Below are positions 1-44,519 of a stretch of DNA of 44,519 nucleotides, one piece after another; position 1 is the first letter of the stretch; the number at the start of each line of letters is the position of its first letter. The stretch lies in contig JAPPNV010000022.1 in assembly GCA_028818565.1 (NCBI GenBank), positions 1 to 44,519 of the forward strand, read 5' to 3'. The DNA is from Rhodospirillales bacterium (GTDB lineage Bacteria; Pseudomonadota; Alphaproteobacteria; UBA828). A model generated the notes under the pieces. That model ran no database searches and was not told the DNA's origin. It saw nothing but the letters and a program-made list of their open reading frames with translations. The translations under genes were made by a program, and so were the position numbers.

Positions 1-48
1 CACGCCAAGCCGTCTAGATGAGCGAATACGCGCGCTTTTGCGTGATCG

Positions 49-105
49 TCAACAGCCAGCCACAAGAATTAAGGGAATCCTGGTTTTCCATGTCGCGGTA
101 TTCAT
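49..105 (-). pseudogene. Truncated 5' end of a paralogue of the Cache-autotransporter gene
   Basis: The minus strand reads ATG at 105 and encodes MNTATWKTRIPLILVAGC before a TGA at 49-51. The first nine residues, MNTATWKTR, are identical to the start of the intact autotransporter gene at 3081, and the DNA upstream is also related. After residue 9 the sequences diverge and the frame closes, so no signal peptide or passenger follows within the window. I read it as the decayed start of a tandem duplicate. The remainder of the copy, if any, would lie left of the window, so a short real leader peptide cannot be excluded. Confidence 0.55.
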
Positions 106-328
106 CGTGAGGTCCTCGTGCTGGGAAAGGACGGGCGATTTATGGTCGAGAGTGGCCCCTGAACTTGTTGAATAGTGCAGCATGTCCTTGCCGAAATCGA
201 GTTGCAAATGACACGGACTCGGCAAGAGAAGCCCTGCGCCCCTCCTGCGGGTACGCCCGGGAGCTTCTGATGAAGTTCCAGATGTCGCCCCGCCACCCGA
301 TGGCGGACCTCAACGGGGTGTATCGGAA
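81..328. repeat. Leader repeat, copy A (partner of 3057-3401)
   Basis: Three blocks match the region upstream of the intact autotransporter gene in the same order: the start-codon block (81-105), a hairpin block (about 185-228), and a block near 261-328 that matches 3334-3401 at roughly 84 percent by eye. Copy B has about 130 extra bases between the second and third blocks. The third block keeps an open frame on both strands in both copies, so its nature (remnant coding or regulatory) is unclear. Confidence 0.65.
188..225 (-). promoter_or_regulatory. Leader hairpin, copy A
   Basis: TTGCCGA at 188-194 pairs with TCGGCAA at 219-225 around a loop of about 24 bases. The same hairpin with a slightly longer stem lies upstream of the intact gene at 3163-3200. 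The arms are kept while the loop differs, which suggests a structure in the 5' untranslated region or an operator. Confidence 0.4.
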
Positions 329-347
329 GTTTTAGAGCGAAAAGGAC

Positions 348-384
348 CCCAGAGCGTCTCCGTGTGAAACGGAAACGCTCTGGG
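348..384 (-). terminator. Rho-independent terminator of the autotransporter gene
   Basis: CCCAGAGCGT (348-357) pairs with ACGCTCTGGG (375-384), and the inner TCCGT (359-363) with ACGGA (369-373), leaving a five-base loop. Read on the minus strand, the stem is followed within a few bases by a short run of T (complement of 340-343). It lies about 75 bases past the stop codon of the minus-strand autotransporter gene and before the leader of the truncated copy, so it would insulate the two. Confidence 0.7.
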
Positions 385-397
385 TCGAGCCTGTCGC

Positions 398-454
398 CAG
401 GGTCGTGACCCGCGCCCTGTGTGACGCGGGTTACGCCCTTGGGTCGCGACCCTG
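398..454. repeat. Nested inverted repeat just past the autotransporter stop codon
   Basis: CAGGGTCGTGACCC (398-411) is the inverted copy of GGGTCGCGACCCTG (441-454) with one mismatch. Inside it CCCGCG (409-414) pairs with CGCGGG (425-430). It lies a few bases past the stop codon at 460-462. It could be an upstream part of the 3' end structure or a REP-like palindromic element. A related CAGGGTCGCG palindrome occurs at 4045-4065. Confidence 0.45.
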
Positions 455-459
455 CGGCG

Positions 460-3081
460 TTACCAGCGCAACGCGCCGCGCAGCATCAGGCCACGCCCGG
501 GTCCGTCATCGATGGCGGCCTCGTACAGGCTGCCTTCAACGCTCACGCTCGCGGCCGGCGCAAGCTGCCAGCGCGCGCCCATGCGCCACCACTGCGCACC
601 TTCGCCCGCAAGCCCGAGCCCCGCATAGGGCGTCACCACGCCCATGCCGGGCGCCACGCCGAGACCGTAGCCGATCTCCGTATTCAGGCGCGCCTGGTTG
701 TCCGGTGACACGCCAGCAGTGACGCCATTCTCCCACAACCGGTTTACACCGCTGCCCGTCTGGCCCCACGCCGGCTGCACGACGAGCGCGAGACCCTGGC
801 CCGATGAGCCCGGTGCGATCCGCACCAGGCCGCTCACGCCCGTCTCCTCGTAGTCGCCGCTGTGGCTGAGCAGGGTCCGGACCCGGCCCTCGACGGTCAG
901 CCCCGACGCCGCGTCGGCATAGCGCAAAGCGCCCCCGGCCTCGATCCCGGTGCCGGTCTCGCCGTCCCCGCCGTCGTTGCGCAGGCCGAGCTCGAGCGAG
1001 GGCGTGAACGTCGCGCCCGCGTCGAGCTTCTGGACGTGCTCCCCTTCGAGCATCAGCCGCTGCCGGCTGGCACTCAGCGACATGCTCTCGAGGGTTCCGG
1101 AGCCGTCGATGTCGGCCGACGTGAAGGCCACCTCGCCCTTGAGGTTCAGGTTCGTGGTGCCGCCCGCGATCATCTCGTCGCTGGACATCAGCGGCCCGCT
1201 CACGCCTGCGGCGATCATCCGCTGCGTCAGGTCGCTCGACTGCGCGTCCGCCGCCTGGTCGTCGAGCTCAACCTCGCCCGAGCCGAAGCCGGCCACGGCC
1301 CACAGGTTCATGCCACCCGCCATCTGCCAGCCCACGTAGGGGTTGACGCTGGTCAGAGAGGTCGTGAGCTCGCCTGACGCGCTGGAGGCCATGTAGTCCA
1401 CGGTCCCGCGCGCCTGCGACACCGCCAGGCCCGCCAGCATGTCCGCGCCCAGCCGGGTGTCGATCCCGAGGTTGGCGCTGGTCACGCTGCCGTCATAGTC
1501 CACGGACTGCGGGTTGCCGCCGGAGATGCTGCGGTAGTCGCCGCTGCCCCAGAACGTGAGGTCTCCGAAGAGGCCGCTGCCCCCGTTGTCTGCAGCGTTG
1601 AGCGTCATGGTGAAGGAGGAATTCGCGAGCAGCCGGCTGAAGTCCAGCGTGCCGTCGCCCAGCGCGTGCCCGTTTGCCAGCAGGGCATCGGAGAGGGTGG
1701 AGGCGCCGCCGAAGCTGAACGCTGCGTCCGGCGCGATGTCGGAGGTTGCCCGCTCGATGCGGCTCGAGACGGCATCGACCGTGCTCGCGGTCATGGCCCG
1801 CATCACCTGAGGCAGCACAGCCTCGATGACCGCGTTTCCGCCTTCGGCGACCTCCTGGGACGCACTCCCGTAAAAGCCCGAGCCGACGATGATGTCGACC
1901 GGGATTGTGCGCCCGTCCGGCGTTTGGATTTGGCCCTTGAATTCGCGGGCATAGCCCACCTTGGGAATGTCGGCGCTATCGGTGTGGTCCGCGGGATCGT
2001 CGAAGTAGTAATCCACGAAGCCGCCGTCCACACTGCCTCTCGCCGCTGCGATAACCTGCGGCAGAATGTACTGTCCAGTACGGACGTCTTTGACGGTCGG
2101 TACAAGAGGCCGATTCTCGAATCTGTCCGGGAACGCTCCGTGAAACAGGATTGTTCCCTGAGGAGGATCGGCGTCAGGATCCGTAAGATTCAGGACGTAG
2201 AGGTACACGGAACCATGCCGCCAAGGCCCGGTCGGATCGCGCAAGGCGATCTTCAATTTCGAGGCAGCGGTTAGATCGCCGGCCCTCTGGACTTCAAGGA
2301 AGTAATTTCCCGCTTCCGTGACGAAGGCCTTCAGAGTTTCTCGGTCCATCACGTCCTCGGCCCTTGTGGCCGGGGTAACGTGTTCGATTGTCTCCGAAGC
2401 CAAGTGAGACTCGTCAAGATCGAACCCCGCGAGCAGCACGATCGGAGACCTGAGTTCGCGCGAGACATAGACGGCGGCATAGCCGGAAGCACCGGGTATG
2501 CCCGGACTCAAGCCTGGTATAGGAGCTGTCGCATCGAACGAAGCATCCGGTTCTTGCGACAATGTGGCAACGACGGCTTGGTAAGCGGAGCCGGCGACAG
2601 CAGGATCGGGAGACGCCAAGTTAAACAAGTCGGCTTGGGAGACACCCAGCGCAGAAAGAATCTGCCCATAAATCACGGGGTTGAGCAGCCCGCCCGACAG
2701 CGACATGTCCTTCGCGTGAATGAAGACTCGGCCGTCGAGCGTCAAGGTCACGATGTAGGTGTCACCGGAACGCCAAATCCCATTATCCTGCCTAATCGCG
2801 CATCCGATATAGAGCCCCTCTTCCACGGTGGTGGCCTGTTGGGCATGCTCAACGGACCGCTCTCTCACGGCCAACGCGAAGTCCATCAAGCTGGCGCCGC
2901 GGTCTGTTACATCTTCCGCCGTCACACGTGGATTCTCAGGAGGGGTCAAACCGGGAGAGAGTGGGCATTCGCTCTCCGTCTGCGCCGAGGCGGGGACCGC
3001 ATTGGCAAAGACGACGGCCAGCCCAAGAAGGCCGACCGCTAGAAACGAATAAAATCTGGTTTTCCATGTCGCGGTGTTCAT
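460..3081 (-). CDS. Autotransporter with two Cache-like sensor domains in the passenger
   Basis: The 873-residue protein starts with a signal peptide (hydrophobic core about 10-28, cleavage near ASA-Q at 31-34). Residues about 55-225 resemble a Cache fold, with a strand-turn-strand DTYIVTLTLDGRVFIHA. Residues about 240-405 look like a second, clearer Cache_2-type domain: DGGFVDYYF, PKVGY and the closing VGSGFYG follow that family's usual order. A helical stretch (410-450) leads into a barrel from about 490 with WGSGDYRS and alternating amphipathic strands. The last residues, LRGALRW, end in an aromatic as outer-membrane barrels do. The expected fate is export to the periplasm, barrel insertion and display of the Cache pair outside the cell. 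The ligand is unknown. The gene is monocistronic, with its own leader hairpin and terminator. The passenger half has visibly lower GC than the barrel half. Barrel call is confident; Cache calls rest on motif recognition. Confidence 0.82.
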   Translation of the reverse strand: MNTATWKTRFYSFLAVGLLGLAVVFANAVPASAQTESECPLSPGLTPPENPRVTAEDVTDRGASLMDFALAVRERSVEHAQQATTVEEGLYIGCAIRQDNGIWRSGDTYIVTLTLDGRVFIHAKDMSLSGGLLNPVIYGQILSALGVSQADLFNLASPDPAVAGSAYQAVVATLSQEPDASFDATAPIPGLSPGIPGASGYAAVYVSRELRSPIVLLAGFDLDESHLASETIEHVTPATRAEDVMDRETLKAFVTEAGNYFLEVQRAGDLTAASKLKIALRDPTGPWRHGSVYLYVLNLTDPDADPPQGTILFHGAFPDRFENRPLVPTVKDVRTGQYILPQVIAAARGSVDGGFVDYYFDDPADHTDSADIPKVGYAREFKGQIQTPDGRTIPVDIIVGSGFYGSASQEVAEGGNAVIEAVLPQVMRAMTASTVDAVSSRIERATSDIAPDAAFSFGGASTLSDALLANGHALGDGTLDFSRLLANSSFTMTLNAADNGGSGLFGDLTFWGSGDYRSISGGNPQSVDYDGSVTSANLGIDTRLGADMLAGLAVSQARGTVDYMASSASGELTTSLTSVNPYVGWQMAGGMNLWAVAGFGSGEVELDDQAADAQSSDLTQRMIAAGVSGPLMSSDEMIAGGTTNLNLKGEVAFTSADIDGSGTLESMSLSASRQRLMLEGEHVQKLDAGATFTPSLELGLRNDGGDGETGTGIEAGGALRYADAASGLTVEGRVRTLLSHSGDYEETGVSGLVRIAPGSSGQGLALVVQPAWGQTGSGVNRLWENGVTAGVSPDNQARLNTEIGYGLGVAPGMGVVTPYAGLGLAGEGAQWWRMGARWQLAPAASVSVEGSLYEAAIDDGPGRGLMLRGALRW

Positions 3082-3162
3082 TTCGAGGGGCTCCTGCTGG
3101 GGTAGGCGGGAAAGCTAAAGCAGAAAGCGACTCAATGAGCAGCCGAGTCGTACGGCGTGTCT

Positions 3163-3200
3163 TTGCCGAAATCAAGTTGTAAAGAGCACGGATTCGGCAA
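3163..3200 (-). promoter_or_regulatory. Leader hairpin, copy B
   Basis: TTGCCGAA (3163-3170) pairs exactly with TTCGGCAA (3193-3200) around a 22-base loop. It sits 80-120 bases upstream of the autotransporter start codon and is shared with the truncated paralogue (188-225). A role as mRNA leader structure or operator is inferred from conservation between the two copies. Confidence 0.45.
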
Positions 3201-3242
3201 GAGAGACACAATGTGCATCGAAAATGATATAGAGCGTTACTG

Positions 3243-3268
3243 ATGTTGCATATGCATATCGATAACAT
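3243..3268. promoter_or_regulatory. AT-rich stacked palindromes, candidate operator
   Basis: ATGTT (3243-3247) and AACAT (3264-3268) flank the perfect palindrome ATATGCATAT (3250-3259), which overlaps TGCATATGCA (3247-3256) and abuts ATCGAT (3258-3263). The patch is strikingly AT-rich for this genome, lies about 165 bases upstream of the autotransporter start, and is absent from copy A. It is a plausible regulator binding site; no regulator is identifiable. Confidence 0.35.
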
Positions 3269-3411
3269 GTGTTCTTTGGACAAGCCGGTGAGAGTTTCGG
3301 ACTCTCTCATGATCCTTCTAAGGGTTGGCTCGCGAGCTTCTGGTGAAGTTCCAGATGCCGCACCGCCGTCCCACGGTTGACCTCAACGGGGCGGATCGGA
3401 AAACCTGGTCG

Positions 3412-3990
3412 CTAACGCCGCCCGTCCGGGTCGGGGTCGGCGGATGCCTCCAGCCAGCGGGGCGTGAAGGCAAGGATCGAGACATCGGGCGGCAACTGCG
3501 GGTTGAACAGCGCGTTGTGCCACCAGGTCTCGTCCCGGCGTGGATCGTGGGTCCCGAGCAAGGCCACGGTGCAAGTGAGCTCGTAGCGCTGGCTGTCCTG
3601 GGCGAAGGCCAGGACGCAGCGCCCCTCCCGCTCCAGGTCGGCGGCAAGCGCCGAGCCGGCCGCGAAGGTCGCCGTCAGCACGTCGTTGAAGTCGCGCGCG
3701 TGCTGGTAGTAACGCTCCGCCAGCAGGGCGAGCGCCGCCTCGCGCCGGTCCCGCGGGTCGTGGGTGCGCCGCGCCAGGTGTCGGAACTCGGGCGCGAAGG
3801 ACTCGGCCTCCCGCCGCACGAGCAGCGTGGTCATCGCCGGCGCAAGCTCTTCACCCGACGCACTCAGCACCTGCGGCCGCATCCCCGGCGACGGCTGGCC
3901 GGAGCGGCGGCGCATGGCGTCCGCGCGTATGCGGCACTGCCAGCCGACGAAGTGGCCGCGCAGGCGCTCGGCCCGTGGCGCGGGTGTCAC
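3412..3990 (-). CDS. Conserved hypothetical protein, alphaproteobacterial family
   Basis: A 192-residue protein with a GTG start preceded by GAAGAG at a suitable distance. The N-terminal part holds FVGWQCRIR (14-22) followed by AMRR and PSPGMRP, a pattern I recognise from uncharacterised alphaproteobacterial proteins but cannot tie to a function. The middle is rich in Arg and Ala helices (LARRTHDPRDRREAALALL). The C-terminal half contains RYELTCTVALLG and WWHNALFNPQLPPDVSILAF, typical of a folded alpha/beta protein. No signal peptide or membrane segment is visible, so it is probably cytosolic. It is divergent from the amidase gene. Codon use matches the genome core. Confidence 0.7.
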   Translation of the reverse strand: MTPAPRAERLRGHFVGWQCRIRADAMRRRSGQPSPGMRPQVLSASGEELAPAMTTLLVRREAESFAPEFRHLARRTHDPRDRREAALALLAERYYQHARDFNDVLTATFAAGSALAADLEREGRCVLAFAQDSQRYELTCTVALLGTHDPRRDETWWHNALFNPQLPPDVSILAFTPRWLEASADPDPDGRR

Positions 3991-4037
3991 GGCTCTTCAG
4001 CCTCGGTGTGCAAGGTTCGTCTGCATGGTGCGCCCGC

Positions 4038-4069
4038 GATGGTAGCCGCGACCCAGGGTCGCGGCCATC
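4038..4069. promoter_or_regulatory. Strong inverted repeat in the divergent intergenic region
   Basis: GCCGCGACC (4045-4053) pairs perfectly with GGTCGCGGC (4057-4065) around a three-base loop, and GATG (4038-4041) with CATC (4066-4069) extends it. It lies between the divergent hypothetical gene (start 3990) and the amidase gene (start 4170). With no T tract on either side it is more likely an operator or REP-like palindrome than a terminator. Confidence 0.4.
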
Positions 4070-4169
4070 GGGATCAGTAGACGCATGCGGTCCATGACGC
4101 CAGCCGTGACCGCCGCGAGACATCCGGGCTAGGATCGCAGGCCGCTCCCACCAACCGAATGAGGCCCCC

Positions 4170-5735
4170 ATGTCGCGTGGTCCGGAACTTCCCTCCGTCA
4201 ATCAACTCGCCGCCATCGCTCAGGACTTCATGCTCGACATGACGCTTGAGGACGTGACGAACCAGCGCGAAGCCATGCGGGGCGCCATCGCGAGCCTGCG
4301 TCACATCGATGACATGCCGCAGGAACGCCCTGCCGTCGCCTATCCGCGCACGCCCGGCTACCGGCCGCACCCGGACGAGAACCCCTACAACGCCTGGTAT
4401 TGGCGGACCGAGGTCAAGGGCGCGGACTCAGGGCCGCTCGCGGGCGAGGAGATCGGCGTCAAGGACGTGGTCTCGCTGGCCGGCGTGCCGATGATGAACG
4501 GCTCGCGCGCCCTCGAAGGCTACGTGCCCACCATCGACGCCACCATCGTGACCCGCATGCTCGACGCGGGCGCCACCATTGTCGGCAAGACCGCGTGCGC
4601 CGACTTCTCGTTCTCTGGCGGCGGCCACACCAGCGGCTACGGCCCGGTGCGCAACCCGCGCAAGCCCACCCATTCGCCCGGCGGCTCGTCCAAGGGGAGC
4701 GCGGCAGCGGTGGCCGCAGGCGACGTGGCGATGGCGATGGGCGGCGACCAGGGCGGCTCGATCCGCATCCCCGCCTCCTGGTGCGGCGTGGTCGGCCTCA
4801 AGGCGACCTACGGCCTCATCCCCTATACCGGGTGCCTCGCGATCGAGATGACCCTCGATCACATCGGCCCGATGACGAACACGGTCGAGAACTGCGCCCG
4901 CATGCTCTCGGTCCTCGCCGGCCCCGACCCGCTCGATCCGCGCCAGCGGGGGGTGATCCCGGCCGACTACGTGCAGGACTACATGCCGGCGATCGGCGCC
5001 GGCTGCGAAGGCGTGCGGATCGGCGTGCTCACCGAGGGCTTCGGCCAGACCGAGGAGACCTGGCCCGAGTTCGGCCTGCCGGGGAGCGTGCCGGCGGTGG
5101 ACGATTCGGTCGGCGCCACGGTGCGCCGGCTGGAGGAGCGGGGCGCCCAGGTCACCGAGATCTCGGTGCCCGAGCATTATCACGGGCTCCGGCTCTGGTT
5201 CGCGATCGCGGCCGAGGGCGCGACCGAGTTCATGCTGAAGAACGGCGGGGTCGGCACCGGCTGGTTCGGCTACTACGACACGCAGTTTCTCGAGCATGCG
5301 TCGCGTGCCGCGAAGACCCGGCAGAACGACTATCCGCTCACCGTGAAGAACGTGCTCCTGCTGGGCGGGTACCTCAAGCGCTACTACCACGGCACCTACT
5401 ACGCGAAGGCGCAGAACCAGCGCGGGCGGCTGACCGCGGCCTACGACAAGGCGCTCGCCGACGTGGACGTGCTGGTGCTGCCGACCATTCCGCACCTGGC
5501 TGCGCCGATCCCGAGCCTGGATGCCGATTTCGGGGAGTACATGTCGCGCGCGCTCGGCATGATCAACAACACGCCCCAGTTCAACCTGACCGGCCATCCC
5601 GCGATCAGCGTGCCCTGCGGCGTGAGCGACGGCCTGCCCATCGGTTTCCAGATCGTCGGCCGGCACTTCGAAGACCTCACGGTGCTCAAGGTCGCTGACG
5701 CCGTGGAGAAGAGCGCGGATTGGCAGAGCGTGTAG
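4170..5735 (+). CDS. Amidase signature family hydrolase
   Basis: The 521-residue protein hydrolyses an amide bond using the Ser-cisSer-Lys triad of the amidase signature family. All three residues are present: Lys98 in GVKDVVSLAG, Ser173 in SPGGSSKGSAAAVAAG, and the nucleophile Ser197 in GGDQGGSIRIPASW, 24 residues after the cis-Ser as in well-studied members. The C-terminal part holds the usual NLTGHPAISVPCG segment. There is no signal peptide, so it is cytosolic. The N-terminal 70 residues form a helical extension. GAGG-type spacing before ATG 4170 supports the start. It is 46 bases upstream of a gamma-glutamyltransferase-like gene, and the neighbourhood points to catabolic amide use rather than GatA. 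The specific substrate cannot be told from sequence. Confidence 0.9.
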   Translation: MSRGPELPSVNQLAAIAQDFMLDMTLEDVTNQREAMRGAIASLRHIDDMPQERPAVAYPRTPGYRPHPDENPYNAWYWRTEVKGADSGPLAGEEIGVKDVVSLAGVPMMNGSRALEGYVPTIDATIVTRMLDAGATIVGKTACADFSFSGGGHTSGYGPVRNPRKPTHSPGGSSKGSAAAVAAGDVAMAMGGDQGGSIRIPASWCGVVGLKATYGLIPYTGCLAIEMTLDHIGPMTNTVENCARMLSVLAGPDPLDPRQRGVIPADYVQDYMPAIGAGCEGVRIGVLTEGFGQTEETWPEFGLPGSVPAVDDSVGATVRRLEERGAQVTEISVPEHYHGLRLWFAIAAEGATEFMLKNGGVGTGWFGYYDTQFLEHASRAAKTRQNDYPLTVKNVLLLGGYLKRYYHGTYYAKAQNQRGRLTAAYDKALADVDVLVLPTIPHLAAPIPSLDADFGEYMSRALGMINNTPQFNLTGHPAISVPCGVSDGLPIGFQIVGRHFEDLTVLKVADAVEKSADWQSV

Positions 5736-5781
5736 CGCACCCGGCGCCCGGCCCACGTTCAGGCGGCCGCGAGGTGCGGCC

Positions 5782-7344
5782 GTGACGGAGAGGCCGGAAC
5801 GCTGGCTCGTGCGCAAGCCGGCGGTGACGAGCGGCGGCGGGCTGGTCGCGACCCAGCACCAGGCCGCGTCCGAGGTCGGCGCGCGGGTGCTGGCCGACGG
5901 CGGCAATGCGGTGGACGCTGCCATCGCCGCAAGCCTAGCGCTGGCGGCGGTCGAGCCCTGGATGAGCGGGCTCGGCGGCGGCGGGTACATGCTCGTCCGC
6001 CCCGCAGGCGAGGCCCGGACGCACGCCGTCCGCTTCGGGATGGTGGCGCCGGGCGCGTTGGACCCGGCGGATTATCCGCTCACGGGTGAGGCCGGCGCGG
6101 ATCTGTTCGGCTGGCCGGCCGTGCTGGAGGATCGCAACCTGCGCGGCCCGCTCGCGGTTGCGGTGCCCGGGCAGGTCGCGGGCCTTGCGAAAGCCCATGA
6201 GCGTTTCGGCACTTGCAGCTGGGCCGACCTCGTGGCGCCCGCCTGCGCGCTGGCAGAGCGGGGCATGGAGGTGGACTGGCACGCCACCGTCGCGATCGCG
6301 GCGTCGGCGCCGGAGCTTGCAAGCGACACAGAGTGCGCCGCCGCGTATCTCGCGGACGGGTTCCCGCTGGCCACGCCATGGACCGGGGATGCGCCGCGTA
6401 TCCGGTTGGGCCGGCTCGCAGAGACCCTGCGCCGGCTCGCAGAGGCCGGGCCTCGGGACTTCTACACGGGCGAGATCGCGCAGGCCATCAGCGCCGACAT
6501 GGCGGCGCTCGGCGGGCGTCTCTCGGCGGCCGACCTGTCGGCTTGCGAGGCCCAGGTCGAGGAGGCGCCCGAGACCGGCTACCGCGATGCCCGGGTCAGG
6601 ACCGCACCGGGGCTGACCGCAGGGCCGACGCTCGTGGACGTGCTGGACCGTCTTGCCTCCTCGCTCGATCCGGGCGAGGCACCCGACGGCGAAGTCTACG
6701 TGGCTTACGCCGAGGCGCTGCAGGCGGCCTATGCTGAGCGGCTTAGGGGCATGGGCGCGGGCACCGAAGCCGACCGCGCGTCCTGCACCAGCCATCTCGG
6801 CGCGGCCGACCGGGACGGCACTGTCGTGGCGCTGACCCAGACCCTTCTCTCGCCCTTCGGCGCCAAGGTGATGTTGCCGCAAACCGGAATCCTGATGAAC
6901 AACGGGATCATGTGGTTCGACCCCCGGCCGGGAGGTCCCAATTCGATCGCGCCTGGCAAGCACCCGCTCTCCAACACGTGCCCGACGATCGTCGAGATGG
7001 CGGACGGCCGGCGTGCGGCGCTCGGCGCTTCCGGCGGTCGCCGCATCCTGCCCGCCGTCGCGCAGCTGCTCTCCTTCCTCGTGGACTTCGACATGAGCCT
7101 GGACGACGCCGCGCACTGCCCGCGCATCAATGTGGACGGCGCCGACCTCATCGAGGCGGATGCCAGACTGCCGGCGGAGACGCTGGCCTCGCTGGAAGGC
7201 CGGTTCCCGCTCGCGGTACGCCCGCACGGCGTGCATCCATCCGCCTACGCCTGCCCCAACGCGGTCGTCTGGGAGCCTGCAAGCGGCACATCGACCGGCG
7301 CTGCCCACGTGATGTCCCCCAACGCCAGCGTCGGTGCACCGTGA
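5782..7344 (+). CDS. Gamma-glutamyltransferase family protein, cytosolic form
   Basis: This 520-residue Ntn-hydrolase family protein would be autocleaved before a catalytic Thr and then hydrolyse or transfer gamma-glutamyl groups. The N-terminal half carries the family opening GGGLVATQHQAAS and the SGLGGGGYML loop. The likely nucleophile is Thr336 in SCTSHLGAADRDG, corresponding to TTHxSVxD in classical enzymes; the second Thr is Ser here. LMNNGIMWFDP and LGASGGRR match the small subunit. Unlike typical periplasmic enzymes it has no signal peptide, so it should act in the cytosol. Start is GTG with GAGG eight bases upstream. It shares a strand and tight spacing with the amidase and the following racemase-superfamily gene. 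Family assignment is firm; the exact substrate (gamma-glutamyl amide, cephalosporin-like or other) is not. Confidence 0.85.
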   Translation: MTERPERWLVRKPAVTSGGGLVATQHQAASEVGARVLADGGNAVDAAIAASLALAAVEPWMSGLGGGGYMLVRPAGEARTHAVRFGMVAPGALDPADYPLTGEAGADLFGWPAVLEDRNLRGPLAVAVPGQVAGLAKAHERFGTCSWADLVAPACALAERGMEVDWHATVAIAASAPELASDTECAAAYLADGFPLATPWTGDAPRIRLGRLAETLRRLAEAGPRDFYTGEIAQAISADMAALGGRLSAADLSACEAQVEEAPETGYRDARVRTAPGLTAGPTLVDVLDRLASSLDPGEAPDGEVYVAYAEALQAAYAERLRGMGAGTEADRASCTSHLGAADRDGTVVALTQTLLSPFGAKVMLPQTGILMNNGIMWFDPRPGGPNSIAPGKHPLSNTCPTIVEMADGRRAALGASGGRRILPAVAQLLSFLVDFDMSLDDAAHCPRINVDGADLIEADARLPAETLASLEGRFPLAVRPHGVHPSAYACPNAVVWEPASGTSTGAAHVMSPNASVGAP

Positions 7345-7363
7345 CGCCGGAACGGAGAAATCC

Positions 7364-8122
7364 ATGAGCAATCACACGCGCCTGGGCATGATCACGCCGT
7401 CGCTCAACACTGTGCTGGAGCCCGTGACCTATGCCCTGCTTGCGGACCTGCCCGACGTGACGGCGCATTTCAGCCGGGTGCGGGTGTCCCAAATTTCGCT
7501 CGGCGAGGATTCGGCGGCCCAGTTCGGCGACGAGCCCATGCTCGCTGCCGCGCGCATGCTGGCCGACGCCCGCGTCCACGCGATCTGCTGGAACGGCACC
7601 GCCGGCAGCTGGCTCGGCCCCGACTTCGACCGCCGGCTCTGCCAGGCGATCGCGCGCGAGACCGGCATTCCGGCGACGAGTGCGACACTGGCGCTGGCCG
7701 AGCTCTTCCGCAGCCGGGGCGTCAAGCGCTTCGCTCTGGTTACGCCGTTCGAGGATGCGCTGCAGGAGGCCATCGTCGAGACCTACGGGCGCGAAGGCTT
7801 CGAGTGTGTGGCCGAGCGACACCTCGACAGCGACGATACCTTCGGCTACGCGTCCATCCCGCCGGCGACGACCGAAGGGATGATCCGGGACGTGGTCGGC
7901 GCGGAGCCCGAGGCAATCGCTGCGGTCTGCACGAACCTGAACGGCGCGCCCCACGCAGAGGCGCTGGAGGCGGAATGCGGCCGGCCTGTCTACGACAGCG
8001 TGGCGGCGGCGCTGTGGGGCACGCTCGCGCTCGCCGGCGCGGACCCCAGCCGCATCGCGGGCTGGGGCGAGATATTCTCCGTAGCTCCGGCTTCGCTGGA
8101 GCGCCTCGGCGCCCGTCCCTAG
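7364..8122 (+). CDS. Asp/Glu racemase superfamily protein, arylmalonate decarboxylase/maleate isomerase-like
   Basis: ATG 7364 is chosen because GGAGA lies just upstream; an upstream in-frame GTG at 7334 would overlap the previous gene. The 252-residue protein opens with LGMITPSLNTVLEP, as in maleate isomerase and arylmalonate decarboxylase. Racemases and isomerases use two Cys. Here the first position is Gly78 (in NGTAGSWLG) while the second, Cys189 (in VCTNLNG), is kept. In Bordetella arylmalonate decarboxylase the same positions are Gly74 and Cys188, so a one-base decarboxylase-type mechanism fits better than racemisation. It is cytosolic and likely cotranscribed with the amidase and GGT genes. 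Its TAG stop overlaps the convergent aminotransferase stop at CTAG (8119-8122). Confidence 0.8.
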   Translation: MSNHTRLGMITPSLNTVLEPVTYALLADLPDVTAHFSRVRVSQISLGEDSAAQFGDEPMLAAARMLADARVHAICWNGTAGSWLGPDFDRRLCQAIARETGIPATSATLALAELFRSRGVKRFALVTPFEDALQEAIVETYGREGFECVAERHLDSDDTFGYASIPPATTEGMIRDVVGAEPEAIAAVCTNLNGAPHAEALEAECGRPVYDSVAAALWGTLALAGADPSRIAGWGEIFSVAPASLERLGARP

Positions 8123-9051
8123 GCGCTCGCGGCCTGTTCCTCCTCGGGCTCCAGCAGGTCGGCCACCGGAATCGAGTGCCAACCGTCGGCGCGCTTGGCC
8201 CAATAGAGGTCGGAGAGCCGGCCGGTGGTGATGCCCGGCGCGCCGTTGCCGATGGGCTTGTCGTTGACCCGGACGACCGGGACAACCCCACCGGCCGACG
8301 AGGAGATGAAGACCTCGCCGGCGTTCTCCAGGTCTTCGGCCTTGAGGTCGGTAGCCTCGGCTTCGAGACCGATGTCCTGACAGAGGTCGAACACGGTCTT
8401 GCGGGTGATCCCCTCCAGCAGGTTGTCGCCGGGAGTGAGCGCCTTGCCGTCCCGGATGATCCAGACGTTGAAGCCGGGGCCTTCCGTGACATAGCCGTCG
8501 GTCGAGAGAAGCACGGGCTGGTCCGCGCCGGCGTCGAGCGCCTCGAAATGGGCGGCGGTCAGGTCCATCCGGTTGAAATTCTTGCACCGCTGGTTGATGG
8601 CGGCGTCGGGTGCGCGGCGGTTCTGGGCGATCCAGAGGTGCGCGCCCGACTTCATCTTGGGCTCGGCGACGATGGTGAAAAAGGGCACCGCATAGGCGAT
8701 CAGCTCGTTCTCGGCGGTTCGCGGATCACCGAACGCGGCGCCGCCGGCATAACGCCCGCGGGTGCAAAGCACGAAAACGATTGATTCGGTGAAGCCCGCG
8801 CGATGGGCGCATTGCGCCATGATGCTCCTGATCTGCGCATCGGGCAGCGGCGGCGTAAGGCGGACGTGCTCGCACGAGGCGTAGAAGCGCTCCATGTGAT
8901 CGTCGAGCCGGAAGAACGCGCCGTCACACACCGTAACCGCGTCGAACACCACGTCGCTCTTGTGGAACGCCGGGTCGAGGATGGGCACCGACGCCTCCTC
9001 GATCGGCATGAATTGTCCGTGGCAATAGGCGATTCCCTTCGATTCCGACAT
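8119..9051 (-). CDS. Class IV (branched-chain type) PLP aminotransferase
   Basis: The 310-residue protein belongs to fold-type IV aminotransferases, which include branched-chain, D-amino acid and aminodeoxychorismate enzymes. Lys157 in RCKNFNRMDL is the expected PLP lysine, and Glu190 with GPGFNVWI fits the cofactor loop EGxGxNxF. SSSAGGVVPV matches the phosphate-binding turn. ATG 9051 is preferred over an upstream candidate because AGGGAGG lies eight bases before it. The gene points against its neighbours: its stop overlaps the upstream racemase-like gene, and its start is 167 bases from the divergent cold shock gene. It may transaminate the amino acid released by the amide-degrading enzymes nearby, but that is inference. 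Confidence 0.88.
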   Translation of the reverse strand: MSESKGIAYCHGQFMPIEEASVPILDPAFHKSDVVFDAVTVCDGAFFRLDDHMERFYASCEHVRLTPPLPDAQIRSIMAQCAHRAGFTESIVFVLCTRGRYAGGAAFGDPRTAENELIAYAVPFFTIVAEPKMKSGAHLWIAQNRRAPDAAINQRCKNFNRMDLTAAHFEALDAGADQPVLLSTDGYVTEGPGFNVWIIRDGKALTPGDNLLEGITRKTVFDLCQDIGLEAEATDLKAEDLENAGEVFISSSAGGVVPVVRVNDKPIGNGAPGITTGRLSDLYWAKRADGWHSIPVADLLEPEEEQAASA

Positions 9052-9218
9052 GGTTGCGGCCTCCCTGGCGGCATTGCGCAATTCGTCGCGGACGGTACGG
9101 CGGTGCGGCCCTCGCCGTCAATGTCTGGCGTTTCGGGCCCAGGAACGCTTTCGGAGAAATTCGCACCCAAGCGTGCGAAAACCGCAGAATCGGATGGGGA
9201 GGCGGCGCGGAAGCCGCT

Positions 9219-9839
9219 ATGATGGGCCATCTAAACGAAGCGGGGGAACCCGCCGAAGCGCCCGTCTCACAGAAAACAAGTTGGTCCATCATGTCAGACA
9301 TCGGTTCGCCGCCCAGCGAAGGCGACTCAATCACGGCTCAGGTCAAGTGGTTCAACCCGACCAAGGGGTTCGGCTTTCTCGTGCCCGACGACGGCTCGCC
9401 AGACGTCTTTTGCCACGTTTCGGCGGTCGAGCGGGCGGGCTTCGACACGCTGCCCCAGGGAGCCACCGTCAGTTGCGAGATCGTGCAAGGGCAAAAGGGC
9501 CCGCAGGTCTCGCAAATCCTCAACGTCGACACCTCGACCGCGACCGTCATGCCGCCTCGGGGCGACCGACCGCGCCGCCCCGCTCCCGGAGGCTACCAGG
9601 CCCGGCGCTTCAACGAGCCCATGGGCCCGACCGAAGAGATCGAAGGCACGGTCAAGTTCTACAACGTCGGCAAGAGCTATGGCTTCGTCACGCCGGACAG
9701 CGGCGGGCAGGACGTGTTCATCCATGCCAAGGTCCTCGCCCGCTCCGGCCTCGACGACCTGGAGCCTCAGCAGCGCGTGCGGCTGGAGATCACGCAAGGC
9801 CCGCGTGGGCCGCAGGCGACCAGCGTCGAGCTGATCTGA
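9219..9839 (+). CDS. Cold shock protein with two CSD domains
   Basis: A 206-residue protein with two cold shock domains joined by a basic Pro/Arg-rich linker (about 110-135). Domain 1 (38-103) has RNP1-like KGFGFL and RNP2-like DVFCHV; domain 2 (141-204) has KSYGFV and DVFIHA. It should bind single-stranded RNA or DNA as a chaperone, as double-CSD proteins of alphaproteobacteria do. Two adjacent ATGs at 9219 and 9222 follow GGGGAGG at a rather long distance; ATG 9291 (MSDIGSPP) is a realistic alternative start. The long leader (9052-9218) is shared with the divergent aminotransferase and may hold a cold-responsive structure, though none was traced. Confidence 0.9.
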   Translation: MMGHLNEAGEPAEAPVSQKTSWSIMSDIGSPPSEGDSITAQVKWFNPTKGFGFLVPDDGSPDVFCHVSAVERAGFDTLPQGATVSCEIVQGQKGPQVSQILNVDTSTATVMPPRGDRPRRPAPGGYQARRFNEPMGPTEEIEGTVKFYNVGKSYGFVTPDSGGQDVFIHAKVLARSGLDDLEPQQRVRLEITQGPRGPQATSVELI

Positions 9840-9924
9840 GGCTGACTATCGGCGCGCGGCCCGCCCCGGCAGGCCGCACCGCCGGACGCTACAAGGGGCC
9901 CTGCCCCGCCACAGGCCGGCCGCG

Positions 9925-11739
9925 ATGATACGGAATCCGGTCGCCACGCCCATCCTCGCGCGCCGTTTCGACGCGATCGTGCGCGAGATGTCGAACGCGC
10001 TGCTGCGCTCGGCGCGCTCCAGCGTCATCGCCGCCGCCAAGGATTTCTCTTGCGTCCTCCTTACTCATGACGATCGGCTCATCGCCGCCGCCGAGGGCCT
10101 GCCCGTGCACGTGCTCGGGTGCCACCTGCAGACCCGTTCAATGCGTACCCTTCATCCGGACCTGCGGGAAGGCGATGCGTTTCTGCACAACGATCCCTAC
10201 CTCGGCAATACCCATGCGGCCGATCACGCCATTCTGGTGCCGGTCTTCATCGACGGCGTGCACATGTTCACCGCCTGCGCCAAGGCCCATCAGGCCGACA
10301 TCGGCAACAGCGCGCCCACCACCTACCACGCCTTCGCCCGCGACGTGTACGAGGAAGGGGCGCTCATCTTCCCCTGCGTCCTCGTGGAGCGCGGGGGTGC
10401 GATCAACGACGATATCGTCCGCATGTGCGAACGGCGCATCCGGGTGCCGGAACAGTGGCGCGGCGACTTTCTCGCGCTGGTCGGCGCCGCGCGGATAGGC
10501 GAGCGGCGCCTCAAGGAGCTGTGCAGGACGCTTGGAGCCGAGGCTGTTGCGACCTCCGTCGAAGACTGGCTGGACTATTCCGAGCAGCGCATGGCACGGG
10601 CGATCGCGAGGCTGCCGGACGCATCGCTGGTCTCGGAAAGCGCGCACGATCCGGTGAGCCCTATCTTGCCCGACGGCATTCCGGTCAGGGTCGGAATCCA
10701 GGTGGACCCGAGCGCAGCCAAGATCGCGGTCGATCTGCGCGACAACATCGATTGTGTCGATTGCGGCCTGAACCAGACGGAGGCCTGTTGCCTCGCGCAC
10801 GTCTTCACGGCGATCTTCAACTGTCTCGACGACGACGTGCCGCGCAACGAGGGCGCGTTTCGCCGCGTCGAAGTGCTGATGCGGAACGGCTGCGCGGTCG
10901 GGCGCCCGGCCTTCCCCCATAGTTGCTCGGTTTCGACCACGAATGTGGCCGAGCGCCTCATCTACGCCATTCACAGCGGCTTCGCGCGTCTCGGCGAGGG
11001 AAGAGGCCTCGCCGAAGGCTCGGCAAGCATGGGCGGTGCGATGGCCGTGATCTCCGGCGCCGATGCCCGCCGGGGCGGGGCCCCCTTCGTCAATCAACTG
11101 TTCCTCGGGGTCGGTGGCGGCCCTGCCGCCCCCGATGCTGATGGGTGGCTGACCTATTGCCTGCCGACGGCGGCGGGCCTGGTTCACCTGGATAGTGTTG
11201 AGATGGTGGAGAGCCGCTATCCGATCGCCGTCGATTCAGCACGCATCGTCGCCGGCACGGGCGGCGCGGGGCGCTGGCGTGGCGCGCCCGCCACCGAGGT
11301 CGTCTATGGCCCGACGCACGGCACCGTCACCGCCATCATCCCGTCGGACGGTCACCATGTCGCACCGCGCGGTGCGCGTGGGGGCGGCGATGCGACTGTT
11401 GGCCGAACCGCCAGGATCGACTGCGGCGGCCGAGAGACCGTGCTTCCAAATTTCGTGCAACTCACGCTCAAGCCCGGCGAGCGGTTGCGGGCGGTGGAAG
11501 GCGGCGGGGCCGGCTACGGCGACCCGCTTGTGCGCGATCCGCAGCGCGTGCTGCAGGACGTGGCGGAAGGCTGGGAAACCCGAGACCGCGCGCTGGACGT
11601 CTATGGCGTCGTTCTTTCGGAGCCGGGCGGCGGTAGCCCGCTTACCGTCGACGAGCCGGCGACCCAGGCCCGGCGGCAGTCGCTCACTCGGCGCGGACGG
11701 TGCGCCGGCGAGAGAGAACCGATCCGATCACCATCATGA
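9925..11739 (+). CDS. hyuB: Hydantoinase B / oxoprolinase family B subunit
   Basis: The 604-residue protein matches the B subunit of ATP-dependent N-methylhydantoinase, 5-oxoprolinase and acetophenone carboxylase-type enzymes. Family motifs include AKDFSCVLLTHDDRL (39-53), HNDPYLGNTHAADH (residues about 88-101), and the C-terminal GGxGRWRGAPATE and GGGAGYGDP segments. It normally pairs with an ATPase A subunit to open cyclic amides such as hydantoins or 5-oxoproline. No A subunit gene occurs in this window, so the partner must be elsewhere or the protein works alone. No signal peptide. The last 56 bases overlap the convergent EamA gene, and the C-terminal tail (from about residue 585) is Arg-rich and probably non-conserved. 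It closes the amide/hydantoin block. Confidence 0.88.
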   Translation: MIRNPVATPILARRFDAIVREMSNALLRSARSSVIAAAKDFSCVLLTHDDRLIAAAEGLPVHVLGCHLQTRSMRTLHPDLREGDAFLHNDPYLGNTHAADHAILVPVFIDGVHMFTACAKAHQADIGNSAPTTYHAFARDVYEEGALIFPCVLVERGGAINDDIVRMCERRIRVPEQWRGDFLALVGAARIGERRLKELCRTLGAEAVATSVEDWLDYSEQRMARAIARLPDASLVSESAHDPVSPILPDGIPVRVGIQVDPSAAKIAVDLRDNIDCVDCGLNQTEACCLAHVFTAIFNCLDDDVPRNEGAFRRVEVLMRNGCAVGRPAFPHSCSVSTTNVAERLIYAIHSGFARLGEGRGLAEGSASMGGAMAVISGADARRGGAPFVNQLFLGVGGGPAAPDADGWLTYCLPTAAGLVHLDSVEMVESRYPIAVDSARIVAGTGGAGRWRGAPATEVVYGPTHGTVTAIIPSDGHHVAPRGARGGGDATVGRTARIDCGGRETVLPNFVQLTLKPGERLRAVEGGGAGYGDPLVRDPQRVLQDVAEGWETRDRALDVYGVVLSEPGGGSPLTVDEPATQARRQSLTRRGRCAGEREPIRSPS

Positions 11740-12586
11740 CGAACGCGGCGAGCATCAGCGCTGCCGCTCCCCACACGTAGGCCGAATGGGTCTCGTCGAA
11801 GAAGAGAATGCCCCATCCGATGCCTCCGACCACGCCGATGATGTTCATGACGGAGAAGAGCGAAGCGCCGGCACGACGCACGATCACGTAGAACATCGGC
11901 CACATGATGGCGTTGATGACGACTGCGGCGACTAGAGAGAGGTCGCCGTCCAGGTCCGGCCCGGGGAAGAGGTAGAGCTGCCCGGTGGCGGGCAGGAAGG
12001 GGACGAGAAGCAGCGCACCGGCGAAGAGGTTGCCGATCGCAAGGCCCAGCGAAGATGACTCGGGCGGGCGAAAGCGTTCGACGAACACGTTGAGCGCGCC
12101 GAATCCGAAGGGAATCAGCAGCGCGATGACAAACCAGACCGCCATGTTGGGCGCAGGCAGGCTTTCCCCCGGAATGACAATCAAGAGGACGCCTGCGATG
12201 GCGATCAGCAGGCCCGTCGCGCTGACAAGGCGGAAGCGGTCGAGCCGAAATATAACGGCGAGCGCATAGGTGAAGACCGGCGTCAGCGTAAGCAGCAGCA
12301 CGGTGACGCCGGAGGGCAGCTTGGTCACGACAAAGGCGAGCAGCGCGAAGGGGAAGGCGAAACCCAGGGCGGCGCTCACAAAATAGAGCCTGATGTGGGG
12401 CCACGTAAGCTGCGGCAACTCGCGCCGGGCTATTGCCGGTCCCAGAAGAAGCAACCCGGCGCCGAGGGCGTACCAGAAGACATAAGCGAAGTTGGGGAAG
12501 CCGGCGTCGCCCGCAATCTTGTTGACCGGAATCAGCAGACTGAAATTGATGCCGGCGATGAGAATGAGGATGAGCGAGAGCGCCAT
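11684..12586 (-). CDS. EamA/DMT family transporter at the end of the lpx operon
   Basis: A 300-residue inner-membrane protein with about ten hydrophobic helices in two EamA repeats (1-140 and 150-295), the drug/metabolite transporter fold. ATG 12586 is eight bases after the lpxB stop, with no obvious ribosome site, so translation is probably coupled. A longer frame upstream lies inside lpxB and was rejected. Proteins of this superfamily export amino acids or metabolites, and some (ArnE/ArnF, SMR-like) move lipid-linked sugars. Its place in the lipid A operon makes a lipid-related substrate possible, but the sequence alone does not show it. The 3' end overlaps hyuB on the other strand. Confidence 0.87.
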   Translation of the reverse strand: MALSLILILIAGINFSLLIPVNKIAGDAGFPNFAYVFWYALGAGLLLLGPAIARRELPQLTWPHIRLYFVSAALGFAFPFALLAFVVTKLPSGVTVLLLTLTPVFTYALAVIFRLDRFRLVSATGLLIAIAGVLLIVIPGESLPAPNMAVWFVIALLIPFGFGALNVFVERFRPPESSSLGLAIGNLFAGALLLVPFLPATGQLYLFPGPDLDGDLSLVAAVVINAIMWPMFYVIVRRAGASLFSVMNIIGVVGGIGWGILFFDETHSAYVWGAAALMLAAFVMMVIGSVLSRRRTVRAE

Positions 12587-12594
12587 GGCGAACG

Positions 12595-13785
12595 TCAGGT
12601 TGCGGTGCGGCTCTGCCCGCGCCCTGCGCCGGCTTCGATCAGGCTCAGGACCGCCCCGGCTGCACGCTCGCTCGGCGGCGGCCCGCCGCGCCCCAGCAGG
12701 GCGGCGATCTCGCGAAAGCTCTCGATCTGCTCGCGGCGGCGGTCGGAATCGAGCAGCAGCTCCTCGACTGCGGGGACCAGACGCCTCGGAGAGCATCGGC
12801 GCTGCACGAACTCCGGCGCCGCGCGGCGGTCGGCGATGATGTTGGGCATGGCGATGTGCCGTACCAGGAGGATGCGCTGCGCGATCGCCGCGGTGAGCGG
12901 ATTGGCCCGATAGCAGACGATCATGGGTATGCCGGCGAGCGCGAGCTCCAGCGTCGCCATGCCGGAGACCGTGAGCGCCGCGTCGCTGGCGGCGAAGGCG
13001 GCGTATTTATCGGCCTTGCCCTCCACCACGGTCACGGGTGCGGCCCACGACGCGGTCTTGGCGGTCACGACAGCGCGGTTCTGCGGCAGCGTCGGCACCA
13101 GGATTCGGAGCCCCTCGACGCGGCGCGCCAGCGCGCGCACGGTCTCTCCGAATACCGGCTCGTGCCGGCGCAGCTCGCTGGCGCGGCTGCCCGGCAGGAC
13201 GGCGAGCACCGGTTGGTCGGGCGCGAGGCCGTGGCGCCGGCGGAAGTCCGACCCGTCGGCGCTTTCGATGGGCTCCTCCACCAGGGGATGGCCGACGAAG
13301 CTCGCGTCCAGGCCCTCGGCCTCGAAGTAGGGCGGTTCGAACGGGAAGAGGCAAAGCACGTGGTCGAGATAGCGCGCGATCTCGGCCGCGCGCCCCGGCC
13401 GATAGGCCCAGACGGTGGGTGCCACGTAGTGAACCAGGGGAAAGCCTGCGCCCTTCAGCTTTCGTGCGACCCGGAGCGCAAATCCCGGCACGTCGACCGA
13501 GACGAAGGCCGCCGGCCGCAACCGGCGGGCCCTGCGCGCCGTGGCCCGAATGCGCCCGAGCATCCGAGGCACGTGGGGGACGACCTCGAGCAGCCCCATC
13601 AACGACAGCTCGGTGTAGGGAAACTGGCTCTCCAGCCCCTGCTCGGCCATGAGCGGACCGCCGATTCCGGCGAACCGGACCCGGTCGCCGGTGCGCCGCT
13701 TGAGCGCCGCCATCAGGCGGGAAGCGATGAGGTCGCCGGACGGCTCGCCGGCGATCAGGAAGATCAGCGGCGCGTCGCGCTCCAT
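12595..13785 (-). CDS. lpxB: Lipid-A-disaccharide synthase
   Basis: LpxB joins UDP-2,3-diacylglucosamine to 2,3-diacylglucosamine-1-phosphate (lipid X) to form the disaccharide core of lipid A at the inner membrane. The 396 residues match family length. Recognisable segments are the opening FLIAGEPSGDL, FAGIGGPLM, VSVDVPGFALRVARKLK, HYVAPTVWAYRPGRA, FVGHPLVEE and VLPGSRASELRRHEPVF. The C-terminal part has SGMATLELALAGIPMIVCY, the nucleotide-sugar binding region of GT19. It starts eight bases after lpxI and is followed eight bases later by the EamA gene. The substrate is made by LpxI, encoded next door. Confidence 0.97.
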   Translation of the reverse strand: MERDAPLIFLIAGEPSGDLIASRLMAALKRRTGDRVRFAGIGGPLMAEQGLESQFPYTELSLMGLLEVVPHVPRMLGRIRATARRARRLRPAAFVSVDVPGFALRVARKLKGAGFPLVHYVAPTVWAYRPGRAAEIARYLDHVLCLFPFEPPYFEAEGLDASFVGHPLVEEPIESADGSDFRRRHGLAPDQPVLAVLPGSRASELRRHEPVFGETVRALARRVEGLRILVPTLPQNRAVVTAKTASWAAPVTVVEGKADKYAAFAASDAALTVSGMATLELALAGIPMIVCYRANPLTAAIAQRILLVRHIAMPNIIADRRAAPEFVQRRCSPRRLVPAVEELLLDSDRRREQIESFREIAALLGRGGPPPSERAAGAVLSLIEAGAGRGQSRTAT

Positions 13786-13793
13786 TCCGCCCG

Positions 13794-14615
13794 TCAGCTC
13801 ACGCCGACCATGAACACGCCCTGCTCGTCGGCGCGCGCGACCGCCTGATCGCGCTCCAGGATCAGCGTCTCGCCGGCCTCGACCGCGACCCCCCGGAAGC
13901 CGGCTTGGGCCAGCCTCTCGATCGTGTCCGCCCCGATGGTCGGCAGGTCGGCCCGACGCTCCTGACCGGGCTTCTTCATCTTGACCAGCACGGCGCCCGG
14001 CCCCGCCTCCTGCAGCGCGGCGCAGCGTTCGATCAGCCCGTCCGTCCCTTCGACGCCTTCGACGCCGAGCACGCGGCCGGCCTGCACGACCACGGCCTGC
14101 CCGATGTCCTGCGCGCCAAGGGCGCGCGCAGCCTCGATGCCGACGGCGATGTCGCGCTCGGAGTCTTCGTCGGGTGCGCGGCGACCGATCACGCCGGCGG
14201 GCGCGCAGAGCGTTGCAATCAGGTCGTCGGCGCCGACGACGGTGAAGCCCTCGTCTTCAAGCTCGGCGATCACGAGGGAAAGGAGTGTGTCGTCACCCGC
14301 GGCTTTCGCGCGGGCGATACGCCCCATGAGGCGCATGCCGCGCAGGTCGACCTTGAGGGAGGAGAGGGAGGGCCGGCGGATCGAGCCGGCAAGCACTACC
14401 TCGCGGCAACTCGCTTGCCTCAACGCCTTCAGCAAGGCGCCGACCGCGCCGAGCCCGAGCCAGCGGTGGGGGACGCCCGCGCAGGTCGCGGGGTCTGTCT
14501 CGCCCTCAAAGGCGATGACCAGGACCTCGCGGCCTTCGCCCCTGCAAGCCCGCGCGATGAGGCCCGGCAGCGGCCCGCCGCCGGCGATAATTCCCAGGCT
14601 ACTCGCCGCCATCAT
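13794..14615 (-). CDS. lpxI: UDP-2,3-diacylglucosamine pyrophosphatase LpxI
   Basis: LpxI hydrolyses UDP-2,3-diacylglucosamine to lipid X and UMP, replacing LpxH in alphaproteobacteria. The 273-residue protein shows the DUF1009 layout: LGIIAGGGPLPGLIA at the N-terminus, LGLGAVGALLKALR, VVLAGSIRRPS, GDDTLLSLV, and the C-terminal KKPGQERRADLPTIGADT. Asp223 in that last motif corresponds to the catalytic Asp known from the Caulobacter enzyme (position inferred). Its ATG lies inside the 3' end of lpxA, overlapping by 17 bases. Two Met codons open the frame (14615 and 14612), either usable. The presence of LpxI and absence of LpxH supports the alphaproteobacterial assignment. Confidence 0.95.
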   Translation of the reverse strand: MMAASSLGIIAGGGPLPGLIARACRGEGREVLVIAFEGETDPATCAGVPHRWLGLGAVGALLKALRQASCREVVLAGSIRRPSLSSLKVDLRGMRLMGRIARAKAAGDDTLLSLVIAELEDEGFTVVGADDLIATLCAPAGVIGRRAPDEDSERDIAVGIEAARALGAQDIGQAVVVQAGRVLGVEGVEGTDGLIERCAALQEAGPGAVLVKMKKPGQERRADLPTIGADTIERLAQAGFRGVAVEAGETLILERDQAVARADEQGVFMVGVS

Positions 14616-15399
14616 CGCGTGGTTGGCAAATCGAGCGCTCGCGATCGACCCGCATGAAGTCGACGATATCCATGACCGGCTCGTTGTCCTGGAACAGCTC
14701 GGTGACGTCCGCGAGACGCTCGATCATGGTCCCTTCCTGCGCGAAGAGCAGCCGGAAGGCCCGCCTGAGATCGTGGACGATGTCGCGGCTGAAGCCCCGG
14801 CGCTTGAGCCCGACGAGGTTGAGCCCGGTCAGGCGCGCGCGATCGCCCATGGCCGAGCCGTAGGGAATGATGTCGTGCTCGACCCCGGACATGCCGCCGA
14901 CGATTGCATGGCGCCCGATGCGGACGAACTGATGAATGCCGGAGAGGCCGCCGATAATGGCCCAGTCGTCGATCGTCACGTGGCCACCCAGCGTCGCATT
15001 GTTGGCCATGACGATATGGTCGCCGACGAAACAGTCGTGGGCGACATGGGTCGCGATCATGAACAGGCAGTGATTGCCCACGCGAGTCAGCATGCGGCCG
15101 TGGGGCGTCCCCGGATTCATGGTCACGTGCTCGCGGATGACGTTGTCCGCGCCGATCTCGAGGCGCGAGGGCTCGCCCCGATACTTGGTGTCCTGCGGCG
15201 GGTGGCCGATTGAGGCGAAGGGATAGATGCTGGTGCGCGGGCCGATCGCCGTCCGCCCGGTGACGACCGCGTGAGAGACCAACCGCACCTCATCGCCGAG
15301 GACGACGTTGGCACCTACGATGCAGTAGGGGCCGATGCTGACGCCTTCGCCGAGTTCGGCGCCAGGCTCGACGATCGCGGTCGGGTGAATGTCCGTCAC
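14599..15399 (-). CDS. lpxA: UDP-N-acetylglucosamine acyltransferase
   Basis: LpxA transfers a 3-hydroxyacyl chain from acyl carrier protein to UDP-GlcNAc, the first step of lipid A synthesis. The 266-residue protein has left-handed beta-helix hexapeptide repeats from residue 1 to about 185 and a helical C-terminal domain. The catalytic His is His121 in ATHVAHDC; His118 and His156 (GIHQFVRIG) are also kept. GLKRRGFS marks the helix transition. The start is GTG at 15399, one base after the fabZ stop, in keeping with translational coupling. It overlaps lpxI at its end. Confidence 0.97.
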   Translation of the reverse strand: MTDIHPTAIVEPGAELGEGVSIGPYCIVGANVVLGDEVRLVSHAVVTGRTAIGPRTSIYPFASIGHPPQDTKYRGEPSRLEIGADNVIREHVTMNPGTPHGRMLTRVGNHCLFMIATHVAHDCFVGDHIVMANNATLGGHVTIDDWAIIGGLSGIHQFVRIGRHAIVGGMSGVEHDIIPYGSAMGDRARLTGLNLVGLKRRGFSRDIVHDLRRAFRLLFAQEGTMIERLADVTELFQDNEPVMDIVDFMRVDRERSICQPRDDGGE

Positions 15400-15400
15400 G

Positions 15401-15871
15401 TCAGGTATCTTCCAGAATCATTGCCGAGTATGTGGCTTCCGCGACCGCCTGGCCGTCGACTTCGGCCCTGGCCTCGAACTTCCACACGTTCCGGCGGCGG
15501 TGCTTCTTGGTCACGTGAATGAAGAGCTGATCGCCCGGCACCACGGGCCGGCGGAAACGGCAGTTCTCGACCGACATGAAATAGACGAGCTTGCCGGCCA
15601 TGGCGGGCCCGAGGGTCGCCACCACCAGCACGGCCGCGCTTTGCGCCATCGATTCGATGACCAGCACACCCGGCATGACCGGCATGCGCGGAAAGTGCCC
15701 GTGGAAGTACGATTCGTTGATCGACACGTTCTTGATGCCGACCGCGCTCACGTCGGGGATCACGTCGATCATGCGGTCGATCATGAGGAACGGATACCGG
15801 TGGGGGATCGCATTGAGGATCTCCTCGATATCCATGCGCTCCACCGTTTGTTGCGGTGCTGCGTCGTTCAT
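15401..15871 (-). CDS. fabZ: 3-hydroxyacyl-ACP dehydratase FabZ
   Basis: FabZ dehydrates 3-hydroxyacyl-ACP in fatty acid elongation and so competes with LpxA and LpxD for the same acyl-ACP pool. The 156-residue hot-dog protein keeps the catalytic pair His59 in [14 protein letters not shown] and Glu73 in [10 protein letters not shown]. The start ATG at 15871 shares bases with the lpxD stop (ATGA). A much longer frame running upstream is only the lpxD region in another register. Its place between lpxD and lpxA is the standard proteobacterial order. Confidence 0.97.
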
Positions 15872-16896
15872 TCCGGGGCCGCCTTGCCTCTTGCCAGCCG
15901 CGCCAGATGCGCGCTTTGACGGTGCCATTGGCGGATCGGCACGGCGGGCGTGCCGCCGTAGGTCCCGCCCGGCTCGATGTCGCGGGTGACGCCGGCCTGG
16001 CCGGCGAGCCGGACGCCGTCGCCGACTGTACGGTGATCCGCAACGCCCACCTGGCCCGCGATCTGAACGAAGTCGCCCACCCTCGCGCTGCCGGCGACCG
16101 CGCTTTGGGCCGCGATCACGCTGCCCCGCCCGATGCGGACGTTGTGGGCGATCTGCACCAGATTGTCGATGCGGCATCCTTGGGCGATCACGGTGTCGGG
16201 GCCGGATCCGCGGTCGATGGTCGTGTTGGCACCGATCTCCACGTCGTCCTCGATCAGGACACGGCCAAGCTGCGGAATCTTCACATGGCCGCCCCGATCG
16301 ATCGCGAAGCCGAAGCCCTCCTGGCCGATCCGCACGCCAGGGAAGATCACCACCCGCGCGCCGACCAGGCAATGGCTGAGCGAGGCGCAGGCCCCGATCC
16401 TTGTATCGTCGCCAATTTCGACGGCAGTTCCGATGACGACGTTGGTTCCGATGAGGCAGCGGGCGCCGATGACGGCTCCGGCGCCGATGACGGCGCCGGC
16501 CTCGACCCGGCATCCGGTGCCGAGAACCGCCGCGGGATCGATCACCGCCGCAGAATGCACCCCCGGCTCAAGCGGCGGAACCGGATGAAACAGCTGGGCG
16601 GCCAGCGCGAAGGACTTGTAGGGGTTGTCGCTGGTCAGAACCGCCACGTCCGCGGGCGCGCGGTCCGCCAGGGAAGCCGGCGCGATGCAGGCGCCGGCAC
16701 GGCAGGCGGCGAATGCTTCGACATACTTGAGATTGGCGAGAAAGCTCAGGTGCTCGGCCGTGGCCTGATTGATTGGGGCCACGTCGGACAGCCGTTTTGC
16801 CGGGTCAGCGCCCGCCGCGAGTTCTGCCCCCGCGGCCTCGGCGATTTCAGCCAACGTGAACGGCCCCGCCACGGCGTAAAAGCGCGGATCGGGCAT
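15868..16896 (-). CDS. lpxD: UDP-3-O-(3-hydroxyacyl)glucosamine N-acyltransferase
   Basis: LpxD adds the second 3-hydroxyacyl chain to the glucosamine nitrogen in lipid A synthesis. The 342-residue protein has the N-terminal uridine-binding domain (about 1-105, with [12 protein letters not shown]) and a long hexapeptide-repeat beta-helix (about 110-320). His251 in [13 protein letters not shown] is the expected catalytic base, and the [14 protein letters not shown] loop is typical. The ATG shares its first base-pair region with the ompH stop (TGATG overlap), and the stop overlaps the fabZ ATG. Confidence 0.97.
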
Positions 16897-17456
16897 CAGT
16901 TCTCGTCGAACGTCAGCACGATCTCGGGATACGCCTCGTTCAACCGTTCGATCACCATGTCGGTCAGATTGAACTCGGCGGCGGCGAATATCGTCTCGTG
17001 AACCGGCAGCACGAGATCAATTCCCTGCTCGGTCGCGACCTCTCCGACGACGATGCCGAGGACTTCGCGAAAGCGAATCTCGCCTTCAGTCACGGCGCGC
17101 TGCAGGATTTCGCCGCGCGCTTTCGCTCTCTGGTCCGCTGTCGAGACTTCGGCGTTGAAGGCGCGCTGGCGCTCCTCCAGTACCGCGGGCGTGAGCAGCG
17201 TCGCCTGCTGTTGGAGCTCGTCGCGCACGCCGCGCAGCCGCTCCGACTCTCGCTGCGTATCTTCGGCGTAAGACTTGCGCTGCGCTTCGCCCTGGGTCCG
17301 GATCGAGTGAATCGCCGTCGCTTCGCTGAGAACCCGCACCATCTCGATGACGGCGACACGCGTCCCGTGTTCATCGGCCCAAACACTTGTGTTGCTGCCG
17401 ACCGCGCAGGCGACGGTCAGCGCGAAGAGGAGCCAGAGCCGCCTCCATCCCTGCAT
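16896..17456 (-). CDS. OmpH/Skp family periplasmic chaperone
   Basis: A 186-residue secreted protein with a signal peptide (hydrophobic core about 6-20, cleavage near VWA-D at 25-28). The mature part starts with [11 protein letters not shown], the conserved Skp/OmpH strand, followed by a long Gln/Glu/Arg-rich helical stretch (about 50-120) that would form the tentacle coiled coil, then a closing segment [12 protein letters not shown]. Skp trimers hold unfolded outer-membrane proteins for delivery to BamA, whose gene ends two bases upstream. The protein is slightly longer and more divergent than E. coli Skp, as usual in alphaproteobacteria. Confidence 0.88.
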
Positions 17457-17458
17457 CT

Positions 17459-19774
17459 CTAAAACCTCGTTCCGAAGCTGAATCGGAAGTTCTCGGTCAC
17501 ATCGAAGTCTTCCTTGATCAGCGCTCGCGAGAAGTCCAGCCGGATCGGACCGATCGGCGAACGGAATCTGAGCCCGACGCCAACCGAGAGCCGCGGCGAG
17601 GCCTCGTCCAGGAGCTCCGTCCCCGAAGCGTCGATCTCGGTGAGGCTGCCGATATCGGTGAAGATTGCGCCCCGCAGGTCGAGCTCTTCAGCCAGCCCCA
17701 GCGGAAAGGTCAACTCGCCCGTGATCGAATAGAATAGATTGCCGCCGAGCGCATCGCCGGTCTCCGCATCGCGCGGGCCCACGCCGCTCGGCTCGAAGCC
17801 CCGGAGACTGGTGCCGCCGAGGAAGAACCGGTCGACGATTCCCACGTCGTCGTCAAGGCCGACGACGTAGCCACTACGAAGCAACCCGCTCAGAATCCAT
17901 CCATCGGCTAGCGAGAAGTAGTGGCCGTAGCGAAGGGTGTGCTTGATGTACCGGTTGTCGCCGCCGAGTCCGGCGAGCCCCTGTCCGAAGCGGACGACAT
18001 ATCCTTCGGTCGGGTCAATGATGCTGTCGCGCAGATCGTAAGTCAGCCTGTGCGAGACGGCCGAGGTGGTCGTTTCGCCTTCCTGCTCGCGGATGAATCG
18101 CGACGAGGTCTCGGAGACGTCGCTGACTTCGTCGCTCTTTAGCGTGTAGGAGACTGAATGCCGCAACCGCTCTGACAGTGGATAGCCTACCCGCAACGAA
18201 AAGCCGATGGTGTCGCGATCGAAAGAACTCTCGTCCTGCAGGTCGATTGTCCTGTTGAATACGTCGAATCCCGCCGCGACGTCGCGTTCCATGAAGTAGG
18301 GCTCGGTGAAGCTCAGGTCGATCTCCTGCCGGCGGGACGAGGCCGTGAGGCCGAGCTTGAGATCCTGCCCCTGGCCGAGAAGATTGCGCTCGCGGATGGC
18401 AATGTCGCCGAGCACACCTTCCGTCGATGAGACACCGGCGCCGAAGCTGAGCTCGCCCGTGGGGACCTCGCTGACCTCCACCGTGAGGATCGAGCGATCC
18501 GGCGCCGATCCCTCGCCGGTGCTGATGTCGACCCTGTCGAAGTAGCCGAGGTTCATGATGCGCTGTCGCGAGCGGCGAATCAGGGCCGAGCTGAAGGCGT
18601 CCCCCTCCACCAGCCGGAACTCGCGGCGGATCACCTCGTCGAGGGTGCGGACATTGCCCACGATGTCGATGCGTTCGATATAGACCCGCGGGCCCTCGTC
18701 GATCTCGAACGTGAGGTCGACGGTCCTCGCCTCGCGGTCTCGCTCGACGCGGGGCTGGACGTCGACGAACGCGTAACCGCGGCTGCCGACGACTTCCGTG
18801 AGCGTGACCAGCGTATCCTCGACTTGCTCCGCGTCGTACCATTCGCCCGCCTCGATCTCGACGACGGGGCGCAGCTCGTCCGGTTCCAGATCCCGTAGCT
18901 GGCTTTCGATATCGATGGCGGCTACCCGATAACGCTCCCCCTCCTCCAGCGAGAAGGTGACGATGAAATCGCTGCGGTCGGGCGTCAGCTCGGCGACTGC
19001 CGAGACGACACGAAAGTCGACGTAGCCGTTGGCGAGGTAGAACCGGCGGAGCAATTCGCGGTCGAAGGTCAGCCGGTCGGGATCGTATGTGTCGGCGGTG
19101 GTGGCGAAGCGATACCACGCGCTTTCCCGGGTCTGGATGACGTCCCTGAGAGCGCTGTCGCTGAAGTGGGCGTTGCCGACGAAGTTGATCCGCCGGATGC
19201 CCGTAACCGGCCCCTCGTTCACCTCGAAGACGAGATCGACCCGGTTTTGCGGAAGCTGGATGACCTTGGGCTCGATGGTGGCGGCGAAGCGGCCGCTGCG
19301 CCGGTAGATGTCAGTCAACCGCTGCAGGTCCGACTGCACCCGCGGCCGGGTGTAGACCACACGCGGTTGAAGCTGAATTTCCGCCTCCAGATCGTCGTCC
19401 TGGATCGCGTCGTTACCTTCGAAGAGCACGCGATTGATGATCGGGTTCTCGACCACACGAACGATCAGGGCATTTCCCTCGCGCCTGATGGCCACATCGG
19501 CGAACAGGCCGCTCTCGAACAGACTCTTCAGAGACTCGTTGACCGCGTCGGCATCGAACGCATCGCCGGGGCCCAGCGCCATGTAGGACCGCACGGTGTC
19601 CGCTTCGATGCGCTCGTTGCCCTCGACGAGCACGGACTCGAGCGTCTGCGCCTGCGCCGCAGCGGCACCCATCCACATGCCGAGGATCACCGCCGCCAGC
19701 CAGACGACGTGCCGCATCCGGCGCCTTGCACCTGCCGCTTTCGCTCCGCGCATCTGCCTTTCTCGCTGGGTCAT
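17459..19774 (-). CDS. bamA: Outer membrane protein assembly factor BamA
   Basis: BamA is the barrel-inserting core of the BAM complex. The 771-residue protein has a signal peptide (hydrophobic core about 23-40, cleavage near AQA-Q), five POTRA repeats (about 44-440) seen in the recurring xxVxGNxR/E openings, and an Omp85 barrel to the end. GGTSLRGFEP carries the LRGF version of the conserved VRGF loop-6 motif, and the last residue is Phe after SFGTR. ATG 19774 overlaps the rseP stop (ATGA); Met8 and Met20 are possible alternatives because the Arg-rich first 20 residues precede the signal core. A longer frame through rseP is spurious. It would also insert the autotransporter encoded at the left end. 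Confidence 0.96.
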   Translation of the reverse strand: MTQRERQMRGAKAAGARRRMRHVVWLAAVILGMWMGAAAAQAQTLESVLVEGNERIEADTVRSYMALGPGDAFDADAVNESLKSLFESGLFADVAIRREGNALIVRVVENPIINRVLFEGNDAIQDDDLEAEIQLQPRVVYTRPRVQSDLQRLTDIYRRSGRFAATIEPKVIQLPQNRVDLVFEVNEGPVTGIRRINFVGNAHFSDSALRDVIQTRESAWYRFATTADTYDPDRLTFDRELLRRFYLANGYVDFRVVSAVAELTPDRSDFIVTFSLEEGERYRVAAIDIESQLRDLEPDELRPVVEIEAGEWYDAEQVEDTLVTLTEVVGSRGYAFVDVQPRVERDREARTVDLTFEIDEGPRVYIERIDIVGNVRTLDEVIRREFRLVEGDAFSSALIRRSRQRIMNLGYFDRVDISTGEGSAPDRSILTVEVSEVPTGELSFGAGVSSTEGVLGDIAIRERNLLGQGQDLKLGLTASSRRQEIDLSFTEPYFMERDVAAGFDVFNRTIDLQDESSFDRDTIGFSLRVGYPLSERLRHSVSYTLKSDEVSDVSETSSRFIREQEGETTTSAVSHRLTYDLRDSIIDPTEGYVVRFGQGLAGLGGDNRYIKHTLRYGHYFSLADGWILSGLLRSGYVVGLDDDVGIVDRFFLGGTSLRGFEPSGVGPRDAETGDALGGNLFYSITGELTFPLGLAEELDLRGAIFTDIGSLTEIDASGTELLDEASPRLSVGVGLRFRSPIGPIRLDFSRALIKEDFDVTENFRFSFGTRF

Positions 19775-21117
19775 GAGGTCAGGCCAATGATGTCCTTCGT
19801 CGTCACCCATACCATCAATGCGATAACGAGCGTTAGCCCGACCGTCGTGCCGATCTGCTGAATTCGGGCGTTCAACGGGCGCCGGAACAGGGCTTCCAGG
19901 CCGTTGTATAGCAGGTGTCCGCCGTCGAGCGGCGGGATCGGAAACAGATTGATCAGGCCGAGGGCGATGGAGATCAGTGCCGCGAACTCGACGAAGCCGG
20001 CGACGCCGCGCTCGAGCACGCTTCGCGACATCACGGCGATGCCGACGGGGCCGCTCAGTTGCTCGGTGGAGCGGGTGCCGGCGATCATCTGCCCGATCGC
20101 ACGCAGGTTGGCGGCGGCGAGCGCGTACGTGTGTTCGACGCCGGCCCAGACCGATTCCCCGATCCCAAGATCGCGGAACGCCGTCTGTTGTTCCGGGTAG
20201 ACGCCGATCCGCCCCGTCCCGCTCGCGTCGTCCGGGGTGACGGTCAGCATCTCCTCCCGCCCGCTCCGTTCGACGACGAAGGTGAGCGGCACGCCTGCGT
20301 TCCGTTCCACGATGGTGCGAAGGTGGTCGAAGCTCTCGATCGCCGCATCGCCGATGCGGACGATGTTGTCGCCGGCCAGGAGGCCGCCCCGTTCTGCCGG
20401 GCTGCCTGCGACCACCTGCGAGACGGAGGCAGGCGTGAACGGCCGCACCCCGATATCGCCCAGCTGCTGCGGCCGATCGAAGGCATCCAGCACCTCGATG
20501 ATCTCCGGCTTCACCGTGAATTCGAGCAGCTCTCCGCCTCGTTCGACCGCGAGCGTGAGCGGCTCGCCCAGGCTCTGGAGGAGGGTGAAGTTCAGCTCTT
20601 CGAATCGCTCGACGCTGCTGCCGTTGAGCTCGACCAGCCTGTCGCCCGGCTGGAGCCCGGCGACGGCGGCGGGGCTGCCCGCCCGCACGGTGCCAATCTC
20701 CACCGGCGTGTAGCGCTGGCCGACGACGATGAAGAAGACGGCGAAGATCGCTGCTGCGAGCAGGAGGTTCGCGAACGGACCCGCGAACGCAATGGCCGAG
20801 CGCTTCCCCACCGATTTGGCGAAGAATGAATCGGACGGGGGCGGCCCGTCGTCCTCCTTGGCGGACGTGCTGGTGGCGTCGGCGTCGCCATGGAACTTCA
20901 CATAGCCGCCGAGCGGCAGCGCACAGAGCTTCCAGCGCGTCCCGTGGCGGTCGTCGATGCCCAGCAGCTCCGGCCCGAAGCCGACCGCGAACACCTCCAC
21001 GCGCACGCCGTTTATCCTGGCCACGAGGTAGTGGCCGAGCTCGTGGAAAAACACCACGGGCGTGATGACCGCGAGAAACGGCCAAATATAGTTTAGTTTG
21101 TCGACGAGCAGGTCCAT
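19771..21117 (-). CDS. rseP: Site-2 protease RseP family zinc metallopeptidase
   Basis: RseP cuts membrane-embedded substrates such as anti-sigma factors and leftover signal peptides in the inner membrane. The 448-residue protein begins with a membrane segment bearing HELGHYLVAR (His25, Glu26, His29), then ALPLGGYVKF. Two PDZ domains follow (about 130-210 and 215-290) in the periplasm. Near the C-terminus GLINLFPIPPLDGGHLL supplies the third zinc ligand Asp, followed by a last membrane helix. ATG 21117 is chosen over an in-frame TTG four codons upstream. It is the first gene of the envelope operon here. uppS, cdsA and dxr, usually upstream in proteobacteria, are absent. Confidence 0.95.
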   Translation of the reverse strand: MDLLVDKLNYIWPFLAVITPVVFFHELGHYLVARINGVRVEVFAVGFGPELLGIDDRHGTRWKLCALPLGGYVKFHGDADATSTSAKEDDGPPPSDSFFAKSVGKRSAIAFAGPFANLLLAAAIFAVFFIVVGQRYTPVEIGTVRAGSPAAVAGLQPGDRLVELNGSSVERFEELNFTLLQSLGEPLTLAVERGGELLEFTVKPEIIEVLDAFDRPQQLGDIGVRPFTPASVSQVVAGSPAERGGLLAGDNIVRIGDAAIESFDHLRTIVERNAGVPLTFVVERSGREEMLTVTPDDASGTGRIGVYPEQQTAFRDLGIGESVWAGVEHTYALAAANLRAIGQMIAGTRSTEQLSGPVGIAVMSRSVLERGVAGFVEFAALISIALGLINLFPIPPLDGGHLLYNGLEALFRRPLNARIQQIGTTVGLTLVIALMVWVTTKDIIGLTS

Positions 21118-21209
21118 GGTGACAGACAAGTGGCTATGATCGACCGACGGCGCAACACTAAGCTACGCCGGGCGATCGGATTGGAGGGGCGATCGCGGCA
21201 CCGCGCAGG

Positions 21210-21215
21210 ATTATA
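21210..21215 (-). promoter_or_regulatory. Candidate -10 box of the rseP-bamA-lpx operon
   Basis: The minus strand reads TATAAT exactly here, preceded by TG, in a region that is otherwise very GC-rich. It would start transcription about 85 bases upstream of the rseP ATG. No good -35 hexamer is seen at 16-18 bases, so the call rests on the -10 alone. Confidence 0.4.
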
Positions 21216-21357
21216 CATGACCGCGCCGCCCGCGCCGCGCAATTCCCTGTGAGCTTGCGGACGTTCGTCTAATGGGGGCAAGTTGCAAAGCTATGGGACC
21301 CGGCTCGGCGAACGGTTTGCGTAGCGTCGAGGGACGGCCCGGGACGGCCTGCGGCCC

Positions 21358-24114
21358 GTGCCAGCGCCGATGAACGCGCCTGACGTGCCACCGGACCTCT
21401 TTGACCGACGGGCGCTCTCTGACGCGATCGCCCGGCTCGGACGAGACGACCGAAAGGGCGTCCTCGAGCTGATGCGGCGTGCCCGGGACGATGGCCGTGA
21501 GGCGCTTCAACAGCGCCTCGAAGCCGGGGCGTCGGGTACCGAAATCGTCGCAGCGCAGACCACGCTGATCGATCAGCTCTTGGGCGTGCTGCTGGATCGG
21601 GCGGCGCGCGCCCTCTACCCCGAGCCCAACCCGACCACGGCCAACCGTCTTTCGCTGGTGGCGGTCGGCGGCTACGGCCGGGGCGATCTGGCGCCTCATT
21701 CCGATATCGATATCCTCTTCCTGCATCCCTACAAGCTCACGGGCCGCAGCGAGCAGATCATCGAGCATCTGCTCTACATGTTGTGGGATCTCGGCTTCGC
21801 CGTAGGCCACGCGGTTCGCTCGGTCTCCGATTGCCTCGGGCGAGCGCGGAAAGACATGACGATCCGCACCTCGGTGCTCGAGTCGCGCCACGTGTGGGGC
21901 GATCAGGCGCTCTACGATGGATTTCGCCAGCGCTTTCTCACGGAGCTGGTGCCGGGCACCGAGGCCGAGTTCGTCGCCGCCAAGCTGCGCGAGCGCGACG
22001 AGCGCCACGTACGCCAGGGCGGTTCCCGTTACCTCCTGGAGCCAAACGTGAAGGACGGCAAGGGCGGCTTGCGTGACCTCCACGTGCTGTTCTGGATCGC
22101 CAAGTATCTTTTCCGCATTGAGCGCTTCGGTGAGCTGGTGGAGCGCGACGTGCTCAATCAGCACGAATACGATCGATTCGCGCGGGCGGAAGACTTCCTG
22201 TGGCGGGTTCGGGCGCACCTCCACATCGTCTGCAACCGCGCGGAGGACCGACTTACCTTCGACCGGCAGCCGGAAATCGCGTCGCGCATGGGCTATGGCC
22301 CGCGCCGCGGCAATCTGGCCGTCGAGCGCTTCATGAAGCACTATTTTCTGGCCGCGAAGGAGGTGGGGGAGCTCACGCGAGTCTTCTGCGCAGTGCTGGA
22401 GGCAGAGCGGCTCCACAGCGCTCCGGTCCACCGTTCAGGGACGGTGAGCGGGCCAGCCCGCGACGGATTATACGTCTCAGGCGGGCGTATCGCCGCGGTC
22501 AGCGAGGACACCTTCATCGAGCGCCCGGTGCGCCTCGTGACGATCTTTCGTCGTGCCCAGATCGAAGGACGCGACATCCATCCCGCCACTGCACGCTTGA
22601 TCCACCAGGGCCACGGTCTGATCACCGCGGAGGTGTGCGACGATCCGGAGGCCAACCGCGCCTTCCGCGCGATCCTCACCGACAGACGCAACCCCGAGAA
22701 GATTCTTCGGATGATGAACGAGGCCGGCGTGATGGGGCAGTTCCTGCCGGACTTCGGCCGCGTCGTCGCGCAGACCCAGCTCGATCTCTATCACGTCTAC
22801 ACGGTCGACGAGCACAGCATCCACGCCATCGGCGTGCTCGCCGCGATCGAAAGAGGCGACTTTGCCGACGAGCTGCCGCTCGCCAGCACTCTTGTCCACC
22901 AGTTGCGCATGCGCGATGTGCTCTATCTCGCGCTGCTCCTGCACGATGTGGCAAAGGGGCGGGGCGGCGACCATTCGGAAATCGGCGCCGGGATCGCGCG
23001 CGATGTCGCCACCCGGTTGGAGTTCACGCCGGACGAGGCGGAGACCGCCGCCTGGCTGGTCCGCTGGCACCTCCTGTTCAGCATGACCGCCTTCAAGCGC
23101 GACCCCAACGATCCCGGCACCATCGACGACTTCGTCGGCCGGGTGCGCTCGCTGGAGCGCCTGCGGCTCCTGCTGGTGCTGACCGCCGCCGACATCACTG
23201 CGGTGGGGCCAGGGCGCATGACCGCATGGAAGGCATCGCTGCTGCGCATGCTCTACCACCGGGCCGAGGCGGTTCTGGCCGGCGGCCGCGAGGCCGAGGA
23301 CCGGGAAGCGCGCGTGGCGAAGGCCCGGCAGGCCCTGCGAGCCCGCCTCTCGGACTGGACCGAGACCGACATCGCGCAATTCGAGGCCAGGCTTCCCGAT
23401 ACATATTGGCTGTCCACGGACGGCGGGATGCAGGAACGGCACGCCCGCCTCGTGCAAGGTGGGGGCAGGGGGCCCCTGGTCGAGACCCGCATCGACCGGG
23501 CCAGGGAAGCGACCGAGATGACCCTCTACACGCCCGATTACATCGGCCTGTTCGCAGCCATCGCCGGCGCAATGGCGAATTCGGGCACGAACATCGTCGA
23601 CGCGCGTGTCTTCACCACCAGAGACGGCATGGCCATCGATACGATCTGGATTCAGGCCGCAGGCGGCGGCGCGATCCGCGACCAAGATCGCCTGGAGCGG
23701 CTCGAGCAGAGCGTGGTGCGCGCGCTCTCCGGCGATGACGCGGGCAACCGAGGCGCGGATCAGGCGGTCTCCGTGCCTGCGCCGCCGCCGGGGCGTTCCG
23801 CTCCCATCGCCCTCGAGCCCCACGTCCTCGTCGATAACGGCGCGAGCCGCGGCTTCACCGTGATCGAGGTGAGCGCGCGCGACCGCCCGGGACTGCTCTA
23901 CGACATCACGCGCACGCTCAGCGCCTGCGGTGTCTCGATCGGCTCGGCGCACATCTCGACGGTGGGCTCCCGCGCCGTCGACGTCTTCTACGTGAGGGAC
24001 CGCTTCGGCCTGAAGCTCTCCCGCGAGGCACAGATCGCGCAGGTGCAGGGCCGCTTGACCGAGATGCTCGAACGCGACTCGGATGACTCGCCGCTCCGCC
24101 GTGCCGCCGGCTGA
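21358..24114 (+). CDS. glnD: Bifunctional uridylyltransferase/uridylyl-removing enzyme GlnD
   Basis: GlnD senses glutamine and adds or removes UMP on PII proteins, setting nitrogen control. The 918-residue protein has the nucleotidyltransferase domain with VGGYGRGDLAPHSDIDIL (GGYGRG at 104-109; Asp116 and Asp118 as metal ligands), the GlnD linker domain with EPNVKDGKGGLRDLH, an HD domain with LLLHDVAKGRGGDHS, and two C-terminal ACT domains (YTPDYIGLFAAIAGAM and ARDRPGLLYDITRTL) that bind glutamine. GTG 21358 gives the longest product; ATG 21370 four codons later is equally possible, neither with a strong ribosome site. It is divergent from rseP and followed 34 bases later by murJ, a conserved alphaproteobacterial order. 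Confidence 0.96.
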   Translation: MPAPMNAPDVPPDLFDRRALSDAIARLGRDDRKGVLELMRRARDDGREALQQRLEAGASGTEIVAAQTTLIDQLLGVLLDRAARALYPEPNPTTANRLSLVAVGGYGRGDLAPHSDIDILFLHPYKLTGRSEQIIEHLLYMLWDLGFAVGHAVRSVSDCLGRARKDMTIRTSVLESRHVWGDQALYDGFRQRFLTELVPGTEAEFVAAKLRERDERHVRQGGSRYLLEPNVKDGKGGLRDLHVLFWIAKYLFRIERFGELVERDVLNQHEYDRFARAEDFLWRVRAHLHIVCNRAEDRLTFDRQPEIASRMGYGPRRGNLAVERFMKHYFLAAKEVGELTRVFCAVLEAERLHSAPVHRSGTVSGPARDGLYVSGGRIAAVSEDTFIERPVRLVTIFRRAQIEGRDIHPATARLIHQGHGLITAEVCDDPEANRAFRAILTDRRNPEKILRMMNEAGVMGQFLPDFGRVVAQTQLDLYHVYTVDEHSIHAIGVLAAIERGDFADELPLASTLVHQLRMRDVLYLALLLHDVAKGRGGDHSEIGAGIARDVATRLEFTPDEAETAAWLVRWHLLFSMTAFKRDPNDPGTIDDFVGRVRSLERLRLLLVLTAADITAVGPGRMTAWKASLLRMLYHRAEAVLAGGREAEDREARVAKARQALRARLSDWTETDIAQFEARLPDTYWLSTDGGMQERHARLVQGGGRGPLVETRIDRAREATEMTLYTPDYIGLFAAIAGAMANSGTNIVDARVFTTRDGMAIDTIWIQAAGGGAIRDQDRLERLEQSVVRALSGDDAGNRGADQAVSVPAPPPGRSAPIALEPHVLVDNGASRGFTVIEVSARDRPGLLYDITRTLSACGVSIGSAHISTVGSRAVDVFYVRDRFGLKLSREAQIAQVQGRLTEMLERDSDDSPLRRAAG

Positions 24115-24148
24115 GCTGCCGGCCCTCCACCGGCCGCCCGTGTAACCG

Positions 24149-25726
24149 ATGGCACTCGCCCGCTGGGCTGCGACGGTCGGCGGCTACACCATGGGCTCGC
24201 GGGTCCTCGGCTTCCTGCGCGACATCCTGATCGCTTCCGTGCTAGGCGCGGGCCCGGTCGCCGACGCATTCTTCGTTGCCTTCAAGCTGCCCAACTTCCT
24301 GCGGCGGCTGTTCGCCGAAGGCGCATTCAACGCGGCCTTCGTGCCGCTCTTCGCGGGCACGCTGGAGCGCGACGGGCGCGAGGCGGCCAAGTCGTTCGCC
24401 GAAGACGTGCTGACCGTCCTGCTGTGGACGCTGCTGGTGCTCGTCATCGCAGCCCAGATCGTGATGCCGTGGCTCATGCATGTGCTGGCGCCGGGCTTCG
24501 CCGACGAGCCCGGCAAGCTCGAGCTGACCGTGCAGCTCACGCGCCTCACGTTCCCCTACATCCTCCTCATTTCGCTCGTCTCGCTGCTCGGCGGGGTGCT
24601 GAACTCGCTCTATCGCTTCGCTGCGGTCGCAGCGACGCCGATCCTGCTCAATCTCTGCCTGATCGGAGCCTTGCTCGGGCTCGCGCGCTGGACCGAGACG
24701 CCGGGGCATGCGCTTGCGGTGGGCGTCACGGTCGGCGGCATCGTGCAGTTCGTCTGGCTGGTGGTCGCCGCCAAGCACGCGGGGATGTCGCTCCGCCTGC
24801 GCCGGCCCCGGCTCACACCGGGAGTCAAGCGCCTGCTGATTCTGGCCGCGCCTGCGGCGCTCGGCGCCGGCGTCGCCCAGATCAATCTGGTCGTCGACAT
24901 CATCATCGCCTCGCTGCTGCCCACCGGCTCGGTCTCTTTCCTCTATTACGCCGACCGTGTGAATCAGCTTCCCCTTGGCGTCGTCGGAGTGGCGGTGGGG
25001 ACCGCGCTGCTGCCGCTGCTCAGCCGCCAGCTGCGGGCGGGCGAAGCCGACGAGGCGTCGAACAGCCTGAACCGGGCGATCGAGATGGCGCTGCTGCTGG
25101 CGGTGCCGGCGGCGGTCGCGCTCATCGTGATCGCAAGCCCCGTGATCGCGGTCCTGTTCGAGCGCGGCGCCTTCGGCGTGGCGGAAAGCGACGCCACGGC
25201 CGGCGCACTCGTTGCCTACGCTGCGGGGCTGCCCGCGTTCATTCTGATCAAGGTGTTGGCGCCCGGCTATTTCGCCCGTCAGGACACCAGGACGCCGGTG
25301 CGCATCGCGATCCTCTGCCTCGTGGTGAATGTCGTGCTGAACCTCGCCCTCATGGGCCCGCTCGCCCATGTCGGGATCGCGCTGGCGACTACCCTCGCCG
25401 GCTGGCTCAACGTCGGCCTTCTGGCAGCAGGCCTCGCACGGCGCGGCTTCCTCAAGCCGGACCGGCGGCTGAGGCGCCGATTGCCCCGCATGATCGCGGC
25501 GTCCGCCGGCATGGCGGTCGTGCTCTGGGCGCTTGCGCTCGCTCTGGAGATGGCGCTGGAGACGGCGGGCCTCCGCATCGCGGCGCTCGCCGCTCTCGTC
25601 GCCGCCGGGCTCGTCGTCTACGGCTCTCTCGCCGTCGTCTCGGGCGTCGTTTCGGTGGGCGAAATGCGCGCGCTGCTGGCCCGGCGGCGAGGGCAAGACC
25701 AGGACCAAGACCAAGGCCGAGGTTGA
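24149..25726 (+). CDS. murJ: Lipid II flippase MurJ
   Basis: MurJ flips the peptidoglycan precursor lipid II across the inner membrane. The 525-residue protein has about 14 hydrophobic helices and family signatures: [20 protein letters not shown] near the N-terminus, [22 protein letters not shown], and [24 protein letters not shown] in the middle. The basic C-terminal tail ([12 protein letters not shown]) is cytosolic and low complexity. It lies 34 bases after glnD and 52 bases before trpS. Confidence 0.95.
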
Positions 25727-25778
25727 CGGCGCCGCGCGAGAGCGCGATAAGGCGCGCCCCCGGTGGAGCGTTCCTGAC

Positions 25779-26771
25779 ATGAAGCGGGTCTTTTCCGGCG
25801 TACAGCCGACCGGCAACCTGCACCTCGGCAACTACCTCGGCGCGATCAAGAACTGGGTCGCGATGCAGCGGGAGTACGACTGCATCTATTGCATCGTCGA
25901 TCTGCACGCGATCACGGTGCCGCAGGATCCGGAAGAGCTCACGAATAACACGCGCGAGGTCACGGCCGGGCTGATTGCCGCCGGGCTCGACCCCAAGACC
26001 TGCATCATCTTCAACCAGAGCTGCGTGACAGGACACGCCGAGCTTGCCTGGATCCTCAATTGCTTTACCCCGCTCGGTTGGCTCAACCGCATGACGCAGT
26101 TCAAGGAAAAGGCGGGAAAGAAGCGGGAGAACGCGCTCCTCGGCCTCTATGCCTACCCGGTGCTGATGGCGGCCGACATCCTGCTCTACCACGCGACGGC
26201 CGTGCCGGTAGGCGAGGACCAGAAGCAGCACCTCGAGCTTTCCCGCGACATCGCGAGCGCTTTCAACCGCGCTTACGACGTGGACTTCTTCCCCTTGCCC
26301 GAGCCGATGATTTTTGGCGCCGCGACGCGAGTGATGAGCCTGAGAGACGGCCGCAACAAGATGAGCAAGTCGGACTCGTCCGAGTACTCGCGGATCAATC
26401 TGACCGACGATGCCGACACGATCGCGCTCAAGATCAAGCGCGCCAAGACCGATTCCGAGCCCGGCCTGGCCCATGACCTCGAGCGCCGGCCGGAAGCGGC
26501 GAACCTGCTGAGCATCTATGCGGCGCTCGCCGACGAGCCCATCGAGAGGGTGGCCGCCGAGCACTCGCTGATGGGCTTTGCCGACTTCAAGGGCAGGCTC
26601 GCCGATCTCGCGATCGAGACTCTCGGCCCGCTCGCCTCGCGCATGCGCGAGCTGCTGGCGGACCCCGGCTACATCGACGACGTGCTGGCCGACGGCGCCG
26701 AGCGCGCCCGGCACATCGCCGACTCCAACCTCGCCGAGGTGCGGCGCATCATGGGGTTGCTCGACGCCTGA
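25779..26771 (+). CDS. trpS: Tryptophan-tRNA ligase
   Basis: TrpRS charges tRNA-Trp. The 330-residue protein matches family length and carries the class I signatures: HIGH-like [12 protein letters not shown] (residues 11-22) and KMSKS in [12 protein letters not shown]. It also keeps [17 protein letters not shown], and [12 protein letters not shown] with [18 protein letters not shown], the tryptophan and dimer regions. ATG 25779 ([12 protein letters not shown]) is the conventional start; an upstream open frame overlaps the murJ tail and was not used. Confidence 0.97.
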
Positions 26772-26866
26772 ACGGTACCGGGCTACGCGCTCCGGCCCGA
26801 TTCGGCGAAAAAACTTCACGATTACAGACTTTTCGCTTGCGCTACTTGAGCGGGAGGCGCATGTAG

Positions 26867-26888
26867 CGTGCGTATCCCCATACGCACG
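26867..26888. promoter_or_regulatory. Perfect 22-base palindrome before the TSUP gene, candidate operator
   Basis: CGTGCGTAT (26867-26875) and its exact inverse ATACGCACG (26880-26888) are separated by CCCC, 14 bases before the ATG at 26903. Position and symmetry suggest either a dimeric repressor site or a hairpin that masks the start of TSUP translation. A run of A and AT-rich sequence at 26809-26840 just upstream could hold the promoter. Confidence 0.5.
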
Positions 26889-26902
26889 ACGCCGTTTCCC
26901 CG

Positions 26903-27817
26903 ATGGAGATCTACCTCCCGATCGCCGAGCTTTCAGCCAATGCGCTGATTCTGCTCGTTCTCGGCGGCGGGGTAGGCCTGCTGTCGGGCATGTTCGGCGT
27001 GGGCGGCGGCTTTCTGATGACGCCGCTTCTGATCTTCCTCGGGGTGACGCCCTCGGTCGCCGTTGGAACCGGTACCAACCTGATCATCGCGTCGTCGGTC
27101 TCCGGCACGATGGCGCACTGGCGCCGCGGCAACGTCGACTTTGTGATCGGCGCGCTGATCTCCTGCGGCGGCGCGGGCGGGGCCTGGCTCGGCGCCTTCC
27201 TCTTCAAGCTGCTCAGCGACGCGGGCCAGATCGACCTGGTGATATCGCTCTCCTACGTGCTGTTTCTCGGGGTGGTCGGTTGCCTGATGGCGGTCGAGAG
27301 CCTGAGAGCGACGGTGCGGCGCCAGCGCACGGTGCGCCGCAAGGCGCACCACCACACCTGGATTCACGGGCTGCCGCTCAAGCTGCGCTTCCGCCGCTCG
27401 CGCCTCTACGTCAGTGCGATCCCGCCGTTCGCACTGGGCTTCCTCATGGGCATCATCGCCTCCATCATGGGCGTCGGCGGCGGGTTCTTCATGGTGCCGG
27501 CGATGATCTACCTGATCGGCATGCCGACGGCGGTGGTGGTGGGCACCTCGCTGCTCGGCATCATCGTCATCAGCTCGGTTTCCTGCTTCGCCCACGCCAT
27601 CAACAACAACAACGTGGACATCATCCTCGGCCTCCTGCTGGCGGTCGGCGCCGTTATCGGCGCCCAGTACGGCACGCGAATCGGCGGGCGCATCCGCGCC
27701 GAGCATCTCCGGGGCCTGCTCGCGCTCATGGTGCTCGCGGTGGGCGGGCGGCTGGCCTACTCGCTGGTGGTGATGCCGGACGACCCCTTCGCTGTCGCGC
27801 CGCTGTGGGGGAACTGA
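26903..27817 (+). CDS. TSUP (TauE/SafE) family membrane permease
   Basis: A 304-residue inner-membrane protein with about eight helices in two related halves, each with the family glycine motif: FGVGGGFLMTPLL (about 31-43) and MGVGGGFFMVPAM (about 190-202). The TSUP/DUF81 family moves sulfite, sulfoacetate or other organic anions, usually outward or in both directions. A basic cytosolic loop (about 135-165, His/Arg-rich) joins the halves. It overlaps the next gene by one base (TGATG) and is preceded by a perfect palindrome. The partner Alph_Pro_TM gene is its usual neighbour in alphaproteobacteria. Substrate cannot be assigned. Confidence 0.9.
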   Translation: MEIYLPIAELSANALILLVLGGGVGLLSGMFGVGGGFLMTPLLIFLGVTPSVAVGTGTNLIIASSVSGTMAHWRRGNVDFVIGALISCGGAGGAWLGAFLFKLLSDAGQIDLVISLSYVLFLGVVGCLMAVESLRATVRRQRTVRRKAHHHTWIHGLPLKLRFRRSRLYVSAIPPFALGFLMGIIASIMGVGGGFFMVPAMIYLIGMPTAVVVGTSLLGIIVISSVSCFAHAINNNNVDIILGLLLAVGAVIGAQYGTRIGGRIRAEHLRGLLALMVLAVGGRLAYSLVVMPDDPFAVAPLWGN

Positions 27818-28572
27818 TGCGGCGCGTGCTCAAGCTGCTCGGGCTGATCCTCGCCGCCGGCGTCGCGGCAATGCCCGCCGCGGCGCAGGAGCATGACGAG
27901 CCCCTTCTGATCGCGCTCTCAACCCAGCGCATCGAGATCGATTCGAACTTCGCCGGCACCTCGATCCTGCTCTTCGGCGCGACCGACGTGGCGGGCGACG
28001 TCGTGGTCTCCGTAAGGGGCCCGGAGCAGCCCGTGGTGGTGCGCCGCAAGCTGCGGTCCGTCGGCGTCTGGGTCAACCGGGAGTCGATCGCCTTTCGCAA
28101 CGTGCCCGGCTACTACTTCGTCGCCGCCTCAAGCCCGCTCGAAGACATCGCCCCTGCCGAGCTGCTCGACCGTAAGCAGCTCGGCTCCGAGCGCGTGCTG
28201 TTGGAGGCCATCTGGTTCGACACGTCGGGCGAAGCGGACGAGTTCCGTGCGGCCCTGCACCGTCACAGGGAGCGTGACTCCCTCTATCGCGCGGAGCCGG
28301 GCGTGGTCGAGTTCATCGACGAACGGCTGTTCCGCACGACAATCGAATTGCCCGCCCACGTGCCGACCGGCGATTACCTGGTGGAGGCGATGCTGATGGT
28401 CGACGGCGAGGTGCTCAGCACCCGGACTTCGGAACTCACCATCGAGAAGGCGGGCTTCTCGGCGGACATTTCCACCTTCGCGCGGGCGGACGAGGCCCTC
28501 TACGGCATCATTGCTATCGCGCTCGCGCTGGTGGCAGGATGGCTGGGCAGCTTCGCCTTCCGCAAGGGCTGA
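27817..28572 (+). CDS. Alph_Pro_TM family membrane-anchored periplasmic protein
   Basis: A 251-residue protein with a signal peptide (about 1-23, cleavage near AAA-Q) and a single C-terminal membrane helix (about 227-247, YGIIAIALALVAGWLGSFAF) ending in a short basic tail. The body is a beta-rich periplasmic domain with SILLFGATD, VRGPEQPVVVRRK, GVWVNRESIAFRNVPGYYFVA. It matches what I know as TIGR02186/PF09608, an alphaproteobacterial family of unknown function. Its start overlaps the TSUP stop. A subunit or accessory role for the permease is inferred from the tight coupling only. Confidence 0.85.
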   Translation: MRRVLKLLGLILAAGVAAMPAAAQEHDEPLLIALSTQRIEIDSNFAGTSILLFGATDVAGDVVVSVRGPEQPVVVRRKLRSVGVWVNRESIAFRNVPGYYFVAASSPLEDIAPAELLDRKQLGSERVLLEAIWFDTSGEADEFRAALHRHRERDSLYRAEPGVVEFIDERLFRTTIELPAHVPTGDYLVEAMLMVDGEVLSTRTSELTIEKAGFSADISTFARADEALYGIIAIALALVAGWLGSFAFRKG

Positions 28573-28593
28573 GGACGCGGCGGGATCGATACC

Positions 28594-29100
28594 ATGACCG
28601 AGCAGGCGCCGCCCGATACGGGCGAGGCCCACGTCGCCGGACAGGTCACCTTCCTGGTCTGCGTCGCGGACGACGGCCATTCCGAAGTGGCAGCGCGGTT
28701 CGCTGCCCTGCGCGCCCGCAATTCCGGCGGCCGCGTGGCACTTATTCACGTGGTGCAGCCGCCGGAATTCCAGCATTGGGCGGCGGTCGGCGAGTTGATG
28801 CGGCAGGAGACGCGGGAGGAGGCGGAGGCCCTTCTCCAGTCGATCGCCGCCAAGGTGGAGGAGGTCACAGATGAGCCGCCAAGCGTGGCAGTGCGCGAGG
28901 GCGGGATCGGCGATGAGATTCTGGGCCACGTGGCCGAGAACGAGGCGATCAACCTGCTGGTCGTCGGCGCGGCCCCGCCCGATCAGGGACAGGGATCGCT
29001 GATTTCCTGGCTGGCCGGGCAGCTGGCCGGACAGCTCAACATCCCGCTCGTGGTCGTCCCCGGCAACCTGAACGATCAGCAGCTTCAGGACCTGACGTAG
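28594..29100 (+). CDS. Universal stress protein family protein
   Basis: A 168-residue soluble protein with the UspA Rossmann-like fold: FLVCVADDGHSEVAARFAA at strand and helix 1, VALIHVVQPPE, then LLVVGAAPPDQGQGS and LNIPLVVVPG at the C-terminus. The ATP-binding G-2x-G-9x-G-S/T pattern is weak (GAAPPDQGQGS), so nucleotide binding is uncertain. A 15-residue extension precedes the fold. It follows the Alph_Pro_TM gene by 21 bases and precedes nfu. A Usp between trpS and nfu is common in alphaproteobacteria. Confidence 0.85.
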   Translation: MTEQAPPDTGEAHVAGQVTFLVCVADDGHSEVAARFAALRARNSGGRVALIHVVQPPEFQHWAAVGELMRQETREEAEALLQSIAAKVEEVTDEPPSVAVREGGIGDEILGHVAENEAINLLVVGAAPPDQGQGSLISWLAGQLAGQLNIPLVVVPGNLNDQQLQDLT

Positions 29101-29289
29101 CTGGCTGTTCGGACACATCTCGGACGCCGCAGACGCGATCCGACGCTGTGGAAAATCTGTGGAGCATTCGAGAATTAACTATAACTCAAAGTCATGGCCA
29201 TTTGGCTATTTGACATATCCATGGGGCTTGACCTGATCGGCACTCTGGATAACGGTTAGGCGCCCATATTGGGCAGGGTTGGGAAAAGC

Positions 29290-29847
29290 ATGTTCATCCA
29301 GACCGAGCGGACCCCGAACCCGGCGACGTTGAAATTCCTGCCCGGAGAGGCGGTGATGTCGTCTGGGACCGCGGACTTCCGCGATGTCGAATCGGCGGAG
29401 CGGTCGCCGCTAGCGCGGCGGCTGTTTCAGGTCGAGGGCGTCACCGGCGTTTTCTTCGGTGGCGACTTCGTCTCTGTCTCCAAGTCCGATGATGCCGACT
29501 GGCAGTTGCTGAAACCCGTGATCCTCGGCGTGATCATGGAACACTTCGTGGCGGGCCATCCGCTCCTCCTCGACGATGCCGCGCAGACGGCAGAGGAGGT
29601 GGCGGACGACGGTGCCGATGCGGAGATCATCGGCCAGATCAAGGAGCTGCTGGATACGCGGGTGCGGCCGGCCGTGGCACAGGACGGCGGGGACATCACC
29701 TATCAGGGGTTTCAAAACGGCGTCGTGATGCTTCAGCTCCAGGGATCGTGTCAGGGCTGTCCAAGCTCGACCATGACCCTGAAGATGGGCATCGAGAACA
29801 TGCTGAAACACTACATCCCGGAAGTCGTGGAGGTGCGCGCCGTCTAG
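29290..29847 (+). CDS. Fe-S cluster carrier protein, NFU type
   Basis: A 185-residue protein with an N-terminal Nfu domain (1-88, opening with MFIQTERTPNPATLKFLPG) and a C-terminal NifU-like domain (about 110-180) carrying GSCQGCPSS with Cys154 and Cys157, the pair that holds a [4Fe-4S] cluster between two monomers. It should deliver clusters to target enzymes in the cytosol. ATG 29290 is preceded by a purine-rich GGGAAAAG; a TTG seven codons upstream is less likely. The 189-base gap before it, with AT-rich DNA around 29170-29220 and TTGACA at 29210-29215, probably holds its promoter, but no clear -10 box pairs with it. Confidence 0.95.
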   Translation: MFIQTERTPNPATLKFLPGEAVMSSGTADFRDVESAERSPLARRLFQVEGVTGVFFGGDFVSVSKSDDADWQLLKPVILGVIMEHFVAGHPLLLDDAAQTAEEVADDGADAEIIGQIKELLDTRVRPAVAQDGGDITYQGFQNGVVMLQLQGSCQGCPSSTMTLKMGIENMLKHYIPEVVEVRAV

Positions 29848-29909
29848 TACGGCTCGTGCGTTCCCGGCGAAGCCGGGGGAGGGAGATAGGGCGGTTTGAT
29901 AGGTGCCGA

Positions 29910-29948
29910 GGGGCGGGCCCCTGCGCGCGTGCGCAGGGGGGGCGCCCC
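29910..29948. terminator. Large GC hairpin between nfu and the glucosaminidase gene
   Basis: CCCCTGCGC (29918-29926) pairs perfectly with GCGCAGGGG (29931-29939) on a four-base loop, and the outer GGGGCG (29910-29915) pairs with CGCCCC (29943-29948). No T tract follows on either strand, so it may be a transcription pause, an mRNA end stabiliser for nfu or a leader structure for the next gene. It argues that the next gene starts downstream of it. Confidence 0.45.
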
Positions 29949-29982
29949 GTGTTCCCGGCGGGATGCGCTTGCCGCGCCGCCG

Positions 29983-31326
29983 GTGGAATCGTCGAGCGGT
30001 CGAAGAGTTGCCTCCCTGTCAGCACTTGGTGCAATGGGAGTTGCGGCTTTCGCTATGACCGCGGCCGGCGGCGAACCGATCAAATCGGCCGCAGCCGGGG
30101 ACGCATCGCCTTTGGGCTTCCTCGCGGCAGGGCCAGAGTCGACGGCGGATGCCGTGGCGGAAGCGCCCGTATCCAGAGACTATTTTCCGGCTGCGCCCGG
30201 CCGCTTCAGGTTGGTCTTCTCTCTGTCGGAGGCGATACCTCGGGATATTCGTCTGCCCACGGCGATGAGCCGTCTTCTCACACTGGATTCCGTTCCGCCC
30301 GGCGTTGCGCGGGAGGCCGTGTGGCAAGAGGCGGCGGCGGTGCCCGATCGGCCGATCAGCGCCACGCCTCGCTACGCGCCGACGATCATACGGCTCGGAA
30401 CGCTGCAGGCCGAAGATCCGCCCCCGCTGCCGCTGGTGTCGAAACCGCGCAAGCTGGTGCATACCGGTACGACCGACAGGGTGCCCCCGGTTGTGCTCAA
30501 GCCCTCGACGTGGGGCACCTCGGCCAAGGCGGTCATCGCGCGGTTCGCGTCGGCCGGCTACGACTTGGACCAGGTGCGGGCGGCGAGGAGCCCCGTGCCG
30601 CGCCTCTTGCTCGAGGCGCTGCCGCGCGACCTCTCCAACATGCCGTCTGTACGCGAGAAGAAGCGGCTCTTCTTCCAGACGGTTCTCCCGATCGTCCTTC
30701 AGGTCAACGAAGAGATCGTCACTGCCCGTTGGCGGCTGGAGCGGCTGGCAGGCAAGCTCATGCGGGCCGACGCGCTCCCGCCCGCCGACCGGGAGTGGCT
30801 CGCCGCCATGGCCGATCTCTACGGAACGGACCCGTTCGACGTGCAGGAGCTTCTGAACCGGATGGATGTCGTGCCGCCCTCGCTGGCGCTGGCACAGGCG
30901 GCGGAAGAGTCTGGGTGGGGTACCTCCCGCTTTGCGCGGCAGGGCAACGCGCTCTTCGGTCAATACACCTACAGCACCAAGGCCGGCATGCTGCCCGAGC
31001 GGCGCGATGCGGACAGACGGCATCGCGTGCGCAGCCACGACAATCTGCTGGCGGGGGCGCGGGCCTATGTCCACAACCTCAACAGCCATTGGGCCTATGA
31101 GGATTTCCGGCGTCGGCGGGCTCAGTTGAGGCGCAGCGGTGCCCAACTCGACGGCCACGTTCTGGCCGGGGAACTGCACAGCTATTCGGAGCGCCGCGGG
31201 GCTTACGTAAAGAGCATCCGCCGGATCATTCGCCAGAACCGGCTCGGCGACTTCGACCGGGCATGGCTGAACGACCGCCAGTGGACGGCGGTGAACGGCC
31301 CACCGAGCAGGCGGCCGCCTATCTGA
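29983..31326 (+). CDS. Bax-like glucosaminidase-domain protein (peptidoglycan hydrolase)
   Basis: With GTG 29983 the product is 447 residues: an Arg-containing n-region, a hydrophobic stretch (about 10-27, ASLSALGAMGVAAFAM) as signal peptide, a Pro/Ala-rich variable region to about 165, and a glucosaminidase domain (about 195-400). The domain has VPRLLLEALPRDL, LPIVLQVNEEI and SLALAQAAEESGWGTSRFA; a Glu of the EESGWG motif (about 308-309) is the expected catalytic acid. GNALFGQYTYS follows. This matches Bax-family proteins, likely cutting GlcNAc-linked bonds in peptidoglycan. The frame is open further upstream to a TTG at 29896, but that would run through a GC hairpin. The start is uncertain. 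It converges on the polysaccharide deacetylase gene, 22 bases away. Confidence 0.85.
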   Translation: MESSSGRRVASLSALGAMGVAAFAMTAAGGEPIKSAAAGDASPLGFLAAGPESTADAVAEAPVSRDYFPAAPGRFRLVFSLSEAIPRDIRLPTAMSRLLTLDSVPPGVAREAVWQEAAAVPDRPISATPRYAPTIIRLGTLQAEDPPPLPLVSKPRKLVHTGTTDRVPPVVLKPSTWGTSAKAVIARFASAGYDLDQVRAARSPVPRLLLEALPRDLSNMPSVREKKRLFFQTVLPIVLQVNEEIVTARWRLERLAGKLMRADALPPADREWLAAMADLYGTDPFDVQELLNRMDVVPPSLALAQAAEESGWGTSRFARQGNALFGQYTYSTKAGMLPERRDADRRHRVRSHDNLLAGARAYVHNLNSHWAYEDFRRRRAQLRRSGAQLDGHVLAGELHSYSERRGAYVKSIRRIIRQNRLGDFDRAWLNDRQWTAVNGPPSRRPPI

Positions 31327-31348
31327 TCCGCCGCTGCCCGGGCGGGCG

Positions 31349-32386
31349 TCAGGGCACGACGAACTGCAGGCCGAACCAGCGCCAGCGCCCCGCTTCGGCG
31401 GGGGCGGTGCAATTGAGGCGGGCCCGGCCGGGTGGGAACGGCCCGTCGAAGCTGACCTGCACGCGCCCACCTTCCTCGTGCTCGATGGTGGCAGCGACGC
31501 CGCCCGACGCAAAGCAGGCAAGGGCATTGCGGTTCGCCAGCGGCGGCTCGACGGTGAAGCCCACCGTCGGCGGATTCTCCGTGATAATCTGCTCCGCCGG
31601 CGTCACGTCGTGGGCGCCAAGCGACAGGGTGTCCACGATCAGCTTGAAGCGGTCGAATTCCCCGTAGCGTTGGTTTAGCGCGAAGCGCGGCAGGTTGAGC
31701 GTATCCGAAAGCGCCCCGACGGCGCCGGAGTGCTGGCCGAAGGCCGCGGTGAAGCCGAGCTCCGCGACGAGCGCGCGCAGCCCGCCGTTCCATTCGCCGT
31801 AGGGATAAGCGAAGAGCGTGGCGTCTATGCCGAGCTCCTCCTGTATTCGTTTGCGTGCCCTCTCGAGGTCGTCTCTGTTTGCGTCGTCGTCGTTCTGCCA
31901 CATGCGCCCGTGCGCGGCGCCGTGATTGCCGATGGTGACCCCTGCCGCGACCAGCTGGCGCAGCTCGTCCCAGCTCATGATGCTGGCGTGGCCCAGATCG
32001 ACCGGATCGGTGGAGACGAACACGGTGAAGGGAAAGCCCGCCGCCTCGAAGCGCGGCCATCCCTCGACGAAGGTCGAGCGCGTGGCGTCGTCGATGGTGA
32101 TGCCGATGGTGCGATCCGGCAGAGGCCGGCCCGCCTCAAGCGCGGCAAGAATCTCCGGGACCGGAAGGACGGTGTAGCCGCCGCTCGAAAGGTGCTCGAT
32201 GTGCGCCTCGAACTGCTCGATGGTGACGCTCGTCGAGGGGTACGCATCCTCGCCGAAGCGATGGTATTGCAGCATCACCGCGGAGTCGGTGGCGATCGCG
32301 GCACCACTGCCGGTGGCTATCGTGACGGCCACAGCGAAGGCGATGCACGCGGCGCGGCCGGTGCGGAGGAGGCGACGGAGGGTCAT
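31349..32386 (-). CDS. Secreted polysaccharide deacetylase family protein
   Basis: A 345-residue protein with a signal peptide (about 10-33) and a NodB-type domain (about 35-260). The metal and catalytic motifs are altered but present: ITIDDA with Asp99 and Asp100 in place of TFDDG, GNHGAAH with His155 and His159, and FAYPYGEW for motif 3. A beta-rich C-terminal domain (about 270-345) follows. It would remove acetyl groups from GlcNAc in peptidoglycan or an exported glycan. ATG 32386 overlaps the stop of the upstream dipeptidase gene (ATGA), so the two form an operon. The longer open frame upstream lacks a signal sequence at its start. Confidence 0.88.
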   Translation of the reverse strand: MTLRRLLRTGRAACIAFAVAVTIATGSGAAIATDSAVMLQYHRFGEDAYPSTSVTIEQFEAHIEHLSSGGYTVLPVPEILAALEAGRPLPDRTIGITIDDATRSTFVEGWPRFEAAGFPFTVFVSTDPVDLGHASIMSWDELRQLVAAGVTIGNHGAAHGRMWQNDDDANRDDLERARKRIQEELGIDATLFAYPYGEWNGGLRALVAELGFTAAFGQHSGAVGALSDTLNLPRFALNQRYGEFDRFKLIVDTLSLGAHDVTPAEQIITENPPTVGFTVEPPLANRNALACFASGGVAATIEHEEGGRVQVSFDGPFPPGRARLNCTAPAEAGRWRWFGLQFVVP

Positions 32387-32946
32387 GGGTCCATCAATCC
32401 GGTGCCAGCGGCGGAGTCCCAGAGCAGGGGGTAGTGGCGCGGTGCGAACATCTGATAGTGCCACCATTCGTTGAGGTAGTGGTCCCAGCCGGCCGACGCC
32501 ATCAGGCCGAGCAGCAACATCCGGTTGCGCTGGGCCGCCGGCGCCGGCGCGGCGCTGCCGTGGAACGCGCGCGGCGTGAGGTCGTCGAAGCCTGTACCCA
32601 TGTCCAAGGGTAGCGCGGTTTCACGGTCCTCCAGGCCGAGATCCACCGCGACGCCCCGCGAATGCGGCGAGCCGCGACGCGGGTCCGCGAGAAAGGTCGG
32701 ATCCGGGCATTGCCGCCAGAGCGCCCACTGCGCCTCCACGGGACGATAGCCGTCGAAGACGATCAGCTTCAGGCCCTGGGCGGCGGCGAGGTCAATGGCA
32801 CGTTCCAGCAGGGCTGCGGCGTCGCGGTGCAGGTAGCACGCCGCCCTGCGGTAGATGGGGTGGCCGGTGACGTTGTCATCGGTGGCGTAGGCGAGCGCCA
32901 GCGATACGTCGAAGCGCGGCGGTGCGATCTCGACCAGCTCGGTCAT
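32383..32946 (-). CDS. D-alanyl-D-alanine dipeptidase (VanX/DdpX family)
   Basis: The 187-residue protein keeps the VanX zinc site: His95 and Asp102 in SPHSRGVAVD, His163 with catalytic Glu160 in NEWWHYQ, and the transition-state Arg68 in FDGYRPVEAQW. It would split D-Ala-D-Ala released from wall turnover. No vancomycin resistance genes are near, so a recycling role like DdpX is more likely. ATG 32946 is chosen because homology begins at MTELVEI; the open frame runs on to 33024 with a Cys/Arg-rich segment that looks non-coding. No signal peptide is seen, so the enzyme is probably cytosolic, unlike the secreted deacetylase it is coupled to. Confidence 0.88.
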   Translation of the reverse strand: MTELVEIAPPRFDVSLALAYATDDNVTGHPIYRRAACYLHRDAAALLERAIDLAAAQGLKLIVFDGYRPVEAQWALWRQCPDPTFLADPRRGSPHSRGVAVDLGLEDRETALPLDMGTGFDDLTPRAFHGSAAPAPAAQRNRMLLLGLMASAGWDHYLNEWWHYQMFAPRHYPLLWDSAAGTGLMDP

Positions 32947-33077
32947 GAGCCCCAAGGTTTCGCGGATGTGGGCAGGCACGACAACATAGCACCGGCATGG
33001 CCGGCGTTGCATGGTTGCGGGCAAAGCCGGGTGGGTGCTAGAGCCGCCGCGGGCAGAGGCGGAGCAGTAGTCGGTTC

Positions 33078-33806
33078 ATGGCCGCGGACGGTTTGACATT
33101 ACTCGGGTTCGACACGGCAACGGTTGCCTGCTCGGCCGCGCTTTGGGCCGGCGGAGAGGTGAGGGCTTGCCGGCGCGTCGAGACGGGCGGCAGACACGCC
33201 GAGGCGCTCGTGCCCATGCTCCGCGAGGTCGCGGCCGAAGGGAACACGACACTCGCGGCGGTGGATCGGTTCGCGGTCACGGTCGGCCCCGGCTCGTTCA
33301 CCGGCATTCGGATCGGCCTGGCCACGGCGCGCGGCCTCGCCCTCGCCTTGGATCGACCGTTGATCGGCCTCTCGACGCTGGAGGTTATCGCCGCCGGTGT
33401 CCCGGAAGCCGAGCGCGACGGGCCGATCCTCGCCGCCCTCGACGCCGGGCGGGGACGTCTCTACGCCCAGCTCTTCGGCCCCTCGCTAGAGGCGCTCGGT
33501 GCGCCCGAGGCTCTCGACGCCGAGGCACTGCCCGGCCTCGTGGCAGCGAAAGAGCCTGGCGCGCCGGTTGTCGTGGTGGGGACCGGGCAGGACGCCGCGC
33601 TGACAGCGCTGGCGCCCGCGATCGACGCACGCCCGGCGACCGGCTCGCCGACGCCCGATGCCCGCGTGCTCGTGCGCCGTGCCGCCGCCCGTGGCGAGAA
33701 CGCGAGCAGCGACGGCGCTGCTGTGCGACCTCTCTATCTTCGGGCGGCGGGAGCGCGGCCGCGTTCGCGGCCGGCCGCGAGCCCGTCAAAGACGGACTCG
33801 CTCTAG
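33078..33806 (+). CDS. tsaB: tRNA threonylcarbamoyladenosine biosynthesis protein TsaB
   Basis: TsaB is the scaffold partner of TsaD and TsaE in making t6A at position 37 of ANN-decoding tRNAs. The 242-residue protein has the ASKHA fold with LLGFDTATVACSAALW, GGRHAEALVPML, and the hallmark VGPGSFTGIRIGLATARGLA (about 69-88). The C-terminal 25 residues are Arg/Ala/Pro-rich. rimI, its usual downstream partner in alphaproteobacteria, is missing, and the gene instead converges on olsA, sharing CTAG (33803-33806) so that both stops overlap. Confidence 0.93.
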   Translation: MAADGLTLLGFDTATVACSAALWAGGEVRACRRVETGGRHAEALVPMLREVAAEGNTTLAAVDRFAVTVGPGSFTGIRIGLATARGLALALDRPLIGLSTLEVIAAGVPEAERDGPILAALDAGRGRLYAQLFGPSLEALGAPEALDAEALPGLVAAKEPGAPVVVVGTGQDAALTALAPAIDARPATGSPTPDARVLVRRAAARGENASSDGAAVRPLYLRAAGARPRSRPAASPSKTDSL

Positions 33807-34612
33807 GCGGGCCGCGGGGCCCAGAAGCGTTTTCGGATCGGCGGGGTCAGCCTGCCGCTGATCGCGCGGGAGACCCCATCGGCGATCGCGACCTGACAGG
33901 CTTCGGCCATCTCCTTGCGGGACCGGAACTGCTCGATGGTCACCGTCTCGTGGAACTGAATCGCGATCGTGGCATTGCCGAGACCGGCCACGTGCCAGAG
34001 GTGGCTCGCAAGCTCCATGTCGCCGTACCAGGCGTAGAACGGCCGGTAGGGCCGCCCCATGGGAATCCCGTTCAGGCGCGTGTAGGCGATCGAAACCGGC
34101 TGGACGACGAGCGGCTTGCCTCTGACCGGCTTCTCGGCAATGCCGAAGAAGGCGCTCTTGAACGGCAGCACCCTGTTGCCGTCATTGCTGGTGCCCTCCG
34201 GGAACAGGATCAGGTTGTCGCCGGACTCGAGCCGGGCCGTCATGTTGTCACGGTGATGGGCGGTGCGCGAGGCGCGGCGCTCCACGAACACGGTCCGCTG
34301 CAGTCTGGCGAGAAAGCCGAACATGGGCCAGCTCCGCACTTCGGCCTTGGCGACGAAGCTCCCCGGCACCACGGCGCCCAGCGCGCTGATGTCGAGGTAG
34401 GAGGTGTGGTTGCAGACGAAGAGGGTGGGCACGGTTCGCGACGCCTTGCCGTACCGCTCGATCCTGAAGCCGAAGATGCGGCACACGCCGCGGTGCCAGA
34501 TCATGGGCAGACGCTTGGCGAGCGGCGCACGAATTGCAATGAGAACCACCTGAAACGGGACCAGGCAGATGGTCCAGCCGAAGAAGCGGAGCAGCACCGC
34601 GAGCGCGATCAT
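33803..34612 (-). CDS. olsA: 1-acyl-sn-glycerol-3-phosphate acyltransferase family, probably OlsA
   Basis: A 269-residue PlsC-family protein with an N-terminal membrane segment (about 5-28). The acyltransferase motifs are CNHTSYLD (His69, Asp74), the second block around VFVERRA, FPEGTSNDG, and PVSIAY. ATG 34612 overlaps the upstream gene stop by four bases (ATGA). The upstream gene encodes an OlsB-like acyltransferase, so this is most likely OlsA, which adds the second acyl chain to lyso-ornithine lipid. A general phospholipid PlsC role cannot be excluded from the sequence. Confidence 0.85.
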   Translation of the reverse strand: MIALAVLLRFFGWTICLVPFQVVLIAIRAPLAKRLPMIWHRGVCRIFGFRIERYGKASRTVPTLFVCNHTSYLDISALGAVVPGSFVAKAEVRSWPMFGFLARLQRTVFVERRASRTAHHRDNMTARLESGDNLILFPEGTSNDGNRVLPFKSAFFGIAEKPVRGKPLVVQPVSIAYTRLNGIPMGRPYRPFYAWYGDMELASHLWHVAGLGNATIAIQFHETVTIEQFRSRKEMAEACQVAIADGVSRAISGRLTPPIRKRFWAPRPA

Positions 34613-35388
34613 GTGAGCTTGTCCCGGTAGCGTTGGGTCACGAGGTCGGTCTTGACGACGATGCTGACATCGACGCTGCCCCATTGCCAGTCGATCACCC
34701 CGCCGTCGCCGACGAAGCCGTTGAGCCTGAGATAGCCCTTGATGAGCGGCGGCACGGCCCGGAGTGCGGCACGCCTGTCCAGCTTCTCCTTGGGTATCAG
34801 GTCCATGTTCACGTAGTGCTCGTCCCTGGCGCGCGGGCGGAGCGCCGGCGGCGCAAGGTGGTTGTGATAGAGGTAGGAAAGCGGCTCGGCGTGTTCCTGC
34901 GGGTCAGTGCCCGGAAAGCTGGCGCAGCCGAACATGATCGGCACGTCGTAGTGCAGCACGTAGGCCGCATTGCCCCGCCACAGCAGGGTCATGGTGGTGC
35001 CGTTGCGGTAGGCGGGATCGACGCAGGAGCGGCCGAGCTCCAACACTTCTCCAGGTTGGGCGACGATCGTGTCGATGTCGTACTCCCAGGACGAGTAAAA
35101 GCCGCCGTGGGCATCCGCCACGGAGCGCCGGAGCAGGCGGTAGGTGCCGACCACCTTGTCGCCTGCGCTGCGGTCGTGGTCGATCACCATGAGATGGTCG
35201 CAATAGGCATCGAAGCGGTCGAAGTCGCGCTCGCGCGCCGCCATCTCGCCGCTCGGGTCGGCCGCCATCTCCTCGTAGAAGACGCGGTAGCGCAGCGCCT
35301 GGACGGCGTCCACGTCTGCCGGCGAGCGCGCCAGTCGAACTTCGAGGCTCCCGGCGACGATCCCGGCCATGAAATCATCGTCGGTCAT
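34609..35388 (-). CDS. olsB: Ornithine N-acyltransferase OlsB-like (GNAT fold)
   Basis: The 259-residue protein has the Hemolysin/OlsB type acyltransferase layout: LRYRVFYEEM near residue 31, DRFDAYCDHLMVID, VVGTYRLLRR, EVLELGRSCVDPAYRNG and a C-terminal GYLRLNGFVGDGG. OlsB moves a 3-hydroxyacyl chain from ACP to the alpha-amino group of ornithine, the first step of ornithine lipid synthesis in many alphaproteobacteria. It overlaps olsA by four bases and starts 15 bases after fur, suggesting one transcript fur-olsB-olsA. Confidence 0.87.
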   Translation of the reverse strand: MTDDDFMAGIVAGSLEVRLARSPADVDAVQALRYRVFYEEMAADPSGEMAARERDFDRFDAYCDHLMVIDHDRSAGDKVVGTYRLLRRSVADAHGGFYSSWEYDIDTIVAQPGEVLELGRSCVDPAYRNGTTMTLLWRGNAAYVLHYDVPIMFGCASFPGTDPQEHAEPLSYLYHNHLAPPALRPRARDEHYVNMDLIPKEKLDRRAALRAVPPLIKGYLRLNGFVGDGGVIDWQWGSVDVSIVVKTDLVTQRYRDKLT

Positions 35389-35403
35389 GGGCTCCTGCGA
35401 GCT

Positions 35404-35844
35404 TCAGTCTTCAGGCGTGTTGAGCGGGACCGCGTAAAGCTCCAGCCGGTGATCCACCAGCTTGTAGCCGAGCGCCTTGGCGACGGCGGCCTGGAGCGCC
35501 TCGATCTCCTCGTTCTGAAACTCGATCACCTTGCCCGACGTGAGGTCGATCAGGTGATCGTGGTGCTCGTCGGGATGTTCCTCGTAGCGCGCCCGCCCGT
35601 CGCGAAAGTCGTGGCGCTCCAGCAGGCCACATTCCTCGAAGAGCCGCACTGTGCGATAGACCGTCGCCAGGCTGATGCGCGGATCGATGGCGGTCGCGCG
35701 CTGGTAGAGCCCCTCCACATCGGGATGGTCCCTGGCGTCCGACAGGACGCGTGCGATCACACGCCGCTGTTCGGTCATCTTCAAACCGATTTCGGCGCAT
35801 CGCTTTTCGAGGTTCGATGCCGGCACGGGGGCCTGCTTCTCCAC
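35404..35844 (-). CDS. fur: Fur family metal-dependent transcriptional regulator
   Basis: A 146-residue protein with a winged helix at the N-terminus (KMTEQRRVIARVL, ISLATVYRTVRLFEECGLL) and a metal/dimer domain with DEHHDHLIDLTSGKVIEF. The C-terminal CxxC zinc site of E. coli Fur is absent, as usual in alphaproteobacterial Fur/Mur proteins, some of which answer to manganese rather than iron. The metal cannot be told here. Start is GTG (MEKQAPVP). It heads the minus-strand group fur-olsB-olsA, and its candidate -10 box lies very close, implying a short leader. Confidence 0.93.
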   Translation of the reverse strand: MEKQAPVPASNLEKRCAEIGLKMTEQRRVIARVLSDARDHPDVEGLYQRATAIDPRISLATVYRTVRLFEECGLLERHDFRDGRARYEEHPDEHHDHLIDLTSGKVIEFQNEEIEALQAAVAKALGYKLVDHRLELYAVPLNTPED

Positions 35845-35862
35845 GGCCGTGTGACTCGCGGC

Positions 35863-35868
35863 ATTATA
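35863..35868 (-). promoter_or_regulatory. Candidate -10 box of fur
   Basis: The minus strand reads TATAAT 19 bases upstream of the fur GTG. The expected leader would be about 12 bases, nearly leaderless, which fits the lack of a ribosome binding site before the GTG. No clear -35 hexamer is seen. Confidence 0.35.
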
Positions 35869-35961
35869 GGCCAGAGCGCGGGGCGTGGCGACTACTGCCG
35901 CCCGGAATTGGCTCGCGCGGTGGCAATCGAACCCCGATTGGCCTAGGCTCCGCGCACGGAC

Positions 35962-36099
35962 GTGGCCGGCTGGCTATTAGATGAACTCAACGCCTTTCGA
36001 GATCTTGCGCAGATCATCTCTTGGGTGAGCACCTACCTCGATACGGACACGCTCTTTATGGAGACCTCGAAGGAGCTGATCGAGTGCCTGAACCGATGA
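35962..36099 (+). CDS. Small hypothetical protein, 45 residues, first of an overlapping chain
   Basis: GTG 35962 opens a 45-residue frame that reads MAGWLLDELNAFRDLAQI and continues as an acidic, Leu-rich amphipathic helix to ECLNR. Its TGA (36097-36099) overlaps the ATG of the next small gene (ATGA). No ribosome site is clear and no family is recognised. The support is the helical composition and the repeated stop-start overlaps with the genes that follow. It could be chance. Confidence 0.3.
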   Translation: MAGWLLDELNAFRDLAQIISWVSTYLDTDTLFMETSKELIECLNR

Positions 36100-36299
36100 T
36101 CGCGCTATCGGCCTTGGCGCTCACCGCGGTCATGACGTGCGAGGCGCCAGATGGCGGCGCGCTCCCCTCGGAGTGCGAAGCGGAAACCCCCATCGTCGAG
36201 GCGCCGCCTCCGACGCGCGTCTTCCTAGGCGTTGACTGCAGTAAACCGTTTATCGTCAGCCTCCCGGACGACGCGCTCACGGAGTGCGAGAGCGAATGA
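36096..36299 (+). CDS. Small secreted or membrane-anchored protein with four Cys, 67 residues
   Basis: ATG 36096 overlaps the previous stop. The 67-residue product has a short hydrophobic N-terminus (MIALSALALTAVMTC) that could be a signal or weak lipoprotein signal with Cys15, then a Pro/Glu-rich acidic segment (TPIVEAPPPT) and three more Cys at 27, 48 and 64 (VDCSKPF, TECESE). No family is recognised. The stop overlaps the next ATG. Exported location is inferred. Confidence 0.4.
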   Translation: MIALSALALTAVMTCEAPDGGALPSECEAETPIVEAPPPTRVFLGVDCSKPFIVSLPDDALTECESE

Positions 36300-36346
36300 T
36301 GATTCCGGCATTCCTCATCAACTTGGATCGGCGAGAGAATGCGTAA
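36296..36346 (+). pseudogene. 16-codon fragment resembling the start of a GT25 glycosyltransferase
   Basis: Two ATGs at 36296 and 36299 open MMIPAFLINLDRRENA and then stop at TAA 36344. The VINLDRR-type opening is the hallmark N-terminus of glycosyltransferase family 25 (LPS and glycan modification). Nothing after the stop, in any frame, continues the family, and the methyltransferase ATG at 36339 overlaps this end. It may be the leftover of a deleted GT25 gene or a translated leader coupling the neighbours. The match is short, so the call is tentative. Confidence 0.4.
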
Positions 36347-36953
36347 CCCTATCCAGCGCCTGACGGGCCCCAGCCGAGCCGCACGCCGCGAGGCCACATG
36401 TAATTCCCGTTACTACCAAGGCCGGCATGAGGCATCCAAGGGATACCAGAAAAATAACTGGCTGGTTGGAGAAAGACTCCTTCTGGAGATGACGTGCGGG
36501 AAGACTATCATCGAGATCGGTTGCGGAAATGGACAGTTTTTGAGGGAAGCGTCCATGATCGCCAAGAGTGTTCACGGCATTGATTGGGCGATCAGCCCAA
36601 GTATGGACAATTTGCCTCCAAATGTAACTTTCTCCCAGGCTGATCTGTTGTCGGAACCTATCCCGAATGCTGATGTTCTTTGCTCGGGCGACGTGTTGGA
36701 GCACTTCCCCGAGGACGCATTGGATGCGCTAATCGAGACAATCTTGCTCGCGGCACCGGCCCAGTATCACGTCATAGCGTGCTTTGACGACAACCACAGC
36801 CACTTGACAATTAAGAAGCCGGATTGGTGGTTGCGCAGATTCCAGGAGATCGGGAACCGGAAATTCCATTGCGAGTCGCGCTATAGGAAGCGCAACCGCA
36901 TATTCAGACGCAAACAGGTCGCGATTATCTACTCGCCGGCGATGGGGGAATAG
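36339..36953 (+). CDS. Class I SAM-dependent methyltransferase in a low-GC island
   Basis: A 204-residue protein with the SAM-binding motif I IIEIGCGNGQFLREA (about 60-74), an acidic residue after the second strand (VHGIDWA), VTFSQADLL, and CSGDVLEHFPEDALDAL as motif IV. The segment YYQGRHEASKGYQKNNWLV at the N-terminus resembles glycan or lipopolysaccharide methyltransferases. The C-terminal part is Arg/Lys-rich. Base composition is clearly lower in GC (about 43-55 percent in the lines I counted) than the surroundings, pointing to horizontal acquisition. Substrate unknown; a sugar is the best guess given the adjacent GT25-like fragment. Confidence 0.75.
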   Translation: MRNPIQRLTGPSRAARREATCNSRYYQGRHEASKGYQKNNWLVGERLLLEMTCGKTIIEIGCGNGQFLREASMIAKSVHGIDWAISPSMDNLPPNVTFSQADLLSEPIPNADVLCSGDVLEHFPEDALDALIETILLAAPAQYHVIACFDDNHSHLTIKKPDWWLRRFQEIGNRKFHCESRYRKRNRIFRRKQVAIIYSPAMGE

Positions 36954-37027
36954 AGCCAAGACCACGCGCTGTGAGGAAATCTGGGACAGGCCGGCAGAAA
37001 CCGGCCGCCCAATCAGGAAGGGACAAC

Positions 37028-37312
37028 ATGCAAGACGACGCTGACCCTGCTCAGACGGTGGCTCGATCGAGGATCGAGGTCTCCGAAATCACGATCTTCG
37101 CCTTCGCAATCCTGGCTACCATCGCCGAGCACGATCCTGACCTCGCAAAAAGGGTGCTTGAGACCATCCCGCGCCCGCCGCCGGATGGCGTAGAGTCTCT
37201 CAATATCCACTCCCACGCGGTCCAAGTCTTTTTGGTGACTTTCTGCACGAACTCCGCGGCCAACTCTCGGGGAAGCGGCATTGTAAGGGAATTCATCCTT
37301 GCAACCTCCTGA
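37028..37312 (+). CDS. Hypothetical protein, 94 residues
   Basis: ATG 37028 is preceded by AGGAAGGG at ideal distance, the strongest ribosome site in this part of the window, which supports a real gene. The product has a central hydrophobic helix (ITIFAFAILATIAEHD), a Pro-rich turn (IPRPPPDG) and a second hydrophobic stretch (HAVQVFLVTFC). No family is recognised. Composition matches the low-GC island. Confidence 0.5.
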   Translation: MQDDADPAQTVARSRIEVSEITIFAFAILATIAEHDPDLAKRVLETIPRPPPDGVESLNIHSHAVQVFLVTFCTNSAANSRGSGIVREFILATS

Positions 37313-37370
37313 GTATTCAAACTGACCCACTACCCGCACTGGAGCGCCACGCACCCGGCGACACGGTCCC

Positions 37371-37751
37371 ATGGCCAATCCAAAGCCCGACCTTTCGAAG
37401 CAGCAGATCCTCGAGTCCATCGGCCGGATCGTCGCGGACGGAGAGGGCCGCGACTCGGGCTCTGCCGAGGGTGCGCCGTCGGAGGCCGAGCCCGCGCCCG
37501 CCGCGGGCGATGACGACGACATCCTGGACCTGGTCGACAGGGTGGACGAGCAAGGCAACGTAATCCGTCTGGATCGGGAGCGTGAAGGCGTGCCGGAGGT
37601 TGCGGAGGATGCCCGGGCCAGCGAGAGCCAAGTGCTGGAGACGCTCCGGCCGATGCTGCAGGCATGGCTCGACACCCACATGCCGCCGATGGTCGAGCGC
37701 CTGGTCAAGCGCGAGATCGAACGCGTGTCGAGCCGTCCAAAGCCCGAGTGA
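37371..37751 (+). CDS. popZ: DUF2497 protein, PopZ-like polar organiser
   Basis: A 126-residue protein with the PopZ layout: an N-terminal helix that binds clients ([18 protein letters not shown], about 8-25), an acidic Pro/Ala/Glu-rich disordered linker (about 26-80), and C-terminal oligomerisation helices ([16 protein letters not shown] and [13 protein letters not shown], about 90-122). PopZ assembles at the cell poles and anchors the chromosome origin and polarity factors in alphaproteobacteria. The short linker makes it smaller than Caulobacter PopZ. The position just upstream of valS agrees with other alphaproteobacteria. Orthology is likely but unproven. Confidence 0.82.
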
Positions 37752-37824
37752 TGCCTTCCCGCAACCTGCCTTTCCGCCTGCCGCCGCACTAGCCCCATCT
37801 CCCCGAAACGGTTACGAGACGACG

Positions 37825-40476
37825 ATGCTGGAGAAGACCTATCGGCCTGCCGATTTCGAAGGCCGTCTTTACGAGCTCTGGGAGAAGAGCGGCGGCTTTG
37901 CCGGGAACCCCGGCGGCGGCACGCCCTGGTGCGTGATGATGCCGCCGCCGAACGTCACCGGCAGCCTGCACATGGGGCATGCGCTCAACAATACGCTGCA
38001 GGACGTGCTCACCCGCTACCGCCGCAAGACCGGCCGCAACGCGCTCTGGCAGCCGGGCATGGACCACGCCGGGATCGCGACGCAGATGGTGGTCGAGCGC
38101 CAGTTGGCCGATGAGGGCACCGACCGGCGCACCCTCGGCCGCGATGCCTTCATCGACCGGGTCTGGTCCTGGAAGGCGGAATCAGGCGGCGCCATCGGGC
38201 GCCAGCTGCGCCGCCTCGGCTCTTCGCCCGACTGGTCGCGCGAGCGCTTCACCATGGACGAGGGCCTGAGCCGGGCGGTGCTCGAGGTCTTCGTCACCCT
38301 CTACCGGCAGGGCCTGATCTACCGCGACAAGCGCCTGGTCAACTGGGATCCGGTATTGGGCACCGCGATCTCCGACCTGGAGGTCGAGCAGCGCGAGATG
38401 CGGGATGGCAGGCTCTGGCACATCCGCTACCCGCTGGAGGGGCGGCCCGGCGAGCACATCGTCGTCGCCACCACCCGGCCCGAGACAATGCTGGGCGATA
38501 CCGCCGTCGCCGTGCACCCGGAGGACGAGCGCTACCGGGGCCTCGTCGGCAGCCGCGCCGTGCTGCCGCTGGTCGGCCGCTGCCTGCCGATCGTCGCCGA
38601 TGACTACGCCGATCCCGAGCAGGGCTCGGGCGCGGTGAAGATCACGCCGGCCCACGACTTCAACGACTTCGAGGTGGGCCGCCGCCACGACCTCGCCATC
38701 GTCAACGTGTTCGACGCCGAGGCCCGGATCAACGAGAACGCGCCCGAGGCCTACCGCGGCCTCGACCGGATGGAAGCCCGCGAGCGCGTGCTCGCCGACC
38801 TCGAAGCGCAGGACCTGATCGAGGCGGTCGAAGCGCACGTCCACACCGTGCCCCACGGCGACCGCTCCGGCGCGGTGATCGAGCCGTGGCTCACCGACCA
38901 GTGGTACGTCGATGCCAAGACCCTCGCCGCGCCCGCCATCGAGGCGGTGGAGGACGGCCGCATCCGCTTCGTGCCCGAGCGCTGGACCAACACCTATTTC
39001 GAGTGGATGCGCAACATCCAGCCCTGGTGCATCTCGCGCCAGCTCTGGTGGGGGCATCGCATCCCGGCGTGGTACGGCCCCGACGGCCAGGTCTTCGTCG
39101 CCGCCACCGAGGCCGAGGCCGAGGAGCAGGCGGCGCAGCACTACGGCAGGGCGGAGCCGCTGAGCCGCGACGAGGACGTGCTGGACACCTGGTTCTCATC
39201 GGGCCTCTGGCCGTTCTCGACCCTGGGCTGGCCCGAGCGCGCGCAAGCGCTGGAGACCTACTACCCCAACAGCGATCTGATCACCGGCTTCGACATCATC
39301 TTCTTCTGGGTCGCCCGCATGGTGATGCTCGGCATGCACTTCATGGGCGATGTTCCCTTCCGCACCGTCTACATCCATGCGCTCGTGCGGGACGAGAAGG
39401 GGCAGAAGATGTCGAAGAGCAAGGGCAACGTGATCGACCCGCTCGCGCTCATCGACGAGTACGGCGCCGACGCGCTGCGCTTCACGCTGGCCGCGATGGA
39501 GGCGCAGGGGCGGGACATCAAGCTCGCCGAGAGCCGCGTCGCCGGCTACCGCAACTTCGCCACCAAGCTCTGGAATGCCGCGCGCTTCTGCGAGGCGAAC
39601 GGGTGCAAGCCCGTCCCCGGCTTCGATCCCGCCAAAGCCGAGGACCAGGTCAACCGCTGGATCGTGGGGGAGGCCGCCCGCGCGGCCCGCGACGTGTCGG
39701 CGGCGCTCGACTCCTACCGCTTCGACGCGGCGGCGGGCGCGGTCTACCACTTCACCTGGGACGTCTTCTGCGACTGGTATCTGGAGCTCTCCAAGCCGAC
39801 GCTCTCCGGCCCCGACGGGCCGGCGAAGGCGGAAACCCGCGCCACCGCCGCCTGGGTGCTGGATACGATCCTGGGCCTGCTCCACCCCTTCATGCCCTTC
39901 GTCACCGAGGAGCTCTGGGGCCGGATCGACGAAGGCAGGGAAGGCACCCTGATCACCGCGCCCTGGCCCGCGCTGGACGAGAGCATCGGCGACGCCGACG
40001 CCGCGCACGAGATGGACTGGGTGGTGCGGCTCGTCACCGCGGTGCGCGCCGTCAGGGCCGAAATGAACGTGCCGGCCGGCGCCCGCATCGCATTGGGCTT
40101 GCGCGGGTGCGCGCCGGAGACGGCGGCGCGTCTCGATCGCCACCGCGAGGTCATCGCCCGCCTCGCCCGTCTCAGCGAGGCCGAGGCGCTGGACGGCGAG
40201 GTGCCGCCCGGCTCGGTGCAGATGATGCTGGACGAAGCGACCATCGTGCTGCCGCTGGCGGGCGTGATCGAGTTCGACAAGGAGCGCGCGAGGCTCGACC
40301 GGGAACTCGGCAAGGTGGGCAAGGAGCGCGCCAAGCTGGAGAGCAAGCTCGAGAACGAGCAATTTCTGGCGCGGGCGCCGGCCCACGTCGTCGAAGAGCA
40401 GCGCGGGCGCCTCGACGAGGCCTGCACGGCGGAGGCCCGGCTCAAGGCCGCATTGGAGCGTATCGCTGCGTCGTGA
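37825..40476 (+). CDS. valS: Valine-tRNA ligase
   Basis: ValRS charges tRNA-Val and edits threonine. The 883-residue protein has the HIGH motif in [14 protein letters not shown] (49-52), the CP1 editing domain with [16 protein letters not shown], the KMSKS motif in [14 protein letters not shown], the anticodon-binding domain, and a C-terminal coiled coil (about 815-883, [20 protein letters not shown]) that ValRS uses to hold its tRNA. ATG 37825 matches the family start; an open frame continues upstream but is not homologous. Confidence 0.97.
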
Positions 40477-40623
40477 CGACGCTGAAAACAACACGCGCTG
40501 CTTGACCACAGCCTACGGGGGCGAGTAAGCCGTGCGCCGGCGGGCCCTGTCTGACGGGGCCGGCCCATGCGGAATTTGGCGCACCGCCGCGAGAGGGCGG
40601 GCGGTGCGAGGGGGAAGGGCGCC

Positions 40624-42345
40624 ATGAGCACGAAATTCGACAAGTCCAAGCTGCCGAGCAGGCACATCACCGAAGGGGCGAAGAGCGCGGCGCACCGCTC
40701 GTTCTTCTATGCCATGGGCGTCTCTCGCCAGGCGATGAGCCGGCCCATCGTGGGCGTCGCCACCACCTGGAACGAGACCGCGCCCTGCAATATCACGCTG
40801 CGCCGCCAGGCTCTGGCGGCGAAGACCGGCGTGGACGAGGCTGGGGGCACGCCGCGCGAGTTCACCACCATCACGGTGACCGACGGCATCGCCATGGGCC
40901 ATCAGGGCATGAAGTCCTCGCTCGTCTCCCGCGATGTGATCGCGGATTCCGTGGAGCTCACCATGCGCGGGCATTCCTACGACGCGCTGGTGGGCATCGC
41001 CGGCTGCGACAAGTCGCTGCCCGGCATGATGATGGCGCTGGTGCGGCTCAACGTGCCGGGCGTCTTCCTCTATGGCGGCTCCATCCTGCCGGGGCGCTTC
41101 CGCGGCAAGGACGTCACGGTGATGGACGTCTACGAGTATTACGGCAAGCTCAACGAGGGCGACGTCACGGAGGAGGACCTGGCCGAGCTCGAGGCGGTGG
41201 CGTGCCCCTCCGGCGGCTCCTGCGGCGGCCAGTTCACCGCCAACACCATGGCCTGCGTCTCCGAGGCGATCGGCCTCGCGCTGCCGCATTCGGCCGGCGC
41301 GCCGGCGGTCTACGAATCCCGCGACGAGTTCGCCGTGGCCTCGGGCTCGTGCGTTATGGACCTGATCGAGAAGAACCTGCGCCCCCGCGACATCGTCACC
41401 CACAAGGCGATGGAGAACGCGGCGACGGTGGTGGCGGCCACCGGCGGCTCCACCAACGCCGGGCTGCACCTGCCCGCCATCGCGAACGAGGCGGGGATCG
41501 ACTTCGATCTCGCGGCGGTGGCGGAAGTCTTCAGGCGCACGCCCTACATCGCCGACCTGAAGCCCGGCGGCCGCTACGTGGCGAAGGACCTGTTCGAGGT
41601 GGGCGGCGTGCCCATCGTGCTGAAGGCGCTGCTCGAGGGCGGCTACCTGCACGGCGACTGCATGACCGTGACCGGCAAGACGCTCGCCGAGAATCTTGCG
41701 GACGTGAAGTTCTCCACCGAGCAGGACGTGGTGGTGCCGACCTCCGCCCCGCTCTCGCCCACCGGCGGCGTGGTGGGGCTGAGCGGCAACCTCGCGCCGG
41801 AGGGCGCCATCGTGAAGGTTGCCGGCCTCTCGCGGCTGCGCCACGTGGGGCCCGCGCGCTGCTTCGACACAGAGGAAGAGGCGATGAAGGCGATCGTCAG
41901 CCGCGACTACCGCTCCGGCGACGTGATCGTGATCCGCTACGAGGGGCCGAAGGGCGGCCCCGGCATGCGCGAGATGCTGGCCGTCACCTCCCAGATCTAC
42001 GGCCAGGGCAAGGGCGAGGAGGTCGCGCTCATCACCGACGGCCGGTTCTCCGGTGCAACGCGGGGCTTCTGCATCGGCCACGTGGGGCCGGAGGCCGCCG
42101 TGGGCGGACCCATCGCGCTGCTGCGCGACGGCGATCAGGTGACCATCGACGCGACCAGCGGCGAGCTCAGCGTGGCACTTTCCGACGCGGAGATGGCGGA
42201 ACGACGCAAGTCCTGGACCGCGCGCTCGCACGACTACCAGTCGGGCGCGCTCTGGAAGTATGCGGCGACCGTGGGCCCGGCCTACCAGGGCGCGGTGACG
42301 CATCCCGGCGGCGCGGCGGAAACCCATTGCTTCGCGGACATTTGA
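40624..42345 (+). CDS. ilvD: Dihydroxy-acid dehydratase
   Basis: IlvD dehydrates 2,3-dihydroxy acids to the 2-oxo acids of valine, leucine and isoleucine synthesis. The 573-residue protein is of the shorter type with three cluster cysteines: Cys55 (TAPCNITL), Cys128 (GIAGCDKSLPG) and Cys200 (PSGGSCGGQFTANTM), expected to hold a [2Fe-2S] cluster. Asp86 (VTDGIAMGH) and Lys130 are the metal site residues. The end TDGRFSGATRGFCIGHVGPE is standard. GAGGGGGAAGG precedes ATG 40624. The 147-base gap after valS holds a GC-rich imperfect repeat near 40539-40565 but no clear attenuator. Confidence 0.96.
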   Translation: MSTKFDKSKLPSRHITEGAKSAAHRSFFYAMGVSRQAMSRPIVGVATTWNETAPCNITLRRQALAAKTGVDEAGGTPREFTTITVTDGIAMGHQGMKSSLVSRDVIADSVELTMRGHSYDALVGIAGCDKSLPGMMMALVRLNVPGVFLYGGSILPGRFRGKDVTVMDVYEYYGKLNEGDVTEEDLAELEAVACPSGGSCGGQFTANTMACVSEAIGLALPHSAGAPAVYESRDEFAVASGSCVMDLIEKNLRPRDIVTHKAMENAATVVAATGGSTNAGLHLPAIANEAGIDFDLAAVAEVFRRTPYIADLKPGGRYVAKDLFEVGGVPIVLKALLEGGYLHGDCMTVTGKTLAENLADVKFSTEQDVVVPTSAPLSPTGGVVGLSGNLAPEGAIVKVAGLSRLRHVGPARCFDTEEEAMKAIVSRDYRSGDVIVIRYEGPKGGPGMREMLAVTSQIYGQGKGEEVALITDGRFSGATRGFCIGHVGPEAAVGGPIALLRDGDQVTIDATSGELSVALSDAEMAERRKSWTARSHDYQSGALWKYAATVGPAYQGAVTHPGGAAETHCFADI

Positions 42346-42370
42346 GCGCTCGCTCTCGCGGTCGCGGGCC

Positions 42371-43594
42371 ATGAGCAAGGAGAGCGGCGACAAGGGCCGC
42401 TACCGGGACGAGACACTGCTCTCGGTCCTGGGGCGCAACCCGGCGGCGAACCACGGCGTGGTCAATCCGCCCGTCTATCATGCGTCCACGATCCTGCACG
42501 AAACTGCGGCGGCGCTGAAGGAGGCGACGTTCGGCCCGCGCGAGTACGGCAAGACCTATTACGGCCGCTACGGCACGCCCACGACGTTCCCGCTCCAGGA
42601 TTCCATTGCCGAACTGGAGCAGGGTCACCGCACTTACCTGTTCGGCTCCGGCAAGGCTGCGATCGTGGCGGCGCTGCTCGCCTTCGTGAAGAGCGGCGAC
42701 CATGTGCTGATGACGGACAGCGCCTACGGCCCGACGCGGGGCCTCGCGAACGGGTTGCTCAAGCGCATGGGGGTCGAGACCGCCTTCTACGACCCCTGCA
42801 TCGGCGCCGGCATCGCGGACCTGATACAGGGCAACACCAACGTTGTGGTGGGCGAGTCGCCGGGCTCGATCACCTTCGAGATCCAGGATTTTCCGGCGCT
42901 CGCCGCAGCGGCCCATGAGCGGGGCGCCGTGCTGATCGTGGACAACACCTGGGCCTCGCCGCTGTTCTGTCAGCCTCTCGCGCTGGGCGCCGACGTCTCG
43001 ATCCAGGCCTGCACCAAGTACATCGTGGGCCACTCGGACGCGATGCTGGGCGCGGTCACCACCACCGAGGCCCAGGTCGAGCCGGTGCGCCGCATCTTCG
43101 AGGAGCTGGGCGCGGCACCGGGGCCGGACGACTGCTATCTGGGTCTGCGCGGCCTGCGCACGCTCTCCGTCCGCCTGCACCGGCACCAGGAGACAGGGCT
43201 CGCGCTCGCCCGCTGGTTCCAGACGCGCCCCGAGGTCCGCCGGGTGCTCCACCCCGCGCTGGAGGACGACCCCGGCCACGCGCTCTGGAAGCGCGACTTC
43301 TCCGGCGCCTCCAGCCTCTTCGGCGTGGTGCTGGAGCCGGTGCCCGAGCCTGCGGTCGACGCCTTTCTCGACTCTCTTGCGCTCTTCGGCCTCGGTTATT
43401 CCTGGGGCGGCTACGAGAGCCTGGCGCTGCCCACCTATCCCTGGAAGCTCAGGGACGCGACCCGCTGGGACCCGGCCTGTCCGCTGCTCCGCATCTACGC
43501 GGGGCTCGAGGACCCCGACGACCTCATCGCCGACCTTGATCGGGGCTTCGAGGGCATGGCGGAGGCACGCGAGGGCGCGCCCCCGGCCGATTGA
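42371..43594 (+). CDS. metC: Cystathionine beta-lyase
   Basis: The 407-residue protein belongs to the Cys/Met metabolism PLP family. Lys216 in QACTKYIVGHSD is the PLP lysine, Asp191 in VDNTWASPLF binds the pyridine nitrogen, and YGRYGTPT holds the phosphate-binding Tyr and Arg. GLGYSWGGYESLALP at the C-terminus distinguishes MetC-type beta-lyases from gamma-synthases. It would cleave cystathionine to homocysteine, ammonia and pyruvate. It starts 25 bases after ilvD, so the two may be cotranscribed. It ends 39 bases before the convergent DUF1045 gene. Confidence 0.93.
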   Translation: MSKESGDKGRYRDETLLSVLGRNPAANHGVVNPPVYHASTILHETAAALKEATFGPREYGKTYYGRYGTPTTFPLQDSIAELEQGHRTYLFGSGKAAIVAALLAFVKSGDHVLMTDSAYGPTRGLANGLLKRMGVETAFYDPCIGAGIADLIQGNTNVVVGESPGSITFEIQDFPALAAAAHERGAVLIVDNTWASPLFCQPLALGADVSIQACTKYIVGHSDAMLGAVTTTEAQVEPVRRIFEELGAAPGPDDCYLGLRGLRTLSVRLHRHQETGLALARWFQTRPEVRRVLHPALEDDPGHALWKRDFSGASSLFGVVLEPVPEPAVDAFLDSLALFGLGYSWGGYESLALPTYPWKLRDATRWDPACPLLRIYAGLEDPDDLIADLDRGFEGMAEAREGAPPAD

Positions 43595-43633
43595 GGCGCG
43601 TCAGAGACACCGACTCTGCAGATTTCGATCAGG

Positions 43634-44338
43634 CTAGCTCTCGACGAGAGTGCCGAACAGATAGCGGCGGGCGAGCCTGAGCGGCGCCCCCCTGGCCTCC
43701 TGCTCGAACAGCGCAATTCCGTCCACGGCGAGCGGCTCATCGCACAGCGGCGCGGTGAGCCGCTCGAGCGCCTCCCGGAGAGAACGGCGCTCGGGTGCAT
43801 CGAGCTCGCAGGTGAGCGTCATGTGGAAGCGGAACTCGTCCAGAACGAACGGGTAGCCCCACTGGCGGAGCAGTTCCTCCTGGCGGGGCGTGTGCGTCCC
43901 CGCCTGGCGGCGAATGTGCTCGGCCGGCGTGGGCGGTGCCCGAAAGCGATGGAAGGCGTGGATGATGTCGTCCTCCAGTGCCTGCATCGCCTCGCTCTCG
44001 CTTGAGAGCATCAGGGCGAGGAAGTCGTCGAGCGTCGCGAGCCGGAGCGGCGGCGCGCGGAAGGGCTGCCTGTCGCGTGCGAAGTCGGCGAGCGCCTCAT
44101 CGAGCATCCCGCGTGTGCATCCCTCGGCGACGCGAAAGGGCGGCGCCAGGGTCGCATGAAAGCCGTAGCCACGGGGTGTCTCCGTGATGCACGCCAACCG
44201 TTCGTCGCTGAACCCCTCGACCGCAGGCCGCGCCGGGCGCGCGCCGGTCTCGGCATCGCGCCCGAGCCAGGCCGCACCGAAGCGCGCGAGCGCAGAGTCC
44301 GCCGGAGGCGCGAAGTAGATGGCGTAGCGGGCGGTCAT
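43634..44338 (-). CDS. DUF1045 family, 2H-phosphoesterase-like protein
   Basis: A 234-residue soluble protein. Two His-x-Thr motifs about 110 residues apart, GFHATL (about 59-64) and RFHMTLT (about 169-175), mark the 2H phosphoesterase superfamily. The opening RYAIYFAPP, the PRGYGFHATLAPPF block and the GTHTPRQEELLRQWGYP segment match DUF1045, which is usually encoded in phosphonate (phn) gene clusters. No phn gene is in view, but the cluster could lie to the right. It may act on a cyclic ribose phosphate; this is inferred from superfamily and usual context. Confidence 0.85.
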   Translation of the reverse strand: MTARYAIYFAPPADSALARFGAAWLGRDAETGARPARPAVEGFSDERLACITETPRGYGFHATLAPPFRVAEGCTRGMLDEALADFARDRQPFRAPPLRLATLDDFLALMLSSESEAMQALEDDIIHAFHRFRAPPTPAEHIRRQAGTHTPRQEELLRQWGYPFVLDEFRFHMTLTCELDAPERRSLREALERLTAPLCDEPLAVDGIALFEQEARGAPLRLARRYLFGTLVES

Positions 44339-44388
44339 CGCAAATGCGGGATGGGGCGTTCGCGCCGGGGCCTGTTGCGGTGCCCGGC

Positions 44389-44519
44389 TCAGCGGCTCTG
44401 GCCGGTACGGCTGAACAGAATCCAGAAGAACGTGCCGATGATCGGCAGCGTGACTCCGAAGATCAGCGAGGCCAGGCCGAAGATGATCGGCACGTTGGAC
44501 TGGTGCGAGGACGCCTGCG
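44389..44519 (-). CDS. C-terminal end of a small membrane protein (cut by the window edge)
   Basis: The minus strand reads an open frame from the window edge to TGA at 44389-44391. The 42 or so visible residues contain VPIIFGLASLIFGVTLPI followed by IGTFFWILFSRTGQSR, a likely C-terminal membrane helix with a short basic tail. The N-terminus is outside the window and no family can be named. Confidence 0.5.
   Translation of the reverse strand, partial: QASSHQSNVPIIFGLASLIFGVTLPIIGTFFWILFSRTGQSR

Follow-up and report, generated by a model that had tools for sequence, protein, structure and literature searches.

In the 44,519-nucleotide stretch of Rhodospirillales DNA analysed here as a whole (the window), a minus-strand ORF at 460–3081 encodes a protein of 873 aa that carries two tandem Cache-type domains as the passenger of an outer-membrane autotransporter barrel. 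The passenger recurs across bacterial phyla, and its C-terminal anchor varies with the phylum of the carrier while the passenger itself stays the same. The most economical reading is that of a binding module lacking an output of its own. We consider it probable that this module, recruited from a sensory fold and circulating horizontally, is displayed at the cell surface and binds a ligand or a host.

Domain architecture and the Cache assignment

The ORF starts with ATG, contains no internal stops and is kept at full length in congeners. Its product begins with a signal peptide (residues 1–33; 2983–3081), which has a hydrophobic core and no lipobox, ends in AVPASA before Q34 (QTESEC) and reads as type I; nearly all relatives have a similar N-terminus. 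There follow a passenger of ∼370 residues, made up of domain 1 (residues ∼52–236; 2374–2928) and domain 2 (residues ∼237–409; 1855–2373), a helix (residues 407–446; 1744–1863) at the usual place of the pore-plugging helix of autotransporters, and a C-terminal outer-membrane barrel (463–1560) with strands at residues 508–871 and the terminus GALRW, all encoded on the minus strand. The TM helix pair and the output domain of membrane-bound Cache receptors are missing from the ORF, with the barrel in their place. The original prediction of a signal peptide, a C-terminal barrel and a short helical linker between the barrel and the Cache-like domains was confirmed; a non-barrel C-terminus had been named beforehand as evidence against it, and a barrel was found instead. 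The survey proposed at the same time found the same architecture in congeners and in Nitrospirota, Myxococcota and Gammaproteobacteria, and because it is conserved in these lineages we exclude a chance arrangement.

The Pfam autotransporter profile PF03797 matched residues 510–628 with 34 bits (cut-off 26), and a full-length model of modest confidence (pTM 0.47 for the whole chain) placed the 40-residue helix ahead of ∼18 strands. The motif RAMTASTVDAVSxRI of the helix region is kept in relatives. Fold matches include the autotransporters EstA and EspP, but also larger TonB-dependent barrels; comparison of the barrel profile with PDB sequences gave chance hits only. Classical autotransporters have 12 strands, and the higher count modelled here comes from a low-confidence model. 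Related barrels are found behind other passengers across the genus, in frames of up to 4413 aa.

Passenger and barrel diverge independently. Compared with L107, the barrel is 80% identical and the passenger 58%, whereas compared with L034 the values are 60% for the barrel and 69% for the passenger. L009 (G000:C102) is a second copy of the gene in the window's own genome, with a passenger only ∼50–75% identical to that of the window; the DNA encoding residues 651–850 (window 532–1131) is 100% identical between the two over 600 bp, which may reflect either conversion between the barrel genes or a merge during assembly. In L005 and L017 (G006), the passengers hit contig ends just past GWLARFGRV, as if repeated barrel sequence had broken the assembly.

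Judged by profile scores, membership of the passenger in the Cache group appears borderline for the window protein and firm for the family. The dCache_2 profile PF08269 (Pfam cut-off 26.5) scored 26.9 bits on the window passenger alone and 24.2 bits, just under the cut-off, on the whole protein. It matched all eight passengers examined from the genus, and domain 2 matched it in 26 of 28 diverse family members (E ≤ 0.01). An AlphaFold2 model of the passenger, built on an alignment of 77 sequences (mean pLDDT 86.7, pTM 0.83), consists of two modules in series with the same order of elements, namely two helices, two strands, a helix and three strands, with an extra helical insertion in domain 1. 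In a Foldseek search, whose output does not tell which of the two modules matched, the top PDB match was 2QHK/4EXO, an sCache_2 domain from a chemoreceptor of Vibrio (probability 1.00, TM 0.64–0.65 on the target); PAS proteins scored lower, as did the chemoreceptor domain of H. pylori TlpA. Comparison of the passenger with PDB sequences gave zero matches, and these relatives surfaced by fold comparison only. The passenger profile also picked out, from an unrelated member of the same class, a chemoreceptor that contains an sCache-like domain. BLASTP aligned domain 2 with that domain (E 3e-6), the shared positions being the conserved H, KD, GGFV.Y and PK..YAR; in domain 2, H314, D332, K374 and R379 are invariant across phyla.

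Domain 2 is thus clearly a relative of sCache_2/dCache_2, by Pfam, by fold and by alignment with the chemoreceptor. Domain 1 is probably also a Cache domain, by its homology to domain 2 as a duplicate and its predicted topology. The two domains were aligned by hhalign at 95.4% (E 2e-8) over the N-terminal 69 columns only, and the family alignment has C94, R97, H122 and M126 as invariant or nearly invariant residues of domain 1. No Pfam Cache model, nor anything else credible, matched domain 1 alone in any of the 28 members. Cache domains had originally been placed at residues 55–225 and 240–405; these boundaries nearly agree with ours, at ∼52–236 and 237–405, and the second call is borne out by three lines of evidence while the first rests on duplication and topology. 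Structure prediction with a fold search, and profile searches with the Cache and autotransporter models, had been suggested as checks, and the outcome of each agrees with the architecture proposed. A predicted fold unlike Cache had been named as the other refuting outcome, and the passenger fold does match Cache.

Spread and anchoring of the passenger

The passenger recurs in 187 places among GTDB species genomes, and we read 78 of these loci. By their NCBI labels they belong to at least seven phyla, namely Pseudomonadota, Gemmatimonadota, Latescibacterota, Acidobacteriota, Binatota, Nitrospirota and Myxococcota, with one further locus titled Aminicenantes; the relatives are 46–68% identical to the window passenger. 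The family is rare in the window's own class, where 6 of 385 genomes gave a match at E 1e-10, one of them being the sCache-like chemoreceptor. Phyla interleave on the passenger tree, with at least 21 changes of phylum, and Pseudomonadota as a single clade was rejected at a cost of 505 log-likelihood units (p-AU 3e-53). The passengers closest to that of the window come from Binatota, Alphaproteobacteria and Latescibacterota.

We then assigned the anchors by motif, with HMM confirmation for representatives. All 31 Pseudomonadota rows, the window included, have the autotransporter linker, plus the barrel where the contig continues, and the same holds for Nitrospirota and Myxococcota. A T9SS type A sorting tail is present in 14 rows from Latescibacterota and Gemmatimonadota; in L036 the corresponding domain, TIGR04183, scored 44.8 bits (cut-off 23). 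In four rows from these two phyla the chain is longer, with one or two more double-Cache units before a linker and barrel. Acidobacteriota have four more single Cache repeats, or another tail, and Binatota a short tail. The T9SS translocon SprA was found in eight of eight genomes bearing the sorting tail and in none of four with other anchors, and the tailed relatives in Latescibacterota and Gemmatimonadota therefore have the features of T9SS cargo, a type A sorting domain in a genome that encodes SprA. Because the same passenger is kept on T9SS and other extracellular tails, the conserved property appears to be its place outside the cell rather than the barrel. Surface display, as judged from these anchors, is well supported.

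The relatives are MAG contigs except for two complete chromosomes (L099 and L101), and some of the phylum labels may be binning errors. Such errors are unlikely to explain the main pattern, because anchor type tracks SprA and because of those two chromosomes. Phage carriage found no backing, since none of 81 pattern hits in viral contigs was a relative. The window passenger has a GC content of only 59.2, compared with 71.0 in the barrel, which was considered as a signal of transfer and dropped: passenger GC follows that of the flanks across 73 loci (r 0.75) and lies below tail GC in 53 of 54, and we therefore take it to be compositional. The best reading of the distribution is that the passenger spreads by horizontal transfer and is re-anchored in each lineage.

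Some carriers hold many Cache modules. In L057, L058, L060 and L063, all from Acidobacteriota, the double-Cache unit and the four single repeats make six modules in one secreted chain. The complete Latescibacteria chromosome of L101 (G409) has 12 matches to the passenger profile, and at ∼1.60 and 1.80 Mb it has arrays of small ORFs, of 186–376 aa, that resemble solo Cache proteins.

Tandem arrays and multi-Cache repeats, like the different rates at which passenger and barrel diverge, are what might be expected of a structural adhesin or a shield, an antigenic coat whose fold no longer binds small ligands. We regard this as improbable, since the polar residues H314, D332, K374 and R379, which occupy positions shared with the sCache_2 chemoreceptor, are invariant across phyla, and a shield would not need them.

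Genomic context and function

We searched 12 carrier genomes (that of the window and 11 others, two of them complete chromosomes) for the MCP signalling domain and found it in none, with a search that was positive in 7 of 14 control genomes. Together with the T9SS and other extracellular tails on relatives, this supports the earlier proposal of surface display with no cytosolic output. Nearly everywhere else Cache domains act as sensors (PMC4822843), and the predicted barrel exceeds the classical size, as might suit a receptor at the surface that sends signals inwards by way of its barrel, like the TonB-dependent transducers. It is nevertheless very unlikely that the passenger works in this way: T9SS-tailed or anchorless passengers have no barrel to signal through, FecR-like, sigma or kinase genes were not found as conserved neighbours across loci, and MCP domains are absent from the carriers tested. 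Both a sensor acting through the barrel and a protein for ligand capture had originally been put forward, and with T9SS-tailed passengers that have no barrel the former fits less well, and ligand capture or binding better.

Apart from its own tandem copies, the family has no dedicated neighbour that is conserved across loci; the remaining conserved neighbours are generic ABC and ligase genes, and none is a transporter specific to the family loci. In the window, 4170–11739 contains genes for an amidase, a gamma-glutamyltranspeptidase, an arylmalonate decarboxylase/Asp-Glu racemase-like protein, a class IV aminotransferase and hydantoinase B, a cluster for amide or amino-acid catabolism. We did not accept this cluster as a functional partner. 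Further along, 12595–21085 encodes LpxB, LpxI, an LpxA-like protein, a FabA-like ORF, LpxD, OmpH/Skp and BamA, a cluster for lipid A and outer-membrane assembly; the BamA gene lies at 17459–21085, in a frame of 1208 aa that is overlong at its N-terminus.

A passenger with a nutritional role, which captures a carboxylate or an amino acid at the surface and passes it on to a porin or a transporter, would be in keeping with its closest solved relatives, which are sCache_2 domains, with the weak match of the extra Acidobacteriota repeats to MctS, a sensor whose name indicates a monocarboxylate-type regulator, and with the amidase, glutamyltranspeptidase and hydantoinase genes nearby in the window. 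Those genes, however, lie ∼1.1 kb away and on the other strand, no locus-specific transporter is among the conserved neighbours, and a tethered binder with no partner would gain little in uptake. We consider such scavenging unlikely.

Our preferred reading remains a surface module whose function is probably binding itself. Sec would export the protein via its signal peptide, and the BAM complex, of which the window encodes BamA, would insert the C-terminal barrel into the outer membrane, so that the N-terminal passenger, with its two tandem sCache_2-type domains, ends outside the cell. There the usual pocket of the Cache domains may accommodate either a small molecule or some exposed portion of a molecule from the sponge or matrix, and such binding may keep the bacterium in the sponge, let the sponge recognise it, or serve local capture. 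Signalling through the barrel is presumably absent. On this reading a sensory fold has been turned to extracellular binding, and the module re-anchored in each lineage.

Known Cache proteins and the sponge habitat

The passenger shares with the sCache_2/dCache_2 receptors (PF17200, PF08269; Vibrio parahaemolyticus 2QHK/4EXO) the fold, the long N-terminal helix and the order of motifs H, KD..TG, GGFV.Y, PK..YAR and GSGFY. Like dCache_2, which is described as a tandem duplication of sCache_2, it consists of two homologous modules. In contrast to these receptors, the passenger protein has neither TM helices nor an output domain and is held beyond the outer membrane. With the type Va autotransporters EstA (3KVN) and EspP (2QOM) it has in common the signal peptide, the N-terminal passenger, the helix and the PF03797 barrel, but their passengers are a beta-helix or an esterase, whereas here a globular alpha/beta pair of sensor domains is carried. 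Extracellular Cache domains with no output domain in the same chain occur in the alpha2delta subunits of animal voltage-gated calcium channels; these differ in being eukaryotic channel subunits with a VWA domain.

The survey that defined the Cache domains found them in signalling proteins and described them as the largest superfamily of prokaryotic extracellular sensors. It took as given that every Cache domain identified so far belonged to a protein with an output signalling domain, and met SMP_2 as the sole exception (PMC4822843). Our literature search found no paper that combined Cache domain, autotransporter and passenger. Because the profile, the fold and the duplication are those of Cache receptors and the output domain is missing, we view the Cache domains here as surface-displayed binding modules.

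Many carriers are traceably from sponges, the source being verified for part of the MAG series only. Two relatives, MPMV bin56 and MPMT bin52, belong to the MAGs recovered from Aplysina aerophoba, a sponge (PMC5649159), and the prefixes RHO, IRC and COS, to go by the names, agree with Rhopaloeides, Ircinia and Coscinoderma, sponges of another series (PMC8163846). In sponge-associated Thaumarchaeota, Cache domains are enriched and host recognition has been proposed (PMC7848895). What those organisms share with the carriers is surface Cache domains in a sponge symbiont, but they are archaea, and the architectures of their Cache proteins are not described there. We tentatively suggest, as a possibility rather than an expectation, that one sensor-derived extracellular module has spread horizontally among sponge symbionts of many phyla, has been re-anchored per lineage and binds one host-derived molecule, as a shared surface factor of symbiosis.

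In this family, Cache domains stand apart from signalling: export systems unrelated to one another display them, and the carriers tested lack the MCP domain. With ∼370 residues, the domain pair is directly expressible and can be screened for ligands. If the link to sponges holds up against seawater genomes, the family would be a tangible candidate for the means by which unrelated symbionts encounter a common host.
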